Assembly (NCBI RefSeq): GCF_040729435.1
Contig: NZ_CP160398.1
Coordinates: forward strand, 1,426,001 to 1,490,000
DNA from: Pseudomonas sp. HOU2
GTDB taxonomy: Bacteria; Pseudomonadota; Gammaproteobacteria; Pseudomonadales; Pseudomonadaceae
Direction: 5' to 3'
Length of the DNA: 64,000 bases
Position numbers and translations under genes: made by a program. Within the stretch, counting starts at the first letter, position 1; every line of letters starts with the position of its first letter. Of this stretch, positions 1-64,000 are shown one piece after another. A model generated the notes under the pieces. It saw only the letters and a program-made list of their open reading frames with translations. It was not told where the DNA came from and did no database searches.

Positions 1-2043
1 GAGCAGCATGTCGATCACCTTGATCCCCACGAACGGCACCAGAATCCCGCCCAGTCCGTAGATCAGCAGATTGCGCCGCAGCAGTGCCGCGGCACTCGCC
101 GCTTGCACCCGCACACCGCGCAGTGCCAGTGGAATCAGCACCACGATGATCAGGGCGTTGAAGACGATCGCCGAGAGGATCGCGCTCTGCGGACTGGTCA
201 GCTGCATGATGTTCAGCACGCCCAGTTGCGGATAAATCGCGGCGAACAGCGCCGGCAGGATCGCGAAGTATTTGGCCACGTCGTTGGCGATGGAAAAGGT
301 TGTCAGCGCACCACGGGTCACCAGCAATTCCTTGCCGATCTGCACCACGTCCAGCAGCTTGGTCGGGTCGCTGTCGAGGTCGACCATGTTCGCTGCTTCG
401 CGTGCGGCTTGCGTGCCGTCGTTCATCGCCATGCCGACGTCAGCCTGGGCCAGCGCCGGAGCATCGTTGGCACCGTCGCCGCACATGGCGACCAGACGAC
501 CGTCGTTCTGTTCGAGACGGATACGTGCGAGTTTTTTCTCCGGGGTGGCTTCGGCGAGCACGTCATCCACGCCCGCTTCAGCGGCAATCGCGGCAGCGGT
601 CAACGGGTTGTCGCCGGTGACCATCACCGTGCGAATCCCCAGTTTGCGCAGCTCGGCAAAACGCTCGCGAATGCCTGGCTTGACCACGTCCTTGAGATGG
701 ATCGCACCGAGCAGCTTGCCGTCGGCGCAGACCAGCAACGGCGTGCCGCCGCTCTGCGCGATCTTGTCGATTTCCCGCGACAGCGCCGGAGCCAGATCGG
801 AGCGTTGTTGACCGAGGAACGCCAGCAGCGAATCGACAGCGCCCTTGCGATAAACGCGGCCCTGGTAATCGACACCGGAGAGACGGGTTTCCGCACTGAA
901 CGGCACGGCCGTCAACGTATCCAGTGCCGGCTCGGTTTGCGGGTGCAGACCGCGCAGGTACTCGACGATCGATTTGCCTTCGGCGGTTTCGTCCGCCAGA
1001 GAAGCGAACAACGCGCCTTCGGCCAACTCGCGACCATTCACGCCTGGCGCGGCATACACCGCGCTGCAACGACGGTTGCCGAAGGTGATGGTGCCGGTCT
1101 TGTCCAGCAGCAGCACGTGCACGTCACCGGCCGCTTCCACGGCGCGCCCGGACTTGGCGATCACGTTCAGCCGTACCAGTCGATCCATCCCGGCAATACC
1201 GATGGCCGACAGCAAGCCACCGATGGTGGTCGGAATCAGCGTGACCAGCAGCGCCACCAGGAACACCAGCGGCAGGCTGCCGTTGGCGAAGTGGGCGAAC
1301 GGCTGCAGGGTCACCACCACCAGCAGGAAGATCAGGGTCAGGCCGATCAGCAGGATATCCAGCGCGACTTCGTTCGGGGTCTTCTGGCGTTTGGCGCCTT
1401 CGACCAACGCGATCATGCGGTCGAGGGTCGATTCACCGGGGTTGGCGGTGATCTTCACCAACAACCAGTCGGACACCAGGCGCGTGTTGCCAGTGACCGC
1501 CGAGCGGTCGCCGCCGGACTCGCGAATCACCGGCGCCGATTCACCGGTGATCGCCGCTTCGTTGACCGCCGCGATCCCTTCGATGACCTCGCCGTCACCG
1601 GGGATCATCTCCCCCGCTTCGACGCGCACCACATCACCCTTGCGCAGGCTGGCGGCGGGCACCACCTGAAAGCTGCCATTGGCCAGTTTGCGCCGCGCGC
1701 TGAGGCCTTCGCTGCCAGCCTTGAGGCTGTCGGCGCGGGCCTTGCCGCGACCTTCGGCCAAGGCCTCGGCGAAGTTGGCGAACAGCACGGTGAACCACAG
1801 CCACAGAGCAATCTGCGCGGCGACGAAAGTCGGCACGACATTGTCCGGGATGAAGCACAGCACGGTGGTGAAAATCGCGGTCAGTTCGACCACCAGCATC
1901 ACTGGCGAACGCACCAGCTGGCGCGGGTCGAGCTTGACGAAGGCTTGCACCAGCGCCGGACGCCACAGGGCCGAGATCGCGGTTTTCGGTGCTTCTGCCG
2001 ACTGGGTCGGCACCGCAGGTTTTGCAGGAACATGCATATTCAT
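1..2043 (-). CDS. kdpB: Potassium-transporting P-type ATPase subunit B (KdpB), 3' end cut by window
   Basis: Catalytic subunit of the high-affinity K+ uptake complex KdpFABC in the inner membrane; it hydrolyses ATP to drive K+ import through KdpA. The reverse-strand protein starts at the ATG at 2041-2043 (second Met two codons later) and is open to the window edge, giving 681 codons; the family is about 685-690 residues, so only a few C-terminal residues are missing. The P-type signature DKTGT, with the phosphorylated Asp near residue 314, is encoded around 1093-1104. It lies 10 bases downstream of kdpA. kdpC, which normally follows, would be just outside the window. Confidence 0.97.
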
Positions 2044-2053
2044 GATCGATTCC

Positions 2054-3748
2054 TTAGAAGCCCATGCTCAGGTGTTCGGCGATTGGCCCCAGCGCAAGAG
2101 TCGGCAGGAAGGTCAGGCCGCCCACCAGCAAAATGGTCACGGTCAACAGGGTCACGAACAGCGGGCCGTGGGTCGGGAAGCTGTTCTGGCCGATCGGTGC
2201 GCTTTTCTTCATCGCCAGGCTGCCGGCCAGGGCCAGAACCGGCAGGATGTAACCGAAGCGACCGATCAACATGCCCAGACCGAGCATCAGGTTGTGGAAC
2301 GGGGTGTTGGCACTCAGGCCACCGAACGCCGAACCGTTGTTCGCACTGGCCGAGGTGTAGGCATAGAGCAACTGGCTGAAACCGTGCGGGCCGGGGTTAC
2401 TGATGGTCGCCGCCGGGCCAGGCAGAGCAGCCGCGATGGCGCCGAGTACCAGCACGCCCACCGGCATGACCAGCAGTGTCACCACCAGCAATTGCACTTC
2501 CCGCGCCTGCAGTTTCTTGCCGAGGTATTCCGGTGTGCGGCCAATCATCAGGCCGGCGAGGAACACCGCGATCAGCACGTTGAGCAACATGCCGTAGAGC
2601 CCGGCACCGACGCCGCCGAAGATCACTTCACCGACCATCATGTTGACCAGCGCGACCATGCCGCTGAGCGGGTTGAGGCTGTCATGCATGCCGTTGACCG
2701 AACCGTTCGACGCCGCCGTGGTGGTCACCGACCACAGCACGGTGGCGGTGGTGCCGAAGCGTGCTTCCTTGCCTTCCAGTGGCGCGGTCTGTTCGACCGC
2801 GACATTGTTCAGCGCCGGGTTAGGCTGATATTCGGCCCACAGCGAAGTCGCGCCGCCGATCAGGAACAGTGCGAGCATGCAGGCGATGATCGCGCGGCTC
2901 TGACGCTGGTCTTTCACGTAATGACCGAAGGTGAACACCAGCGCTACCGGAATCAGAATGATCGACGCGAGTTCGAACAGGTTGCTCCACGCGGTCGGGT
3001 TCTCGAACGGATGCGCCGAGTTGACACCGAAGAAGCCACCGCCGTTGGTACCCAGTTGCTTGATCGCAATCTGGCTGGCCGCCGGGCCGAGCGGGATCAC
3101 TTGATCGACGCCCTGCATGGTGACGGCATTGACGTATTGCGCGAAGGTCTGCGGTACGCCCTGCCACACCAGGTACAGCGCCAGCAGCAGGCACAAAGGC
3201 AGCAGGCCATAGAGGGTGGCGCGGGTCATGTCGACCCAGAAATTACCCAGAGTCTTGGTCGACTTGCGCCCGATGCCACGGCACAACGCAACCAGCACGG
3301 CGAGACCGGTGGCGGCGCTGACAAAGTTCTGCACGGTGAGACCGACCATCTGGCTCAGGTAGCTGAGGGTCGCTTCACCGCTGTAGGACTGCCAGTTGGT
3401 GTTGGTCATGAAACTGACCGCGGTGTTGAACGCCTGAGTCCATTCCTGGCCCGGCAGGTTTTGCGGGTTCAGCGGCAGGTGATCCTGAAACAACAGGATC
3501 GCGAACAGCAGCAGGAAACCGGCAAGGTTGAACGCCAGCAAGGCCAGCGTGTACTTCTGCCAGCTCTGCTCAGCCTGCGGATCCACCCCGGCAATCCGAT
3601 AGCAACCGCGCTCGACCGGGCCGAGAACCGGCGTCAGCCAGGTGCGCTGACCTTCCATCACCTTGTAGTAAAAACGCCCGAGGAACGGCGCCGGCAGCAA
3701 GACCACCGCAAAAAACGCGAGGATCAGCCAATAGTCATAACTGTGCAT
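2054..3748 (-). CDS. kdpA: Potassium-transporting ATPase potassium-binding subunit A (KdpA)
   Basis: K+-binding and translocating membrane subunit of KdpFABC, 564 residues, which is the usual length. It begins [13 protein letters not shown] at the ATG at 3746-3748; the longer reading frame upstream is not needed. Many hydrophobic segments and the filter-like motif [19 protein letters not shown], roughly in the centre, identify it. It sits between kdpF (8 bases upstream) and kdpB in an operon expected to be turned on by K+ limitation. Confidence 0.98.
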
Positions 3749-3756
3749 AGCCGCTC

Positions 3757-3846
3757 CTAGTTCCGGTCCGCGCGCAACAGCGCAACCAACAGATAAATGA
3801 ACAGCCCGGCTGCCAACAGCAGGGACACCCCGTCCAGAACGCTCAT
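3757..3846 (-). CDS. kdpF: KdpF small membrane subunit of the K+ ATPase
   Basis: A 29-residue, single-helix membrane peptide (starts MSVLDGVSLLLAAG, ends LLRADRN) that stabilises KdpFABC. It is the first gene of the operon. A GGAG ribosome-binding site lies about seven bases before the ATG at 3844-3846. Size, hydrophobic core, basic tail and position directly before kdpA all match KdpF. Confidence 0.93.
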   Translation of the reverse strand: MSVLDGVSLLLAAGLFIYLLVALLRADRN

Positions 3847-3937
3847 GGAAGATCTCCGTGTTACGGCGTATTGCCGCGTGTGGAGGCATTGTCGGAAAGG
3901 AGGCTGTAAAGGAACGAGACCGAGGGGTGCTGAGAGG

Positions 3938-3956
3938 CATAAAGAAAGCGTAAAGA
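3938..3956 (-). promoter_or_regulatory. Direct repeat, candidate KdpE-type operator of kdpFAB
   Basis: On the minus strand the sequence reads CTTTACGC-TTT-CTTTATGC, two near-identical 8-mers 11 bases apart, about 90 bases before kdpF. One-turn-spaced direct repeats are typical of OmpR-family response regulators, and the T-rich TTTA core resembles what is known of KdpE sites. No KdpDE genes are in the window, so the assignment is inference. Confidence 0.45.
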
Positions 3957-4010
3957 GTGGGTTTATGCTGGCGTTACAGTAGAGTTTTGCGTCGTGTGGG
4001 CGGGCCTCTT

Positions 4011-4098
4011 CGCGGGCAAGCCACGCTCCCACCGGTTTGGCGGTGGTACTGGAATCTGTGAACGACTTGAATCCCTGTGGGAGCGGGCTTGCCCGCGA
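4011..4098. repeat. REP doublet (REPIN-like), kdpF-eat intergenic
   Basis: Two inverted arms, 4011-4032 (CGCGGGCAAGCCACGCTCCC) and 4077-4098 (its near complement, GTGGGAGCGGGCTTGCCCGC), are separated by about 45 bases. This is the Pseudomonas REP class with a GGGCTTGCCCG core. It occupies the middle of the 426-base gap between the divergent kdpF and eat genes; the rest of that gap holds the promoters of both. Confidence 0.85.
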
Positions 4099-4212
4099 TG
4101 ACGGCAGCACAAACGACATCGCACCCAACTGGCGCACGAAAATGTGCCCATCCGGTAATGAACATCTTGGATAACGACAGCTTTCAGCCTATTGCGACCT
4201 GATGCACAGGAC

Positions 4213-4228
4213 TGGCACGCCCACTGCA
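4213..4228 (+). promoter_or_regulatory. Candidate sigma-54 (RpoN) promoter of the ethanolamine permease
   Basis: TGGCACGCCCACTGCA matches the -24/-12 consensus TGGCACG-N4-TTGCW with one mismatch and has the required ten bases between GG and GC. It ends 44 bases before the ATG of the permease gene. Ethanolamine catabolism in P. aeruginosa is known to depend on RpoN and the activator EatR, so both the motif and the gene identity point to the same control. Confidence 0.7.
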
Positions 4229-4272
4229 CACGCCCTCCCCCGAGCTTTCCAAACCGTTCCGGGAGCAAGCGC

Positions 4273-5637
4273 ATGAACACACAACTCAAACCCACGCTGG
4301 GCACCTTGCACCTGTGGGGCATCGCCGTCGGGCTGGTGATTTCCGGCGAGTATTTCGGCTGGAGTTACGGCTGGGGCGTGGCCGGTACACTGGGTTTTCT
4401 GGTGACCTCGTTCATGGTCGCGACCATGTACACCTGCTTTATCTTCAGCTTCACCGAACTGACCACGGCGATTCCCCATGCCGGCGGGCCGTTCGCTTAC
4501 AGCCGTCGTGCATTCGGTGAGAAAGGCGGGCTGATCGCCGGGCTGGCCACGCTGATCGAATTCGTTTTCGCACCACCGGCTATTGCTTTGGCAATTGGCG
4601 CTTATCTGAATGTGCAGTTTCCGGCACTTGACCCGAAACACGCGGCAGTCGGCGCCTACATCGTCTTTATGGGGTTAAACATCCTCGGGGTCAAACTAGC
4701 CGCGACGTTTGAACTGATCGTCTGCGTGCTGGCGGTGATCGAATTGCTGGTGTTCATGGGTGTGGTCGCACCGGCGTTCAGCTTCAGCAGTTTTGCGTTG
4801 AACGGCTGGGCCGGCTCCGATGTGTTCGGGCCGCCAGCGATTGCCGGGATGTTCGCCGCGATTCCCTTTGCCATCTGGTTTTTCCTCGCCATCGAAGGCG
4901 CGGCAATGGCTGCCGAAGAGGCCAAGGATCCCAAGCGCACGATTCCCAAGGCCTACATCAGCGGCATTCTGACGCTAGTGCTGCTGGCGATGGGCGTGAT
5001 GTTCTTCGCCGGCGGTGTCGGTGACTGGCGCACCTTGGCGAACATCAACGACCCGTTGCCACAGGCGATGAAAACCGTGGTCGGCGACAACTCCGGCTGG
5101 CTGCACATGCTGGTGTGGATCGGCCTGTTCGGCCTGGTGGCGAGTTTCCACGGGATCATTCTTGGCTACTCGCGACAGTTCTTCGCCCTCGCCCGCGCCG
5201 GTTACCTGCCGGCGTCGCTGGCGAAGCTCTCGCGCTTCCAGACTCCACACCGGGCGATCATCGCCGGCGGCCTCATCGGCATCGCCGCGATTTACAGCGA
5301 CGGCCTGATCAACCTCGGTGGCATGACCCTCACCGCCGCGATGATCACCATGGCCGTGTTCGGCGCGATCGTGATGTACATCATGAGCATGCTCAGCCTG
5401 TTCAAACTGCGTAAAACCGAACCCAATCTCGAGCGGACTTTCCGGGCGCCGTGCTATCCGCTGATTCCGCTGATCGCACTGGTGCTGGCGGTGGTGTGCC
5501 TGATCGCCATGGCTTGGTTCAACGCGCTGATCGGGCTGATTTTCCTTGGCTTCATGGCGGTCGGTTTCGGCTACTTCCTGCTGACCGGGCAGTTACGCGC
5601 CGATGCGCCGGCCGATGCGATGCTGACAGGGCGATAA
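4273..5637 (+). CDS. eat: Ethanolamine permease (APC superfamily)
   Basis: A 454-residue inner-membrane transporter expected to import ethanolamine as a nitrogen and carbon source. The protein is almost wholly hydrophobic (about 12 segments) and carries amino acid-polyamine-organocation family features, such as GIAVGLVISGEYFGWSYGWG at the N-terminus and the AEEAKDPKRTIPKA loop near the middle. The start at 4273 follows GGGAGC; an upstream in-frame start at 4192 is rejected because it would overlap the promoter. The ammonia-lyase genes eutBC, often linked to eat, are not here; the gene stands alone next to kdpF. Confidence 0.9.
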   Translation: MNTQLKPTLGTLHLWGIAVGLVISGEYFGWSYGWGVAGTLGFLVTSFMVATMYTCFIFSFTELTTAIPHAGGPFAYSRRAFGEKGGLIAGLATLIEFVFAPPAIALAIGAYLNVQFPALDPKHAAVGAYIVFMGLNILGVKLAATFELIVCVLAVIELLVFMGVVAPAFSFSSFALNGWAGSDVFGPPAIAGMFAAIPFAIWFFLAIEGAAMAAEEAKDPKRTIPKAYISGILTLVLLAMGVMFFAGGVGDWRTLANINDPLPQAMKTVVGDNSGWLHMLVWIGLFGLVASFHGIILGYSRQFFALARAGYLPASLAKLSRFQTPHRAIIAGGLIGIAAIYSDGLINLGGMTLTAAMITMAVFGAIVMYIMSMLSLFKLRKTEPNLERTFRAPCYPLIPLIALVLAVVCLIAMAWFNALIGLIFLGFMAVGFGYFLLTGQLRADAPADAMLTGR

Positions 5638-5645
5638 CACATCAT

Positions 5646-5730
5646 GTAGGAGCTGCCGAAGGCTGCGATCTTTTGATCTTGTTTTTGAAAAAGCAAAGTC
5701 AACAGATCGCAGCCTTCGGCAGCTCCTACA
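5646..5730. repeat. REP doublet (GTAGGAGCTGCCG class) after eat
   Basis: Arms TGTAGGAGCTGCCGAAGGCT (from 5646) and its complement ending at 5730 flank a T/A-rich centre, making a perfect long hairpin 8 bases after the eat stop. It may also serve as the transcription stop for eat. The same class recurs at 60405-60489. Confidence 0.87.
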
Positions 5731-5857
5731 GGAATTAAGGTGCGGCGGGGATATCGGGCCTAGAATGGAACCACTGCGAACTTACTTCGCTCATAAGTGG
5801 TATGCAGCGTCGCTGGCGAAACCCTCGCCCGTCGAGCTGCCATTAAGGAGAGCCGTT

Positions 5858-6025
5858 ATGCCCTGGTATGCCTGGTTGATTCTGGTCGTTGCAATCGGCT
5901 CGATCGTTGGCGGATTGATGATGTTGCGCGACACCGCCAACAAGGTTGAACTGACCGACGAAGAACGCAAACGCGTTGCGCAGCGAAACGCCGAAGCGGA
6001 CATCAAGGACGCGCAGGATCGCTGA
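5858..6025 (+). CDS. Small DUF2897-type membrane protein
   Basis: A 55-residue protein with one N-terminal membrane helix (MPWYAWLILVVAIGSIVGG) followed by a short charged, soluble tail ending in KDAQDR. A strong AAGGAG ribosome-binding site at 5845-5850 fixes the start. It matches the small DUF2897 family common in Pseudomonas, whose function is unknown. It is followed directly by a strong terminator, so it is probably a single-gene transcript. Confidence 0.82.
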   Translation: MPWYAWLILVVAIGSIVGGLMMLRDTANKVELTDEERKRVAQRNAEADIKDAQDR

Positions 6026-6028
6026 ACG

Positions 6029-6064
6029 AAAAACCCCGCCAGAATCGGCGGGGTTTGTTTTTTT
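6029..6064 (+). terminator. Rho-independent terminator after the DUF2897 gene
   Basis: Stem CCCCGCC / GGCGGGG with a six-base loop, preceded by A residues and followed by TTTGTTTTTTT, a few bases after the stop codon at 6025. Confidence 0.92.
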
Positions 6065-6162
6065 ATGGATTTGGACTTATCCGCACGCTTTTTAGAAGTA
6101 GAAGTACAGTCACCATTCAATTTTCCTTGGTTAAGATGGTGGCCTTGTCGCGGAGAGTCGAA

Positions 6163-6720
6163 ATGCGTTACTCGCAGGATCACAAAGCCCAGACCCATCA
6201 GCGCATCATCAAGGAGGCTTCGGCACGATTTCGCCAAGACGGTATCGGCGCCACCGGTTTGCAGCCATTGATGAGAGCACTAGGGCTGACCCATGGCGGG
6301 TTCTATTCACATTTCAAGTCCAAGGACGATCTGGTGGAAAAAGCCCTGCAAGAGGCTGGAGCGCAGCTGGACGCGCATTGCGCCATGCTGTTCTCCGAGG
6401 CGCGCCCGCTGGAGGCATTCATCGACAGCTACCTCTCCGAATGGCACTACAGCTCTGCGCACGAAGGCTGCCCGTTACCGACCATGTCCTCGGAAATGGG
6501 TCTGCGCGGTCAGCCCAGCCCAACCACCGACGCGGTGCTCAACAGCCGACTGGAACAAGTGCAAAGCACACTTGAGGGCTCATCGGCCGCTGATCGCAGC
6601 ATTGTTATCATGGCTACACTGGTGGGCGCACTGGTGCTCGCACGCAGCGTCGAGAATCCGCAGTTGGCCCAACGGATTCTCGACGTCACACGTGACGCTC
6701 TGAAGAAAGATCAGGACTAG
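6163..6720 (+). CDS. TetR/AcrR-family transcriptional regulator
   Basis: A 185-residue repressor-type protein. The N-terminal 60 residues form the TetR helix-turn-helix, with recognition-helix region GLTHGGFYSHFKSKDDL; the remainder is a helical ligand-binding and dimer domain containing CPLPTMSSEMG, which resembles the C-terminal part of TetR members related to NemR/AcuR-type regulators. The ATG at 6163 was chosen because the fold begins there; the upstream extension lacks family similarity. It is convergent with the fabF-like gene, and the two stop codons share the palindrome CTAG. It may control the fabF-SDR pair (inference). Confidence 0.88.
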   Translation: MRYSQDHKAQTHQRIIKEASARFRQDGIGATGLQPLMRALGLTHGGFYSHFKSKDDLVEKALQEAGAQLDAHCAMLFSEARPLEAFIDSYLSEWHYSSAHEGCPLPTMSSEMGLRGQPSPTTDAVLNSRLEQVQSTLEGSSAADRSIVIMATLVGALVLARSVENPQLAQRILDVTRDALKKDQD

Positions 6721-7991
6721 CCTTCCCAGCGTTTGAACAGCACGCTGGCATTCACCCCGCCAAAACCGAAGCCGTTGGACAGCGCATATTCGATCGGCAT
6801 CGACCGCGCCTGGCCGTGAACGATGTCCACGCCTGCACTTGCCGGGTCAGGGTTTTCCAGATTGAGCGTCGGCGGCACAACCTGATCGCGGATGGCCAGT
6901 AACGTGAAGATCGCCTCCAGCCCGCCGGCCGCGCCGAGCAAATGCCCGGTAGCGGACTTGGTGGAAGTGACGGCGATTTTGTTCTGCTCGCCAAACACGC
7001 TTTTGATCGCCGCCAACTCACCCAGATCGCCGACCGGGGTCGAGGTGGCATGTGCATTGAGATGCTGCACCTGATCTGGCGCGACCCCCGCCTGGACCAG
7101 CGCCAACTGCATCGCGCGTCGTGCACCACTGCCGTCCTCCGGTCCGGCTGTGAGGTGATAGGCGTCGGCAGTGGTGCCGTAACCGACCAGCTCAGCCAAA
7201 GGTTGCGCTCCACGTGCCAGCGCATGCTCCAGCGATTCGATCACCAGCAGACCGGCGCCCTCGCCCATCACGAAACCATCGCGACCACTATCAAATGGTC
7301 GTGAGGCACGTTCGGGGGTGTCGTTGTAACCGCTGGACAGTGCTCGCGCCGCTGCAAAACCGGCCAGGCTGACCCGATCGATGCACGCCTCCGCCCCGCC
7401 ACAAATCGCGATATCCGCTTCACCGGCACGAATCATCCGAGCAGCATCGCCAATCGCCTGGACCCCGGCGGCGCAGGCGGTTACCGGTGCGCCGAGCGGG
7501 CCTTTCAAAGCGTGCTGGATCGACACATGTCCGGCCGCCAGATTGACCAGAAACGATGGGATGGTGAACGGCGACAGACGACGCGGGCCACGACTGTCCG
7601 TGGTGCGTACGGCGTCGGCGATTGCACCAAACCCGCCAACACCGGAGCCGATGATCGTCGCGGTGCGCTCCTGATCCCTTGCCTCGGAGGGCTGCCATCC
7701 AGCCTGTAGCAAGGCCTGGCGTGCCGCTTCCATGGCGAACAGGATGAAGCGATCCATCTTCTTCTGTTCCTTGGGTGGCGTGGCAAGATCCGGATCGAAC
7801 CCGGCCTCATTGTCCTCCGCCGCCGTTGGCACCATTCCGGCGACGCGGGTCGGCAGATCTGCGCTCACCGCGTCCGGCAAATTACGCAAGCCCGAGCGCC
7901 CGGCCAGCAAGCGCTGCCAGACAGTCTCGACATCACTGCCCAAAGGAGAAACCAGCCCCATGCCGGTAACAACAATTCGACGTTGACTCAT
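6717..7991 (-). CDS. fabF: Beta-ketoacyl-ACP synthase II family protein (FabF-like)
   Basis: A 424-residue condensing enzyme that elongates acyl-ACP with malonyl-ACP. The thiolase-fold Cys-His-His triad is visible: Cys in VTACAAG (the family usually reads TACA), His in HATSTP, and His-equivalent region NGFGFGG at the C-terminus. It is probably a second FabF paralogue, because the housekeeping fabF normally sits beside acpP and fabD, which are absent here. It lies 17 bases downstream of an SDR gene in the same direction, and the pair probably forms a two-gene operon for a modified fatty acyl product. Its final 4 bases overlap the end of the TetR gene. Confidence 0.9.
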   Translation of the reverse strand: MSQRRIVVTGMGLVSPLGSDVETVWQRLLAGRSGLRNLPDAVSADLPTRVAGMVPTAAEDNEAGFDPDLATPPKEQKKMDRFILFAMEAARQALLQAGWQPSEARDQERTATIIGSGVGGFGAIADAVRTTDSRGPRRLSPFTIPSFLVNLAAGHVSIQHALKGPLGAPVTACAAGVQAIGDAARMIRAGEADIAICGGAEACIDRVSLAGFAAARALSSGYNDTPERASRPFDSGRDGFVMGEGAGLLVIESLEHALARGAQPLAELVGYGTTADAYHLTAGPEDGSGARRAMQLALVQAGVAPDQVQHLNAHATSTPVGDLGELAAIKSVFGEQNKIAVTSTKSATGHLLGAAGGLEAIFTLLAIRDQVVPPTLNLENPDPASAGVDIVHGQARSMPIEYALSNGFGFGGVNASVLFKRWEG

Positions 7992-8008
7992 ACCACAGTT
8001 ACCTCTGA

Positions 8009-8806
8009 TCAGTTCTTGTAGCGTTCAGCCGCCGAACTGCGCGACAGATTCGGAGCCATGACATGCCGGGCACGAACAAAGGCCTGCCATTCACCTTCGT
8101 CAGGCAGCGACGGGATGGTGATCAACTCGCCCTGATCCAGACCGGCCAGCGCCGCATCGACCATCTCACCCGCCTCCATCACCATCTCCGCCGGAATGCC
8201 ACTGGCGTCGATGCCCGAGCGCTCCCAGATTTCGGTGCGGGTAACGCCCGGTAATACCGCTTGTACCTTGACGCCGGTGCCTTCGAGTTCGGTGTTGAGC
8301 GACTGGGTCAGGCTTAACACGTAGGCTTTGCTGGCGCTGTAGGTCGCGTTGAAACGCTCGGGAAACAGCGCCACCACCGAGGCAATGTTGATGATCGTGC
8401 CACGACCAGCTTGAGTGAAACTGGCGGCAGCCGCCGCAGCCAGCAGGGTCACGGCGGTGACGTTCAACTGAATCAGGCGCTCCAGTTGCTCGGCGTCAGC
8501 ATCGGCCAACAGACCATTGGCTGCCACACCGGCGTTGTTCACCAACAGGCTGATGCTCGAATCACTGCGCAGGCGCTGCTGGAGTTTCAGCAGATCATCC
8601 TTTCGCGTCAGATCAGCTTTGAGCACTTCGACCTGAACACCATGGGCCTCGCGCAATTGGCTCGCGGCACTTTCCAGACGTTGTTGATCACGGGCCACCA
8701 GCAGCAGATCAAAGCCCCGCGCCGCCAGCCGCTGTGCGTAAACGGCACCGATACCGGACGATGCACCGGTGACAACAGCGGTACCTTGAGACTGAACCGA
8801 ATTCAT
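8009..8806 (-). CDS. SDR-family NAD(P)-dependent oxidoreductase
   Basis: A 265-residue short-chain dehydrogenase/reductase with the cofactor motif TGASSGIG near the N-terminus, NNAG about residue 90 and the catalytic Tyr-x3-Lys in YSASKAYV. The start at the ATG at 8804-8806 follows AGGAG; a longer frame exists but lacks a ribosome-binding site. It is upstream of and probably co-transcribed with the FabF-like gene, so a ketoacyl or aldehyde substrate is plausible, but the substrate cannot be read from sequence. Confidence 0.88.
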   Translation of the reverse strand: MNSVQSQGTAVVTGASSGIGAVYAQRLAARGFDLLLVARDQQRLESAASQLREAHGVQVEVLKADLTRKDDLLKLQQRLRSDSSISLLVNNAGVAANGLLADADAEQLERLIQLNVTAVTLLAAAAAASFTQAGRGTIINIASVVALFPERFNATYSASKAYVLSLTQSLNTELEGTGVKVQAVLPGVTRTEIWERSGIDASGIPAEMVMEAGEMVDAALAGLDQGELITIPSLPDEGEWQAFVRARHVMAPNLSRSSAAERYKN

Positions 8807-8975
8807 GAGGGTGCTCCTGAAACAGGGGGGAACATTAACCTCCAACCCACACAGGTCTGGAGGCGACGGAAATTATTATAGGCATAATACCAAGACAATA
8901 TGATACCCGTAATTTTCAACTCGCCGACAGACGCGCGAGCCTCCCTCCACCGAATTTCCGGCATCCCGAAAACAG

Positions 8976-9003
8976 AAAGGCCGGTCAATGACCGGCCCCT
9001 TGG
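8976..9003 (-). terminator. Terminator of the ComEA-like gene
   Basis: Stem GGCCGGTCA / TGACCGGCC with a short loop, followed on the minus strand by TTTCTGTTTTC; it begins about 15 bases beyond the stop of the ComEA-like gene. Confidence 0.8.
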
Positions 9004-9018
9004 CGTTGAATAATCAGC

Positions 9019-9354
9019 TTAGTTCACTTCCAGCTTCTCGCGATTGCGATCGAGAATCGCCTTGCCGATGCCTTTTACTTCCAGCAGCTCATCCACCGAT
9101 GCGAATGGCCCATTAGCATCACGGTACGCAACAATCGCTTTGGCCTTCGCCTCGCCTATCCCGGACAATTGCTTTTGCAGAGTTGCCGCATCTGCACCAT
9201 TGAGATCGACCTTTTCACCCGGGGACTGCGCCTTGGCATCAGTCACTAACGTAGCGTTTTCGGTGGAAGAAGTAACAGCAGGCGCTGCAATTACGGCAAC
9301 TGAAGCACCGGTAAGCAGAGCAAAAACCAGAGAGTAGAAAAAACCGTTACGCAT
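9019..9354 (-). CDS. ComEA-family helix-hairpin-helix DNA-binding protein
   Basis: A 111-residue exported protein: a signal peptide of about 25 residues (MRNGFFYSLVFALLTGASVA), a short linker, then a helix-hairpin-helix pair with QLSGIGEAKAKAI and EVKGIGKAILDRN. ComEA-type proteins bind double-stranded DNA in the periplasm during uptake; in Pseudomonas this gene marks the end of the O-antigen locus beside wbpM. The ATG at 9352-9354 has GGAG eight bases upstream, better than a GTG three codons earlier. Confidence 0.9.
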   Translation of the reverse strand: MRNGFFYSLVFALLTGASVAVIAAPAVTSSTENATLVTDAKAQSPGEKVDLNGADAATLQKQLSGIGEAKAKAIVAYRDANGPFASVDELLEVKGIGKAILDRNREKLEVN

Positions 9355-9383
9355 AAATGACACTCCATGACATGGTTTGAGAA

Positions 9384-9404
9384 AGCAGCTTTTCCCAAGC
9401 TGCT
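9384..9404 (-). terminator. Hairpin between wbpM and the ComEA-like gene
   Basis: AGCAGCTT-TTCCC-AAGCTGCT forms an 8-bp stem. It lies upstream of the ComEA-like start and beyond the wbpM stop on the minus strand, followed by TTTCTC, so it may be a weak wbpM terminator. Support is structural only. Confidence 0.45.
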
Positions 9405-9467
9405 CTTACAAACCTAGGCCATGGAGGGCAGGTGTCAAAAATGCGTCTATTACAGAATGTGAAACAA

Positions 9468-11462
9468 TCAAGGTTCGAGGCGGCGCTGCTGGTAAATCCA
9501 GTCGACGATTTCGCCGTCGGGGGTATAACCGCTGACGGTTTCGCGCAGAAGTTGACGAACTCGGGAATAGTCGTCCCTATCTACCGCAGCGAGCAGATCG
9601 TTCAGCTTGACCTTGAGTGCGTCCCAGGGAAGATGGTCTTCATTGGCTGTCATGATCATCGGATGGGGCGTGGCCGCCACGTTATCGCCGATCAACAACT
9701 CCTCGTAGAGCTTTTCACCGGGTCGCAAACCGGTGAATTCGATTGAGATATCACCCTGAGGATTGCGATCGGAACGAATGCTCAGTCCCGACAAATGGAT
9801 CATTTTCTCCGCCAGCTCGACGATTTTTACCGGTTCGCCCATATCAAGCACAAAGACATCGCCGCCCTGCCCCATCGAACCTGCCTGGATGACCAGTTGG
9901 GCCGCTTCGGGAATGGTCATGAAATAGCGGGTGATTTTCGGGTGTGTGACGGTCAGCGGGCCGCCGGACTTGATCTGGCTGTGAAACAGTGGAATCACTG
10001 ACCCGGAAGATCCCAATACATTGCCGAAGCGGACCATGGTGAAACGTGTCTTGTTGACCCGGGAAACATTGGCTTTGTCGCCGAACAGGACCGGAGCAAC
10101 CTCACGGCTCAGTGCCTGGAGTGTCAGCTCGGCAAGTCGTTTGGTGCTGCCCATCACATTGGTTGGGCGAACAGCCTTGTCGGTCGAGATCAGTACGAAG
10201 TTCGACACACCGGACTGCAATGCGGCCTGGGCAGTGTTCAACGTGCCAATGACATTGTTCAGCACGCCTTCGGCAATGTTGTGCTCAACCATTGGCACAT
10301 GTTTATACGCAGCCGCGTGATAAACCGTATCAACCTTCCAGGTCTTCATCACATCAAGCAATTTGTCCTGATGGCGGATGGAGCCAAGGATGGGCAGCAG
10401 GCGCACAGAAATTGATTCACGGGTGCAACGCGGCTCCAGCTCGGAAAGAATGCTGTAAAGATTGAACTCACTGTGTTCGAACAGTAGAAGCGTGGTCGGG
10501 CCTAGCGAAAATATCTGCCTGCACAACTCGGCACCGATCGACCCCCCGGCCCCAGTGACCATGACAGTCTTGCCCTTGATACAGCGTTCAAGCAGATCGG
10601 GCTGTGCTGGCACGGCATCGCGTCCCAGCAAGTCGGCAATGTCGACCTCCTGGATATCCTCGACCTTGACTCGGCCACTGGCCAAATCGGTGAAATTGGG
10701 TACGCTGCGAACATGGAGCGGAAAACCTTCCAGCATATTGAGGATTTCCCTGCGCCGAGCACGGGTCGACGATGGCAGCGCGAGAAGAATCTCCTGCGCA
10801 CCCGTCATGTCGATCATCTGTTGGATATGCTTGGGTTTGTAGACCTGAAGACCCGAAATGGAACGCTCGGCAATACCTGCATCATCATCAAGAAAAGCGA
10901 CCGGGCGCATGACGCGGCCCATGCGTAGTGCAGCCACCAATTGATTGCCGGCGACACCGGCACCGTAAATCGCAACCTTGGTAAGGCCGTCATCACGATT
11001 GGCAAAAGGAACATGCTGCGCTGCGGTAAACCAGTCGCCCATAAAGTACTGACGCATGAATAAGCGCAGACCGCCGATGATGACCAGGCTCAACCACCAA
11101 TAATTGAAGATGATGGAACGCGGGACAACGGCTTCGTGATTGCTGTACCAGAACACCACGAGGGCCAGGATCAACGACGAAAGGCTCACGGCCTTGACGA
11201 TCGCGATCAAGGCATCGTTGCCAAAGTAGCGCATGACTGCCCGATACATGCCAAAACGCACAAAGAGCGGAATCGCGATCAGCGGCGCTGATACGAACAG
11301 CCAAAAATGCGCCCTGAGAGGGTTGTACATATCGTCGACACCAAGGCGCACAATGAAGGCCAGCCAAAGCGCCAACCAAACGAGTACGACATCGGTGGCT
11401 ACCTGAATCAGCCTTTTCTTGCGGCGAGGTAACCCAAGTAACAAAGCCCGAAATCTATCCAT
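9468..11462 (-). CDS. wbpM: UDP-GlcNAc 4,6-dehydratase, membrane-bound (WbpM/CapD family)
   Basis: A 664-residue inner-membrane enzyme converting UDP-GlcNAc to the 4-keto-6-deoxy intermediate of QuiNAc/FucNAc synthesis. Four N-terminal membrane helices (to about residue 130) are followed by a first Rossmann motif GAGVAGNQ and a second, catalytic one GAGGSIGAELCRQ near residue 300. The SDR Tyr is replaced by Met in the M-x3-K motif (MGSTK), as is typical of WbpM. Length equals P. aeruginosa WbpM. The ATG at 11460-11462 was preferred over a GTG 13 codons earlier. It closes the O-antigen locus, as in other Pseudomonas. Confidence 0.95.
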   Translation of the reverse strand: MDRFRALLLGLPRRKKRLIQVATDVVLVWLALWLAFIVRLGVDDMYNPLRAHFWLFVSAPLIAIPLFVRFGMYRAVMRYFGNDALIAIVKAVSLSSLILALVVFWYSNHEAVVPRSIIFNYWWLSLVIIGGLRLFMRQYFMGDWFTAAQHVPFANRDDGLTKVAIYGAGVAGNQLVAALRMGRVMRPVAFLDDDAGIAERSISGLQVYKPKHIQQMIDMTGAQEILLALPSSTRARRREILNMLEGFPLHVRSVPNFTDLASGRVKVEDIQEVDIADLLGRDAVPAQPDLLERCIKGKTVMVTGAGGSIGAELCRQIFSLGPTTLLLFEHSEFNLYSILSELEPRCTRESISVRLLPILGSIRHQDKLLDVMKTWKVDTVYHAAAYKHVPMVEHNIAEGVLNNVIGTLNTAQAALQSGVSNFVLISTDKAVRPTNVMGSTKRLAELTLQALSREVAPVLFGDKANVSRVNKTRFTMVRFGNVLGSSGSVIPLFHSQIKSGGPLTVTHPKITRYFMTIPEAAQLVIQAGSMGQGGDVFVLDMGEPVKIVELAEKMIHLSGLSIRSDRNPQGDISIEFTGLRPGEKLYEELLIGDNVAATPHPMIMTANEDHLPWDALKVKLNDLLAAVDRDDYSRVRQLLRETVSGYTPDGEIVDWIYQQRRLEP

Positions 11463-11556
11463 AATGCTTTCGTTCTCATCAACTTTCGATACTAAGTCCA
11501 CGACTCAGGCAAATATCCCTGAAGAATACAGCACCCGTCAGCCGGATGCGCCATTG

Positions 11557-12588
11557 TCATGGTCCTTGAGTGGCGCCTTCCAGTGCACCGGCGTGATATT
11601 TAATAGCCAGCAGTACCAGCGGAACATAAGCCAACAGCACGCCGGCCAGCCCCGGAAAATCAAGCCGCACAACGCAGAATGCAATGGGCAGCAACCAGAA
11701 AAGATTAATCAATCCTACGCACAGCGTAACCGGCAGATGTTTACCCACCTGACGAGAGGCAAACTGATAAGCATGCGAACGATGAGCCTCATACACTTTG
11801 TCGCCCCGCAGCAAACGCCTCAAAAGAGTAAATGTCGCGTCAACGATAAACACTCCCATCAGGATCAACCACGGCCAGATTAACTCGGGTTGCTTGAAAG
11901 CGGCCTGAAGCGAGAGTCCGGCCAACACAACGCCGAGGAAGCCACTGCCAGCATCGCCCATGAATATCTTCGCAGGTGGGAAATTCAAAATCAGAAAGCC
12001 GGCAACACAGGTGGCGAGTAACAACGGCGCCAGGATCAGTTCGAAATGCTGGGTGATGCTGTACAGCACAACCATCCCCAGACAGGTTGTCACCGCTTCG
12101 ACTGCGGCGATTCCATCGATGCCATCCATGAAGTTGTAGAGATTCAGCATCCAGACCAGATAGACGGCAGACAGCACCAGCCCGATCACGCCCATATCGA
12201 GCGCAAAACCCGCCATCGTGATCGTTGGAAATGGACCGAGTGGAGCAATGACCAAAACGGCTGCTGTGAAGTGTCCGATCAGGCGCCAACGCGCAGCTAT
12301 ATGGCGATGGTCATCGATAAAGCCAATTATTGCGACGAGCGCCCCTGCTCCCGCGCTACTCATAAGCGTCGAACTATCGACCTTGGAGAAAAACCACGCA
12401 AGTGTCAGAAATACAAGATACGTCAATACAAACGCCACACCACCACCACGTGGAGTCGGTACTGAGTGGGAACTTCGCGAATTGGGGACATCCAGAAGTT
12501 TTCGGTGCAGCGCGTAATGACGCAAGTAAAGGGTCAGTGCAAACGACATGACCAGGATCAACAGCAACCACAAAAAATAATAATCCAT
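11557..12588 (-). CDS. wbpL: Undecaprenyl-phosphate sugar-1-phosphate transferase (WbpL/WecA family)
   Basis: A 343-residue polytopic membrane protein of the MraY/WecA family that starts O-antigen synthesis by moving a HexNAc-1-phosphate (GlcNAc, QuiNAc or FucNAc type) to undecaprenyl phosphate. Family motifs are present: TPRGGGVAFV, the Asp pair in IGFIDDHRHI, NFMDGIDG and GDAGSGFLG. It precedes wbpM in the same direction, the usual arrangement. The ATG at 12586-12588 is used; a GTG immediately before it is possible. Confidence 0.93.
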   Translation of the reverse strand: MDYYFLWLLLILVMSFALTLYLRHYALHRKLLDVPNSRSSHSVPTPRGGGVAFVLTYLVFLTLAWFFSKVDSSTLMSSAGAGALVAIIGFIDDHRHIAARWRLIGHFTAAVLVIAPLGPFPTITMAGFALDMGVIGLVLSAVYLVWMLNLYNFMDGIDGIAAVEAVTTCLGMVVLYSITQHFELILAPLLLATCVAGFLILNFPPAKIFMGDAGSGFLGVVLAGLSLQAAFKQPELIWPWLILMGVFIVDATFTLLRRLLRGDKVYEAHRSHAYQFASRQVGKHLPVTLCVGLINLFWLLPIAFCVVRLDFPGLAGVLLAYVPLVLLAIKYHAGALEGATQGP

Positions 12589-12705
12589 CACAACCCGTCA
12601 CCCTGTAATTCTCGTCGAGCAAGGACACTGTGTTTCGCAGTAATTGTGACTTCGCTGATATGTGCAAAGAAAACAGTTACTGGAAACACATTTATCTTTA
12701 GCCCC

Positions 12706-13881
12706 CTATACAGCGGCTTTTTCCACTTGCGGCACAGACTCCTGAACCGACACTTTCTTAGTCGAACGGGCATATTTCTGCATCAGTGGACGCTCAAAGA
12801 AATGCCAGGACACGGACGCCAGCGTAATGGTCAACACCAGAGCCAGCACTACAATTTGTTCAAAGCTCAGCCAATTCAGACGCTTGAGCGAAAGCAGCAC
12901 AGGAAGGTGCCAGAGGTAGATGCCGAAGGAGATCTCTCCCAGATAAGTGAGCGGCCACAACAGGCGCTTGACCTGGACGCTTGGGGTAATCACGCAGGCA
13001 GCAAAAATGATCATGCCAAATGACACCGCAATGAAGGTTCGGAACAACACGACCATCACCGGGATGTCCCAGAAACTGGCGTGTCTCCAATAGATGGAAA
13101 GCATCAAATAAAACACTGCGGCGGCGACGGCACATACGCCCAGGGCAACAGGCAGCTTCTGACAGTAGTCAAAAATCCTGTGCCCCAAGTCACTGCGAAA
13201 CAACTTTGCCATCACAATACCGATGGCGAACTCATCCAGCATCCCCGGCAACTGTGTCGAGACCAGAAAGATCTTGAAGGGTCCCATTGCATCAGGCTCA
13301 ACAAACCAGACCGTCCCCAACCGCCATGCCCAGGCCACCATCAAAAACGCAAACAGCACTTTCCAGATGCGAGCGACGTACAGCCACGGGGAAACCACCA
13401 CCATCAGTGCGTAAAACTGCATCTCGGTCCCCAGCGACCAGTTGCTGCCGTTTATTGCACCGTGAAAGGCGGGAAAGAGGTTGTGCAGGAAAAACAAATG
13501 CGTCAGCAGATTTGCCCAAAATCCCTGAAACATGACCTCAGGCATAATGAAAGCGATGAAAACGAGCATGGTCAGGTAATGAAGTGGCACGATCCGGGCG
13601 ATACGACGCCGGATGAAATCCGCGCGAAACCCTTGCGCACCGAACTTATCAATGCCTGAAAACGCTGCGAGGCCGATCACCAGACCCGAAATTACAAAAA
13701 AAAGGTCAACTCCCATCCAGCCAATTCGAAACCAGCTCAAAATACCTTCAGCTGGAAACGCCTTCCATGAGAAGTGTTCGATGATGTGATAAATCACTAC
13801 AGATATAGCTGCAAATCCCCTTAACAAATCGATCAAGGGAAAGTGCAAAGATCGACGCTGCTGTAAAATTTCCGTAGTCAT
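12706..13881 (-). CDS. Acyltransferase 3 family protein (probable O-antigen O-acetyltransferase)
   Basis: A 391-residue inner-membrane protein with about ten hydrophobic segments. The acyltransferase-3 signature is at the N-terminus: LIDLLRGFAAISVVIYHI, giving the conserved Arg and His, followed by GVDLFFVISG. Members transfer acetyl groups to sugars of O-antigens, exopolysaccharides or peptidoglycan. Placement inside the O-antigen locus between wbpL and the export operon suggests O-acetylation of the repeat (inference). It is separated from the upstream GT gene by a strong terminator, so it needs its own promoter. Confidence 0.88.
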   Translation of the reverse strand: MTTEILQQRRSLHFPLIDLLRGFAAISVVIYHIIEHFSWKAFPAEGILSWFRIGWMGVDLFFVISGLVIGLAAFSGIDKFGAQGFRADFIRRRIARIVPLHYLTMLVFIAFIMPEVMFQGFWANLLTHLFFLHNLFPAFHGAINGSNWSLGTEMQFYALMVVVSPWLYVARIWKVLFAFLMVAWAWRLGTVWFVEPDAMGPFKIFLVSTQLPGMLDEFAIGIVMAKLFRSDLGHRIFDYCQKLPVALGVCAVAAAVFYLMLSIYWRHASFWDIPVMVVLFRTFIAVSFGMIIFAACVITPSVQVKRLLWPLTYLGEISFGIYLWHLPVLLSLKRLNWLSFEQIVVLALVLTITLASVSWHFFERPLMQKYARSTKKVSVQESVPQVEKAAV

Positions 13882-13956
13882 AATCGCAATATCAAGCCAG
13901 TGTGAGTCGAACTACCCTGTGCGTCTGACTTCATTCCATTCTCAGGACACAGGACA

Positions 13957-13995
13957 ATAAAAAAATCGGCCAGCCCGCATGACGGGCTAGCCGAT
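13957..13995 (-). terminator. Terminator ending the wzm-wzt-GT operon
   Basis: Stem ATCGGC.AGCCCG / CGGGCT.GCCGAT with loop TCATG, followed on the minus strand by seven T residues, starting eight bases beyond the stop of the GT8-like gene. Confidence 0.93.
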
Positions 13996-14003
13996 GTGCA
14001 ACA

Positions 14004-15260
14004 TTAACCCAAGAGCTTGTTCTTCAAACCCCGAAGCCCCTGGTTGCGCAGGACTTCCCAGCCCTTCTTCGCCATCTCGCCACCGGTTCTCGGATTCATG
14101 ATGGATTGCTTCAGCAGGCCACCCAGGCGCGACCAGTCCACGGTTTCCATGCCACCACGAAAACCTGGGGTCAGCACTCGCGAGAACTCGAGCAACGCTG
14201 CCGCTTCTTGCTTCTTGTCGTGGAACTGCGGGTATTCGACCTTACCTTGAGTTTCCCACCAAGCCTTGTAACCGGTGGCATCGAACGGTTCCGGGAACGC
14301 ACGCTGCAAGTCGATACGCTCACGATAAACAGCGCGGGCGCCCTTGCTGATCGGAGTGCCATCAGAGTATTGACCGTAGGCCCACACTTCTTTGGCAAGC
14401 GGATCTTCCGCCAGCTTCTTGGTTTCATCGTCGTACCAGTTAACCAGCTTGCTGACTGCCGAGTTGGTACCGCCATTTTTCGCCGCCATGACGCGGTGAG
14501 CACCGCTGTCAAAACCGGTGAAGTGATAAAAGCCCAAAGGCTCGCCGTTCACCAGGTAAGTCCCGTTGTCATCAATAGTGATTTCACGAGTGGTCAGGTT
14601 CCATGGTGCGACGTTATGGCGAGGTGTACGCATGATCGCGACACCTTCAAACAGCGCAGGTACCAGGTCGATCCACTTTTGGTCGGTAAACAGGCCATTC
14701 GGAATGTCGGCACGGCAGAAGTGGTAAATCCGCTCACCCCACCAGTTGGCGAAGGCCTTACCGGTATCTGTTGCTGCAACGGCGGCGAAACCCAGGTTAT
14801 AGACACCGTGCTTCAGGCTGCAGATTTCGTTGTCCATCACTGCCGCAAGGCTGGACTCAGGTGTAATCTGGTGTGGCGTCAACACGACGTTGGATTCATC
14901 AAGTGCAGCAACGATGTCATCCAGGCGCGAGAAGGCGACGGTGTCCGGATCCAGATAGATAACTTTGGCGGTATCCGGCAACGCAAGCAGTCGTGACAAC
15001 GTGAATGGCTTGATGGCAGTGGCAAGCTCAACGATGGTGTGGCAGAACGCCCAGGCTTTCCAGTGTGGAATATTCAATTCGCTGAGAGGAATGACCTCGT
15101 CGAAAGGCTCGCTGCTCAGGTCAATATTGTCACGCAACTCATCAGCCAGAGCCAAATGCAGGCGCCATTCTGGATGGTGCTCACGCAGCGAATTGAACAA
15201 CATCCTCACTTTCGGAATGTAGTTGAATGCTGCGCTGGTGAAAACGTGCACTTGAGTCAT
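14004..15260 (-). CDS. Glycosyltransferase, GT8-like
   Basis: A 418-residue predicted cytosolic glycosyltransferase. It opens with a nucleotide-binding-like strand (MTQVHVFTSAAFNYIPK), has the DxD-type metal and nucleotide site VIYLDPDTVAF about residue 105, and YNLGFAAV and DQKWIDLVP farther on, which are typical of GT8-like retaining transferases. The C-terminal third has no recognisable domain. The ATG at 15258-15260 follows AGGAG with eight-base spacing. It is the last gene of the wzm operon, 11 bases after the GT4 gene. The sugar donor cannot be told from sequence. Confidence 0.82.
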   Translation of the reverse strand: MTQVHVFTSAAFNYIPKVRMLFNSLREHHPEWRLHLALADELRDNIDLSSEPFDEVIPLSELNIPHWKAWAFCHTIVELATAIKPFTLSRLLALPDTAKVIYLDPDTVAFSRLDDIVAALDESNVVLTPHQITPESSLAAVMDNEICSLKHGVYNLGFAAVAATDTGKAFANWWGERIYHFCRADIPNGLFTDQKWIDLVPALFEGVAIMRTPRHNVAPWNLTTREITIDDNGTYLVNGEPLGFYHFTGFDSGAHRVMAAKNGGTNSAVSKLVNWYDDETKKLAEDPLAKEVWAYGQYSDGTPISKGARAVYRERIDLQRAFPEPFDATGYKAWWETQGKVEYPQFHDKKQEAAALLEFSRVLTPGFRGGMETVDWSRLGGLLKQSIMNPRTGGEMAKKGWEVLRNQGLRGLKNKLLG

Positions 15261-15271
15261 TTCCAATACTC

Positions 15272-16894
15272 CTAAACCGAATAAATTCTTTTATGAAACA
15301 TTACCAGCTCACTCAGAACTGACGGCACGTCGAAGTTCTTGAGTATGAGCGCTTTTTGATAGCTGGCAAGACGTTCTGCGGGTGCCCCTAGATCAAAACT
15401 GGCTACGGGCAATTTCATTTCCATCAACTCTTGGACGACGTAAGAGAACGTTTCTGGCCAAATGGACGGGAACAGCATGACATTCACGCCCGAGGATTCG
15501 ATCAATTTTGCCAGATCGTCATGCTTGTAGTGGCCGGTTTGTGTAACCACCGACGCATCACACTGCGTCTCGATCGAACCGATGATGACAATCTTGATGT
15601 CAAGCTGCTGACTCATGATCTCTTCAGACAAACGCTGGACAATCTGAGCCCCTTTATGGAGCCCGATCTGCCCCACCACCCCGATTCTGAGTTCGGAGGT
15701 CTGGGAAGGTTTCACTGCGCCAAAATCGATGTATTCAACCACATGCGGCTTGACCACGGCGCGCGACAAATCAATAGATGGATAAGCCTTGCACAGCAGT
15801 TCCAGCGTGTTGGTGGAGAAGGTACGCACCTCATCCGCAACACTGAGGACAGTTCCCCACAGCGCTCGCCACTGATGCATATCTCGAGCACTGAACAGCG
15901 AAGTAAAACCGTTGTGGTTATTCAACAAGCACGACTGGCACTTGCTAAGGTCGGGAATACCACAATACTTGTTGGTGTCATCGATCAGGAAGTGTGAAGG
16001 ACACACCATGAAAAAATCGTGGACCAGCAACAGCAACTTTGAATTGAGCTCTTTTTTCAGTTCAATAATAAGTTGAGGGATCTCTTCCGAGCGTGCAAAT
16101 GAAACGCCCGTATTGTAGACGATCTCGTCAATCTTCAGCGACTTGCACAGCTCGATCAGAAACTCGTAGCCGGGAATCGACAATGTCTCACTCGTCGCGC
16201 CTTTCCTGACCATGAGGACATAAGACAATGTGGCAATATGGAAGCTGAAAATATAAACAACTTTCCCTTCCTGAATTTTTTCTGCGACCAGGCGTTCGCG
16301 ATAATGGTTGGCACCGCCACCCAGATCATGATCAATAATCAGGACCGAGGATTGCGAGCCCGTAACACCCAACTGATCGCGTGCGTTCGACACATCATTT
16401 AACGAACCCGAAGGACGGTTACGAGTATATCGCTGGATTTTCTCGACCAACAATTTAAACTTCAACTGCCTGATCAACGACAAGCCACGCTTGAAAAACG
16501 CCCAAAACTGCTTCGCCAATGGCAACGCATTGGCTGACGTTTTCTCTAAAGAAATTAGTGAGGAAACCGAGACAGGAAGCTCTACCGAAGCACCATCGGC
16601 AAACTCAATCAAAAGAAATAAGTTATCCCCATTTTCGGCATCGGCTTTACAACTACCGTACATAACAAAACCGGAATGCAAGGCATTTTGCTTGCCGGAA
16701 AAATGAGAGGAGACATCTTCCCTCGGATTCCCGTAGCTAGCCGGAATTGCTTGAAAAGAGCCATTTTTGGTCTTGACCGCCAGTTTAACGCCTACGATCA
16801 CCTTCTCTTCGTGAAAAGCCCAGCCAAATCCAAAATAAGTCTGGTTCCGCAGTACTAACGAATCAACGGACCAATGTAGCTTTTCCACTATCAA
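15272..16894 (-). CDS. Two-domain glycosyltransferase (N-terminal beta domain + GT4)
   Basis: A 540-residue protein. Residues 1 to about 115 look like a beta-sandwich module of unknown role (motif NALHSGFVMYG), and residues about 185-540 form a GT-B glycosyltransferase with VLIIDHDLGGGANHY at the start of the N-lobe, RIGVVGQIGLHKGAQIV at the start of the C-lobe and the GT4 motif PSIWPETFSYVVQELMEM near the C-terminus (the E-x7-E region). Its start codon overlaps the stop of the 957-residue upstream gene by 4 bases (ATGA), so translation is probably coupled. It probably adds one residue type of the O-polysaccharide. Confidence 0.85.
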   Translation of the reverse strand: MIVEKLHWSVDSLVLRNQTYFGFGWAFHEEKVIVGVKLAVKTKNGSFQAIPASYGNPREDVSSHFSGKQNALHSGFVMYGSCKADAENGDNLFLLIEFADGASVELPVSVSSLISLEKTSANALPLAKQFWAFFKRGLSLIRQLKFKLLVEKIQRYTRNRPSGSLNDVSNARDQLGVTGSQSSVLIIDHDLGGGANHYRERLVAEKIQEGKVVYIFSFHIATLSYVLMVRKGATSETLSIPGYEFLIELCKSLKIDEIVYNTGVSFARSEEIPQLIIELKKELNSKLLLLVHDFFMVCPSHFLIDDTNKYCGIPDLSKCQSCLLNNHNGFTSLFSARDMHQWRALWGTVLSVADEVRTFSTNTLELLCKAYPSIDLSRAVVKPHVVEYIDFGAVKPSQTSELRIGVVGQIGLHKGAQIVQRLSEEIMSQQLDIKIVIIGSIETQCDASVVTQTGHYKHDDLAKLIESSGVNVMLFPSIWPETFSYVVQELMEMKLPVASFDLGAPAERLASYQKALILKNFDVPSVLSELVMFHKRIYSV

Positions 16895-19764
16895 TTCCCT
16901 TCACTTTTTTTAATAGCATCGAGCTCAGCCAAACGAGAAATTGCCAATTCCTCCGCAAAAGCCTTGGCATCTTCTGTAAGTTGTAGCCTTTCCCTTAAAG
17001 CTTGATTCTCTGCATAGAGCCCAACAATCTGATCCTGCTTTTCAGTATTCTCCTTGAGTGCATTGAGTTCATCCAATCGAGAAATGGCCAACGATTCAGC
17101 ATAAGCCTTGGCATTTTCTGTCAGTTGCAACTTCTCTGTCAGTGCACGAAGCTCTTCACCAAGTTTTTTGGACTGCTCTACACTTTTTACATTGAGTGCA
17201 TCAAGCTCGCCCAAGCGGGAAACGGCCAGAGCGTCAGATTCGTCTTTCGCGCTTTCAATCAGACTCAACTGCTTTCTCAGATCATCATTTACCGTGCTAA
17301 GGAAATGGATTCTATCCATTGAGCTGACGTTGGCGTTTAATGCATCCAGCTGAGCCAAGCGGGAGATCGCCAACGATTCTGCGTAGCTCTTGGCGTCTTC
17401 CGTAAGCTTTAACTGATCCTGAACCTTTTGAATTTCAGAACATAGGCTGTTTATCTCATCCAGGCGTCCGAACGCCAGATTCTCAGCGTACTTCTTAGCC
17501 GTCAGCGTTTCGTTGAGGCGAGCGTGGAGAGAGACCTTTTCAGCGCTGCACTCTTGTAATTCCAGCGAAACTCTATTGAATGCACTACGCAATGCATTTC
17601 GTGCAACTTCGTCCAACGCCGACAGAATAAAACCTTCGGAAGCTACAGATGTCTTCGATGAAATATTCAATGCCGAAGCACACTGAACGGCACCATCGAT
17701 GATTTCTACAGAATCATTCAACGAGAACATAAAAGGCTGATCGATATTGCCAACAAACTCCAACATATCAGAGTTCAAACACTCAAACGCGAGCTTGACT
17801 CCCTGTTTCCACATGCTGATCGCTTGTTCACGCTCACTAGCATTCCAGTGAATCATACCGGCATGATAGGCCGCACTGACCTGCTTTGTTCCAAGTGTCG
17901 GCGTAATACTGGAAATCTGGCTATTCACAACACTTTTGTAATATTGCAGCGCTCGCTGTTGAAAATTCGCTCGGTGGCAAAATCGAGCTTGAAGATAATT
18001 TAACGAAACACACCACCTGCGAACATGTGGATTATCCGACTGATCATTTTTCAGATATACATCAACCGCGTTACTCCAATCCAACAGGTCTACTGCTGAA
18101 TCTGCCTCGAAGTATCTCCACCCAAGAATTGCCAATGCTGCACCTTGATCCGCGCTGGCATCACTCGAACATGAGAGTATCTGTTCCGATAATTTGAACA
18201 GTTGCTCAGCATTCTTTATCCTCCATGGAATTTCCACCACGGAATGGACAATCCACGGATTTTCGTAATACCGAGCGAAATCAACAAGGTGAGTCTTGCC
18301 ATTAAATTTCGGCAAGTTTCTCTCTTCATACGGCGCAGAATACTTTACGAGGGGACTTCTGAAAAACGAGAGAATCCAGTTACTCTCAGCTGTCTGCGCC
18401 TCAAGTGCAGCAATGCTCAGACTTGATTCAAAAAGCAGCCCGTTGGCCTCAAGAGCTGATTTATTCTCGGGGGAAATATCCCCGTCAGCACACGAATCGT
18501 TCGAACACCGAACCAGAAGACGACCACCTGGCCGTAGCTTCTCCACTGCAAGAGCAGTGAGAAGCGTAAGTCCTGCCGAATCCACAACAGCATCGATGCA
18601 AACGATCGTATCGATGTCACGACTTGACTCGGGAACAACGCCTTTTAGAGCAACTGTATCAATGGCGCCATCGGTCAATACCGAGAGAGGGATCTCACTG
18701 AATACGAAGTTTCGTGCAATCGAGTGGTTTTTAAACAAACGCAGACTTGCATTCGAACCTAAAAACAGAACGTCTGACAGAGGCGAAAAATACTTCGTTG
18801 CCAATTCCTTATAGGCTTCGATATCCAGCAGAGACTTAGGAACGCCACTGTCACGCAGGTTCACAAAAGTGCTCAATGGATTGGCAAGCAATTTGTGCGC
18901 GAATACCGATTTGTATGCCTCGGGATTCTCCATGGCACGGTGAGCCATGTGGACGATATCCTCTCCGGCCCACATTGCGAACAACCCGCCCAACTGCTCC
19001 AACGTGCCCTCAATCTTCCAGGTATTGGAAGGCAGGGCGATAAATGGAGTGTTCGCGAGTAAAGCCAGATAGACGGCGTGGTGGCGACCTGTAATAACAA
19101 GCTTCGCTGCGCGAAACTTTCTTAAAGTATCACGCCAGTCATTTACACTGTTTTCATATTCAAGCGGAAAGTAAACACAATCAGCAGAAAATTCGACGTT
19201 GGCTCTTTCCAGAACCTGCCTTACATCCTCTCGAGACAAATGACAGTCGGTGATAATGACCTTGTCACGATAGTTTTCGTCAACACCAGGGTTGAACCGT
19301 GCTCCAACAATCGAATCGGATACAATTCGCGAGTCAATGCCCAGGCTAGACAAGTATCTGAATGAGTTCACCTCTCTGACGGTCAAGTCATCAAGCTTTG
19401 CCAGGACATCGAGATAAACAGGTACATCCTGCAAGACCGCATTCACCAAAACGGTGCGCTTGCCCAGCTCTTGAGCATAGGCGAGGATGGCAAGCAAATG
19501 AAGGCCTGATCCGTGATGGATCGTGCCTTCACCATTGACCACCACAGCATCCACTGCAGAAATTTCTGCAGCCAGGGCACCATTTGCAAGAAAATCACGG
19601 GTTGATTTTTCGTCACCCTGCCACAAATCATGAAACTCATTGACGAAGTGTCGATATTCGACCACTGCCCCCACTTCCGAGAGCATTCTGTCGTGAGCAT
19701 CCGACACGGCAAGGCAACCTATATGGTGATAGCTGCTGGTGTCATTGAAGATGGCAACTTTCAT
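16891..19764 (-). CDS. Polysaccharide pyruvyltransferase-domain protein with TPR-like and coiled-coil regions
   Basis: A 957-residue, multi-part protein. Residues 1-300 resemble the polysaccharide pyruvyl transferase family (NGEGTIHHG at 77-85, GRHHA at 226-230, PFIALPSNTWKIEG near 240). Residues about 330-420 resemble a SAM methyltransferase fold but with a degenerate glycine motif (VLFLGSNASLRLF; later EKLRPGGRLLVR). Residues about 520-670 look like TPR-type helical repeats. Residues about 730-957 are a long coiled coil containing five copies of an AK-x2-AE-x-LA-x2-RL-x-EL-x-AL motif. It overlaps wzt upstream and the GT4 gene downstream by 4 bases each. A role in capping and measuring the O-chain before export is likely by context (inference). 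Base composition is clearly more AT-rich than the flanking housekeeping genes. Confidence 0.8.
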   Translation of the reverse strand: MKVAIFNDTSSYHHIGCLAVSDAHDRMLSEVGAVVEYRHFVNEFHDLWQGDEKSTRDFLANGALAAEISAVDAVVVNGEGTIHHGSGLHLLAILAYAQELGKRTVLVNAVLQDVPVYLDVLAKLDDLTVREVNSFRYLSSLGIDSRIVSDSIVGARFNPGVDENYRDKVIITDCHLSREDVRQVLERANVEFSADCVYFPLEYENSVNDWRDTLRKFRAAKLVITGRHHAVYLALLANTPFIALPSNTWKIEGTLEQLGGLFAMWAGEDIVHMAHRAMENPEAYKSVFAHKLLANPLSTFVNLRDSGVPKSLLDIEAYKELATKYFSPLSDVLFLGSNASLRLFKNHSIARNFVFSEIPLSVLTDGAIDTVALKGVVPESSRDIDTIVCIDAVVDSAGLTLLTALAVEKLRPGGRLLVRCSNDSCADGDISPENKSALEANGLLFESSLSIAALEAQTAESNWILSFFRSPLVKYSAPYEERNLPKFNGKTHLVDFARYYENPWIVHSVVEIPWRIKNAEQLFKLSEQILSCSSDASADQGAALAILGWRYFEADSAVDLLDWSNAVDVYLKNDQSDNPHVRRWCVSLNYLQARFCHRANFQQRALQYYKSVVNSQISSITPTLGTKQVSAAYHAGMIHWNASEREQAISMWKQGVKLAFECLNSDMLEFVGNIDQPFMFSLNDSVEIIDGAVQCASALNISSKTSVASEGFILSALDEVARNALRSAFNRVSLELQECSAEKVSLHARLNETLTAKKYAENLAFGRLDEINSLCSEIQKVQDQLKLTEDAKSYAESLAISRLAQLDALNANVSSMDRIHFLSTVNDDLRKQLSLIESAKDESDALAVSRLGELDALNVKSVEQSKKLGEELRALTEKLQLTENAKAYAESLAISRLDELNALKENTEKQDQIVGLYAENQALRERLQLTEDAKAFAEELAISRLAELDAIKKSEGN
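16912..17499 (-). repeat. Tandem coding repeats (46-48 codon spacing) in the coiled coil
   Basis: Five copies of a 19-residue motif begin at protein residues 756, 791, 839, 885 and 933 (spacing 35, 48, 46, 48). Examples are AKSYAESLAISRLAQLDAL and AKAYAESLAISRLDELNAL. The DNA of the copies is also clearly similar, indicating internal duplication. The repeats lengthen the coiled coil of the pyruvyltransferase-domain protein. Confidence 0.9.
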
Positions 19765-21122
19765 GCTGAATGCTCTATAAGTTTTTGTTCAAAACCCAAA
19801 TCGCAAATGCCGCCAACAACATGTTCTTGCTGTTTGATTGCCACAGTAAAGAAGGCAGCTTCGTCCATCCAATGCAATATCTGCTGCGACCCATAATACA
19901 TATCATGCTCACGAGTCACCGTCGCCTGTACCTCGTAGAGGTTTGCACCAAGCGTGCAGGCAGCATTAAACTCCACCGCAAACTCCGTACCTGCGCTGAA
20001 GTTCTTCAACCAAATAATTTCAGACGCGTCAGCATTCTTCAGTGATGCACGCATATCATGATTCAATGTGCCCCATGAAGTAATCTTGACGCCTTCCTTG
20101 TTTCGAATACGAAATGCAACGTTTACATTATTCAGATCAACGTTCGCCCGCAGCGAGACCTTGATCGTGAGGCGCTCGCCAATATAAAAATGCGAGACCT
20201 CAACACCTTTGGAATCGAGGATTTTCACACCCAGAATTTCAGCTTCCAGATCACCAAAAGACTTGATCTTGTTATGTTTCTCCGGAAGTTCAACACCTTT
20301 GACCTTTGCCTCTTTAACAGCCGCTGTAGTGGCTGCCGCATTGGCCGTCAGCTTTGCACCGTATTCAAGAAAGCTCTGGCGTTCATCCTCATGAAGCATC
20401 CGACGATACTCCAGAACGACGTCAGATGATTTACCCCACATCTTCCTCACCCCTTTGTGCAGAAGCAAAGCTCGGTGAGTCAGGGTGCGAACGCTTTCCT
20501 GATCGTGGGAAACGAAAAGTAGCGTGGTGCCATCAGAAATCAGCTTTTCAATCTGCTGGAAGCAGCGCTTTTGAAACAGCGCATCGCCAACCGCGAGCGC
20601 CTCGTCAACGATAAGGATGTCCGGAGTGACCTGGACCTGTACGGCAAACGCCAAACGAACCAGCATCCCGCTCGAATATGTTTTAACCGGCTGGTTAAGA
20701 TGATCACCGATATCTGCGAAAGCAGCGATTGCGTCAAAACGGTCTTCGATTTCTTTCTGGGTCAGGCCGAGGATCGTGCCATTCAGAAAAATATTCTCAC
20801 GACCGGTAAAATCTGGATTGAACCCCGAGCCAAGTTCAAGCAACGCAGCAATCCTGCCAAATGTCTGCACGCTGCCGGTGGTCGGGTTCAGTGTGCCGCA
20901 AATCATTTGCAAAAGCGTTGATTTGCCCGAACCGTTTCGGCCGAGAATACCAATCGACTCTCCTCGCTTGACCTCAAACGAAAGATCGCGAAGCGCCCAA
21001 AATTCTTTGTAATACTGCTTTCTCACAGGAGAAAGCATTTGAAGCAAGCGGTCGCTGGGCTTGTCGTAAATGTGATAGCACTTGCTCAGGTTCTCAACTT
21101 TGATCGAGATATCAGAGGACAT
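19761..21122 (-). CDS. wzt: O-antigen ABC transporter ATP-binding protein with C-terminal sugar-binding domain (Wzt)
   Basis: A 453-residue ATPase of the polysaccharide exporter Wzm/Wzt. Walker A is GRNGSGKST, the signature motif is YSSGM as is usual for Wzt, Walker B is ILIVDEALAVGD and the switch His is in FVSHD. Residues about 300-440 form a beta-sandwich typical of the carbohydrate-binding domain that reads the end of capped O-chains. The ATG at 21120-21122 overlaps the wzm stop by 11 bases, showing translational coupling; the stop overlaps the next gene as ATGA. Confidence 0.95.
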   Translation of the reverse strand: MSSDISIKVENLSKCYHIYDKPSDRLLQMLSPVRKQYYKEFWALRDLSFEVKRGESIGILGRNGSGKSTLLQMICGTLNPTTGSVQTFGRIAALLELGSGFNPDFTGRENIFLNGTILGLTQKEIEDRFDAIAAFADIGDHLNQPVKTYSSGMLVRLAFAVQVQVTPDILIVDEALAVGDALFQKRCFQQIEKLISDGTTLLFVSHDQESVRTLTHRALLLHKGVRKMWGKSSDVVLEYRRMLHEDERQSFLEYGAKLTANAAATTAAVKEAKVKGVELPEKHNKIKSFGDLEAEILGVKILDSKGVEVSHFYIGERLTIKVSLRANVDLNNVNVAFRIRNKEGVKITSWGTLNHDMRASLKNADASEIIWLKNFSAGTEFAVEFNAACTLGANLYEVQATVTREHDMYYGSQQILHWMDEAAFFTVAIKQQEHVVGGICDLGFEQKLIEHSA

Positions 21123-21930
21123 CGGCAAACCCCTTTCTTGTTTTTTGGAACCAGGCGAAACCCAGCCAGCATACGACGACGGAGACCGCCATGCAGATTG
21201 AGTAGAGTCCCCAATCAATACCTTGCCCAAAAAATAATACGCCTCGCGCCAACTCAATCACTGGGGTCAGAGGGTTCATGAAAAGCAGGCCGCGGAATTC
21301 TTCGGGAATGGCCGTTGCCGGATAGAAGATCGGCGACAAAAACATCAGCGTCGTTGTAATAATGCCGATCAGTTGCGATATATCACGCAGAAAAACCCCG
21401 GACGCAGCGAGCAACCAGGAAAACCCCATCACAAACAATATGAGCGGCAAAAAAACCAGAGGAATAAGAAATACGGTCAAATGAGGAATACCAAAAAGCA
21501 AGGCATAGGCTGCAATCCAGACACTTAAACTGATCAGCGCATGAAATAGAGCCGCCCCCATACTGACCCAAGGCAGAATCTCAAGAGGAAAAATAACTTT
21601 CTTTACATAATTTATATTACTCGTAATCAATAACGGTGATTTATTGATACATTCAGCAAAAAAGTTATAAACCAGCAGACCGGCAAACAGTACCAGGGCG
21701 AACTCGACTTTAGAGTCACCTCCTCCACCCCAGCGCGCCTTGAAAATAACACTAAACACCAGTGTATACACACTCAACATAAATACCGGGATCAGGAATG
21801 ACCACAGGATACCCATCATGGAGCCGCGATAACGCCCAACAATTTCGCGTTTGACCAAAGCCTTGATAAGTCCGCGATTTTTCCAGAAACTACTGACCAT
21901 ATTCAGGGGCGAAATTGAAAACTTTTCCAT
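21112..21930 (-). CDS. wzm: O-antigen ABC transporter permease (Wzm)
   Basis: A 272-residue inner-membrane permease of the ABC-2 type with about six hydrophobic segments and the N-terminal motif LIKALVKREIVGRYRGSMMG seen in Wzm/KpsM proteins. It exports undecaprenyl-linked O-polysaccharide together with Wzt. The ATG at 21928-21930 is used; a GTG three codons upstream is also possible. It is the first gene of the export operon and is preceded by a 485-base AT-rich gap that must contain its promoter. Confidence 0.95.
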   Translation of the reverse strand: MEKFSISPLNMVSSFWKNRGLIKALVKREIVGRYRGSMMGILWSFLIPVFMLSVYTLVFSVIFKARWGGGGDSKVEFALVLFAGLLVYNFFAECINKSPLLITSNINYVKKVIFPLEILPWVSMGAALFHALISLSVWIAAYALLFGIPHLTVFLIPLVFLPLILFVMGFSWLLAASGVFLRDISQLIGIITTTLMFLSPIFYPATAIPEEFRGLLFMNPLTPVIELARGVLFFGQGIDWGLYSICMAVSVVVCWLGFAWFQKTRKGFADVL

Positions 21931-22415
21931 TACCAGCACACCTCAGCATCGCTCGGGAGATTTCCTGCACCATCTGAAACGATGCGTAACTGCCTAACGT
22001 TAGTTTCCACAATGATCGACTCGCAAGCCCCAAAATGTTCTGCTACACCGTTCATAAAAATCACAGAATCATCCACTTGACCAAACTTCATTTTAAATCC
22101 ATCTCATTGACTAGAGAAAAGCGAATGATTAGTTAGCCATGTGCAAAACAGCACTTCCATGACAACTTCCAAAAACCACTCCACTTTAACTCCACCACAT
22201 TAATCCTTTAAGTAAGATTGGTAATGCACCCCAAGAGGAAATATTTCGACTCAAAACTCAACGGGATCCACTACTCTCAAGCACAAAAACAAATATAAAA
22301 ATACCCCCCATTATACATCACTACAAAAAAAAGATACAGCCCCAGTAATTATTGCTAACACCTGCAACCTAACAACATTCCAACCGCACTTCCAAAGCTC
22401 CATATCAATAATAAT
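21931..22415. other. AT-rich intergenic gap upstream of wzm, no gene seen
   Basis: This 485-base gap has long A/T runs (for example around 22280-22340 and 22400-22430), unlike the GC-rich surroundings. No open reading frame with a ribosome-binding site was found, and no JUMPstart/ops motif. It lies between two minus-strand genes and should hold the promoter of the wzm operon. The composition suggests a junction of transferred DNA or an H-NS/MvaT-type silenced regulatory region (inference). Confidence 0.6.
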
Positions 22416-23375
22416 TTATTGTTGATTCTCAAGAAACTTTAGTGCAGTCCTCTTTAACTCCACCTCTGGAGAATAAGGCGCAGACCAACCGAGAGCTGTC
22501 TTTGTTGCCGTAATGTCAACCTGCAAAGAACCACAAACTCGCTGTATGACAGAGTGCATTCCACACAATCTCAAAACCGCCTTGAGCACCACTTCGGGAA
22601 AAGGTATCAGCAACGCCTTGCCACCGATTGTCTCTCGCAGGCAACGCAACAGTTCGCTAGTGGACAAATCTCTGCCATCGCTGACCAGGAAGGTCTGATT
22701 CCTGGCACCAACGTGATCAACACAGGTGACAATCAGATCCACCAGATTACTGATACCCACCAAACTTCTACGATTATTGATTGCGCCCATCGGCAACGGC
22801 AACCGCCTCGTCAGCACGCTCATCATCCGGTAGAAATTTGCCTTTACACCCGGCCCATAGACAAGCGGAGGCCTGATAATGACAACCTCCATCCCGGTCT
22901 CTTTACCGATACTCTTCAGCGCCTCTTCCGCCTCGAGCTTTGAAATGCCGTACGCATCAAGAGGCGCCGGGATGTCATCGGCCTTGAACGGATGACCTGG
23001 CAGCGTCACCTCACCGTTAACCTTGATCGAACTGATAAATATGAAGCGTCTGACCCCTGATTGCGCCGCTTTTCGCGCCAGCTTCACAGTACCGTCGACG
23101 TTTACTTTTCTAAAGGCTGCGAGCGCATCTGGTGCTGCCTCTTTCATGACATGCACGCGCGCGGCCGCGTGAATCACCGCATCTATATTCTCGAACTCGG
23201 GCAGCTCATTCGAACTGGCAAGATCGAACATTACCGTGGGGCACAATCCCGACAAGCACGATGCCCTTCTGACGACAGCTACCGGGGTCAGCACTTGATC
23301 AAGCAATAATCGGAGAACGACCGCCTCACCGACAAAGCCGGTAGCACCTGTAACCAATACTCTTCGGGAAGTCAT
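22416..23375 (-). CDS. wbpV: NAD-dependent epimerase/reductase (WbpV-like)
   Basis: A 319-residue extended SDR with Rossmann motif GATGFVGEA at residues about 8-16 and catalytic Tyr-x3-Lys in YGISKLEAE. It is most like the 4-reductases (WbpV / WreQ type) that convert the keto product of WbpM to UDP-QuiNAc, and also resembles general UDP-hexose epimerases. AGGAGG lies nine bases before the ATG at 23373-23375, and the start overlaps the GT2 stop by 4 bases (ATGA). The product assignment rests on similarity and on the presence of wbpM and wbpL in the same locus. Confidence 0.75.
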   Translation of the reverse strand: MTSRRVLVTGATGFVGEAVVLRLLLDQVLTPVAVVRRASCLSGLCPTVMFDLASSNELPEFENIDAVIHAAARVHVMKEAAPDALAAFRKVNVDGTVKLARKAAQSGVRRFIFISSIKVNGEVTLPGHPFKADDIPAPLDAYGISKLEAEEALKSIGKETGMEVVIIRPPLVYGPGVKANFYRMMSVLTRRLPLPMGAINNRRSLVGISNLVDLIVTCVDHVGARNQTFLVSDGRDLSTSELLRCLRETIGGKALLIPFPEVVLKAVLRLCGMHSVIQRVCGSLQVDITATKTALGWSAPYSPEVELKRTALKFLENQQ

Positions 23376-24289
23376 CTTGCCTTCCCTCCTAACAGAGAAG
23401 TTAACCAACAGGTAAAGAAAAACAACACTTTGTCACGCAATCGTCGCCGACAACTTGCAGCACTCAGTGATAGTTTGAGTAACTGCCAACGCCCCAGCTT
23501 CGACCAGCGCCTAACAAAAGGATCCGAATCCAGCCCCACCAACCGCACAATCAATCGCACCTGATCAAACCACCAACCATCATGGATCGTTTTGTATCGA
23601 GCAATCAGATTGGAAATTCCGGTATTCGCGCCCACCTGATTGTGCTCGTGCTGCCGATATCGCATAGAAGGCAAAGGATCTATGAACCAGCGATATCCAT
23701 GGCTACGCGCAAAGGCGTAACAGAACCAGTCATGCAAAGTGACACCCTGCAGCAAATGCCAGTTGGCCTGCATTGATTGCTTCAGGTGTTGCGCCAATGC
23801 GCGACTGAATACATAGGTACAACCTGGACCTGCCGCCTCGAATATATGATCCCAGGCAACCTGTGGCTGCGCCTTATTCAAAACAACAGTTCGCCCATCC
23901 GACCAAAAGGCCGTGACATTGCTCGAATAAGCGGAGTATTCGCCGGTTGCAAGAATATCGGTGGCGCGCTTCAGTTTTTCAGGAAGCCAAATATCGTCCT
24001 GATCGGAAAACCCGACGAAATCAAACGCAGTCAGATCGACATCACGAACCAAGCGATAGAAATTACATGCAGCGCCGCCATACCGATCACCGGTAGGCAG
24101 CACTGTCACACAATCATGTCGGGCGGCAAGATCTGCACACCAGGCTTCAGTACCATCCGTTGAGGGGTCGATACTGATAAAGAGGTTGAGCTCCACCCCT
24201 TGCTGGCAAAGAATCGAAGCGACCTGCTCTTCGATCCATGCCATGCCATTGTACGCAGCAAGCAAAATTGCAACTTTAATGGGTCTCAC
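23372..24289 (-). CDS. Glycosyltransferase family 2 (rhamnosyltransferase-like)
   Basis: A 305-residue GT-A enzyme: nucleotide-binding start KVAILLAAYNGMAWIEEQV, DxD-type site GFSDQDDIWLP about residue 95, and a C-terminal basic, hydrophobic tail that may contact the membrane. Similar proteins are called rhamnosyltransferases, which fits the rmlBDA genes immediately upstream. The start is a GTG at 24287-24289 with only a weak AGGG site. It is co-transcribed with the rml genes (59-base gap after rmlA) and coupled to the WbpV-like gene. Confidence 0.85.
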   Translation of the reverse strand: MRPIKVAILLAAYNGMAWIEEQVASILCQQGVELNLFISIDPSTDGTEAWCADLAARHDCVTVLPTGDRYGGAACNFYRLVRDVDLTAFDFVGFSDQDDIWLPEKLKRATDILATGEYSAYSSNVTAFWSDGRTVVLNKAQPQVAWDHIFEAAGPGCTYVFSRALAQHLKQSMQANWHLLQGVTLHDWFCYAFARSHGYRWFIDPLPSMRYRQHEHNQVGANTGISNLIARYKTIHDGWWFDQVRLIVRLVGLDSDPFVRRWSKLGRWQLLKLSLSAASCRRRLRDKVLFFFTCWLTSLLGGKAR

Positions 24290-24348
24290 CGCTATACCAG
24301 CCCTGAATTACCCCTAAAGAAGGGCGCACTGAATTTTCACGAGCAAAT

Positions 24349-25239
24349 TCAGATATGACCTGTCTCCAACAGTTGCTGCAGATATTGCCCGTAACCGGTT
24401 TTCTTCAAGCGCTCTGCCTGTTGCGCGAGCTGGACAGCATCAATCCAGCCATTGTTGTAGGCGATTTCTTCCAGGCATGCGACCTTGAAACCTTGCCGAT
24501 GCTCAATCGTATGCACAAAGTGACTGGCCTCAAGCAGCGACTCGTGAGTCCCTGTATCCAACCATGCGAAACCGCGACCAAGAAGCTCAACCTTCAAGGA
24601 ATCCTGGCTCAAATAGGCCCGATTTACGTCGGTGATTTCAAGCTCACCACGCGGAGAAGGCTTGATTCCCTTGGCAATCTCGACGACCTTGTTGTCATAG
24701 AAATACAAACCGGTAACCGCATAGCTCGATTTGGGCTTGGCCGGTTTCTCTTCAATGCTCAGCGCCCGACCTTGCGCATCAAACTCCACGACACCGAAGC
24801 GCTCGGGATCAGAAACATGATATCCAAACACTGTGGCCCCCTCCTGCTGAGAGCAGGCTGAGCGCAGATTGTCGGAGAAATGCTGACCATGAAAAATATT
24901 GTCGCCCAGAATCAGGCAGCACGGATCATCACCGATGAACTCTTCACCGATGATGAACGCCTGAGCAAGACCATCGGGGCTTGGCTGCTCTGCGTAAGTC
25001 AGCTTGATGCCGTATAGACTTCCGTCTCCCAGCAACTTGCGGAAGCTTGGCAAATCATCGGGCGTGGAAATGATCAGGATTTCACGCATGCCGGCCAGCA
25101 TCAGCACCGACAAAGGATAAAAGATCATCGGCTTGTCGTAGATGGGCAGCATCTGCTTGGAAACGCCGAGCGTCAGTGGATGCAGGCGTGTGCCGGAACC
25201 GCCGGCGAGAATGATGCCTTTACGATTTGTCGTGATCAT
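24349..25239 (-). CDS. rmlA: Glucose-1-phosphate thymidylyltransferase
   Basis: A 296-residue enzyme making dTDP-glucose from dTTP and glucose-1-phosphate, the first step of dTDP-L-rhamnose synthesis. The nucleotidyltransferase motif [11 protein letters not shown] and [11 protein letters not shown] are in the first 40 residues, and ILGDNIFHG is near 110. The length is standard. Its ATG overlaps the rmlD stop by 4 bases. Confidence 0.97.
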
Positions 25240-26129
25240 TTATTCAGAACTTCCATAATCATTCGGGTTACACCACTTTGCCAATCCGGCAAGTGTAGAG
25301 AAAAGTTGTCGCGCAGTTTCTGAGTATCCAGTCGGGAATTCAGAGGGCGGCGCGCAGGAGTCGGGTAGGCGGTGGTATCTATTGGATTGATTGCCTTGAC
25401 GGCAAGCTCCTCACCGTTAGCCTTGGCAAGGTCAATCACATGACAGGCATATCCGTGCCATGAGATTTCGCCGGCAGCGGCCAAATGATAGAGACCTGCC
25501 AACTCAGGGCGGAGCAGAACCCGCTGAATAGCCAATGCTGTCACGTCAGCAATCAGGTCAGCACCTGTTGGAGCACCGATCTGGTCGGCGATGACACCAA
25601 GTGTCTCGCGATCCTTGGCCAGACGCAGCATGGTCTTGGCGAAATTATTGCCACGCGCTGCATAGACCCAACTTGTACGGAAAATCAGGTGCCTGCAACC
25701 CGAGGCGACGATCGCCTGTTCGCCTGCCAGCTTGCTGGCGCCATAGTGATTGACCGGCGATACCGCGTCGGTCTCCCGCCAGGCAGCCAAGCCTTCACCA
25801 CTGAACACATAGTCGGTGGAATAGTGAATCAGCCACGCGTTCAAAGACGCAGCTTCCTGCGCCATAACCTTCATGGCGAGACCGTTCACGCGATCAGCCA
25901 ACTCGATTTCGGACTCGGCCTTATCAACGGCAGTGTAAGCCGCCGCATTGACAATGATGTCGGGCTTGACCTGACGAATCGTATTACGCAGCGCGTCAAG
26001 GTCAGACAGATCACCAGTCAGACCGCCAGCCGGGTGGCGATCCAGAGCAACCAGTTCGCCCAGAGGAGCCAGGGAGCGTTGCAGCTCCCAGCCTACCTGG
26101 CCGTTTTTTCCAAGTAGAAGGATTTTCAT
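25236..26129 (-). CDS. rmlD: dTDP-4-dehydrorhamnose reductase
   Basis: A 297-residue SDR performing the last step of dTDP-L-rhamnose synthesis. Motifs: [10 protein letters not shown] (cofactor), STDYVFSG, and YGASKLAGE with the catalytic Tyr/Lys. The ATG at 26127-26129 is inside the ATGA overlap with the rmlB stop; the longer upstream frame is a read-through of rmlB sequence and is not used. Confidence 0.96.
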
Positions 26130-27202
26130 GCTTTTTTTGAACGGTCTGCGTAGTTTTGATCGATCCACTGCTGATAGCTGCCGCTCTTCACGTGAGCAAC
26201 CCACTCAGTGTTCTGCAAATACCACTCGACAGTCTTGCGAATACCGGTTTCGAAGGTTTCTTCCGGCGTCCAGCCAAGCTCACGTTGAATCTTGCTTGCA
26301 TCGATCGCGTAGCGCTGGTCATGGCCAGGGCGATCCTGCACATAAGTAATCAGACTTGCGTGCGGGCGATGCGCGGAATCAGGACGAAGCTCGTCAAGCA
26401 GCGCGCAAAGAGTATGGACAACCTCAATGTTCTGCTTCTCGTTGTGACCACCAATATTGTAGGTCTCGCCAATGACACCTTCAGTTACAACCTTGTACAG
26501 CGCACGCGCATGGTCTTCGACATACAACCAGTCGCGAACCTGATTGCCTTTGCCATAGACCGGCAATGGCTTGCCTTCCAGTGCATTGAGAATGATCAAC
26601 GGGATCAACTTCTCGGGAAAGTGGCAAGGGCCGTAATTGTTCGAGCAGTTTGTCACCAGTGTCGGCAAGCCGTAGGTGCGAGCCCATGCGCGAACCAGGT
26701 GATCGGAACTGGCCTTGCTGGCCGAGTACGGGGAACTAGGCTGATAAGGTGTAGTTTCAGTGAACAGATCTTCCGGACCTTCCAGATCACCATAAACTTC
26801 GTCAGTCGAAATGTGATGGAAACGGAAGCTGGCTTTACGCGCATCATCCAGTGCAGCCCAATAATGGCGAGCCGCCTCAAGCAATGTGTAAGTGCCGATG
26901 ATGTTGGTCTGGATGAACTCGGAAGGCCCGGAAATAGATCGATCAACATGAGATTCTGCGGCCAGATGCATAATCGCATCGGGTTGATGCTCACGCAGAA
27001 CACGATCAATCTGATCACGATCACAAATATCAACACGCTCAAAAGCGTATCGCGAGTCATGACTGACCTCAGCCAAAGACTCCAGGTTACCGGCGTAGGT
27101 CAGCTTATCAACGTTAACGACAGAGTCGGTGGTGTTGGAGATGATGTGACGGATGACTGCCGAGCCGATGAACCCGGCGCCGCCGGTAACTAGAATTTTC
27201 AC
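26126..27202 (-). CDS. rmlB: dTDP-glucose 4,6-dehydratase
   Basis: A 358-residue extended SDR converting dTDP-glucose to dTDP-4-keto-6-deoxyglucose. Motifs: [10 protein letters not shown] at the N-terminus, [11 protein letters not shown] about residue 135 with the catalytic Asp-Glu, and [12 protein letters not shown]. The start is a GTG at 27200-27202. It is the first gene of the rmlB-rmlD-rmlA-GT2-wbpV unit; the usual fourth gene rmlC is absent. Confidence 0.97.
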
Positions 27203-27263
27203 GCGAAAGCATACCCTTGAGCTGCGGACAGGCCATATAAGGGCGCTGTCTAATCCATGAATG

Positions 27264-27290
27264 CGGAAGCCACCAACCTCAGGGCTTCCG
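27264..27290 (-). other. Leader hairpin upstream of rmlB
   Basis: CGGAAGCC and GGCTTCCG form an 8-bp stem with an 11-base loop about 60 bases before the rmlB start. There is no T-tract, so it is not a standard terminator; it may be a leader structure or part of a rho-dependent end of the upstream genes. Confidence 0.4.
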
Positions 27291-27426
27291 TCAGAGTCAG
27301 TCTGAATCGACGTGGAAATAGACCACTATCGAACAAGGGTTGCATTTTACAGCTTAATGAACGTTTTACTAATGGATATGGACAAGCGACGACCCAAATT
27401 TGATAGGCGCGCTGCAACCATCAAAC

Positions 27427-27666
27427 TCAGACAAGGCGCTTTCGTGCAGCTCTGGACGAACGCCCCAGAAACCACCCAAGGATCGGACCAATCAGCATGC
27501 CAACGAGCAATGCGCACACCACCACCAACGATAGTGGAAGTTGTGGCCCAGCCAAACCGAGAAACATCAACGAGGTGGATTGCTGATTCTCGAGCACGAA
27601 CGCCAGAATCACCAATACCAACAATAAAATGAAAACGCCAAGAAGCATGCGCTTGAGGTTACGCAT
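27427..27666 (-). CDS. LapA-domain (DUF1049) small membrane protein
   Basis: A 79-residue protein with two membrane helices (LLGVFILLLVLVILAFVLEN, then VVVCALLVGMLIGPILGWFL) and a basic C-terminal tail. This is the lipopolysaccharide assembly protein A domain pattern; in enteric bacteria LapA works with LapB in regulating LPS synthesis. It follows ihfB by 27 bases, the conserved arrangement in gammaproteobacteria. Confidence 0.9.
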   Translation of the reverse strand: MRNLKRMLLGVFILLLVLVILAFVLENQQSTSLMFLGLAGPQLPLSLVVVCALLVGMLIGPILGWFLGRSSRAARKRLV

Positions 27667-27693
27667 GATTGACTCCTTGAGAAATAGCGACTG

Positions 27694-27990
27694 TCAAACC
27701 CCCTCCTCCTCTTCCTCGTTTACCCGATCACGCAATTCCTTGCCCGGCTTGAAATGCGGAACAAACTTGCCGTCAAGGCTGACCGACTGACCGGTCTTCG
27801 GATTGCGACCGACGCGCGGCGCACGGTAGTGCAGAGAGAAGCTGCCAAACCCACGGATCTCGATGCGATCGCCGGTAGCCAGGCACTGGGACATTTGTTC
27901 AAGCATGGTCTTGATGGCCAGCTCCACATCCTTGGATGAGAGTAGCCCTTGATGGGTGACAATTCGTTCGATCAACTCCGACTTCGTCAT
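27694..27990 (-). CDS. ihfB: Integration host factor subunit beta
   Basis: A 98-residue nucleoid-associated DNA-bending protein acting as a heterodimer with IhfA. It begins [10 protein letters not shown] and carries the DNA-arm motif [13 protein letters not shown] with the intercalating Pro. The acidic tail EEEEEG is Pseudomonas-like. It is downstream of rpsA, the conserved order. Confidence 0.98.
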
Positions 27991-28142
27991 ATTTTTCCCT
28001 TCTTTTTCAAGCAGCTAGATCAGCGCTTGAAAGGTTTTAGCACGCCCGGAAGATTTTGAACAGCCCAGGGATTGACATATCTTCCTTGGCGCCGAAACGC
28101 CTGTTTTCAGTGCACAAAAGCACAAACCGAAGCCGCGCACAT

Positions 28143-28421
28143 TCAACGGCACATGACCAGCATGGTTCGAGTGACGTAGCCTGCGGGATTGAAGCCAAAC
28201 GGATATTCATCTTCATCCCTGGCTTGGTCAGATCGGGTGATTACCCTGTAACCCGCCCCCTTACACTCCTTCGCCGCGCGTCTTTGGCACTTCTCCCACC
28301 CCGAACCCAGACCAGAGCAGTCGATCTCGATACCGCTGACGCCGCGCACGGCATGCGTTTTGGCACTTGTGGTACATCCAGCCAAAACCAACACTACAAT
28401 CAACACAATAAACCTGTTCAT
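28143..28421 (-). CDS. Small hypothetical lipoprotein
   Basis: A 92-residue protein starting at the ATG at 28419-28421, which has AAGGAAG just upstream. An N-terminal signal MNRFIVLIVVLVLAGC contains a lipobox (LAGC), so Cys16 should be lipidated. The mature part is short, has four more Cys and a Gly-Ser-Gly segment, and matches no family I recognise. It sits between rpsA and ihfB and is transcribed in the same direction after the rpsA terminator. Confidence 0.78.
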   Translation of the reverse strand: MNRFIVLIVVLVLAGCTTSAKTHAVRGVSGIEIDCSGLGSGWEKCQRRAAKECKGAGYRVITRSDQARDEDEYPFGFNPAGYVTRTMLVMCR

Positions 28422-28588
28422 CCACTTCCTTATGCCAGGCAACGCCCGACTACCGCACGAGTAATACCCAGCTTAGTCGCGAATAGGCGATTGATCCGAT
28501 TAAAGAAACAGACAACTCGCTGAAGAGATTGGTTTCACCACAGCCCCGACATACGCAAACCGCGGCACACCTCATCAAATCGCAGGCA

Positions 28589-28619
28589 CAAAAAAGGGCG
28601 ACCGAAGTCGCCCTTTTTC
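28589..28619 (-). terminator. rpsA terminator
   Basis: AAAAAGGGCGAC / GTCGCCCTTTTT stem with a short loop, 15 bases past the rpsA stop, with A and T tracts on both sides. Confidence 0.93.
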
Positions 28620-28634
28620 ATGATCAAGCAGAAC

Positions 28635-30320
28635 TTAGTTCTGTTTGGCCATTGCTTGACGCAGCAGTGCCGCCATAGTGGTGTCAGCTGCTTCACCTTC
28701 CGGAGCTGCTTTCAGGCTCTGGATGGCTTCTTTCTCTTCAGCATCGTCTTTCGACTTGATCGAGAGCTGGATTACGCGGCTCTTGCGATCAACGCTGATG
28801 ATCTTGGCTTCAACTTCCTGGCCTTCTTTCAGAACGTTGCGCGCGTCTTCAACGCGGTCACGGCTGATTTCGGAGGCTTTCAGGGTCGCTTCGATGTCGT
28901 CAGCCAGAACGATGATGGCGCCTTTGGCGTCAACTTCTTTCACGGTGCCAGTAACGATAGCGCCTTTGTCGTTAACCGAGACGTACTCGGAGAACGGATC
29001 GCTTTCCAGTTGCTTGATGCCCAGGGAGATGCGCTCGCGCTCTGGGTCAACCGACAGGATGACGGTGTCCAGCTCGTCGCCCTTCTTGAAACGACGTACG
29101 GCTTCTTCGCCCACTTCGTTCCAGGAGATGTCGGACAGGTGAACCAGACCGTCGATGCCGCCGTCCAGACCAATGAAGATACCGAAATCGGTGATCGACT
29201 TGATGGTGCCGGAGATCTTGTCGCCCTTGTTGAACTGGCCAGAGAAGTCTTCCCATGGGTTCGACTTGCACTGCTTGATGCCCAGGGAGATACGACGACG
29301 CTCTTCGTCGATGTCCAGAACCATGACTTCCACTTCGTCGCCGACTTGTACGACTTTCGAAGGGTGGATGTTCTTGTTGGTCCAGTCCATTTCCGAAACG
29401 TGTACCAGACCTTCAACGCCTTCTTCCAGCTCAGCGAAGCAGCCGTAGTCGGTCAGGTTGGTTACACGAGCGGTAACGCGAGTGCTTTCTGGGTAACGGG
29501 CTTTGATAGCAACCCATGGATCTTCGCCCAGTTGCTTCAGGCCCAGGGAAACACGGTTACGCTCGCGATCGTATTTCAGAACCTTGACGTCGATTTCGTC
29601 ACCAACGTTGACGATCTCGGAAGGATGCTTGATGCGCTTCCAGGCCATGTCGGTGATGTGCAGCAGGCCGTCCACGCCACCCAGATCGACGAATGCGCCG
29701 TAATCGGTGAGGTTTTTGACGATACCTTTGACTTGCTGGCCTTCCTGCAGGGATTCCAGCAGAGCTTCACGCTCGGCGGAGTTCTCGGCTTCCAGGACGC
29801 TGCGACGGGAAACGACAACGTTGTTGCGCTTCTGGTCCAGCTTGATGACCTTGAATTCCAGCTCTTTGCCTTCCAGGTGCGTGGTGTCGCGCACTGGACG
29901 GACGTCAACCAGGGAACCTGGCAGGAACGCACGGATGCCGTTAACGTCGACAGTGAAGCCGCCTTTAACCTTACCGTTAATAACGCCCTTGACCACTTCC
30001 TCAGCTGCGAAGGCTGCTTCCAGAACGATCCAGCATTCAGCGCGCTTGGCTTTTTCACGGGACAGCTTGGTTTCACCGAAACCGTCTTCAACCGAATCCA
30101 GAGCTACGTGAACTTCGTCACCGACATTGATAGTCAGGTCACCAGCATCGTTGTAGAACTGTTCCAGCGGGATGAGTGCTTCAGACTTCAGGCCAGCGTG
30201 AACGGTTACCCAGCGAGCCTGGTAATCGATATCAACGATAACACCGGTGATGATGGAGCCTGCCTGAAGGTTCAGGGTCTTTAGGCTTTCTTCAAAGAGT
30301 TCCGCAAAGCTTTCGCTCAT
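28635..30320 (-). CDS. rpsA: 30S ribosomal protein S1
   Basis: A 561-residue RNA-binding protein needed for translation start on most mRNAs. Six S1 (OB-fold) repeats are visible from repeated segments such as [57 protein letters not shown] and [21 protein letters not shown]. The start [13 protein letters not shown] at 30318-30320 is the family start. It lies after cmk, as in most gammaproteobacteria, with a structured leader. Confidence 0.99.
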
Positions 30321-30332
30321 TTTAATTCCTGT

Positions 30333-30379
30333 AGATGAGGGCGAAGAATACGCCCATCTCCACACCCCAGACGGTGTGG
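30333..30379 (-). promoter_or_regulatory. Two leader hairpins before rpsA, possible S1 autoregulation site
   Basis: Between cmk and rpsA, the minus-strand RNA can form two adjacent hairpins: 30333-30359 (AGAT..GGGCG / CGCCCATCT on the plus strand, with a two-base bulge) and 30360-30379 (CCACACC / GGTGTGG, loop of six). They end about 12 bases before the start codon. In E. coli the rpsA leader folds into successive hairpins that bind S1 and control its translation; a similar role here is inference. Confidence 0.5.
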
Positions 30380-30439
30380 GTTAGTTTCATTTAAAAGAAG
30401 CGCTGCAGGACTATGACTGGTCCCCTGCGGCCTTCTTGG

Positions 30440-31129
30440 TCACCCGGCGATATCGCGAATGGCGATCTCGCTCATGATGCGTTCAAGCACCTGATCGATG
30501 GACAACTCCGTGGAATCCAGCTGTATCGCATCAGCCGCCGGCTTGAGCGGGGCTACTGCGCGCTGGGTATCACGCTCGTCGCGTGCACGGATCTCATCTA
30601 GCAGACTCGACAGACTAACATCCTCGCCTTTGCCCTTCAACTGCAAATATCGGCGACGCGCCCGCTCCTCGGCACTGGCAGTCAGAAAAATCTTCAACGG
30701 CGCATCGGGAAACACCACTGTGCCCATGTCGCGACCATCAGCCACCAGACCCGGCGCTTCCTGGAAGGCGCGCTGACGCTGCAGCAGCGCCTCGCGCACT
30801 GCCGGCAACGCAGCCACCTGGGACGCTCCCGCACCAACACTTTCGGTACGGATCACATCGCTGACTTCATCGCCCTCAAGAATGATGCGCTGCAGCTGAC
30901 CTTCGGTCGCCGCAATGAACTGCACATCCAGATGAGCGGCCAGTTTCTTCAGCAGCTCTTCATTGGTCAGGTCGACACCATGGTTGTGCGCAGCGAACGC
31001 CAGCAGGCGATACAGCGCACCGGAATCCAGCAGATTCCAGCCCAGACGCTTGGCCAGAATCCCGGCGACCGTGCCTTTGCCCGAACCGCTTGGCCCATCG
31101 ATGGTGATGACCGGTGCAATGTTTTTCAC
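30440..31129 (-). CDS. cmk: Cytidylate kinase
   Basis: A 229-residue kinase that phosphorylates CMP and dCMP with ATP. P-loop GPSGSGKGT lies near residue 11, and [13 protein letters not shown] and a lid region with RDERDTQR follow. The start is a GTG at 31127-31129 with GAGG upstream, overlapping the stop of the tyrA-aroA gene by 4 bases (GTGA). Longer upstream starts would run deep into that gene and are rejected. Confidence 0.97.
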
Positions 31130-33369
31130 GACTGAGCCTCTTGAGCCACACGAATGCCGACCTGCGCGCACAGCGCGAGGAAGTTCGGGAACGACGTCGC
31201 GACGTTGGCGCAATCATGAATGCGGATCGGCGCAGTGGCACGCAGCGAAGCGACACTGAACGCCATGGCGATACGGTGATCACCGTGACCATGCACTTCC
31301 CCGCCACCGATCTGGCCGCCATCAATGATGATGCCGTCCGGAGTCGGCTGGCACTTGACGCCCAGCGCCAGCAAGCCGTCCGCCATGACTTGAATACGAT
31401 CCGATTCCTTGACGCGCAGCTCTTCGGCGCCGGTCAGCACGGTACGACCCTCGGCACAGGCCGCCGCCACGAACAGCACCGGGAACTCGTCGATGGCCAG
31501 TGGCACCAGCGCCTCCGGAATCTCGATACCTTTCAGTTTAGCTGCCCGCACGCGCAAGTCGGCTACGGGTTCGCCACCGACTTCACGCTGGTTTTCCAGA
31601 GTGATATCGGCGCCCATCAGGCGCAGGATGTCGATGACACCGGTACGGGTCGGGTTGATGCCCACGTGCTCCAGCACCAGCTCCGAACCTTCAGCGATCG
31701 AGGCCGCCACCAGGAAGAACGCCGACGACGAGATGTCGCCCGGTACTTCAATGTGGGTCGCGGTCAGCTTGCCGCCGGATTCGACCGACGCGGTAGCGCC
31801 ATCGACGCTCACCGGGTAGCCGAAACCACGCAGCATGCGTTCGGTGTGGTCACGGGTCGGCGCCGGCTCGGTCACGGTGGTCTTGCCTTCCGCGTACAGA
31901 CCCGCCAGCAGCAGGCAGGACTTCACCTGAGCACTGGCCATCGGCATGGTGTAGGTCAGACCCTTGAGCTTGTGCCCGCCACGAATGGTCATCGGCGGAC
32001 GACCTTCGGCAGCCGTTTCGATCACGGCGCCCATTTCCCGCAGCGGATTGGCCACGCGGTTCATCGGACGCTTGGACAGCGACGCATCGCCGGTCAGGGT
32101 GCTGTCGAAGTTCTGCGCCGCCAGCAGGCCGGACAGCAGACGCATCGACGTGCCGGAATTACCCAGATAGATCGGACCCGGTGCCGGCTTCAAGCCATGC
32201 AGACCGACACCATGAATGGTCACACGACCGTGGTGCGGGCCTTCGATGACCACGCCCATGTCGCGAAATGCCTGCAAGGTCGCCAGGGCATCTTCGCCCT
32301 CGAGGAAACCTTCAACCTCGGTCACACCTTCGGCCAGCGAGCCGAGCATGATCGAGCGGTGGGAAATCGATTTGTCACCTGGTACGCGAATCCGACCGGA
32401 CAGGCGGCCACCAGGTTGAGCCAGGAAAATCAGATCGTTGGAATTCATAGCGTCCACATAGGCCCTGCGGGCCAGGATTTTACTGAAATGCTCGCGGGCA
32501 ACCCGGGCGCGCGTGAAGACGCCCAACAATTGGTGCCCATCCCCTGCATCGACCGCGTCGCGCAAGGCGTCGAGGTCGCTGCGAAATGTATCGAGTGTGC
32601 GCAGGACAGCCTCGCGATTGGCGAGGAAGATGTCGTGCCACATCACCGGGTCGCTTCCGGCGATTCTTGTGAAATCGCGGAAACCGCCCGCAGCGTAACG
32701 GAAGATCTCAAGGTTTTCATTGCGTTTGGCCAACGAGTCGACCAGACCAAAGGCCAGCAGGTGCGGCAGATGACTGGTCGCGGCCAACACTTCATCGTGG
32801 CGCTCGACCTGCATGTGCTCGACGTCAGCGCCCAGCTCGCGCCACAAGCGATCAACCACTGCCAGTGCGGCCGGGTCGGTTTGCTCCAGCGGCGTGAGGA
32901 TCACCTTGTGCCGACGGAACAGCTCAGAGTTGGAAGCTTCCACCCCGCTCTGCTCGGACCCGGCAATCGGATGACCCGGCACGAAACGCGCCGGCATGCC
33001 GCCGAATGCCTCGGTCGCCGCGCGCACTACATTGCCTTTGGCGCTGCCGACATCGGTCAGGATCGCCTGGCCCAGATCGACGCTCGCCAGACGGGCCAGC
33101 ACTTTCTCCATCGCCAGGATCGGCACCGCCAGTTGAATCACGTCAGCGCCCCGACACGCAGCGATCAGATCGTCTTCACAGCGATCCACCACACCCAACT
33201 CGACCGCCAGCTTGCGCGATTGCGGGTCGAGATCGACCCCGACCACCTCGCGGCAGAGACCGCTTTCGCGCAAACCTTTGGCAAACGAACCACCGATCAA
33301 GCCCAGACCGACCACTACAAGGCGACCGATCATAGGTGCAGCAGATTGCAGAGCAGTGACATCACCCAC
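31126..33369 (-). CDS. aroA: Bifunctional prephenate dehydrogenase / 3-phosphoshikimate 1-carboxyvinyltransferase
   Basis: A 747-residue natural fusion characteristic of Pseudomonas. Residues about 13-295 are TyrA-type prephenate dehydrogenase ([20 protein letters not shown] motif; [14 protein letters not shown]). Residues about 310-747 are EPSP synthase ([33 protein letters not shown]; later [14 protein letters not shown]). It thus joins a shikimate-pathway step with tyrosine branch chemistry. The GTG at 33367-33369 overlaps the hisC end by 8 bases, implying coupling; an ATG 12 codons later is the alternative. Confidence 0.96.
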
Positions 33370-34474
33370 GAGCCAGAACCTTGCGCAGCGCTTCGAGGAA
33401 GCGGCTGTTTTCCGCCGGCAGACCGATGGTCACCCGCAGGTGGTTCGGCATGCCGTAATTGGCCACCGGACGCACGATTACGCCCTCACGCAGCAGGCCC
33501 TGAAAGATCGGCGCTGCGACCTGACCGAGATCGACACAGATGAAGTTGCCCTTGGATTCGATCCAGTTCAGACGCAATTCACGGAAACCCGCCTGCAACT
33601 GCTGCATGCCGGATTCGTTGAGCTGACGGCTTTGCGCCAGATACTCCTCGTCTTTCAGCGCCGCACAGGCCGCGGCCAGCGCCAGGCTGTTGACATTGAA
33701 TGGCTGGCGCACACGGTTGAGCACGTCCGCCACCACCGCAGTGGACAGGCCATAACCGACGCGCAGCGCTGCCAGGCCATAGGCCTTGGAGAACGTGCGC
33801 GAGACCAGCAGGTTCGGGTACGCCGCGAGGAAGTCCAGACCGTCCGGCAGATCACTGCCTTCGGCGTATTCGATGTACGCCTCGTCCAGCACCACCAGCA
33901 CGTGCTCCGGCACGTCCTGCAGGAACTCGTCCAGCGCTTCGGCGCCGAACCAGGTACCGGTCGGGTTGTTCGGATTGGCGATGAATACCACGCGGGTATT
34001 GGCGTCGATGGCCGCGAGCATCGCAGGCAAGTCGTGGCCCCAGTCCTTGGCCGGAACCACTTTGGCCTGCGCACCGACCGCCTGGGTCGCGATCGGGTAG
34101 ACAGCGAACGCGTGCTCACTGAACACTGCGTTCAGGCCCGGCGCCAGATAGGCGCGCGCCACCAGCTCGAGAATATCGTTGGAGCCGTTGCCCAGGGTCA
34201 CCTGGTTCAGCTCGACGCGGCACTGCTCGGCCAGCAGCGATTTCAGCGCAAAGCCGTTACCGTCCGGATAACGGGTCAGCTCCGCCAGTTCTTCGCGGAT
34301 CGCCGCCAAGGCTTTCGGACTGGCGCCCAGCGGATTTTCGTTGCTTGCCAGTTTGACGATTTTCGCCGGATCCAGATCCAGCTCGCGCGCCAGCTCGTCC
34401 ACAGGCTTGCCCGGAACGTACGGCGAAAGTTGTTGCACGCCCGGCTGTGCCAGAGCGAGGAAGTTGCCACTCAT
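33362..34474 (-). CDS. hisC: Histidinol-phosphate / aromatic aminotransferase
   Basis: A 370-residue PLP-dependent class-I aminotransferase. Motifs are LASNENPLG near residue 43, NPNNPTG about 165 and SRTFSKAYG with the Schiff-base Lys about 230. It is the second hisC (hisC2) commonly found inside the aromatic amino acid cluster and can act on imidazole-acetol phosphate and aromatic keto acids; its location between pheA and tyrA-aroA favours a role in phenylalanine and tyrosine synthesis. Confidence 0.95.
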   Translation of the reverse strand: MSGNFLALAQPGVQQLSPYVPGKPVDELARELDLDPAKIVKLASNENPLGASPKALAAIREELAELTRYPDGNGFALKSLLAEQCRVELNQVTLGNGSNDILELVARAYLAPGLNAVFSEHAFAVYPIATQAVGAQAKVVPAKDWGHDLPAMLAAIDANTRVVFIANPNNPTGTWFGAEALDEFLQDVPEHVLVVLDEAYIEYAEGSDLPDGLDFLAAYPNLLVSRTFSKAYGLAALRVGYGLSTAVVADVLNRVRQPFNVNSLALAAACAALKDEEYLAQSRQLNESGMQQLQAGFRELRLNWIESKGNFICVDLGQVAAPIFQGLLREGVIVRPVANYGMPNHLRVTIGLPAENSRFLEALRKVLARG

Positions 34475-34487
34475 TTGCTACCGCCCC

Positions 34488-35582
34488 TTAGAGAACTGCT
34501 TTCGGGTAGGAACCCAGCACTTTGAGTGCTACTGCTTCCTGACTGATCTTTTCCAGTACACCTTTGATCAACGGATCACGGTGATGGCCGACAAAGTCGA
34601 TGAAGAACACGTAGGTCCATTTGCCGCTGCGCGACGGACGGGTTTCGATCCGAGTCAGGTCGATGCCATTGTCGTGGAACGGCACCAGCAGCTCGTGGAG
34701 CGCGCCGGGTTTGTTGCTCATCGAGACGATGATCGAGGTCTTGTCGTCGCCGGTCGGCGGCACTTCCTGGTTACCGATCATCAGAAAGCGCGTCGAGTTG
34801 TCCGGACGGTCTTCGATCTTCTCGGCCAGGCGCGTCAGGCCATACAGCCCTGCCGCCATGTCGCCGGCAATCGCCGCCGAATTCCACTCACCCTTGACCC
34901 GCTTGGCCGCTTCGGCATTGCTCGCAACCGCCACGCGCTCGACATTCGGGTAATGCGCGTCCAGCCACTTGCGGCACTGGGCCAGCGACTGCGCGTGGGA
35001 GTAGATGCGACTGACGCTGTCGGTCTTGGTATTTTCCCCGACCAGCAAGTGATGGTGGATGCGCAACTCGACTTCGCCGCAGATCACCATGTCGTGTTCG
35101 AGGAAGCTGTCGAGGGTGTGGTTGACCGCGCCTTCGGTGGAGTTCTCCACCGGCACCACGCCAAAGTTCACCGCACCCGCCGCGACTTCACGGAACACTT
35201 CGTCGATCGCCGCCATCGGCTTGCTGATCACCGCGTGGCCGAAGTGTTTCATGGCCGCCGCCTGGGTGAAGGTGCCTTCAGGGCCGAGGTAAGCCACTTT
35301 CAGTGGCTGCTCGAGCGCCAGGCACGAGGACATGATTTCGCGGAACAACCGCGCCATCTCTTCGTTGCCCAATGGCCCCTGATTGCGCTCCATCACGCGC
35401 TTGAGCACCTGAGCTTCACGCTCGGGACGATAGAACACCGGCACTTCGCCTTCGGCCAGCGAGGCCATCTTTACTCGCGCAACTTCCTGGGCGCAGCGGG
35501 CACGTTCGCTGATCAGCTCGAGGACTTTACTGTCCAGAGCGTCGATGCGAATGCGCAGTGCCTTGAGTTCTTGCTCGGACAT
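34488..35582 (-). CDS. pheA: Bifunctional chorismate mutase / prephenate dehydratase
   Basis: A 364-residue enzyme: residues 1-90 are an AroQ chorismate mutase (starts MSEQELKALRIRIDALDSKV), residues about 95-275 prephenate dehydratase (YLGPEGTFTQAAA; NSTRFLMIGNQE), and the C-terminus is an ACT domain with IETRPSRSGKW (ESRP-type motif for phenylalanine feedback). The start overlaps the serC stop by one base (TGATG). Confidence 0.97.
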   Translation of the reverse strand: MSEQELKALRIRIDALDSKVLELISERARCAQEVARVKMASLAEGEVPVFYRPEREAQVLKRVMERNQGPLGNEEMARLFREIMSSCLALEQPLKVAYLGPEGTFTQAAAMKHFGHAVISKPMAAIDEVFREVAAGAVNFGVVPVENSTEGAVNHTLDSFLEHDMVICGEVELRIHHHLLVGENTKTDSVSRIYSHAQSLAQCRKWLDAHYPNVERVAVASNAEAAKRVKGEWNSAAIAGDMAAGLYGLTRLAEKIEDRPDNSTRFLMIGNQEVPPTGDDKTSIIVSMSNKPGALHELLVPFHDNGIDLTRIETRPSRSGKWTYVFFIDFVGHHRDPLIKGVLEKISQEAVALKVLGSYPKAVL

Positions 35583-36667
35583 CAGCCGTGTTCCTTCTCG
35601 AATTCAGCCATGTACGCCACCAGCGCGTTGACGGCGTTGATGTCGACGGCGTTGTAGATGGAGGCGCGCATGCCGCCCACGGAGCGGTGGCCCTTGAGGT
35701 TGAGCAGGCCGCGTTCGTCGGCACCGGCGAGGAACGGCTTGTCCAGGCGATCATCAGCCAGACGGAACGGCACGTTCATCCACGAGCGGTCCGACTTGTT
35801 GATCGGGTTGCTGTAGAGACCGCTGGCGTCGATGAAGTCGTACAGCGTGCGCTGCTTGACGTCATTCAGCTTGGCGATCGCTTCAACGCCGCCCTGCTCT
35901 TTCAGCCACTGGAACACCAGACCGGACAAGTACCAGGCCAGGGTCGGCGGCGTGTTGTACATCGAGCCGTTATCGGCCGCGACCTTGTAGTTGAGCATGG
36001 TCGGGCACAGCGACCGCGCTTTGCCCAGCAGGTCTTCGCGGATGATGTTGACGACGATGCCGCTCGGGCCGATGTTCTTCTGCGCGCCGGCGTAGATCAT
36101 GCCGAACCGCGAGATATCGACCGGACGCGAGAGGATGTCCGAAGACATGTCGGCCACCAGCGGCACGTCGCCAGTTTCCGGGATCCACTGGAATTCCAGA
36201 CCGCCGATGGTTTCGTTCGGCGCGTAGTGAACGTAAGCGGCGTCTTTCGACAGGTTCCACTCGTTCTGCCCCGGAATGGCGAAATAGTCGTAAGGCTTGG
36301 CGGTGGCGGCAACGTTGACGTGGCCGTAGCGCGAGGCTTCTTCGATGGCTTTCTGCGACCAGATACCGGTGTCGACGTAGTCGGCAGAGCCGTTTTCCGG
36401 CAACAGATTCAGCGGGATCTGCGCGAATTGCTGGCTGGCGCCACCTTGCAGAAACAGCACTTTATAGTTCGACGGGATATTCAGCAGGTCACGCAGATCC
36501 TGCTCGGCCTGGGTGGCGATGGACACGAACTCATCACTGCGATGGCTCATTTCCATGACCGACAGACCCTTGCCATGCCAATCAAGGAGTTCACCCTGGG
36601 CACGTTGCAGGACAGCTTCAGGAAGCGCCGCAGGACCGGCACAGAAGTTATAGGCTCGCTTGCTCAC
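35582..36667 (-). CDS. serC: Phosphoserine aminotransferase
   Basis: A 361-residue PLP enzyme making 3-phosphoserine in serine (and pyridoxine) synthesis. It begins MSKRAYNFCAGPAALPE from a GTG at 36665-36667; the PLP Lys is in AGAQKNIGPSG. The length is the family standard. It follows gyrA in the conserved Pseudomonas order. Confidence 0.97.
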   Translation of the reverse strand: MSKRAYNFCAGPAALPEAVLQRAQGELLDWHGKGLSVMEMSHRSDEFVSIATQAEQDLRDLLNIPSNYKVLFLQGGASQQFAQIPLNLLPENGSADYVDTGIWSQKAIEEASRYGHVNVAATAKPYDYFAIPGQNEWNLSKDAAYVHYAPNETIGGLEFQWIPETGDVPLVADMSSDILSRPVDISRFGMIYAGAQKNIGPSGIVVNIIREDLLGKARSLCPTMLNYKVAADNGSMYNTPPTLAWYLSGLVFQWLKEQGGVEAIAKLNDVKQRTLYDFIDASGLYSNPINKSDRSWMNVPFRLADDRLDKPFLAGADERGLLNLKGHRSVGGMRASIYNAVDINAVNALVAYMAEFEKEHG

Positions 36668-36722
36668 ATCCAATCTCGCTCTGATTTGGTGGTATCACAT
36701 ATCAGTCGGCGCCAATCTTGTA

Positions 36723-36808
36723 TGGGAGCGAGCTCGCTCGCGAAGGCGGACTGACATTCAACAACAATGTCGCCTGATACTCCGCTTTCGCGAGCAAGCT
36801 CGCTCCCA
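36723..36808. repeat. REP doublet (GGGAGCGAGCTCGCTCGCG class) between gyrA and serC
   Basis: Inverted arms 36723-36750 and 36781-36808 share TGGGAGCGAGCTCGCTCGCG and are separated by about 30 bases, in the 223-base gap between gyrA and serC. Confidence 0.87.
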
Positions 36809-36849
36809 CATGGCTCGTCATGGGCGCCGATATTTCATTCCGGACAAAT

Positions 36850-36886
36850 AACAAGGGGGCGAATTTTCATCCGCCCCCTCGCTTGT
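36850..36886 (-). terminator. gyrA terminator
   Basis: AGGGGGCG / CGCCCCCT-type stem with AT-rich loop a few bases after the gyrA stop, followed by TTGTTATTTG on the minus strand. It suggests gyrA ends separately from serC, at least in part. Confidence 0.78.
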
Positions 36887-36890
36887 CCGC

Positions 36891-39545
36891 TTATTCCTGC
36901 GGCTCTTCGTCAGCTGCGGCGTCGAGTTGCTGGTCCTCGGCAACGTCGTCGATCACGACATCCCCCTCGAACTCGGCACCCTCTTCACCTTCAAGCTCTT
37001 CGCCTTCGACTTCCGACGGCTCCTGAACCCGCTCCAGACCGACCAGGGTTTCATCCTTGGCCAGTTTGATCAGGGTCACGCCCTGGGTGTTACGACCCAG
37101 GCTCGACACTTCGTCGACCCGCGTGCGCACCAGCGTGCCCTGATCGGAAATCAGCATGATTTCTTCGCCGTCGAGCACCTGAACCGCACCGACCAGACGA
37201 CCGTTACGCTCGTTGCTGACCATGGCGATCACGCCCTGGCCGCCGCGCTTGTACTCAGGGAACTCGGTGATCGCGGTGCGCTTGCCATAACCACGCTCGG
37301 AAGCGGTGAGGATCTGGCTGCCTTCTTCCGGGATCAGCATCGAAATCAGCTTTTGCCCCTCCGGCAGACGCATGCCGCGTACGCCGCGAGCAGTACGGCC
37401 CATGGCACGCACATCGGACTCCTTGAAGCGCGTTACCTTGCCGCCGTCGGAGAACAGCATCACTTCACGCTCGCCATCGGTGATGGCCGCGGAGATCAGC
37501 ACGTCGCCTTCGTCCAGCTCCAGCGCGATCAGACCGACGCTGCGCTGACGGCTGAAGGATTCCAGCGGGGTCTTCTTGACGGTGCCGTTGGCGGTCGCCA
37601 TGAAGATGTAGTGACCTTCGGTGTATTCCTCGACCGGCAGCATGGTGGTGATGTATTCACCGTCATCCAGCGGCAGCAGGTTGACCAGCGGACGACCACG
37701 GGCGGCACGGGACGCTTCCGGAATTTCGTAAGTCTTCAGCCAGTAAACCTTGCCTTTGCTGGAGAACAGCAGCAGCGTGGTGTGGCTGTTGGCAACCAGC
37801 AGGTGAGCGATGTAGTCCTCATCCTTGACCCCAGTCGCCGACTTGCCTTTACCGCCACGACGCTGAGCCTGGTACGCAGCCAGTGGCTGGGTCTTGGCGT
37901 AGCCACCGTGGGAAATGGTCACGACGCGCTCTTCTTCCGGGATCATGTCGCCCAGGGTCAGGTCGAGGCGCGCATCGAGAATCTCGGTGCGACGCACATC
38001 GCCGTATTCGGCGCGGATCACTTCCAGTTCTTCGCGGATCACTTCCATCAGGCGCACGGCGCTGTTGAGGATGCGGATCAGCTCGCCGATCTGGTTGAGG
38101 ATCTCCTGGTACTCGGCCAGCAGCTTCTCGTGCTCCAGACCGGTCAGACGGTGCAGACGCAGTTCCAGAATGGCTTGCGCCTGCTCTGGCGACAGGAAGT
38201 ACTTGCCTTCGCGCAGACCGTATTGCGGATCGAGGTTCTCCGGACGGCACGAGTCGGCACCGGCGCGTTCCACCATCGCCACCACCGCCGAGGATTCCCA
38301 AGGGGTGCTGACCAGCGCTTCTTTCGCTTCCGACGGGGTCGGCGAAGCCTTGATCAGGGCGATCACCGGGTCGATGTTCGACAGGGCAACGGCCTGGCCT
38401 TCAAGGATGTGACCACGCTCGCGAGCCTTGCGCAGCTCGAACACGGTACGACGGGTAACCACTTCGCGACGGTGACGAACGAAGGCTTCCAGCAGATCCT
38501 TTAGGTTGAGGATGCGCGGACGGCCGTCGATCAGCGCGACGATGTTGATGCCGAATACCGATTGCAGCTGGGTCTGGGCGTAGAGATTGTTGAGGATCAC
38601 CTCAGGCACTTCGCCGCGACGCAGTTCGATCACGACGCGCATACCGTCCTTGTCGGACTCGTCGCGCAGCTCGGTGATGCCTTCGAGCTTCTTCTCCTTG
38701 ACCAGCTCGGCGATCTTCTCGATCAGACGCGCCTTGTTCAGCTGGTACGGGAGTTCGGTGATGACGATCTGCTGACGGCCACCGACCTTGTCGATGTCTT
38801 CTATGATCGAGCGCGCACGCATGTAAATGCGGCCGCGACCGGTGCGGTAGGCTTCGATGATGCCGGCACGACCGTTGATGATCGCGGCCGTCGGGAAGTC
38901 CGGACCGGGGATGTATTGCATCAGCTCATCGACGGTCAGCTCGGGGTTGTCGATGAGGGCCAGGCAACCGTCGATGACTTCACCGAGGTTGTGCGGCGGA
39001 ATGTTGGTCGCCATGCCCACGGCGATACCGCTGGAACCGTTGACCAGCAGGTTCGGCACGCGGGTCGGCATGACCGCCGGGATCAGCTCGGTGCCGTCGT
39101 AGTTCGGCACCCAGTCCACGGTTTCCTTGTGCAGGTCGGCCAGCAGCTCGTGCGCCAGCTTGGTCATGCGCACTTCGGTGTATCGCATGGCCGCGGCGTT
39201 GTCGCCGTCCACCGAACCGAAGTTGCCCTGACCGTCAACCAGCAGGTAGCGCAGGGAGAAAGGCTGGGCCATGCGGACGATGGTGTCGTACACCGCGGTA
39301 TCACCGTGCGGGTGATACTTACCGATCACGTCACCGACAACACGGGCAGATTTCTTGTACGGCTTGTTGAAGTCGTTGCCCAGCTCGCTCATCGCGAACA
39401 GTACGCGACGGTGCACGGGCTTGAGGCCATCGCGCGCATCCGGCAGTGCACGGCCGACGATTACGCTCATCGCGTAGTCGAGGTAGGACTGTTTCAGCTC
39501 GTCTTCGATATTGACCGGGAGGATTTCTTTGGCCAGTTCGCCCAT
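36891..39545 (-). CDS. gyrA: DNA gyrase subunit A
   Basis: An 884-residue type II topoisomerase subunit introducing negative supercoils with GyrB. The quinolone-resistance region reads [16 protein letters not shown], giving Thr at the position equivalent to E. coli 83 and Asp at 87, the normal Pseudomonas residues. The catalytic Tyr is in MRYTEVRM about residue 122. The C-terminal beta-pinwheel carries GyrA-box-like [12 protein letters not shown], and the protein ends in an acidic tail. Confidence 0.99.
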
Positions 39546-39873
39546 GAGAAGCCTGATTCCTTTTTCTGGTGAAACTTCGTCATATCCATATGGGATGTAC
39601 GAAGCTCGTCGGGGCAGGCTGAGTGCCGTGCGCCGACTTACGACAAATCAACAAGTCGGACCGTGATTTGCGCAGTAAAGACAGCTCCGTGAAGCTGCCT
39701 CGGAAAACGCCGGATGTTATCACAAGAGCCGCCACGCACCTATCCCCCAGATGCGCATGGAGCATAGTTAGTTGACCGATGACAGGCGTAAAGGGGACGA
39801 GAGAGGCTCAGAGCTTCTTTGAATGCGGATTTGAGGTCAGGTTTTGCGATGTTTATTGACTTTTAGGGCCCCA
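39546..39873. other. gyrA upstream region, no gene seen
   Basis: The gap between gyrA (minus) and mtnA (minus) is 424 bases. The first part must contain the gyrA promoter and leader, and the end carries a REP doublet. No RBS-led open frame was found. Confidence 0.6.
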
Positions 39874-39942
39874 TCGCTGGCAAGCCAGCTCCCACAGGGT
39901 CAGCAGCGAGCACAAAACCTGTGGGAGCTGGCTTGCCAGCGA
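39874..39942. repeat. REP doublet (GAGCTGGCTTGCCAGC class) downstream of mtnA
   Basis: Arms TCGCTGGCAAGCCAGCTCCC (from 39874) and GGGAGCTGGCTTGCCAGCGA (to 39942) form a long hairpin with a 20-base spacer, about 28 bases beyond the mtnA stop. Confidence 0.87.
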
Positions 39943-39969
39943 AGGCGTCCTTGCAGACGCCAAAGCCAA

Positions 39970-41046
39970 TCAATGCAGGCGCTTGCGGCACATCAACTGG
40001 GCCATTTTCGCCGTATCCGGGCGCTCGACGATGCCTTTTTCAGTGACGATCGCATCGATCAGATCCGCCGGCGTCACATCAAACACCGGGTTGAACGCCT
40101 CGACGTCCGCCCCCACGCGCTTGCCACCGACTTCCAGCAGTTCGGCGCCGTCACGTTCCTCGATCGGGATGTCGTCGCCGCTCGCGAGAGTCATGTCGAT
40201 GGTCGAACTCGGCGCCACCACCATGAAACGCACGCCATGGTGCATGGCGTTGACCGCCAGTTGGTAGGTGCCGATCTTGTTTGCCACATCGCCATTGGCG
40301 GTGATGCGGTCAGCACCAACGATCACCCAGGTCACGCCTTTGGTTTTCATGATGTGCGCGGCCGCCGAGTCGGCATTCAGCGTCACCGGAATGCCTTCGT
40401 TCGCCAGCTCCCACGCGGTCAGGCGCGAACCTTGCAGCCACGGCCGGGTTTCATCGGCATACACCCGCTCGACCATGCCTTCCAGGTACGCCGCACGAAT
40501 CACCCCCAACGCCGTACCGAAACCGCCGGTGGCCAAGGCGCCGGTGTTGCAATGGGTGAGAATCGCCTGGGCATTGCCCTGATGCTTGCGGATCAGATCG
40601 ACGCCGAGCTGGGCCATGGTCAGGTTGGCTTCGCGGTCACTTTCATGAATGGCGATGGCTTCAGCTTCCAGCGCCGCCAGCGGATCGGCGTTTTCTTTCA
40701 GCCGATCCAGACGGTCGTGCATGCGATTCAGCGCCCAGAACAGATTGACTGCGGTCGGGCGGGAATCCGCCAGCAGGGCGAAATCCTCTTCCAGCGCCGC
40801 ATACCAGTCGCCGCCTTCAGCCACGCGAGCGCGGGCCGCCAGCACAATGCCATAGGCCGCGCTGATGCCGATGGCCGGTGCGCCACGCACCACCATCGAA
40901 CGAATCGCTTCAGCCACACCGGCAGCGCTGGTGTAGGCAATCCAGGTTTCCTCGAACGGCAAAATACGCTGATCCAGCAGGTGGAGCGCGCCATCTCGCC
41001 AATCGATGGCCTTTACTTTCTCCGCAGCCAACAGTCGATCGCGCAT
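39970..41046 (-). CDS. mtnA: S-methyl-5-thioribose-1-phosphate isomerase
   Basis: A 358-residue isomerase of the methionine salvage pathway converting MTR-1-P to the ribulose form. The catalytic Cys is in [10 protein letters not shown] (about residue 166) and the Asp in [27 protein letters not shown] marks the substrate-phosphate site. It diverges from the MTA deaminase gene, and the two work in the same salvage route. Confidence 0.96.
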
Positions 41047-41154
41047 CCCTCACCCCGCACTCATGAACAAAAGCCGCCGATTATAGCGATCCCCCCGCGA
41101 AGACGCTCGGGTATACTTCGCCATCCTTTACAAAAGCACTGGAACCGACCCTCG

Positions 41155-42489
41155 ATGCCGAAACCTGCCATTGCGCTCGACTTATTATTGCTGCCGACCT
41201 GGCTGGTACCCGTCGAACCCGCAGGCGTGGTGCTCAAGGAGCATGGCCTGGGCATTCGCGACGGTCGCATCGTATTTATCGGTCCGCGCGCCGAAGCTTT
41301 GAAGTGTAACGCCACTGAAGTCCGCGAATTACCGGACGTGCTGCTCGCCCCGGGCCTGATCAACGCGCACGGGCATGCGGCGATGACCCTGTTCCGTGGC
41401 CTGGCCGACGATCTGCCGCTGATGACCTGGCTGGAAAACCACATCTGGCCGGCCGAAGCCAAATGGGTCGATGAAGATTTCGTCCGTGATGGCACTGACC
41501 TGGCGATTGCCGAGCAGATCAAGGGCGGCATCAGCTGTTTCTCGGACATGTACTTCTTCCCGAAGGTCGCCAGTGAGCGCGTGCACAACAGCGGCATTCG
41601 CGCGCAGATCGCGATTCCGATCCTCGATTTCCCGATCCCCGGCGCCAGCAGCGCCGATGAGGCGATTCGTCAGGGCGTCGAGCTGTTCGGCGATCTGAAG
41701 CATCACGAACGGATCAAAATCACCTTCGGCCCCCATGCACCCTACACCGTGGGCGACGAGAACCTGGAAAAAATCCGCGTGATCGCTGAAGAGCTGGACG
41801 CGTCGATCCACATGCACGTCCACGAAACCGCCTTCGAAGTCCAGCAATCGCTGGAACATCGCGGCGAGCGACCACTGGCCCGCCTCGGTCGCCTCGGCCT
41901 GCTCGGCCCGCGCTTCCAGGCGGTGCACATGACCCAGATCAGCGATGACGATCTGGCATTACTGGTAGAAAGCAACACCAGCGTGATCCACTGCCCGGAA
42001 TCGAACCTGAAGCTGGCCAGCGGTTTCTGCCCGGTGGAGCGCTTGTGGCAGGCTGGCGTGAACGTCGCCGTCGGTACCGATGGCGCGGCGAGCAACAACG
42101 ATCTCGACCTGCTCGGCGAAACCCGCACCGCCGCGCTGCTGGCCAAAGCCGTCGCCGGCTCGGCCACTGCGCTGGACGCCCATCGTGCGCTACGCATGGC
42201 CACGCTCAACGGCGCACGGGCCTTGGGCATCGAGGCGCAGGTCGGTTCGCTGGAGATCGGCAAGGCCGCGGACATCGTCGCGTTCGACCTGTCCGGCCTG
42301 GCCCAGCAACCGGTCTATGACCCGGTGTCGCAACTTATCTATGCCACCGGCCGCGACTGCGTGAAACACCTGTGGGTCGCCGGCAAACAATTACTCGACG
42401 ACCGGCGCCTGACCCGTCTGGACGAACAACAACTGGGCGCCACCGCCCGGGCCTGGGGCCAGCGCATCAACGGCCACACCGAATCGTAA
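41155..42489 (+). CDS. mtaD: 5'-methylthioadenosine / S-adenosylhomocysteine deaminase
   Basis: A 444-residue amidohydrolase of the TRZ/ATZ/SAH-deaminase family. The metal-binding HxH is in [16 protein letters not shown] near residue 69, with later His in HVHETAFE and the Asp in [13 protein letters not shown]. In P. aeruginosa the orthologue at the same location deaminates methylthioadenosine to methylthioinosine, an alternative MTA salvage path. The ATG at 41155 starts the family N-terminus; mtnA lies divergently 108 bases away. Confidence 0.9.
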
Positions 42490-42546
42490 ACACCGCGGAG
42501 CAGATTCCGCGGCTACAACCCTTTTCAAGTTTTTCGAGGAATAGAT

Positions 42547-43245
42547 ATGAGCAACGTCGACCACGCCGAAATCGCCAAATTCGAAGCCCTGGCCCATCGC
42601 TGGTGGGACCGTGAAAGCGAATTCAAACCGCTGCACGACATCAACCCGCTGCGCGTCAACTGGATTGACGAGCGGGTCAATCTGGCCGGCAAGAAAGTCC
42701 TCGACGTCGGTTGCGGCGGCGGCATCCTCAGCGAAGCCATGGCCCAGCGCGGCGCCACTGTCATGGGCATCGACATGGGCGAAGCGCCACTGGCGGTCGC
42801 ACAACTGCATCAGCTGGAATCCGGGGTCAACGTCGAATACCGGCAGATCACCGCCGAAGCCCTGGCCGAGGAAATGCCCGAGCAGTTCGACGTCGTAACC
42901 TGCCTGGAAATGCTCGAGCACGTACCGGACCCGTCGTCGGTGATCCGTGCGTGCTACCGCATGGTCAAGCCGGGCGGCCAGGTGTTCTTCTCGACCATCA
43001 ACCGCAACCCGAAGGCGTACCTGTTCGCCATCATCGGCGCCGAATACATCATGAAGCTGCTGCCGCGCGGCACCCATGACTTCAAGAAATTCATCCGCCC
43101 GTCCGAGCTGGGCGCCTGGAGCCGCATTGCCGGCCTGACCGTCAAGGACATCATCGGCCTGACCTACAACCCGCTGACCAAGCACTACAAGCTGGCCAAC
43201 GACGTTGACGTCAACTACATGATCCAGACCCTGCGCGAGGAGTAA
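42547..43245 (+). CDS. ubiG: Ubiquinone biosynthesis O-methyltransferase
   Basis: A 232-residue SAM-dependent methyltransferase acting twice in ubiquinone synthesis. SAM motif [14 protein letters not shown] is near residue 54 and [16 protein letters not shown] follows. GAGGA ribosome-binding bases precede the ATG. It begins the ubiG-mupP-yciK block. Confidence 0.97.
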
Positions 43246-43249
43246 GCCG

Positions 43250-43921
43250 ATGGCCATCAGAGCAGTCCTTTTCGACATGGACGGCACCCTGCTCGACACC
43301 GCGCCGGACTTCATCGCCATTTGTCAGGCGATGCGCGCGGATCGTGGCTTGCCGCCGATGAACGACAAGCACATCCGCGACGAGATCTCCGGCGGCGCCA
43401 AAGCGATGGTCGCGGTGACGTTCTCGATGGACCCGGAATCGCCGGGTTTCGAGGAGCTGCGTCAGGAATTCCTCGAGCGTTATCTGGCTGGATGCGCGGT
43501 GCACAGCAAGCTGTTCGACGGCATGGGCGAACTGTTGGCCGATATCGAAAAGGCCAACCTGATCTGGGGTGTGGTCACCAACAAGCCGGTGCGCTTCGCC
43601 GAACCGATCATGCAACAGCTGGGGCTGGCCGAGCGTTCGGCGCTGCTGATCTGCCCGGATCACGTGAAAAACAGCAAACCGGACCCGGAGCCGCTGATCC
43701 TCGCGTGCAAGATGCTTGATCTGGATCCATCGACCGTTTTGTTTGTAGGCGATGATCTGCGTGATATCGAGTCGGGCCGCGATGCCGGCACCAAGACCTG
43801 CGCCGTAACCTATGGCTACATCCACCCGGACGACAACCCGCGGCACTGGGGCGCGGATGTGGTGGTGGATCATCCGCTGGAGTTGCGCAAGGTGATCGAT
43901 AGCGCGCTGTGCAGCTGCTGA
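43250..43921 (+). CDS. mupP: N-acetylmuramic acid 6-phosphate phosphatase (HAD family)
   Basis: A 223-residue HAD phosphatase. The nucleophile motif is [10 protein letters not shown], motif II is TNKPVRF, and motifs III and IV are KPDPEPL and [10 protein letters not shown]. The orthologue directly after ubiG in Pseudomonas is MupP, which dephosphorylates MurNAc-6-P in peptidoglycan recycling; older annotations call it phosphoglycolate phosphatase. It starts 4 bases after the ubiG stop. Confidence 0.88.
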
Positions 43922-43931
43922 CCTGCCCCCC

Positions 43932-44069
43932 CTTGTGGCGAGGGAGCTTGCTCCCGCTGGGTCGCGCAGCGGCCCTTTTTTTCCTGAGTGCGCATTTTCT
44001 CAGGCACACCGCACTGGCTAGCGTTACGACTGCTTTGCAGCCGAGCGGGAGCAAGCTCCCTCGCCACAA
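43932..44069. repeat. REP doublet (GTGGCGAGGGAGCTTGCTCC class) between mupP and yciK
   Basis: Arms 43932-43958 (CTTGTGGCGAGGGAGCTTGC...) and 44044-44069 (complement) flank an 85-base centre that has its own imperfect symmetry. The same class occurs at 57869 and 61848. Confidence 0.9.
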
Positions 44070-44100
44070 AGTTCAGCATTCGCCTTATGGAGAGGTTTTT

Positions 44101-44841
44101 ATGTTTGATTACACCGCCCGTCCCGAATTGCTCAAGGATCGGGTCATTCTGGTCACCGGTGCCGGTCGTGGCATCGGTGCGGCTGCCGCGATAACCTACG
44201 CCGCCCATGGCGCCACCGTGCTGCTGCTGGGCAAGACCGAAGCCAATCTGACCCAGGTCTACGACGAGATCGAGGCCGCGGGCCATCCGCAACCGGCAGT
44301 GATCCCATTCAACCTCGAGACTGCCCTGCCGCATCAGTACGATGAGCTTGCGGCGATGATCGAAACCGAGTTCGGCCACCTCGACGGCCTGCTGCACAAC
44401 GCCTCGATCATCGGGCCGCGCACGCCGATCGAACAGCTGTCGGGCGAAAACTTCATGCGTGTCATGCAGGTCAACGTCAACGCCATGTTCATGCTGACCA
44501 GCACCCTGCTGCCGCTGCTCAAGCTGTCGCAGGATGCCTCGGTGGTGTTCACCTCCAGCAGCGTCGGGCGCAAGGGCCGCGCCTATTGGGGCGCCTACGG
44601 GGTGTCGAAGTTCGCCACCGAAGGCCTGATGCAAACGCTGGCCGACGAGGTCGATGGCGTGGCCCCCGTGCGCTCCAACAGCATCAACCCGGGCGGCACG
44701 CGTACCAGCATGCGTGCACAGGCCTATCCGGGGGAAAACCCGCTGAACAATCCGACTCCGGAAGAGATCATGCCGGTGTACCTGTACCTGATGGGCCCGG
44801 ACAGCACGGGCATCAATGGCCAGGCATTCAACGCGCAATAA
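44101..44841 (+). CDS. yciK: YciK-family SDR oxidoreductase
   Basis: A 246-residue short-chain dehydrogenase with TGAGRGIGAAAA at the cofactor site, HNASIIG (NNAG equivalent) about residue 97 and YGVSKFATEG with the catalytic Tyr/Lys. The gene follows mupP in Pseudomonas genomes. The substrate is unknown. The ATG at 44101 follows GGAGAGG. Confidence 0.9.
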   Translation: MFDYTARPELLKDRVILVTGAGRGIGAAAAITYAAHGATVLLLGKTEANLTQVYDEIEAAGHPQPAVIPFNLETALPHQYDELAAMIETEFGHLDGLLHNASIIGPRTPIEQLSGENFMRVMQVNVNAMFMLTSTLLPLLKLSQDASVVFTSSSVGRKGRAYWGAYGVSKFATEGLMQTLADEVDGVAPVRSNSINPGGTRTSMRAQAYPGENPLNNPTPEEIMPVYLYLMGPDSTGINGQAFNAQ

Positions 44842-45203
44842 CTGCCATACGTCGCTTTTGTTGCCGTGGCGGATTACCGTCGCGGCACACAATTGCCGCT
44901 TCCCACTGTCACACTTCAGTCAAATATCCGCCACCCGCCCTCAAAGCAAAAAGCCATCCTGTTGATTCATAAAGGTTTTAATAAACCTGAACTGAATGGC
45001 ACGACTTTCGCTCTAATTTTCCTCAAAGCATGCCGTGTGAAGGCACTGGGGCAAGGCCGATTTCGATAGCTGACTAATCGTCATCAGGCAGACTAAACTT
45101 ACGCCAAATGTCCTACGGGACTGATGGATCAGTATGACGCGCAGCCCATAGCCGCTCTCACCCAGCCTGTAAGACAGACTTACTGCTTAGGGGCTCACGC
45201 CAT
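44842..45203. other. Intergenic region and long leader before the GGDEF gene
   Basis: A 362-base gap without a convincing gene. It contains a palindrome AGGTTTTAATAAACCT at about 44973-44988, a sigma-54-like element at 44997-45012, and a roughly 180-base leader to the diguanylate cyclase start, with a TAGGGG ribosome-binding site. Confidence 0.6.
44997..45012 (+). promoter_or_regulatory. Candidate sigma-54 promoter upstream of the diguanylate cyclase
   Basis: TGGCACGACTTTCGCT matches TGGCACG-N4-TTGCW except TC for TT, with GG and GC ten bases apart. It lies 190 bases before the GGDEF gene start. Sigma-54 control with FleQ-type activators is common for c-di-GMP genes in Pseudomonas, but here the link is inference. 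Confidence 0.5.
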
Positions 45204-46130
45204 ATGAAATCACCCTCCCAGACCAATGCAATTGACTTTGACAGTGCCAAATTGCAACGCCTGGGCTTTGGTCAGCTGCCTCCGCTTCTGGAACGCCCGG
45301 CCAGCCTGGCGCAACTGCGCCAGCAAATGAGCCTGCAACTGCAAACCAGTCTTGAGCCGCAACGAATCCTTGGTCTGTTTTTCCGTGAAGTTCAGCGCCT
45401 GGTGCCGCTGGATGCCTTGAGCTACGTGCATACGGGCAGCGACCTGCGCCTGGAGTTCGGCGCGCGCGGTCACCATTCGGTCAGCTACAGCCTCAGCCAC
45501 GAAGGCGAACACTTGGGCGAACTGGTTTTCCGCCGCAACCAGCGCTTCAGCGAGCAGGATCAGGGCAACCTTGAGTCACTGCTGTCGTCTCTGTTATTCC
45601 CGATGCGCAACGCCCTGCTCTACCGCGCAGCAACGCAAAGTGCATTGCGCGACCCGTTGACCGGAACCGGCAACCGAATCGCCATGGAGCAGACCCTGCA
45701 ACGCGAAATCGACATGTCCCGCCGGCACCTGCAACCGCTGTCGGTGCTGATGCTCGACATCGACCACTTCAAGCGAGTCAACGACAGCCACGGCCACAGC
45801 GCCGGGGATGACGTGCTCAAAGCCGTGGCGGCCTCGATCAAGGGCCAGCTGCGCAACGTCGACATGGTGTTTCGCTATGGCGGGGAAGAGTTTCTGATCT
45901 TGCTGTGCAACACCGGCCGGGAAGCGGCGGCGATGGTCGGCGAGCGTCTGCGGCATGCCGCGCAGGCAGCGGAATATTTCGCGGACGGGCAGTTGATCGA
46001 CCTGACTGTGAGCCTTGGCTGCTCGACTCTGCTGCCGGGCGAATCAGCGGACAGTCTGCTGCGCCGGGCCGACAGTGCGCTGTACGTGGCCAAGCGCGAG
46101 GGGCGCAATCGGTTGGCGATGGCTGGCTGA
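45204..46130 (+). CDS. Diguanylate cyclase (GAF-like + GGDEF)
   Basis: A 308-residue predicted cytosolic enzyme making c-di-GMP from GTP. Residues about 35-140 look like a GAF-type sensor domain; residues about 150-308 form the GGDEF domain with DPLTGTGNR, DIDHFKRVND and the active-site RYGGEEFLIL. An RxxD inhibitory site (RNVD) is five residues before GGEEF, so product feedback is likely. It stands alone after yciK. Confidence 0.93.
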   Translation: MKSPSQTNAIDFDSAKLQRLGFGQLPPLLERPASLAQLRQQMSLQLQTSLEPQRILGLFFREVQRLVPLDALSYVHTGSDLRLEFGARGHHSVSYSLSHEGEHLGELVFRRNQRFSEQDQGNLESLLSSLLFPMRNALLYRAATQSALRDPLTGTGNRIAMEQTLQREIDMSRRHLQPLSVLMLDIDHFKRVNDSHGHSAGDDVLKAVAASIKGQLRNVDMVFRYGGEEFLILLCNTGREAAAMVGERLRHAAQAAEYFADGQLIDLTVSLGCSTLLPGESADSLLRRADSALYVAKREGRNRLAMAG

Positions 46131-46155
46131 GTTCTTCCAGACACCCAAAAACAAC

Positions 46156-46243
46156 TGTAGGAGTGAGCCTGCTCGCGATCCGGAGTGTCAGTCACCCTCT
46201 ACATTGACTGACACACCGGATCGCGAGCAGGCTCACTCCTACA
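46156..46243. repeat. REP doublet (GTAGGAGTGAGCCTGCTCGC class) between the GGDEF and undA genes
   Basis: Arms TGTAGGAGTGAGCCTGCTCG (from 46156) and the complement ending at 46243 sit between two convergent genes, where they can also end transcription from both sides. Confidence 0.88.
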
Positions 46244-46265
46244 TTTTTTACGGCGTTATTGGCTA

Positions 46266-47060
46266 TCAGCTCTCTACGAGTGTCCGGCGTTCACGCCCGT
46301 GCAACGCACGCTCGGCGGTCTCCAGTTGCATGCAGCGCTCCAGGAACAGGTACATGTAGTCGTAGCTCTTGCACACCGCCTGGCGCAGTTCCGCCTGCAA
46401 CGCCTTGCTCGGGTTCATGCCTGCCAGCGTGCAGATGATTTCCAGCGCTTCCCACGGATGGGCATCGTCGTATTGGGCATGCATCTTCAGCCACTTCATC
46501 GCGCGCTTGCGCTCTTCTTCCGGGAACGCCGCCGCGTACACGCCAGTTGAGCAGACCAGCGCCGACCACTCCCCGGTAGCCCCCTCGATAGCGTAGTTGG
46601 TCGCAGCGATGGCGACGATCAGCGAATCCGCCGAACTCGTATGCCAGCACCAGTGACTCAGCGCATGCAGTTCCGGCGGTACTTGCTGGGCCTGCAGATC
46701 CTCCAGGCTGACGCCATGCGCGCGGCTCCAGTTCAGCCAGTAGTCGGCGTGATTGAGTTCGACGCGGATGTTGCGCATCAACCAGCGGCGCGCCATATCC
46801 TCCCCAGGATGGCGGGCGAACTTGGTCTTGGTCAGGTTCTGCGCCATATACAACGCAAACTGTTCAACCACTGGCCAGCCCCCGATCAGGTACTGACGCA
46901 TGGTTTTGGCGCTGAGCTTGTTATCACGCATGCGCATATACAGTTCATGTTCGACAACCCGGCGCTTGCTCTCGCTGCAATCCGTAATGAGCTGTTGTGC
47001 CCAGGCAGGATAACTTGCAGCTTCCATGAGTGGTCCGGTTCGGTTGAATGTGTCGATCAC
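46266..47060 (-). CDS. undA: UndA-type nonheme diiron oxidase (1-undecene synthase, TenA-like fold)
   Basis: A 264-residue helical protein of the heme-oxygenase-like / TenA superfamily. UndA converts medium-chain fatty acids such as dodecanoate to the terminal alkene 1-undecene plus CO2, a Pseudomonas volatile. The metal ligands known for UndA of P. fluorescens (Glu101, His104, Glu159, His194, Asp198, His201) are all present at exactly these positions: ELNHADYW begins at 101, NYAIEG holds Glu159, and HAQYDDAH begins at 194. The GTG at 47058-47060 has AGGAG eight bases upstream. Many databases would call it a TenA-family regulator. Confidence 0.85.
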   Translation of the reverse strand: MIDTFNRTGPLMEAASYPAWAQQLITDCSESKRRVVEHELYMRMRDNKLSAKTMRQYLIGGWPVVEQFALYMAQNLTKTKFARHPGEDMARRWLMRNIRVELNHADYWLNWSRAHGVSLEDLQAQQVPPELHALSHWCWHTSSADSLIVAIAATNYAIEGATGEWSALVCSTGVYAAAFPEEERKRAMKWLKMHAQYDDAHPWEALEIICTLAGMNPSKALQAELRQAVCKSYDYMYLFLERCMQLETAERALHGRERRTLVES

Positions 47061-47106
47061 TGTTCGGCTCCTTTTGATTTGTGATTGTAAGGATCGGCAA
47101 GAGCTT

Positions 47107-49566
47107 TCAACGGAACGTGCCAGGCGCCTTGAACAACAGCGGCTGCGGTCTGGCGGGCCGACTTTGCAAACTGTCGCAGGTAAACAACTGCGGGCGTTCG
47201 ATGACGTAACCCTGAGCGTAATCCACCCCGATTTCAAGCAATGCCTGCTCGATCTGAGTTGTTTCTACAAACTCGGCAATTGTCTGCTTACCCATGACAT
47301 GCCCGATGTGATTGATCACCTCGACCATAGCGCGGTTAATCGGGTCGTCCAGCATATCCTTTACGAAACTCCCGTCGATCTTCAGGAAGTCTACAGGCAA
47401 ATGTTTCAAATAAGCGAATGAAGACATTCCGGCACAAAAGTCATCAAGTGAGAAGTAACAACCTAAGCCTTTGAGTTCATTAATAAATCGAATTGCGCTG
47501 CCCAGATTGGCAATAGCACTGGTTTCAGTAATTTCAAAACAAATCATTTCAGGGGGTATAGCGTAACTAACAAATTGTTCACGCAGAAAGTGCAAGAACG
47601 CGTCATCTCCAATAGTAATGCCTGAAAGATTAATCGCACACATTGCCAACGGGCCTTCATGTTGTTCGGCGATGCATTGGGCAATCACTTTAAAAACATT
47701 CTCGACCACCCAACGATCCAGTTGACTCATCAGGCCATAACGTTCTGCCGCCGGAATGAAACTGTCCGGCAGGATCATCCGTCCGGCTTCGTCATGCAGA
47801 CGCAAGAGTATTTCGATGTGCCCGCCGCCATGGGCTGTAGCGCCCAGCGGAGCAATTTCCTGGGCATAGAGGCAGAAGCGGTTTTCTTCCAGCGCCATGT
47901 GCAGGCGCTGCACCCAGGCCATTTCGCCGAAGCGCAGCGACAGTTCGGAGTCGTCGGCATGGTAGACCTGCACCCGGTTGCGGCCCTTTTCCTTGGCCAT
48001 GTAGCAGGCCATGTCGGCGGCGCGCAATGAGGCTTCGAGGGTGGTCGGGGTCTGGGCGATGTGCACCAGGCCGATGCTCACAGTGGTCAGGAACGGCCGC
48101 CCCTTCCACACGAAGTGCAGGTTCTGCACGGTCTGGCGCAGGCTCTCGGCGATTTTCTCGGCGGCATCCGGGGCGCAGTTCTCCAGCAGAATGCCGAACT
48201 CGTCACCGCCCAGCCGCGCCAGGGTGTCGCTCTCGCGCAAGCCCGATTGCAACAGCGTGCAGATGTGCCGCAGCAACTCATCGCCGGCGGCGTGACCGCA
48301 GGTGTCGTTGACCAGTTTGAACTGATCCAGATCGAGGAACATCAGCGCATGCCGACCGGGCTGACGCGTCAGGTTGTGCAACGCCTGCTCCAGGCGATAT
48401 TCGAATTCGCGGCGATTGGCCAGACCGGTCAGGGCATCGTGGGTCGCCTGCCACGACAGGTTGGCGATGTATTGCCGTTCCTGAGTCATGTCATGCAGCA
48501 CCAGCACCGTCCCAATGACCTTGTCGGCATTGCGGATCGGCGCGCCCACCAGCGTCACCGAGACCGTGCTGCCATCCAGACGCTGGATCAGCTTGGAGTG
48601 TTCGCTGCCACCGACCAGTTGCCCACTGAGAATATGCTCGATCAGCGTCAGCCCTTCGGCCTGGGCGTTGTCATCCAATAGATTGAACAACGCCGCCAAC
48701 GGAAGACCCGCCGCGTGCTCGGACTTCCAGTGCGTCATGGCCTCCGCCGCCGGGTTCATGTAATCGATCGCGCCGTTGACGTCGGTAGTGATCACCCCGT
48801 CGCCAATCGATTGCAGGGTGATATGTGCCCGATCCTTCTCCAGCTGCAACGCCTGAGCAAAGGCATGCCGCTGCTTGAGCAGTTTGTGGGTGCGCAACAG
48901 TGCCAGCACGATCAACCCCAGCGCCGTGGCCAGGTTGGTGAACAGCAGCAGGCGCAGGATCATCCGCGAACCTTCGCCCAAGGCATCGCTGAACGCCTTG
49001 GCCGCCGGCGTCACACCGTCGTTAATGGCAAAGATCTGCGCTTTCCAGTGCTGGATATCAGCCGGCGTCGCAATGTTTTCGCTGATGCCCTGATGCATCT
49101 CGCGCGCGACATTGTCCAGTTGCACCAGATAGGCGTCGCCGATGGTCCAGCGGTCGATCGCGGTTTCCAGATAACTGAAATGACGAAAATTGAGGTACAG
49201 CCAGATCAGGCTCGACACATCATCGGGATGGTTGCCGCCCTTGAGAATCCCCTCCCGTGCCGCCTGCAGATCCGGCGGCTGACGATCCAGCGCCAGACGC
49301 AACTGGTGGCCGCCCTGGGGCACGGCGATCGCTTCCTTGTATTTGAGAAAGATCGCCTCGTCGCGGCTGTCGGCATACAGGTTCAGGTAATAGATGGCGT
49401 CCTTCTGGCCCTTGGACCAGAGACTCTCGCCGGCAACATAGCCGCGCACGGCCGACAGGACGTAAAGACTCACGCCCCCCAATAACGCCTGAAATAACAC
49501 GACGGCAATAAATGGCCAGACGATGCCCAACAACCGTGGCGTTCCGAGAGTCCTTTTTTGCTTCAT
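47107..49566 (-). CDS. Membrane-bound PAS-GGDEF-EAL c-di-GMP protein
   Basis: An 819-residue protein. A first membrane helix (residues about 12-35), a periplasmic sensor region to about 195 and a second helix (ILRLLLFTNLATALGLIVLALL) are followed by a PAS domain (about 240-370), GGDEF (active motif RLGGDEFGIL with RESD inhibitory site) and EAL. The EAL domain reads EILLRL but keeps AINLSG, ITETSA, DDFCAG, KIDGSF and QGYVIERP, so phosphodiesterase activity is plausible. The start at 49564-49566 follows AAAGGA. It is next to undA in the same direction. Confidence 0.92.
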   Translation of the reverse strand: MKQKRTLGTPRLLGIVWPFIAVVLFQALLGGVSLYVLSAVRGYVAGESLWSKGQKDAIYYLNLYADSRDEAIFLKYKEAIAVPQGGHQLRLALDRQPPDLQAAREGILKGGNHPDDVSSLIWLYLNFRHFSYLETAIDRWTIGDAYLVQLDNVAREMHQGISENIATPADIQHWKAQIFAINDGVTPAAKAFSDALGEGSRMILRLLLFTNLATALGLIVLALLRTHKLLKQRHAFAQALQLEKDRAHITLQSIGDGVITTDVNGAIDYMNPAAEAMTHWKSEHAAGLPLAALFNLLDDNAQAEGLTLIEHILSGQLVGGSEHSKLIQRLDGSTVSVTLVGAPIRNADKVIGTVLVLHDMTQERQYIANLSWQATHDALTGLANRREFEYRLEQALHNLTRQPGRHALMFLDLDQFKLVNDTCGHAAGDELLRHICTLLQSGLRESDTLARLGGDEFGILLENCAPDAAEKIAESLRQTVQNLHFVWKGRPFLTTVSIGLVHIAQTPTTLEASLRAADMACYMAKEKGRNRVQVYHADDSELSLRFGEMAWVQRLHMALEENRFCLYAQEIAPLGATAHGGGHIEILLRLHDEAGRMILPDSFIPAAERYGLMSQLDRWVVENVFKVIAQCIAEQHEGPLAMCAINLSGITIGDDAFLHFLREQFVSYAIPPEMICFEITETSAIANLGSAIRFINELKGLGCYFSLDDFCAGMSSFAYLKHLPVDFLKIDGSFVKDMLDDPINRAMVEVINHIGHVMGKQTIAEFVETTQIEQALLEIGVDYAQGYVIERPQLFTCDSLQSRPARPQPLLFKAPGTFR

Positions 49567-49739
49567 GAGGTCCTTTGCGCACGCACTGTCATCTTCAAGG
49601 GGAGACCGCCAGAGCCAGACCAGGGAGCGACCCCTTCCAGCAAGCCAGGACATTTTCAACCGGCGATACGTATGTACCGCACCCGCTGTTCGCCATGCTT
49701 CGACACTGACGGCTTTCAATCATTCCAGAGTCGTTTTCC

Positions 49740-52700
49740 ATGCAGTCACCTTCCGCCACGCTGCAACGCCATACTGCCCAACAGAGCGAATACCGCGCAA
49801 TGATCACCGCCCTGCGCGCCGTCCTTGACGCTTCGACGTCAGTGGAGACCTACTACCTCACGCCCCAGACGCATTCACGCCTGGGTGCTGCACACGACCA
49901 GGCGCAAAACCTTCTGCAAGCGCTGTTCGAAGACAGCGCCGAACCCCTATTGGCGGCTCACCTGCAAGCGTCCAGAGGATCACTGCTGCACGTCGACGCC
50001 ACAGCCGGTCACTGCAGTTTCTCCTTCAACCGTCCCGATGGCAGTGTCGCCCGTTACGCCATCGAGGATGTCAGCCGGGCCTCCAGCCGCATTCAAGAGT
50101 TTCAGCGAGCGTTGCTGAGTATAGGCGCACACCTGCGTTCCGACAGGCTGCTGCCGTTGTCACAACTGCTGCGTGAGTCGGGGTTCACATTTGCGGACGT
50201 ACAGGACGCCACGGCACTGGCCCGGCTGATCGCCAAGGTCGAAGAACGGCGCGCCAGCCATCGGCTGAATCTGCGACATCACCCGGCGCTGACGGCACTG
50301 ATGAGCGACGATGACAAAGCCGCGGTTCACGACCTGATTGGCGACTGGCTCACTGGCAAAACCTTGTCGGCGATCGACAGTCTGGCCGCTGAAGTAACGC
50401 CTCCCTTCACCCGCCAGCAATTGGAACAGCAGCCCGCCGCGTGCCTGGAACGCCTGCTCGACACCCCCAAGGCGCGCGACCTGGGCCAGCGCTTGCTGCA
50501 GAAACTGCAATGGTACGGCGCCCGGCCCGATGAGCCGACCGTCCCCGATATTGGCCTGCGTTTACTGCTCGAAGCCTTGTGCCTGTGGTACGAACTGCCC
50601 GGCGACAGCAACTCGACCGAAGTGGCGGGTTTTGCGCTGGAACAACGCGCTCACCACGGCGCCAGCTACGCCACCATTCGCCGGGACTTTTTACAGCATC
50701 TGGAGGAGACGCACCGAACCTCGACCACCAGCGAAAAACATCTGCTGGGATGGGCATGCCTGGCGCAGTTCGGACTGGATTTTCAAGTGCAAGACATCCC
50801 TGACGACCTGCCGTATGCCTGCTCGGTGGTCTGGGTCAATTTCGTGCATGGCGTGCACCTCGCCCATGCCCTTGATCCACAGTTGCTGGAGCATCTGAGC
50901 TTTCAGCAACTGGTCGATCTGCCGCTGCACAACAGCGAAAACGCCAGCCCCGAACTGCAGACCCTGATCGCCATGACCCGAGCGGCCGCCGCTCAGACCT
51001 GGACACTGGCCACCGGAGCCCAGACCGCAGCGAACGAGACATCCGGCGATGACACTGCCCTGCAAGCGCTGGAAGATCACAAGACAAAATTGAACGCAGC
51101 GATCCTGCAACTGGACATCGAACCGCCACGGCGGCTCGCCCTGGCAAAACAGCAACTGGACAAGGCGCTGGCCAACGATCTGTACGATCACACGACGATT
51201 CGCCTCAAACGCCACCACCCTTCAACGGCCAACCGTAGCCGACGCAGCATTATCGATACCCCGGATGTGGCATTGCCCACTTGGCCGCTGCTTGAGGTCT
51301 ATGCCTCTGGCGGGCTGAGCACCGACTTGCGCTGGTACGTCAGTCATGATGGCCGCAACGCCAGCGAGTGGGTCAGCCTCAATGCAGCAGGCAAACTGCA
51401 AAGCGGCTTCGTCAATTCCGACCAACCTGGCCGCCCCCTCTCCCGGTTCCCGAGCAACCGCACTCTGCCCGACATCAAGACCTTGTTCGACCAGCAGTTC
51501 GACGGCTATCTGAGCAAGACCCGCAAAGCCTACGAATATCTGATCAAGTCGCTGCTGGTCACGCTGCCGTGGGCTGATCGCCTGGCACTGGAGCACGGCG
51601 AAGTGAGGATTCACAGCCTCAGGGATCCGACACGGCATATCGAGGCTCACCTGGAAACAGCGGAAAACGTCCTGCCGCACCGGGCCCGCATGGGCTTCGT
51701 GCTGCAGGCGGCGTATCAGGGCCCACCGCGCTTCTATGAATGCTTGCCACGCGCCGGCATCATTCGTCAACGCCCGGATCTGGATGGCACACATATCGGC
51801 GGTCTGTTATTGCGACCACTACCGCCCAGACGTGGACGCACCAAGGGCCAGAGCATCTCTCGCATCGTCGCCCGCCGCCTGCCATTCGATCGAGAAGCAC
51901 ACTGGAACGGTTCGATACCCGCCCCCGACGCCAAGTGCGTTGCCATTCTCGAACCACTGGGCGGCCCCCTCCCGGCTTCGATGATCCCGGCGGCCCATCA
52001 CGACAGTTCACCGAACCTGACCTTCACCTCGCCACGCACTACGCAAATAGCCTCGCTCATCGCGGACCAGTTGTTCTATGTCGATGAACAGGCGCTGCGC
52101 AGTGAAGCCTGGGGAAGAACCCGCTTCGAACGCGACACCAGCAAAAAACACTGGATTCATGCCATCAGGGGCTTTATCCCGTTCTGGGGCAGCCTCGAAG
52201 ACCTGCAATCGGACAAGTTGTGGAAACGCGCACTGGGCGTGCTCGGCCTGTTCCTCGATATCGTCTCGTTCGCAATTCCCTTGGGCAAGTTCGTCGCCGG
52301 CAGCATCCGCCTCGCCGCAGTGGCAGGAAAAATGTCGATTCGCGTCGCCCTGCCCCGCATGGCGCGACTGTCGGAAAACCTGCTGGTTTCGACCTTGAAA
52401 AACGTCAATCCGCTGGCCGCTGTACCCCTCTTGCTCAAGCTCGGTGGCCGAGGCGCAATCGGCGCGGTGCGGGCCGTAGCGCATCTGGAACACCGTGCCG
52501 TGGCGCGTCTGAAAAGGCTCGCCGGCAGAAGCGCTGACTATGACCTGCTGCACAGCCTGCCTCAGGCGCTGGATGCCGGACGCTGGAAAGCGCTGAAGCC
52601 TGCCGATCATCTGGCCGTGGTCAGGGGCATTGACGATGTGCCAGTGCGCAACATTGGCGGCTCGCGGTATCACGTGCTCGATCCGCTGTCCGACCGCCCT

Positions 52701-54356
52701 TACGGGCCCCGGTTGCTCGCACACGAACATGACTTTTCGCTGGGGCGTTCGCACTACAGCACGGTGAAAAAAACCGACGACAAGATCGATATCGAGCTGA
52801 TGCCCGACAGGCGCGTCGAGCTCATGCCCGAGGCTGGCGGACGCACCACGGTGTTGATCGATGATGTGCCCTATCGACTTGACGGCGATGAACTGCGCCG
52901 TGTCGATCTGCTCGATGACAGTCAGCACTGGACGCTGCTGCCGTGCCGGATACGTCGCGCACCGGGCGCGGGCGACTGCCGCGTCAGCTACATCACTGCA
53001 GACCCCGCCCCGACCCCCGCGCTCGGCACGATCGACAAGGAAAAAGGTTACGCCCCGTGGTTCGGCGAACGGGTTTCGGAGCCGGCCACCCTGCCCCGGC
53101 AAGACGCACCGTTGCTGGCGGTCGATGCCAAGCTTTATCAGATCGTGGATAACCGCCCGCGGCTGTTCACCGGCGACCTGCGTCGGCTGGGCATCAATCA
53201 AGGCAAACTGGTGCCGAGGCAGCAGATTCAAGCCACGCTGCAGTTTCGCAAAGGCATTTATGCGCGGATAAAAACCGGCGGTACCTATGACGGAATCAAC
53301 GATTCACATCAGGTGGGCGCCGTGCTGATGCCGGCCATCGACGGCTCGGCCACCCATGTGTTTTTCCGGGTCAACAACCATGAGTACTACCTGGCAACCT
53401 TCGCCAAAGGCGAAATCCCCGGCAAGCAGCTGACGTTCAAGCGCCTGGCCCCCGCCGAACTGGCCGACGGCACCCTCGGTGCGGAACTGCTGACCGTCTA
53501 CACCGGCTCGCTGCATGCCAACAACATGGTACGCCTCCATGGCCTGGAATCGGTGCAGCGCGCGATGCACACCATGGAACAGATCGCGATCCCCATCGGC
53601 ACCACGGCCACCCCTGCAAACAACATGAAATGGCTGAAGGTCGACACCAGCCCGGGCGAAGCGCTGATGTTCGATCACTCGACACGGATGATCGTCACCC
53701 GCCTGCCCGAAGGCGCCGCCACCTGGGCGCGCAGCAAAGAGGCGCCGGAAGCCTTTCGGCAGAAAACCGCAGAGATTTTCGACACGCTGTTTCTGTCACC
53801 GACGATCAATCCGGCCAACACCAACGCAGCACTGCGCATCGACAGTACCATGCAGAAATTGCACAACCTGTTGCCCATGCGGGAGCGGCCGGTCAACGCA
53901 CGCAACATTGCCTATGCCGAAGTCACCACGGTCAGCGGCAAACGGGAAATTTACGTCAGCGTGTCCGGCGCTCAAGGCAGTACCCAGCGTCTGCCGCTGT
54001 TTCGCCACATGGGCGCCAATCACGTGCGGATCGGCGACACCACTTACATCAACATCGACTACAACCCGGCGTTTGCGCGAACCTCGCTGGAGGTTACCGA
54101 GCAAGGGCGATTGCTGGCCGTGCCGCTGACCATCAAGGACCTGAAAAGCTATCAACCGACGCAGACCAGTCGGCCGACCTCGCTGGACAGCGAAAGCAAA
54201 CTGATCAGCGTGCTGCGCGAGAAATACCCCGACCCGACAGAGATCCGCGCGGTCGACATCGCGACGACCATGCGCCCGTGCGAATCCTGTTCGGTGGTGA
54301 TGAAGCAGTTCGCCCATGACGGCGGAGAGGCGGCGTTGCAGGTGCTCTGGGGCTGA
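49740..54356 (+). CDS. Very large toxin-like protein with C-terminal deaminase-like motif
   Basis: A 1,538-residue protein with no signal peptide at the N-terminus. Most of it resembles the large dermonecrotic-toxin-type (DUF6543-like) proteins of Pseudomonas by general pattern, including a central hydrophobic region at about 825-865 after FIPFWGSLEDLQ. The last 150 residues look like a nucleic-acid deaminase: a strand pair from residue 1389 (NIAYAEVTTVSG...REIYVSVSG), then DSESK at 1483-1487 with Glu1485 as candidate proton shuttle, and PCESC with zinc-type Cys1514 and Cys1517. The stop is one base before the stop of the convergent ABC gene, and no immunity gene follows. The ATG at 49740 has a weak ribosome-binding site; a Met at 49800 is an alternative start. 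Confidence 0.72.
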   Translation: MQSPSATLQRHTAQQSEYRAMITALRAVLDASTSVETYYLTPQTHSRLGAAHDQAQNLLQALFEDSAEPLLAAHLQASRGSLLHVDATAGHCSFSFNRPDGSVARYAIEDVSRASSRIQEFQRALLSIGAHLRSDRLLPLSQLLRESGFTFADVQDATALARLIAKVEERRASHRLNLRHHPALTALMSDDDKAAVHDLIGDWLTGKTLSAIDSLAAEVTPPFTRQQLEQQPAACLERLLDTPKARDLGQRLLQKLQWYGARPDEPTVPDIGLRLLLEALCLWYELPGDSNSTEVAGFALEQRAHHGASYATIRRDFLQHLEETHRTSTTSEKHLLGWACLAQFGLDFQVQDIPDDLPYACSVVWVNFVHGVHLAHALDPQLLEHLSFQQLVDLPLHNSENASPELQTLIAMTRAAAAQTWTLATGAQTAANETSGDDTALQALEDHKTKLNAAILQLDIEPPRRLALAKQQLDKALANDLYDHTTIRLKRHHPSTANRSRRSIIDTPDVALPTWPLLEVYASGGLSTDLRWYVSHDGRNASEWVSLNAAGKLQSGFVNSDQPGRPLSRFPSNRTLPDIKTLFDQQFDGYLSKTRKAYEYLIKSLLVTLPWADRLALEHGEVRIHSLRDPTRHIEAHLETAENVLPHRARMGFVLQAAYQGPPRFYECLPRAGIIRQRPDLDGTHIGGLLLRPLPPRRGRTKGQSISRIVARRLPFDREAHWNGSIPAPDAKCVAILEPLGGPLPASMIPAAHHDSSPNLTFTSPRTTQIASLIADQLFYVDEQALRSEAWGRTRFERDTSKKHWIHAIRGFIPFWGSLEDLQSDKLWKRALGVLGLFLDIVSFAIPLGKFVAGSIRLAAVAGKMSIRVALPRMARLSENLLVSTLKNVNPLAAVPLLLKLGGRGAIGAVRAVAHLEHRAVARLKRLAGRSADYDLLHSLPQALDAGRWKALKPADHLAVVRGIDDVPVRNIGGSRYHVLDPLSDRPYGPRLLAHEHDFSLGRSHYSTVKKTDDKIDIELMPDRRVELMPEAGGRTTVLIDDVPYRLDGDELRRVDLLDDSQHWTLLPCRIRRAPGAGDCRVSYITADPAPTPALGTIDKEKGYAPWFGERVSEPATLPRQDAPLLAVDAKLYQIVDNRPRLFTGDLRRLGINQGKLVPRQQIQATLQFRKGIYARIKTGGTYDGINDSHQVGAVLMPAIDGSATHVFFRVNNHEYYLATFAKGEIPGKQLTFKRLAPAELADGTLGAELLTVYTGSLHANNMVRLHGLESVQRAMHTMEQIAIPIGTTATPANNMKWLKVDTSPGEALMFDHSTRMIVTRLPEGAATWARSKEAPEAFRQKTAEIFDTLFLSPTINPANTNAALRIDSTMQKLHNLLPMRERPVNARNIAYAEVTTVSGKREIYVSVSGAQGSTQRLPLFRHMGANHVRIGDTTYINIDYNPAFARTSLEVTEQGRLLAVPLTIKDLKSYQPTQTSRPTSLDSESKLISVLREKYPDPTEIRAVDIATTMRPCESCSVVMKQFAHDGGEAALQVLWG

Positions 54357-56174
54357 TCAGAGGCGCTGGAGATGGCCGTAGAGCTTGGCGTAGAGGCCGC
54401 CATCGGCGATCAGTTGCTGGTGGTCGCCATCTTCGGCTACTTGCCCGCCATCGAACACCAGCACCCGATCCGCTTGCTTCACCGCCGACAGGCGATGGGC
54501 AATGATCAGCGTGGTGCGACCGCTGAGAAACCGCGCCATGGCCTGATGCAGGTTGTATTCGGTGGCGGCATCGAGGGCCGAAGTGGCCTCGTCGAGGATC
54601 ACCACTTTCGGCTCGGCGAGGATCATCCGCGCAATCGCCAGACGCTGGCGCTGACCACCGGACAGACGCACGCCGGAACGTCCGACGATACTGTCGAGGC
54701 CGTCCGGCAGCGCCCGAATCGTCGCCTCCAGTTGAGCGATTTCCAGCGCCTGCCAGCAAGCTTCGTCGCTGCGGGTGCGGCCCATGGTCAGGTTGGCCCG
54801 TACCGTGTCGTTGAACAGCGCCGGATGCTGCAGCACCACCGCGACGTTTTCGCGAATCAGCTCCAGGCCGATTTCCTGCTGGGTCGAACCGCCGAAACGA
54901 ATGGTACCCGCCGACGGTGTGTACAGCCCCAGCAGCAACTGCACCAGAGTACTTTTGCCGCCGCCACTGGCACCGACAATCGCGACTTTTTCCCCGGGGG
55001 CGATCGACAGGTTCATCTGATCCACCACCAACTCGTCGCCGTAACCGAAGCTCAGCCCCTGCACCTCGATGCCCACGGTTTCCCGGCCCTTGAACGGATC
55101 GACACCACCGGGGTACTGCGGCTCATCAGCACGCGCCAGCAGTTCGTTGATCCGCGACAGTGCGCCACCCGCCGCGTAATAGGCGTATTGCAGATTGAGC
55201 AGTTGCTCGACCGGGCCAATCATGAACCACAGGTAGCTGAACACCGCGAGCATCTGGCCGATCGACAGGTCGGAAAACAGCACGGTGAGCATCGCCGCCG
55301 CGCGGAAGATGTCGATGCCGAACTGGAACAGCAGACCGCTGGCGCGATTGGACGCATCGGTCTTCCACTGCGAGTTGACTGCATAATTGCGCACTTCCTG
55401 CGCACGCAAGCCAAGCCGCCCGAGGAAGAAGCCCTGTCGGTTGCCGGCGCGCACTTCCTGAATCGCATCGAGGGTTTCACTCAAGGCCTGAGTGAAACGC
55501 GAGGTGCTGTCGTTCTCGAGTTTCTTCAGGTGCTTGACCCGTTTGCCCAATTGCACCGTGGCGTAGATCACCAACGGGTTGAACAGCAGGATCAGCAGCG
55601 CCAGTTTCCAGTGCATCCACATCAGGATGCTCGCGGTGCCGACCAGGGTCAGCATCGCCACCAGAAACCGGCTGAGGGTTTCGCCGACGAACTTGTCGAG
55701 GGTGTCCAGATCAGTGACCAGGTGCGTGGTCACGGTGCCGCTGCCGAGGCTCTCGTATTCGCCGAGGGAAATCCTTTTCAGGCGTTCGATCAGGCGCACG
55801 CGAATGCGGTAGACGATGTCTTTCGCCAGCCGGGCGAACAGCCGCGCCTGCAACACGCCAAAACACAGGGCACTGCAGCGCAGAGTCAGGGTGACCAGCA
55901 GCATCAGGCCGATGTAACCCGCCGCTTGCTGCCACATCGACGGCAACACGTGGTTCATGACTTTCAGCGCGGCGTCGCCATGCCCGAGCAGGACCTCGTC
56001 CACCAGCAACGGCAACAGCAACGGAATCGGCACGCTGCACAGCGTCGCCAGCACGGCCACGCCGTTGGCGATCCACAGGGATTTTTTGTGATGCAGTGCC
56101 AGACGCCGGACTTCTGCCCAGCTCAGCCGGTCGACACGCTTTACGGCTGGCGTGTCATCGGCCCGGTCAGGCAC
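54357..56174 (-). CDS. ABC transporter, fused permease and ATPase (MsbA/MDR type)
   Basis: A 605-residue half-transporter: six-helix membrane domain (residues about 30-320), then an ATPase with Walker A GASGGGKST, signature RLSGGQRQRLAIARM, Walker B VVILDEATSALD and switch IIAHR. It could export lipids, drugs or peptides; the substrate is not readable. A GTG start at 56172-56174 overlaps the DsbA-like gene by 8 bases, so the two are co-transcribed. Its end abuts the giant toxin-like gene, but on the opposite strand. Confidence 0.9.
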   Translation of the reverse strand: MPDRADDTPAVKRVDRLSWAEVRRLALHHKKSLWIANGVAVLATLCSVPIPLLLPLLVDEVLLGHGDAALKVMNHVLPSMWQQAAGYIGLMLLVTLTLRCSALCFGVLQARLFARLAKDIVYRIRVRLIERLKRISLGEYESLGSGTVTTHLVTDLDTLDKFVGETLSRFLVAMLTLVGTASILMWMHWKLALLILLFNPLVIYATVQLGKRVKHLKKLENDSTSRFTQALSETLDAIQEVRAGNRQGFFLGRLGLRAQEVRNYAVNSQWKTDASNRASGLLFQFGIDIFRAAAMLTVLFSDLSIGQMLAVFSYLWFMIGPVEQLLNLQYAYYAAGGALSRINELLARADEPQYPGGVDPFKGRETVGIEVQGLSFGYGDELVVDQMNLSIAPGEKVAIVGASGGGKSTLVQLLLGLYTPSAGTIRFGGSTQQEIGLELIRENVAVVLQHPALFNDTVRANLTMGRTRSDEACWQALEIAQLEATIRALPDGLDSIVGRSGVRLSGGQRQRLAIARMILAEPKVVILDEATSALDAATEYNLHQAMARFLSGRTTLIIAHRLSAVKQADRVLVFDGGQVAEDGDHQQLIADGGLYAKLYGHLQRL

Positions 56175-56802
56175 AGGCTGCGCGCTCCAGCCAGCGTCCG
56201 AGCAACGGCGACAGCTCGCTGAGCGGTTGATAGCCGTTGGTCAACAGCGCCAGTTGGCCGTTGCGCTCGGCGAGCAGGGTCGGGAATCCGGCGATGCCCA
56301 GATCTTGCACCCAGCTGAAATCAGCCTGAGTCGCCTTGTGCTGATCGGCATGATCGAACAGCGCGGCAAACTCGATACGCGGCACGCCGGCCTGCTCGGC
56401 CAGCTCGACCAACACACTGGCCTGGGTGACATCACGGCCTTCAGCGTAAAACGCCTGCTGGATCAGGCCGACCAGTTTCCACGCGCAATCCGGTGCCAGA
56501 CTGCGCGCGGTGACGATCGCGCGGCAGGCCGGCTCGGTGTCGTAGACGAAACCGTCAGGCAGCGCACCGTCGAACTTGAACGGCTGACCGGTGGCCTCGG
56601 TGACCGCCTGCCAGTGCTCAAGAATGTAACGCCGCGTGGTCGGCTCCAGCGCCGCACCGCTGCCGGTGCGCAACCCGCCGACCACCAGGTGCAGCTCCAC
56701 TCCCGCTGCCTGCGCCTGCTCGACCAATGCCTTGGCGACCGGAGCGAACCCCCAGCACCAGGAACACATCGGATCCATCACATAGAGCAGGCGCGCAGTC
56801 AT
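56167..56802 (-). CDS. DsbA-family thioredoxin-fold protein
   Basis: A 211-residue protein of the DsbA / FrnE-like oxidoreductase class. The redox motif CSWC is at residues 13-16 (MDPMCSWCWGF) and the cis-Pro loop is GFPTLLAE. No signal peptide is present, so it is probably cytoplasmic. It lies 2 bases downstream of trhO and overlaps the ABC gene. Confidence 0.88.
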   Translation of the reverse strand: MTARLLYVMDPMCSWCWGFAPVAKALVEQAQAAGVELHLVVGGLRTGSGAALEPTTRRYILEHWQAVTEATGQPFKFDGALPDGFVYDTEPACRAIVTARSLAPDCAWKLVGLIQQAFYAEGRDVTQASVLVELAEQAGVPRIEFAALFDHADQHKATQADFSWVQDLGIAGFPTLLAERNGQLALLTNGYQPLSELSPLLGRWLERAACA

Positions 56803-56804
56803 GA

Positions 56805-57746
56805 TCAGGCCTCGGTGGATGCTTGTTTATAGTTGTAGCCGATCGGGTGCGGCATGTTGCGCGCCTTGGCCAGTTCGATCTGCTTCTGCCGATCGATGGC
56901 GCTGCGGCGGGTTTTCTCGCTCAGCTTGTCCCAGCAATGCGGGCAGCTGATGCCGGCCACGTAGTGCTCGGAGGCGCGATCTTCAACGCTGACCGGTGTG
57001 CGGCAGGCATGACATTGATCGTAGTCGCCTTCGCTGAGGTCGTGACGCACGGTCACGCGGTTGTCGAACACAAAGCAGTCGCCCTGCCACTTGGTCTCTT
57101 CCTGCGGCACCTCTTCGAGGTACTTCAGGATGCCGCCCTTGAGGTGGTAAACCTCTTCGAAACCCTCGCCCAGCATGTAGCTGGAGGCTTTCTCGCAGCG
57201 AATGCCGCCGGTGCAGAACATCGCGACCTTCTTGTGCACGGCCGGGTCGAAGTGTTCTTTGATGTAGTCGGGGAATTCGCGAAAACTGGTGGTTTTCGGA
57301 TCGATGGCGCCTTCGAAGGTGCCGATCGACACTTCGTAGTCGTTGCGGGTGTCGATCAGCAGCACTTCCGGGTCGCTGATCAGCGCGTTCCAGTCCTGCG
57401 GTTCGACGTAGGTGCCGACCTTTTTGTTCGGGTCCACGCCTTCGACGCCGAGGGTGACGATCTCTTTTTTCAGCTTGACCTTGGTGCGGTAGAACGGCTG
57501 CTCGTCGCAGTACGACTCTTTGTGGTCGATGTCGATCATGCGCGGGTCGTTCTTCAGCCAGGCGAGCAGGCCATCAATGCCTTCGCGGCTGCCGGACACG
57601 GTGCCGTTGATGCCTTCTTCGGCGATCAGCAGGGTGCCTTTGATACCGTTGTCGACCATCGCTTGCAGCAGAGGCTCGCGCAGGTTGACGTAATCTTCGA
57701 GGGTGACGAACTTATACAGTGCCGCCACGACAATCGGTTGTGTCAT
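56805..57746 (-). CDS. trhO: tRNA uridine-34 hydroxylase, rhodanese-related (TrhO)
   Basis: A 313-residue protein of the YceA/TrhO family, which hydroxylates the wobble uridine of certain tRNAs using O2. The central rhodanese domain has the active Cys in [16 protein letters not shown]-terminal Cys-rich segment ([19 protein letters not shown]) is typical. It starts with an ATG at 57744-57746. Confidence 0.94.
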
Positions 57747-57792
57747 GGGTATTTCTCCAGGTGGCTACCCTCGCAAAGGGTGAACCGGATTC

Positions 57793-57822
57793 AAAAAAAA
57801 CGCGCCGGGTAAGCGGCGCGTT
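57793..57822 (-). terminator. Terminator ending the DUF2059-BolA transcript
   Basis: ACGCGCC / GGCGCGT stem followed on the minus strand by eight T residues, about 160 bases beyond the bolA stop and 47 bases before trhO. Confidence 0.85.
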
Positions 57823-57868
57823 GCGGATTCTAGCAAAAACACGGTGTGTTTAGGATCTGTCAAAACTC

Positions 57869-57968
57869 TGTGGCGAGGGAGCTTGCTCCCGCTCGGCTGC
57901 GAAGCAGTCGCAAAACTCGCATCTTGGGAGTGCTGCGCACTCCAGCGGGAGCAAGCTCCCTCGCCACA
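57869..57968. repeat. REP doublet (GTGGCGAGGGAGCTTGCTCC class) after the BolA gene
   Basis: Arms 57869-57893 and 57944-57968 share TGTGGCGAGGGAGCTTGCTC. It is the second of three copies of this class in the window. Confidence 0.9.
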
Positions 57969-57984
57969 ACAGCCCTCGCAATCC

Positions 57985-58284
57985 TCATTGTTTGCTACCG
58001 CCGGCACAGGTCGGCGACGCCGGGGCGGCGCCCACTTCTGCCCATTCCTGCGGGGTGTAGGTGTGCAGCGCCAGCGCATGGAACTCGCCCATCAGCTCGC
58101 CGAGCGTGCCGTAGACTTTCTGGTGGCGCTTGACCCGGTTCAGGCCTTCGAACTGCGCGCTGACCACCACTGCCTTGAAGTGCGTCTGTAACCCGCGACT
58201 GTGCATGTGGCTTTCGTCCAGCACTTGCAGATGCTCAGGCTGCAGCAGGCCCAGCGTCGATTCGATGCGTTGTTGCATGCTCAT
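57985..58284 (-). CDS. BolA-family protein
   Basis: A 99-residue protein of the BolA family, which partners with monothiol glutaredoxins in iron-sulfur and iron metabolism. The family pattern LQVLDESHMHS, then HFKAVVVSAQFEGLNRVKRHQKVY is present with the conserved His. The ATG at 58282-58284 follows GGAG. It is 12 bases downstream of the DUF2059 gene. Confidence 0.92.
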   Translation of the reverse strand: MSMQQRIESTLGLLQPEHLQVLDESHMHSRGLQTHFKAVVVSAQFEGLNRVKRHQKVYGTLGELMGEFHALALHTYTPQEWAEVGAAPASPTCAGGSKQ

Positions 58285-58296
58285 CACGAACTCCGC

Positions 58297-58815
58297 TTAC
58301 TTCTTCTTGGCCGGCGCAGCGCCTTTCGGTGCCAGCTCGTTGGTCATGTCGTCGAGCAACTTGTTGACGACAGGCACGGCGCTTTCCAGCTTGGCCTGGG
58401 TCATCTGGGCCGATTGCTGAGTCAGCTGCGGCATTTTTTCCAGGACTTTCTTGCCCAGTGGCGACTGGTAGAACGCGACCAGGTCTTTGAGCTCCGATTC
58501 GCTGAAGTTGCTGGTGTAGAGCTTGACCATGTCAGGCTTGAGCTTGTTCCAGCCGATGGCCTGGTCCAGGGCGGCGTTGGCCTTGGCCTGGTAGGTTTCC
58601 AGTACGGCTTTCTTGGATTCCGGGGCTTTGGTCTGTTCAAAACGCTGAGCGAACATTTGCTGCACTTGCATGTACACCGGAGTGCCCAGCTTGTCAGCGT
58701 GCGCCAGGGTCAGGAAAGCTTCAGCACTGGCGTTGTGGCTGGCGGTATCGGCAAGCACCTGGCCGCTGGCGCAAACCAGTGCAACCGCGGTGCAGATGGC
58801 ACGAAGACGAGTCAT
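58297..58815 (-). CDS. DUF2059 periplasmic protein
   Basis: A 172-residue exported protein with a signal peptide (MTRLRAICTAVALVCASGQVLA) and a DUF2059 helical domain containing LVAFYQSPLGKKVLEKMPQL. The tail is Lys-rich. The function of the family is unknown. It is transcribed with the BolA gene. Confidence 0.9.
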   Translation of the reverse strand: MTRLRAICTAVALVCASGQVLADTASHNASAEAFLTLAHADKLGTPVYMQVQQMFAQRFEQTKAPESKKAVLETYQAKANAALDQAIGWNKLKPDMVKLYTSNFSESELKDLVAFYQSPLGKKVLEKMPQLTQQSAQMTQAKLESAVPVVNKLLDDMTNELAPKGAAPAKKK

Positions 58816-59008
58816 CGAGTTTCCTTTTCAGCTAGGCGAGGTAAAACCCCAAGGGCGACCATTCTGCGCCTAAAAAACCTCGTGGCTCAACCCCCGAGCC
58901 TTGCCGTGCTTGATTGGCGGGGTTTTACCGGTCAACAATCGGTTCGAGGGAACCACCTGGGCCTGACCGGGCCTAAACTGCGCAAACAGACCAACAGGAG
59001 TGTGCACG

Positions 59009-60403
<1,395 letters not shown>

Positions 60404-60404
60404 C

Positions 60405-60489
60405 AGCAAAAAGATCGCAGCCTGCGGCAGCTCCTACAGGGAAACGCATTCCAACTGCAGGAGCTGCCGCAGGCTGCGATCTTTTGCTT
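60405..60489. repeat. REP doublet (GTAGGAGCTGCCG class) between fumC and the EamA gene
   Basis: Arms AGCAAAAAGATCGCAGCCTG (from 60405) and its complement ending near 60489 form a perfect hairpin between two convergent stops, with A and T runs that would make it a two-way terminator. Confidence 0.9.
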
Positions 60490-60490
60490 T

Positions 60491-61444
60491 TCAGGCCACC
60501 CGCATGCGCCGCGCTTTCAGCCCGGCAATCAGCGACGGGCCCAACGCCACCAGCGCCGACCCCAGCACCACCAGCACCGCCCCGCCATAACCCAGCCCGT
60601 TGATCTGCTCGGCGTGGACATAGTCCGGCCACACCCCGGCGGCAATCGCCACCGCGCCAAAGGTCACCAACGGCGTGATCGCCAGCGTCGCACTGACCCG
60701 CGAGGCCTCCCAATGCGCCAGCGCCTCGGCAAAGGCACCGTAGGCAATCAGCGTGTTCATGCAGCACGCCAACAGCAGCCAGCCCTGCAACGGGCTTAGC
60801 TCCAGCGCTTTGAGTGGATGCACCCACGGCGTCAGCAGCAGCGCGCAGAACAGGTAGATCACCATCATCACCTGCAGCGAATTCCACACCGTGAGCAACT
60901 GCTTCTGACCCAGCGCATAGAAGGTCCAGACCGTCGAGGCCAAGAGCACCAGCAACACGCCGGCGGTGTAGTCCGACAATGAGGTGAGCAGTTCGGCCAG
61001 CCGTTGATTGAAAAACAGCACAAAGCCGATCAACAGCACCGCCAGGCCAATGCCCTGACCGATGCTGAAGCGCTCCTTGAACACGAACAGGCTGGCGATC
61101 AGCAACATGATCGGCCCCATCTGCACCACCAGTTGCGCAGTGCCGGGGCTCAGCAGGTTGAGGCCCATCAGGTACAACACGTAGTTGCCCACCAGCCCGA
61201 GCACCGCCATTAACACCAGCCAGCCGCCCTTTGGCCCCAGCACCTTGCGACTGGGCAAGCGCCTGACCGACGCCAGATAAATGAACAGGCATCCCCCGGA
61301 GACCAACAGGCGAAACCAGGTCACGGTGATCGGGTCCATCACCTGCAACACCTGTTTGAGCTTGATCGGCAGGATGCCCCACAAAAATGCCGTCAGCAGC
61401 GCCAGGAACAGACCGTAAACCCAGCGACCGGATGAAATGTGCAT
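60491..61444 (-). CDS. DMT-superfamily (EamA) transporter
   Basis: A 317-residue inner-membrane protein with about ten helices in two EamA-like halves (VYGLFLALLTAFLWGILPIK; YTAGVLLVLLASTVWTFYAL). Such proteins export metabolites or drugs; the substrate is unknown. The ATG at 61442-61444 is preferred over a TTG eight codons earlier. Confidence 0.9.
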   Translation of the reverse strand: MHISSGRWVYGLFLALLTAFLWGILPIKLKQVLQVMDPITVTWFRLLVSGGCLFIYLASVRRLPSRKVLGPKGGWLVLMAVLGLVGNYVLYLMGLNLLSPGTAQLVVQMGPIMLLIASLFVFKERFSIGQGIGLAVLLIGFVLFFNQRLAELLTSLSDYTAGVLLVLLASTVWTFYALGQKQLLTVWNSLQVMMVIYLFCALLLTPWVHPLKALELSPLQGWLLLACCMNTLIAYGAFAEALAHWEASRVSATLAITPLVTFGAVAIAAGVWPDYVHAEQINGLGYGGAVLVVLGSALVALGPSLIAGLKARRMRVA

Positions 61445-61654
61445 GCGAACCCCAATGCCTGCTGACAAGAGCGGTCATTCTAGGCCCGCCGTCAGCGGCA
61501 ACACAGGGACAGTTCGGGCCAGGCCGCGAATGAAACTGTGCAGGTCGCAGCATTAAATTGACGCTTAGCCGTTGATCGGCTGACCAGGCGCGCCAAGTGC
61601 TTCAGGCATAAGCTGATTGGATCCCTGCAACGGATCACTCAAGGAGCCCCGATC

Positions 61655-61843
61655 ATGTACGGAATGCGCGCCCAGGACAGCGCCCCCGCCACGCACTTTC
61701 GCAGCGACCGGTTGTGCCGGGTCAATGGCGAACTGTTTTTCTGCACGCGGGAGAACACCCTCGAAGGGCCGTTCGACAGCGCCGAGAAGGCAGAGCGGGA
61801 GATTCAGGCCTATATCGCGCGGATGCAGGCGCAGACAGCGTAG
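61655..61843 (+). CDS. Small DUF6316-type protein
   Basis: A 62-residue cytosolic protein (MYGMRAQDSAPATHFRSDRL...). It contains WFFCTRE-like text FFCTRENTLEGPFDSAE and a helical C-terminus. AAGGAG lies nine bases before the ATG. It resembles the short DUF6316 family of Pseudomonas; the function is unknown. Confidence 0.8.
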   Translation: MYGMRAQDSAPATHFRSDRLCRVNGELFFCTRENTLEGPFDSAEKAEREIQAYIARMQAQTA

Positions 61844-61847
61844 ACCT

Positions 61848-61958
61848 GTGGCGAGGGAGCTTGCTCCCGCTGGGGCGCGCAGCGGCCCTCGTTTCAGGCT
61901 TTACCGGGAAATTTCAGGTCTGCTCCGCAGCCCAGCGGGAGCAAGCTCCCTCGCCACA
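61848..61958. repeat. REP doublet (GTGGCGAGGGAGCTTGCTCC class) beside the thiolase gene
   Basis: Arms from 61848 (TGTGGCGAGGGAGCTTGCTC) and its complement at 61933-61958 lie between the convergent DUF6316 and thiolase genes; third copy of this class. Confidence 0.9.
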
Positions 61959-61975
61959 AGGATTGTGTTGGCCCG

Positions 61976-63160
61976 TCAGCGAACAGCCTCAAACAACCCC
62001 GTCGCCCCCATCCCGCCCCCCACGCACATGGTCACGATGCCGTAACGCAAATTGCGCCGCTGCAACTCCCGCACCAGATGCCCGACCTGCCGCGACCCGG
62101 TCATGCCGAACGGGTGGCCGATGGAGATCGAGCCGCCGTTGACGTTGTATTTGTCGTTGTCGATCTCCAGCCGATCGCGGGCATACAGGCACTGCGAAGC
62201 AAACGCCTCGTTGAGCTCCCACAGATCGATATCCGCCACTTGCAAGCCCTTGGCCTTGAGCAGTTTCGGCACCGAGAACACCGGGCCGATGCCCATTTCG
62301 TCCGGCTCGCAACCGGCCACGGTGAAACCACGGAAAAACGCTTTGGGCTTGAGCCCCAGTTGCAGGGCTTTTTCCAGGCTCATCACCAGCGTCATCGAGG
62401 CGCCGTCAGACAGCTGTGACGAGTTGCCGGCTGTCACGGAGCCGTCCTCGGCAAATACCGGTTTCAGTCCGGCGAGACTTTCGTAAGTGGTGTCCGGGCG
62501 GTTGCAGTCGTCGTGATCGACAATGCCGTCGAGGATCTGCACTTCGCCACTGCTCTTGTCTTCGACACGGTACTTGACCGCCATCGGCACAATTTCATCA
62601 TTGAACAGCCCGGCCGCCTGCGCCTGGGCAGTGCGCAGCTGGCTTTGCAGCGCGTAACGATCCTGGGCCTCGCGGCTCACGTCATAACGGCGCGCGACCA
62701 CTTCGGCGGTCTGGCCCATGGTGTAGTAGATGCCCGGCACCTGCTGCTTGAGCAACGGGTTGATCAGGTGATCGGTGTTGACGCTTTTCAGGGTCAGGCT
62801 GATCGACTCGACGCCACCGGCAACAATGATGTCGCTGCAACCAGAGGCGATCTGGTTGGCGGCAATCGCAATCGCCTGCAACCCCGACGAGCAGAAACGG
62901 TTGAGGGTCATGCCGGCCACACCGGTGCCCAGCCGCGACAGCACCGCCACGTTGCGGCCGATGTTGTAACCCTGCGCGCCCTCGTTGGAGCCGGCGCCGA
63001 CAATGCAGTCCTCGACGCTGGCCGGGTCGATGTCGTTGCGCGACAGCAGCGCGTTGACGCAATGGGCCGCCATGTCGTCGGGACGGGTCTGGTTGAACTT
63101 GCCGCGAAAGGACTTGGCCAGGCCGGTCCGCACGCTGTCGACGATCACCACTTCACGCAT
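61976..63160 (-). CDS. Acetyl-CoA / acyl-CoA C-acetyltransferase (thiolase)
   Basis: A 394-residue thiolase. The nucleophile Cys is in NRFCSSGLQAIAIA near residue 89; the C-terminal motifs GGSISIGHPFGMTG and CVGGGMG hold the catalytic His and Cys. It could serve beta-oxidation or acetoacetyl-CoA metabolism. The ATG at 63158-63160 follows GAGG. It is adjacent to the polyphosphate:AMP phosphotransferase gene, an arrangement also found in P. aeruginosa. Confidence 0.94.
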   Translation of the reverse strand: MREVVIVDSVRTGLAKSFRGKFNQTRPDDMAAHCVNALLSRNDIDPASVEDCIVGAGSNEGAQGYNIGRNVAVLSRLGTGVAGMTLNRFCSSGLQAIAIAANQIASGCSDIIVAGGVESISLTLKSVNTDHLINPLLKQQVPGIYYTMGQTAEVVARRYDVSREAQDRYALQSQLRTAQAQAAGLFNDEIVPMAVKYRVEDKSSGEVQILDGIVDHDDCNRPDTTYESLAGLKPVFAEDGSVTAGNSSQLSDGASMTLVMSLEKALQLGLKPKAFFRGFTVAGCEPDEMGIGPVFSVPKLLKAKGLQVADIDLWELNEAFASQCLYARDRLEIDNDKYNVNGGSISIGHPFGMTGSRQVGHLVRELQRRNLRYGIVTMCVGGGMGATGLFEAVR

Positions 63161-63263
63161 GGCATACCTCAATTGTTGTTGTCGGAGGAGAGTGAACCGA
63201 GGATAAGTCCAGCCCGCCGCCGACCGCGACAATCATTCACCTCGCGTATGCGTGTCCATCGGC

Positions 63264-64000
63264 TCAGTGCTTGTGTTTTTTCGCGTGCTTGTCGGATTTC
63301 TCGAAGGCTTCCTCGAGCGCGCGGTTGATCGTGCGCAGCACCTTGACCCGCGCCCAGCGCTTGTCATTGGCCTCGACCAGGGTCCAGGGCGAAATCTCGG
63401 TGCTGGTACGGTCGACCATGTCGCCCACAGCGGCGCGGTAGGCGTCCCACTTGTCGCGGTTGCGCCAGTCGTCCTCGGTGATCTTGAAGCGCTTGAACGG
63501 AATCTGCTCGCGGGCCTGGAAGCGCTCCATCTGCGTGTCCTTGTCGATCGCCAGCCAGAACTTGACGACGATCACCCCGGCGTCGGCGATCTGCTCTTCG
63601 AAATCGTTGATCTCGCTGTAGGCCCGCAGCCAGTCGGCCGGGCTGCAAAAGCCCTCGATCCGCTCGACCAGCACCCGGCCATACCAGGAACGATCGAACA
63701 CGGTGAACTTGCCCCGCGCCGGCAGGTGTCGCCAGAAGCGCCACAGATACGGTTGCGCACGTTCCTCCTCGGTCGGCGCGGCAATCGGCACGATATTGTA
63801 TTGACGCGGATCGAGCGCCGCCGCCACCCGGCGAATCGCCCCGCCCTTGCCCGCCGCATCGTTGCCTTCGAACACCGCCACCAGTGCATGGCGACGCATG
63901 CGTTTGTCGCGCATCAGCCCGGACAACCGTGCCTGCTCGGTAATCAGTTGTTCTTCGTAGTCTTTCTTTTCCAGCCGCTGATTGAGGTCGAGGCTGTCGA
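63264..64000 (-). CDS. pap: Polyphosphate:AMP phosphotransferase (PPK2 family), 5' end cut by window
   Basis: The open frame continues through the right edge. The visible 245 residues are the C-terminal PPK2 domain: Walker A GNDAAGKGGAIRR, the DRSWYGRVLVERIEGF motif and a basic His/Lys-rich tail (KHAKKHKH). Pap makes ADP from AMP with polyphosphate and consists of two such domains (about 500 residues), so roughly half is missing. A shorter start inside the frame is unlikely since upstream codons are in the same helical linker. Confidence 0.9.
   Translation of the reverse strand, partial: DSLDLNQRLEKKDYEEQLITEQARLSGLMRDKRMRRHALVAVFEGNDAAGKGGAIRRVAAALDPRQYNIVPIAAPTEEERAQPYLWRFWRHLPARGKFTVFDRSWYGRVLVERIEGFCSPADWLRAYSEINDFEEQIADAGVIVVKFWLAIDKDTQMERFQAREQIPFKRFKITEDDWRNRDKWDAYRAAVGDMVDRTSTEISPWTLVEANDKRWARVKVLRTINRALEEAFEKSDKHAKKHKH

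Follow-up and report, generated by a model that had tools for sequence, protein, structure and literature searches.

The question raised by this locus is what a 957-aa protein with a pyruvyltransferase-like head and a long helical tail does beside the ABC exporter of an O-antigen cluster, and whether its tail may set the length of the exported chain. The gene was found in Pseudomonas sp. HOU2 within a stretch of 64,000 nucleotides of contig NZ_CP160398.1 (positions 1,426,001 to 1,490,000), here called the window, and is the only match to itself in the 6.05-Mb single-contig genome. A preliminary description had placed a candidate capping and length-measuring protein at 16891..19764; these coordinates are correct, and the strand is minus. 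We consider it probable that the protein is the terminator and coiled-coil ruler of an ABC-dependent O-antigen, itself probably rhamnose-containing, with a head that caps the chain, most likely with a pyruvyl group, and a coil that controls length unit by unit. PMC numbers below stand for the passages cited from those papers, and statements drawn from them hold for these passages. In minus-strand order (rmlB-, rmlD-, rmlA-like, GT2, epimerase, wzm, wzt, ruler, two glycosyltransferases, acyltransferase, wbpL-, wbpM-like), the cluster reads as follows:

22416 to 27202, minus strand: rmlB-, rmlD- and rmlA-like, GT2 and epimerase genes of the same cluster, named from Pfam matches
21112 to 21939, minus strand: wzm, ABC-2 membrane subunit (Pfam)
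19761 to 21257, minus strand: wzt, ABC ATPase with a Wzt_C carbohydrate-binding domain (Pfam), overlapping the ruler gene by ATGA
16891 to 19764, minus strand: putative ruler/terminator gene, 957 aa, an intact ORF with ATG at 19764 and stop at 16891-16893
15272 to 16894, minus strand: 540-aa glycosyltransferase (Glyco_trans_1_4, Pfam), next gene after the ruler, with a TTGA overlap
14004 to 15266, minus strand: GT8-like glycosyltransferase, Pfam score below the cut-off, with a fused counterpart in Burkholderia perseverans
9468 to 13881, minus strand: acyltransferase, wbpL-like and wbpM-like genes at the cluster end (Pfam), the latter two names being our presumption

The ATGA overlap and the Wzt_C domain bear out the earlier claim of coupling to a Wzt with a sugar-binding domain, and the protein is encoded together with Wzm and such a Wzt as expected of a WbdD-type system. 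Upstream of the cluster lies a 98-aa ORF (27694-27990), which we take to be IHF beta. Given this ORF, the cluster is probably the ihfB-wbpM OSA site of PMC13101481. The genome's two rmlC-like genes (PF00908 matches) lie beyond the window. In the 540-aa glycosyltransferase, approximately the first 397 residues are without a Pfam match. The parts of the 957-aa protein are:

18865 to 19764, minus strand: GT-B-like PF04230 domain of HxGC type, putative capping head (residues 1-300)
18355 to 18837, minus strand: methyltransferase remnant without SAM motif I (residues 310-470; hhalign, motif absent)
17599 to 18267, minus strand: TPR-like helical bundle common to the methyltransferase-type family (residues 500-722; homology and AlphaFold model)
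16903 to 17592, minus strand: long helix, putative coiled-coil ruler (residues 725-954; AlphaFold model)

The pyruvyltransferase-like nature of the head, as first described, was upheld: PF04230 (PS_pyruv_trans) is the sole Pfam match at E up to 1, covering residues 59-245 and profile positions 59-277 of 280 with a score of 53.6 bits against a gathering cut-off of 25.3. The RxxxS/T and H motifs of PMC10629545 are present as R130..S134, R227 and H229; these PEP-side residues have aligned counterparts in a second, canonical PF04230 protein encoded elsewhere in the genome (L035:165-1310, genome C1:1213068-1213940, outside the window), and R130, R227 and H229 are invariant in 23/23 sequences. The acceptor side is different. 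Characterised pyruvyltransferases carry an NxGD motif (PMC10629545), and the canonical paralogue has NSGD, whereas the head reads HxGC, as do 16/16 sequences; H14 and C17 are invariant in 23/23 and the glycine is found in at least 90%. The alignment to the paralogue is gapped here, and the equivalence of HxGC to NxGD rests on its location where the first helix begins. A pyruvyl cap, as first proposed, is thus plausible from family membership and the retained PEP-side residues, while the acceptor motif departs from that of known enzymes.

Structural comparison of the head with pyruvyltransferases gave a GT-B fold match, but one tied with UDP-GlcNAc 2-epimerases and glycosyltransferases. A sequence search of solved structures returned no match for the 957-aa protein and none for a stand-alone head relative, and profile searches included no pyruvyltransferase among the matches listed (60 of 239 and 60 of 100), which were mostly SAM-dependent methyltransferases, with TPR designs as well in the second. 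The link of the head to WbbZ and Pvg1p therefore rests on Pfam membership, fold and motif order. Rather unlikely, in our estimate, is a terminator and ruler with a cap other than pyruvate, where the HxGC domain would be a divergent GT-B enzyme adding a terminal sugar or other group. The replaced acceptor motif with its invariant H14 and C17 would suit such an enzyme, as would the tied fold of the modelled head, and chains of Klebsiella O4/O12 are known to be capped with Kdo (PMC11231755); against it, the head belongs to PF04230 by sequence and retains the R, R, H and K of the PEP side.

Stand-alone relatives of the head also argue for pyruvate. Frames of 355-378 aa were detected in 11/397 other genus genomes, and HxGC occurs in all three that were read (G358, G333, G164). 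Two stand-alone HxGC genes, L036:8005-9081 and L037:8947-10029 (the latter adjoined by L037:10032-11801), lie in what we take to be core-LPS loci with an adjoining carbamoyltransferase-like gene. Their products could possibly be core pyruvyltransferases such as P. stutzeri OX1 would require, its core bearing a carbamoyl group along with two pyruvyl ketals (PMC6801904); this core fits the two loci, OX1 not necessarily being among their genomes. In P0017, P0019 and P0022 an HxGC-type head is followed by a long second part without methyltransferase, a different fusion partner for this head; in a scan of the latter two, Capsule_synth (PF05159) clears its cut-off in P0022 and falls short of it in P0019.

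Behind the head, residues 302-957 are homologous to a large family of proteins built of methyltransferase, TPR bundle and coil (MT-TPR-coil; P0031-P0050 plus 448 matches). In hhalign, seven members of the pyruvyltransferase clade aligned with 13 methyltransferase-type proteins from residues 302-956 to 159-810 at E 1.5e-97, with homology running over methyltransferase, TPR and coil. What was first described as a degenerate methyltransferase segment is therefore a real homologue that has lost SAM motif I: DxxCGxGxG is found in 16/17 of P0031-P0047 and in 0/8 pyruvyltransferase-clade proteins (P0001, this strain's protein, and P0004-P0010). Methyltransferase Pfam models match P0011, P0013, P0031 and P0044, and none of the five clade members scanned (P0001 at E up to 1; P0005, P0007, P0009 and P0010 at E up to 0.01). 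The clade thus appears related to the family by descent and not by methyltransferase activity, and the segment is apparently dead. A repurposed remnant that still contributes to capping, to which the fold of the Klebsiella O4 Kdo transferase (GT137) might point, is improbable in our judgement. Its alternating strand-helix order is kept in the AlphaFold model, some residues are conserved in 7/7 clade members, and ORF7-O4 is itself only partly methyltransferase-like (PMC11231755); however, motif I is lost in all eight sequences, and conservation is uninformative at a mean identity of 70%.

The next segment was first reported as TPR-like helices. The AlphaFold monomer places helices across residues 504-722, and the homologous P0048 has a TPR_8 match above the cut-off, though no TPR model matches the ruler protein directly in Pfam (E up to 1). 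An unrooted tree of this region, built from 30/32 sequences after removal of the gapped P0020 and P0026, joins the seven clade members with support of 1.000 and places P0011-P0016 with P0018, which also bear PF04230, in another group (0.915); P0011 and P0013 hold both PF04230 and a methyltransferase with the SAM motif. Given these two separate groups, either the PF04230 head was joined to the TPR-coil platform repeatedly or several lineages have lost it.

The following counts from genome searches are lower bounds on occurrence. The full-protein search of 398 genus genomes, with at most two candidates per genome scored among the matches listed, gave the own genome and three with the TPR part only. 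Neither here nor in the genus search for stand-alone heads was the PF04230-TPR fusion found among the matches listed for the 397 others; it is present in strains outside that sample. A search of 144 relatives gave the own genome and one stand-alone head (G403), and a search of 369 class genomes with the TPR part gave the own and one other. In 3/3 other Pseudomonas loci a TPR-family gene lies directly after a Wzt with Wzt_C, the membrane subunit being confirmed by Pfam in L009 only; these are three of the four distant loci inspected. Divergence of Wzt_C was considered as a sign of cap recognition and rejected: against three methyltransferase-type Wzts, identity is 45-51% in the carbohydrate-binding domain and 65-72% in the ATPase, and faster divergence than the ATPase is normal. 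One 706-aa MT-TPR relative from the class search (L012:8238-10358) is not beside an ABC exporter; its neighbours are presumably flagellin- and FliD-like genes, and the TPR platform is therefore not exclusive to O-antigen export.

The five related motifs first described in the coil were reproduced exactly, LAxxRLxEL occurring at residues 763, 798, 846, 892 and 940 with spacings of 35, 48, 46 and 48, which divide the coil into units:

17416 to 17520, minus strand: fixed first unit u1, 35 aa (motif spacing)
17272 to 17415, minus strand: unit u2, 48 aa (motif spacing)
17134 to 17271, minus strand: unit u3, 46 aa (motif spacing)
16990 to 17133, minus strand: unit u4, 48 aa, its counterpart doubled in strain H1h (motif spacing, unit comparison)
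16894 to 16989, minus strand: fixed last unit u5, 32 aa, up to the C-terminus (motif spacing)

Within the last 237 aa the motif occurs five times, whereas 10,000 shuffles averaged 0.0022 occurrences and never gave more than one, a lenient control in which the pattern was built from the same repeats and widened to recover two P0006 copies; conservation across species is the better evidence. The AlphaFold monomer has long helices at 725-813 and 820-954, with mean pLDDT of 44-80 per 10-residue block, and a unit of 46-48 residues would span approximately 7 nm if continuously helical (0.15 nm per residue). Hydrophobic periodicity peaks at 3.48, yet stays within the 99th percentile of shuffled sequences, and no significant heptad signal was obtained in 4/4 proteins tested. 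Of the coiled coil first described, the long C-terminal helix with its five motifs thus stands, while the coil itself is not proven by sequence and any oligomer would be a prediction.

Counting the repeats in homologues, as the preliminary description had suggested, gave a regular series. Nine proteins were compared: P0001, its 99% neighbour P0004, the one match in named genome contigs, from Pseudomonas sp. H1h, and P0005-P0010; named close homologues come from P. syringae, P. rustica and P. cucumis. All nine begin their first motif at 763-768 and their second 35 residues further on, and the distance from the last motif to the C-terminus is constant. Between these fixed ends lie units of 46 or 48 residues: none in P0009, one in P0008, three in P0001, P0004 and P0006, four in H1h and P0005, and five in P0007. 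Coil length thus differs by whole units in 8/9 proteins, and P0010, with spacings of 62 and 32, breaks the rule. In H1h, the 12/12 other proteins of the operon are equal in length to those of HOU2 and 97.5-100% identical, and its ruler, 94.6% identical over aligned residues, has exactly one extra 48-aa unit. In the unit tree, u4 of H1h is sister to u5 (0.809), the two sharing 88% identity, and u3 of P0006 is sister to u4 (0.911), with 79% identity. This identity and placement make the two pairs look like separate recent tandem duplications; the H1h DNA likewise has two 144-nt copies, 86% identical, in agreement with the protein repeats.

Fixed units were also sought, and rejected, in 19 MT-TPR-coil proteins with a C-terminal glycosyltransferase (P0048 and P0051 among them apparently being the same protein): the distance from TPR end to glycosyltransferase start ranges from 191 to 561 aa and does not keep to multiples of 7 or 14. 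Fixed coil units therefore seem limited to the pyruvyltransferase clade. By eye, the C-terminal coil of P0045 (Burkholderia sp. TSV86) seems to have a large block repeated near-identically in tandem, which would be another recent length jump in the family. No earlier account of unit-wise coil length variation was found in the passages returned by a full-text search of open-access literature.

A ruler would need a polymerase at its far end. Some MT-TPR-coil family members carry a C-terminal glycosyltransferase, and the GT8-like product of HOU2 aligns over 414 positions, with 58% identity, to residues 760-1172, the C-terminal part, of P0044, an MT-TPR-coil protein of Burkholderia perseverans with a GT8-like domain after its coil. 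Fused in Burkholderia and encoded two genes downstream here, this protein makes the best candidate for the polymerase module expected where the coil ends. In Klebsiella O7 the polymerising glycosyltransferases likewise follow the coil in the same protein (PMC11231755). The weak likeness of the 540-aa glycosyltransferase to the fused ones of P0048 and P0049 (E 4e-6 and 6e-4) was not used as evidence.

The mechanism that we favour is modelled on WbdD, the coil of which is a ruler (PMC5082667, PMC3482155) that keeps the capping sites approximately 20 nm from the polymerase, and changes in it alter modal length (PMC5082667). By analogy, the TPR bundle and C-terminal coil would space the head at a fixed distance from the polymerising glycosyltransferases, with the GT8-like and GT4-like products of the next genes docking at the coil end. 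Only chains that reach the head would be capped at the non-reducing end, most likely with a pyruvyl ketal from PEP, and capped chains would then be exported by Wzt through its C-terminal domain. If the last sugar is 6-deoxy, as rhamnose is, such a ketal could not be of the 4,6 type. Coil length, and hence modal chain length, would evolve in whole-unit steps, as units of 46-48 aa are gained or lost. Homology, synteny and the unit-wise changes in coil length lend good support to a terminator and ruler with a cap-reading Wzt, as in the first description.

A precedent for another arrangement is WbbZ, which pyruvylates Klebsiella O1 chain ends without setting length (PMC10629545). On that model the head would pyruvylate repeat units or only diversify ends, length being a balance of transporter and polymerase and the coil a scaffold. 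We regard this as very unlikely: the O1/O2 transporter is without a carbohydrate-binding module (PMC11231755), whereas the Wzt of HOU2 has Wzt_C, and the coil family, like the glycosyltransferases fused to it, agrees with a ruler.

As a terminator and ruler, the protein can be set beside several known systems. WbdD of E. coli O9a and Klebsiella O3 has a catalytic head and a long C-terminal coil, both putative in the HOU2 protein, and shares with it the ABC exporter and a Wzt with carbohydrate-binding module. Its head is a methyltransferase plus kinase, no TPR bundle is reported for it, and its C-terminal amphipathic membrane helix and polymerase site have no counterpart seen here, as no tail extends past the last unit. 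The Klebsiella O4/O7 terminators are coiled-coil rulers, that of O4 with a TPR bundle (PMC11231755). ORF7 of O4, compared by description and not by sequence, has the same order of head, TPR-like bundle and coiled coil but a Kdo transferase (GT137) as head. ORF6 of O7 pairs a terminator head with a coil and has glycosyltransferase after the coil, as in P0044, P0048 and P0049; its head is a methyltransferase-kinase, and in HOU2 the glycosyltransferases are separate genes. WbbZ and Pvg1p of fission yeast share the pyruvyltransferase fold and PEP-side residues and act on chain ends, as predicted for the ruler head, yet they lack a coil and have NxGD. The closest relatives, the MT-TPR-coil proteins, are homologous from methyltransferase region to coil and adjoin wzt in three Pseudomonas loci; their head is a methyltransferase, and most of those listed lack PF04230. 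They may include epsE_4 of P. viridiflava, an approximately 4.5-kb gene in an operon with tagG/tagH whose deletion removes high-molecular-weight LPS (PMC13250502); we infer its homology from operon and length.

A pyruvyl cap with length set by repeat number had first been presented as a possible new version of the known capping device. Pyruvate-based termination in Pseudomonas has already been proposed, with P. protegens and Burkholderia vietnamiensis named as unproven candidates (PMC10629545); in the part of the P. protegens OBC3 literature searched, mention was found neither of pyruvyl nor of a coil. The useful additions are the natural quantised length series and the glycosyltransferase fusion, and the dependence of chain length on repeat number is a sharp prediction. 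Tentatively, and at somewhat less than even chances, we propose a modular ruler in quantised steps, where heads would be swapped on one TPR-coil platform (methyltransferase; methyltransferase and pyruvyltransferase; pyruvyltransferase on a dead methyltransferase) and 0 to 5 units would set length increments.

According to the passages cited, direct tests of a molecular ruler have so far been made with altered WbdD coils in E. coli O9a. The natural series of 0, 1, 3, 4 and 5 units, including two near-identical operons, makes the ruler idea testable without engineering. The family also illustrates a way in which different caps might be exchanged while the ruler platform is conserved. When found in Klebsiella O4, the TPR bundle was said to be undescribed elsewhere; it now falls within a large family. 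If the modular ruler is true, strains would hold a simple genetic dial for O-antigen length, and given that the Pseudomonas O-antigen matters for tailocin sensitivity (PMC13250502), such a dial could be under strong selection.
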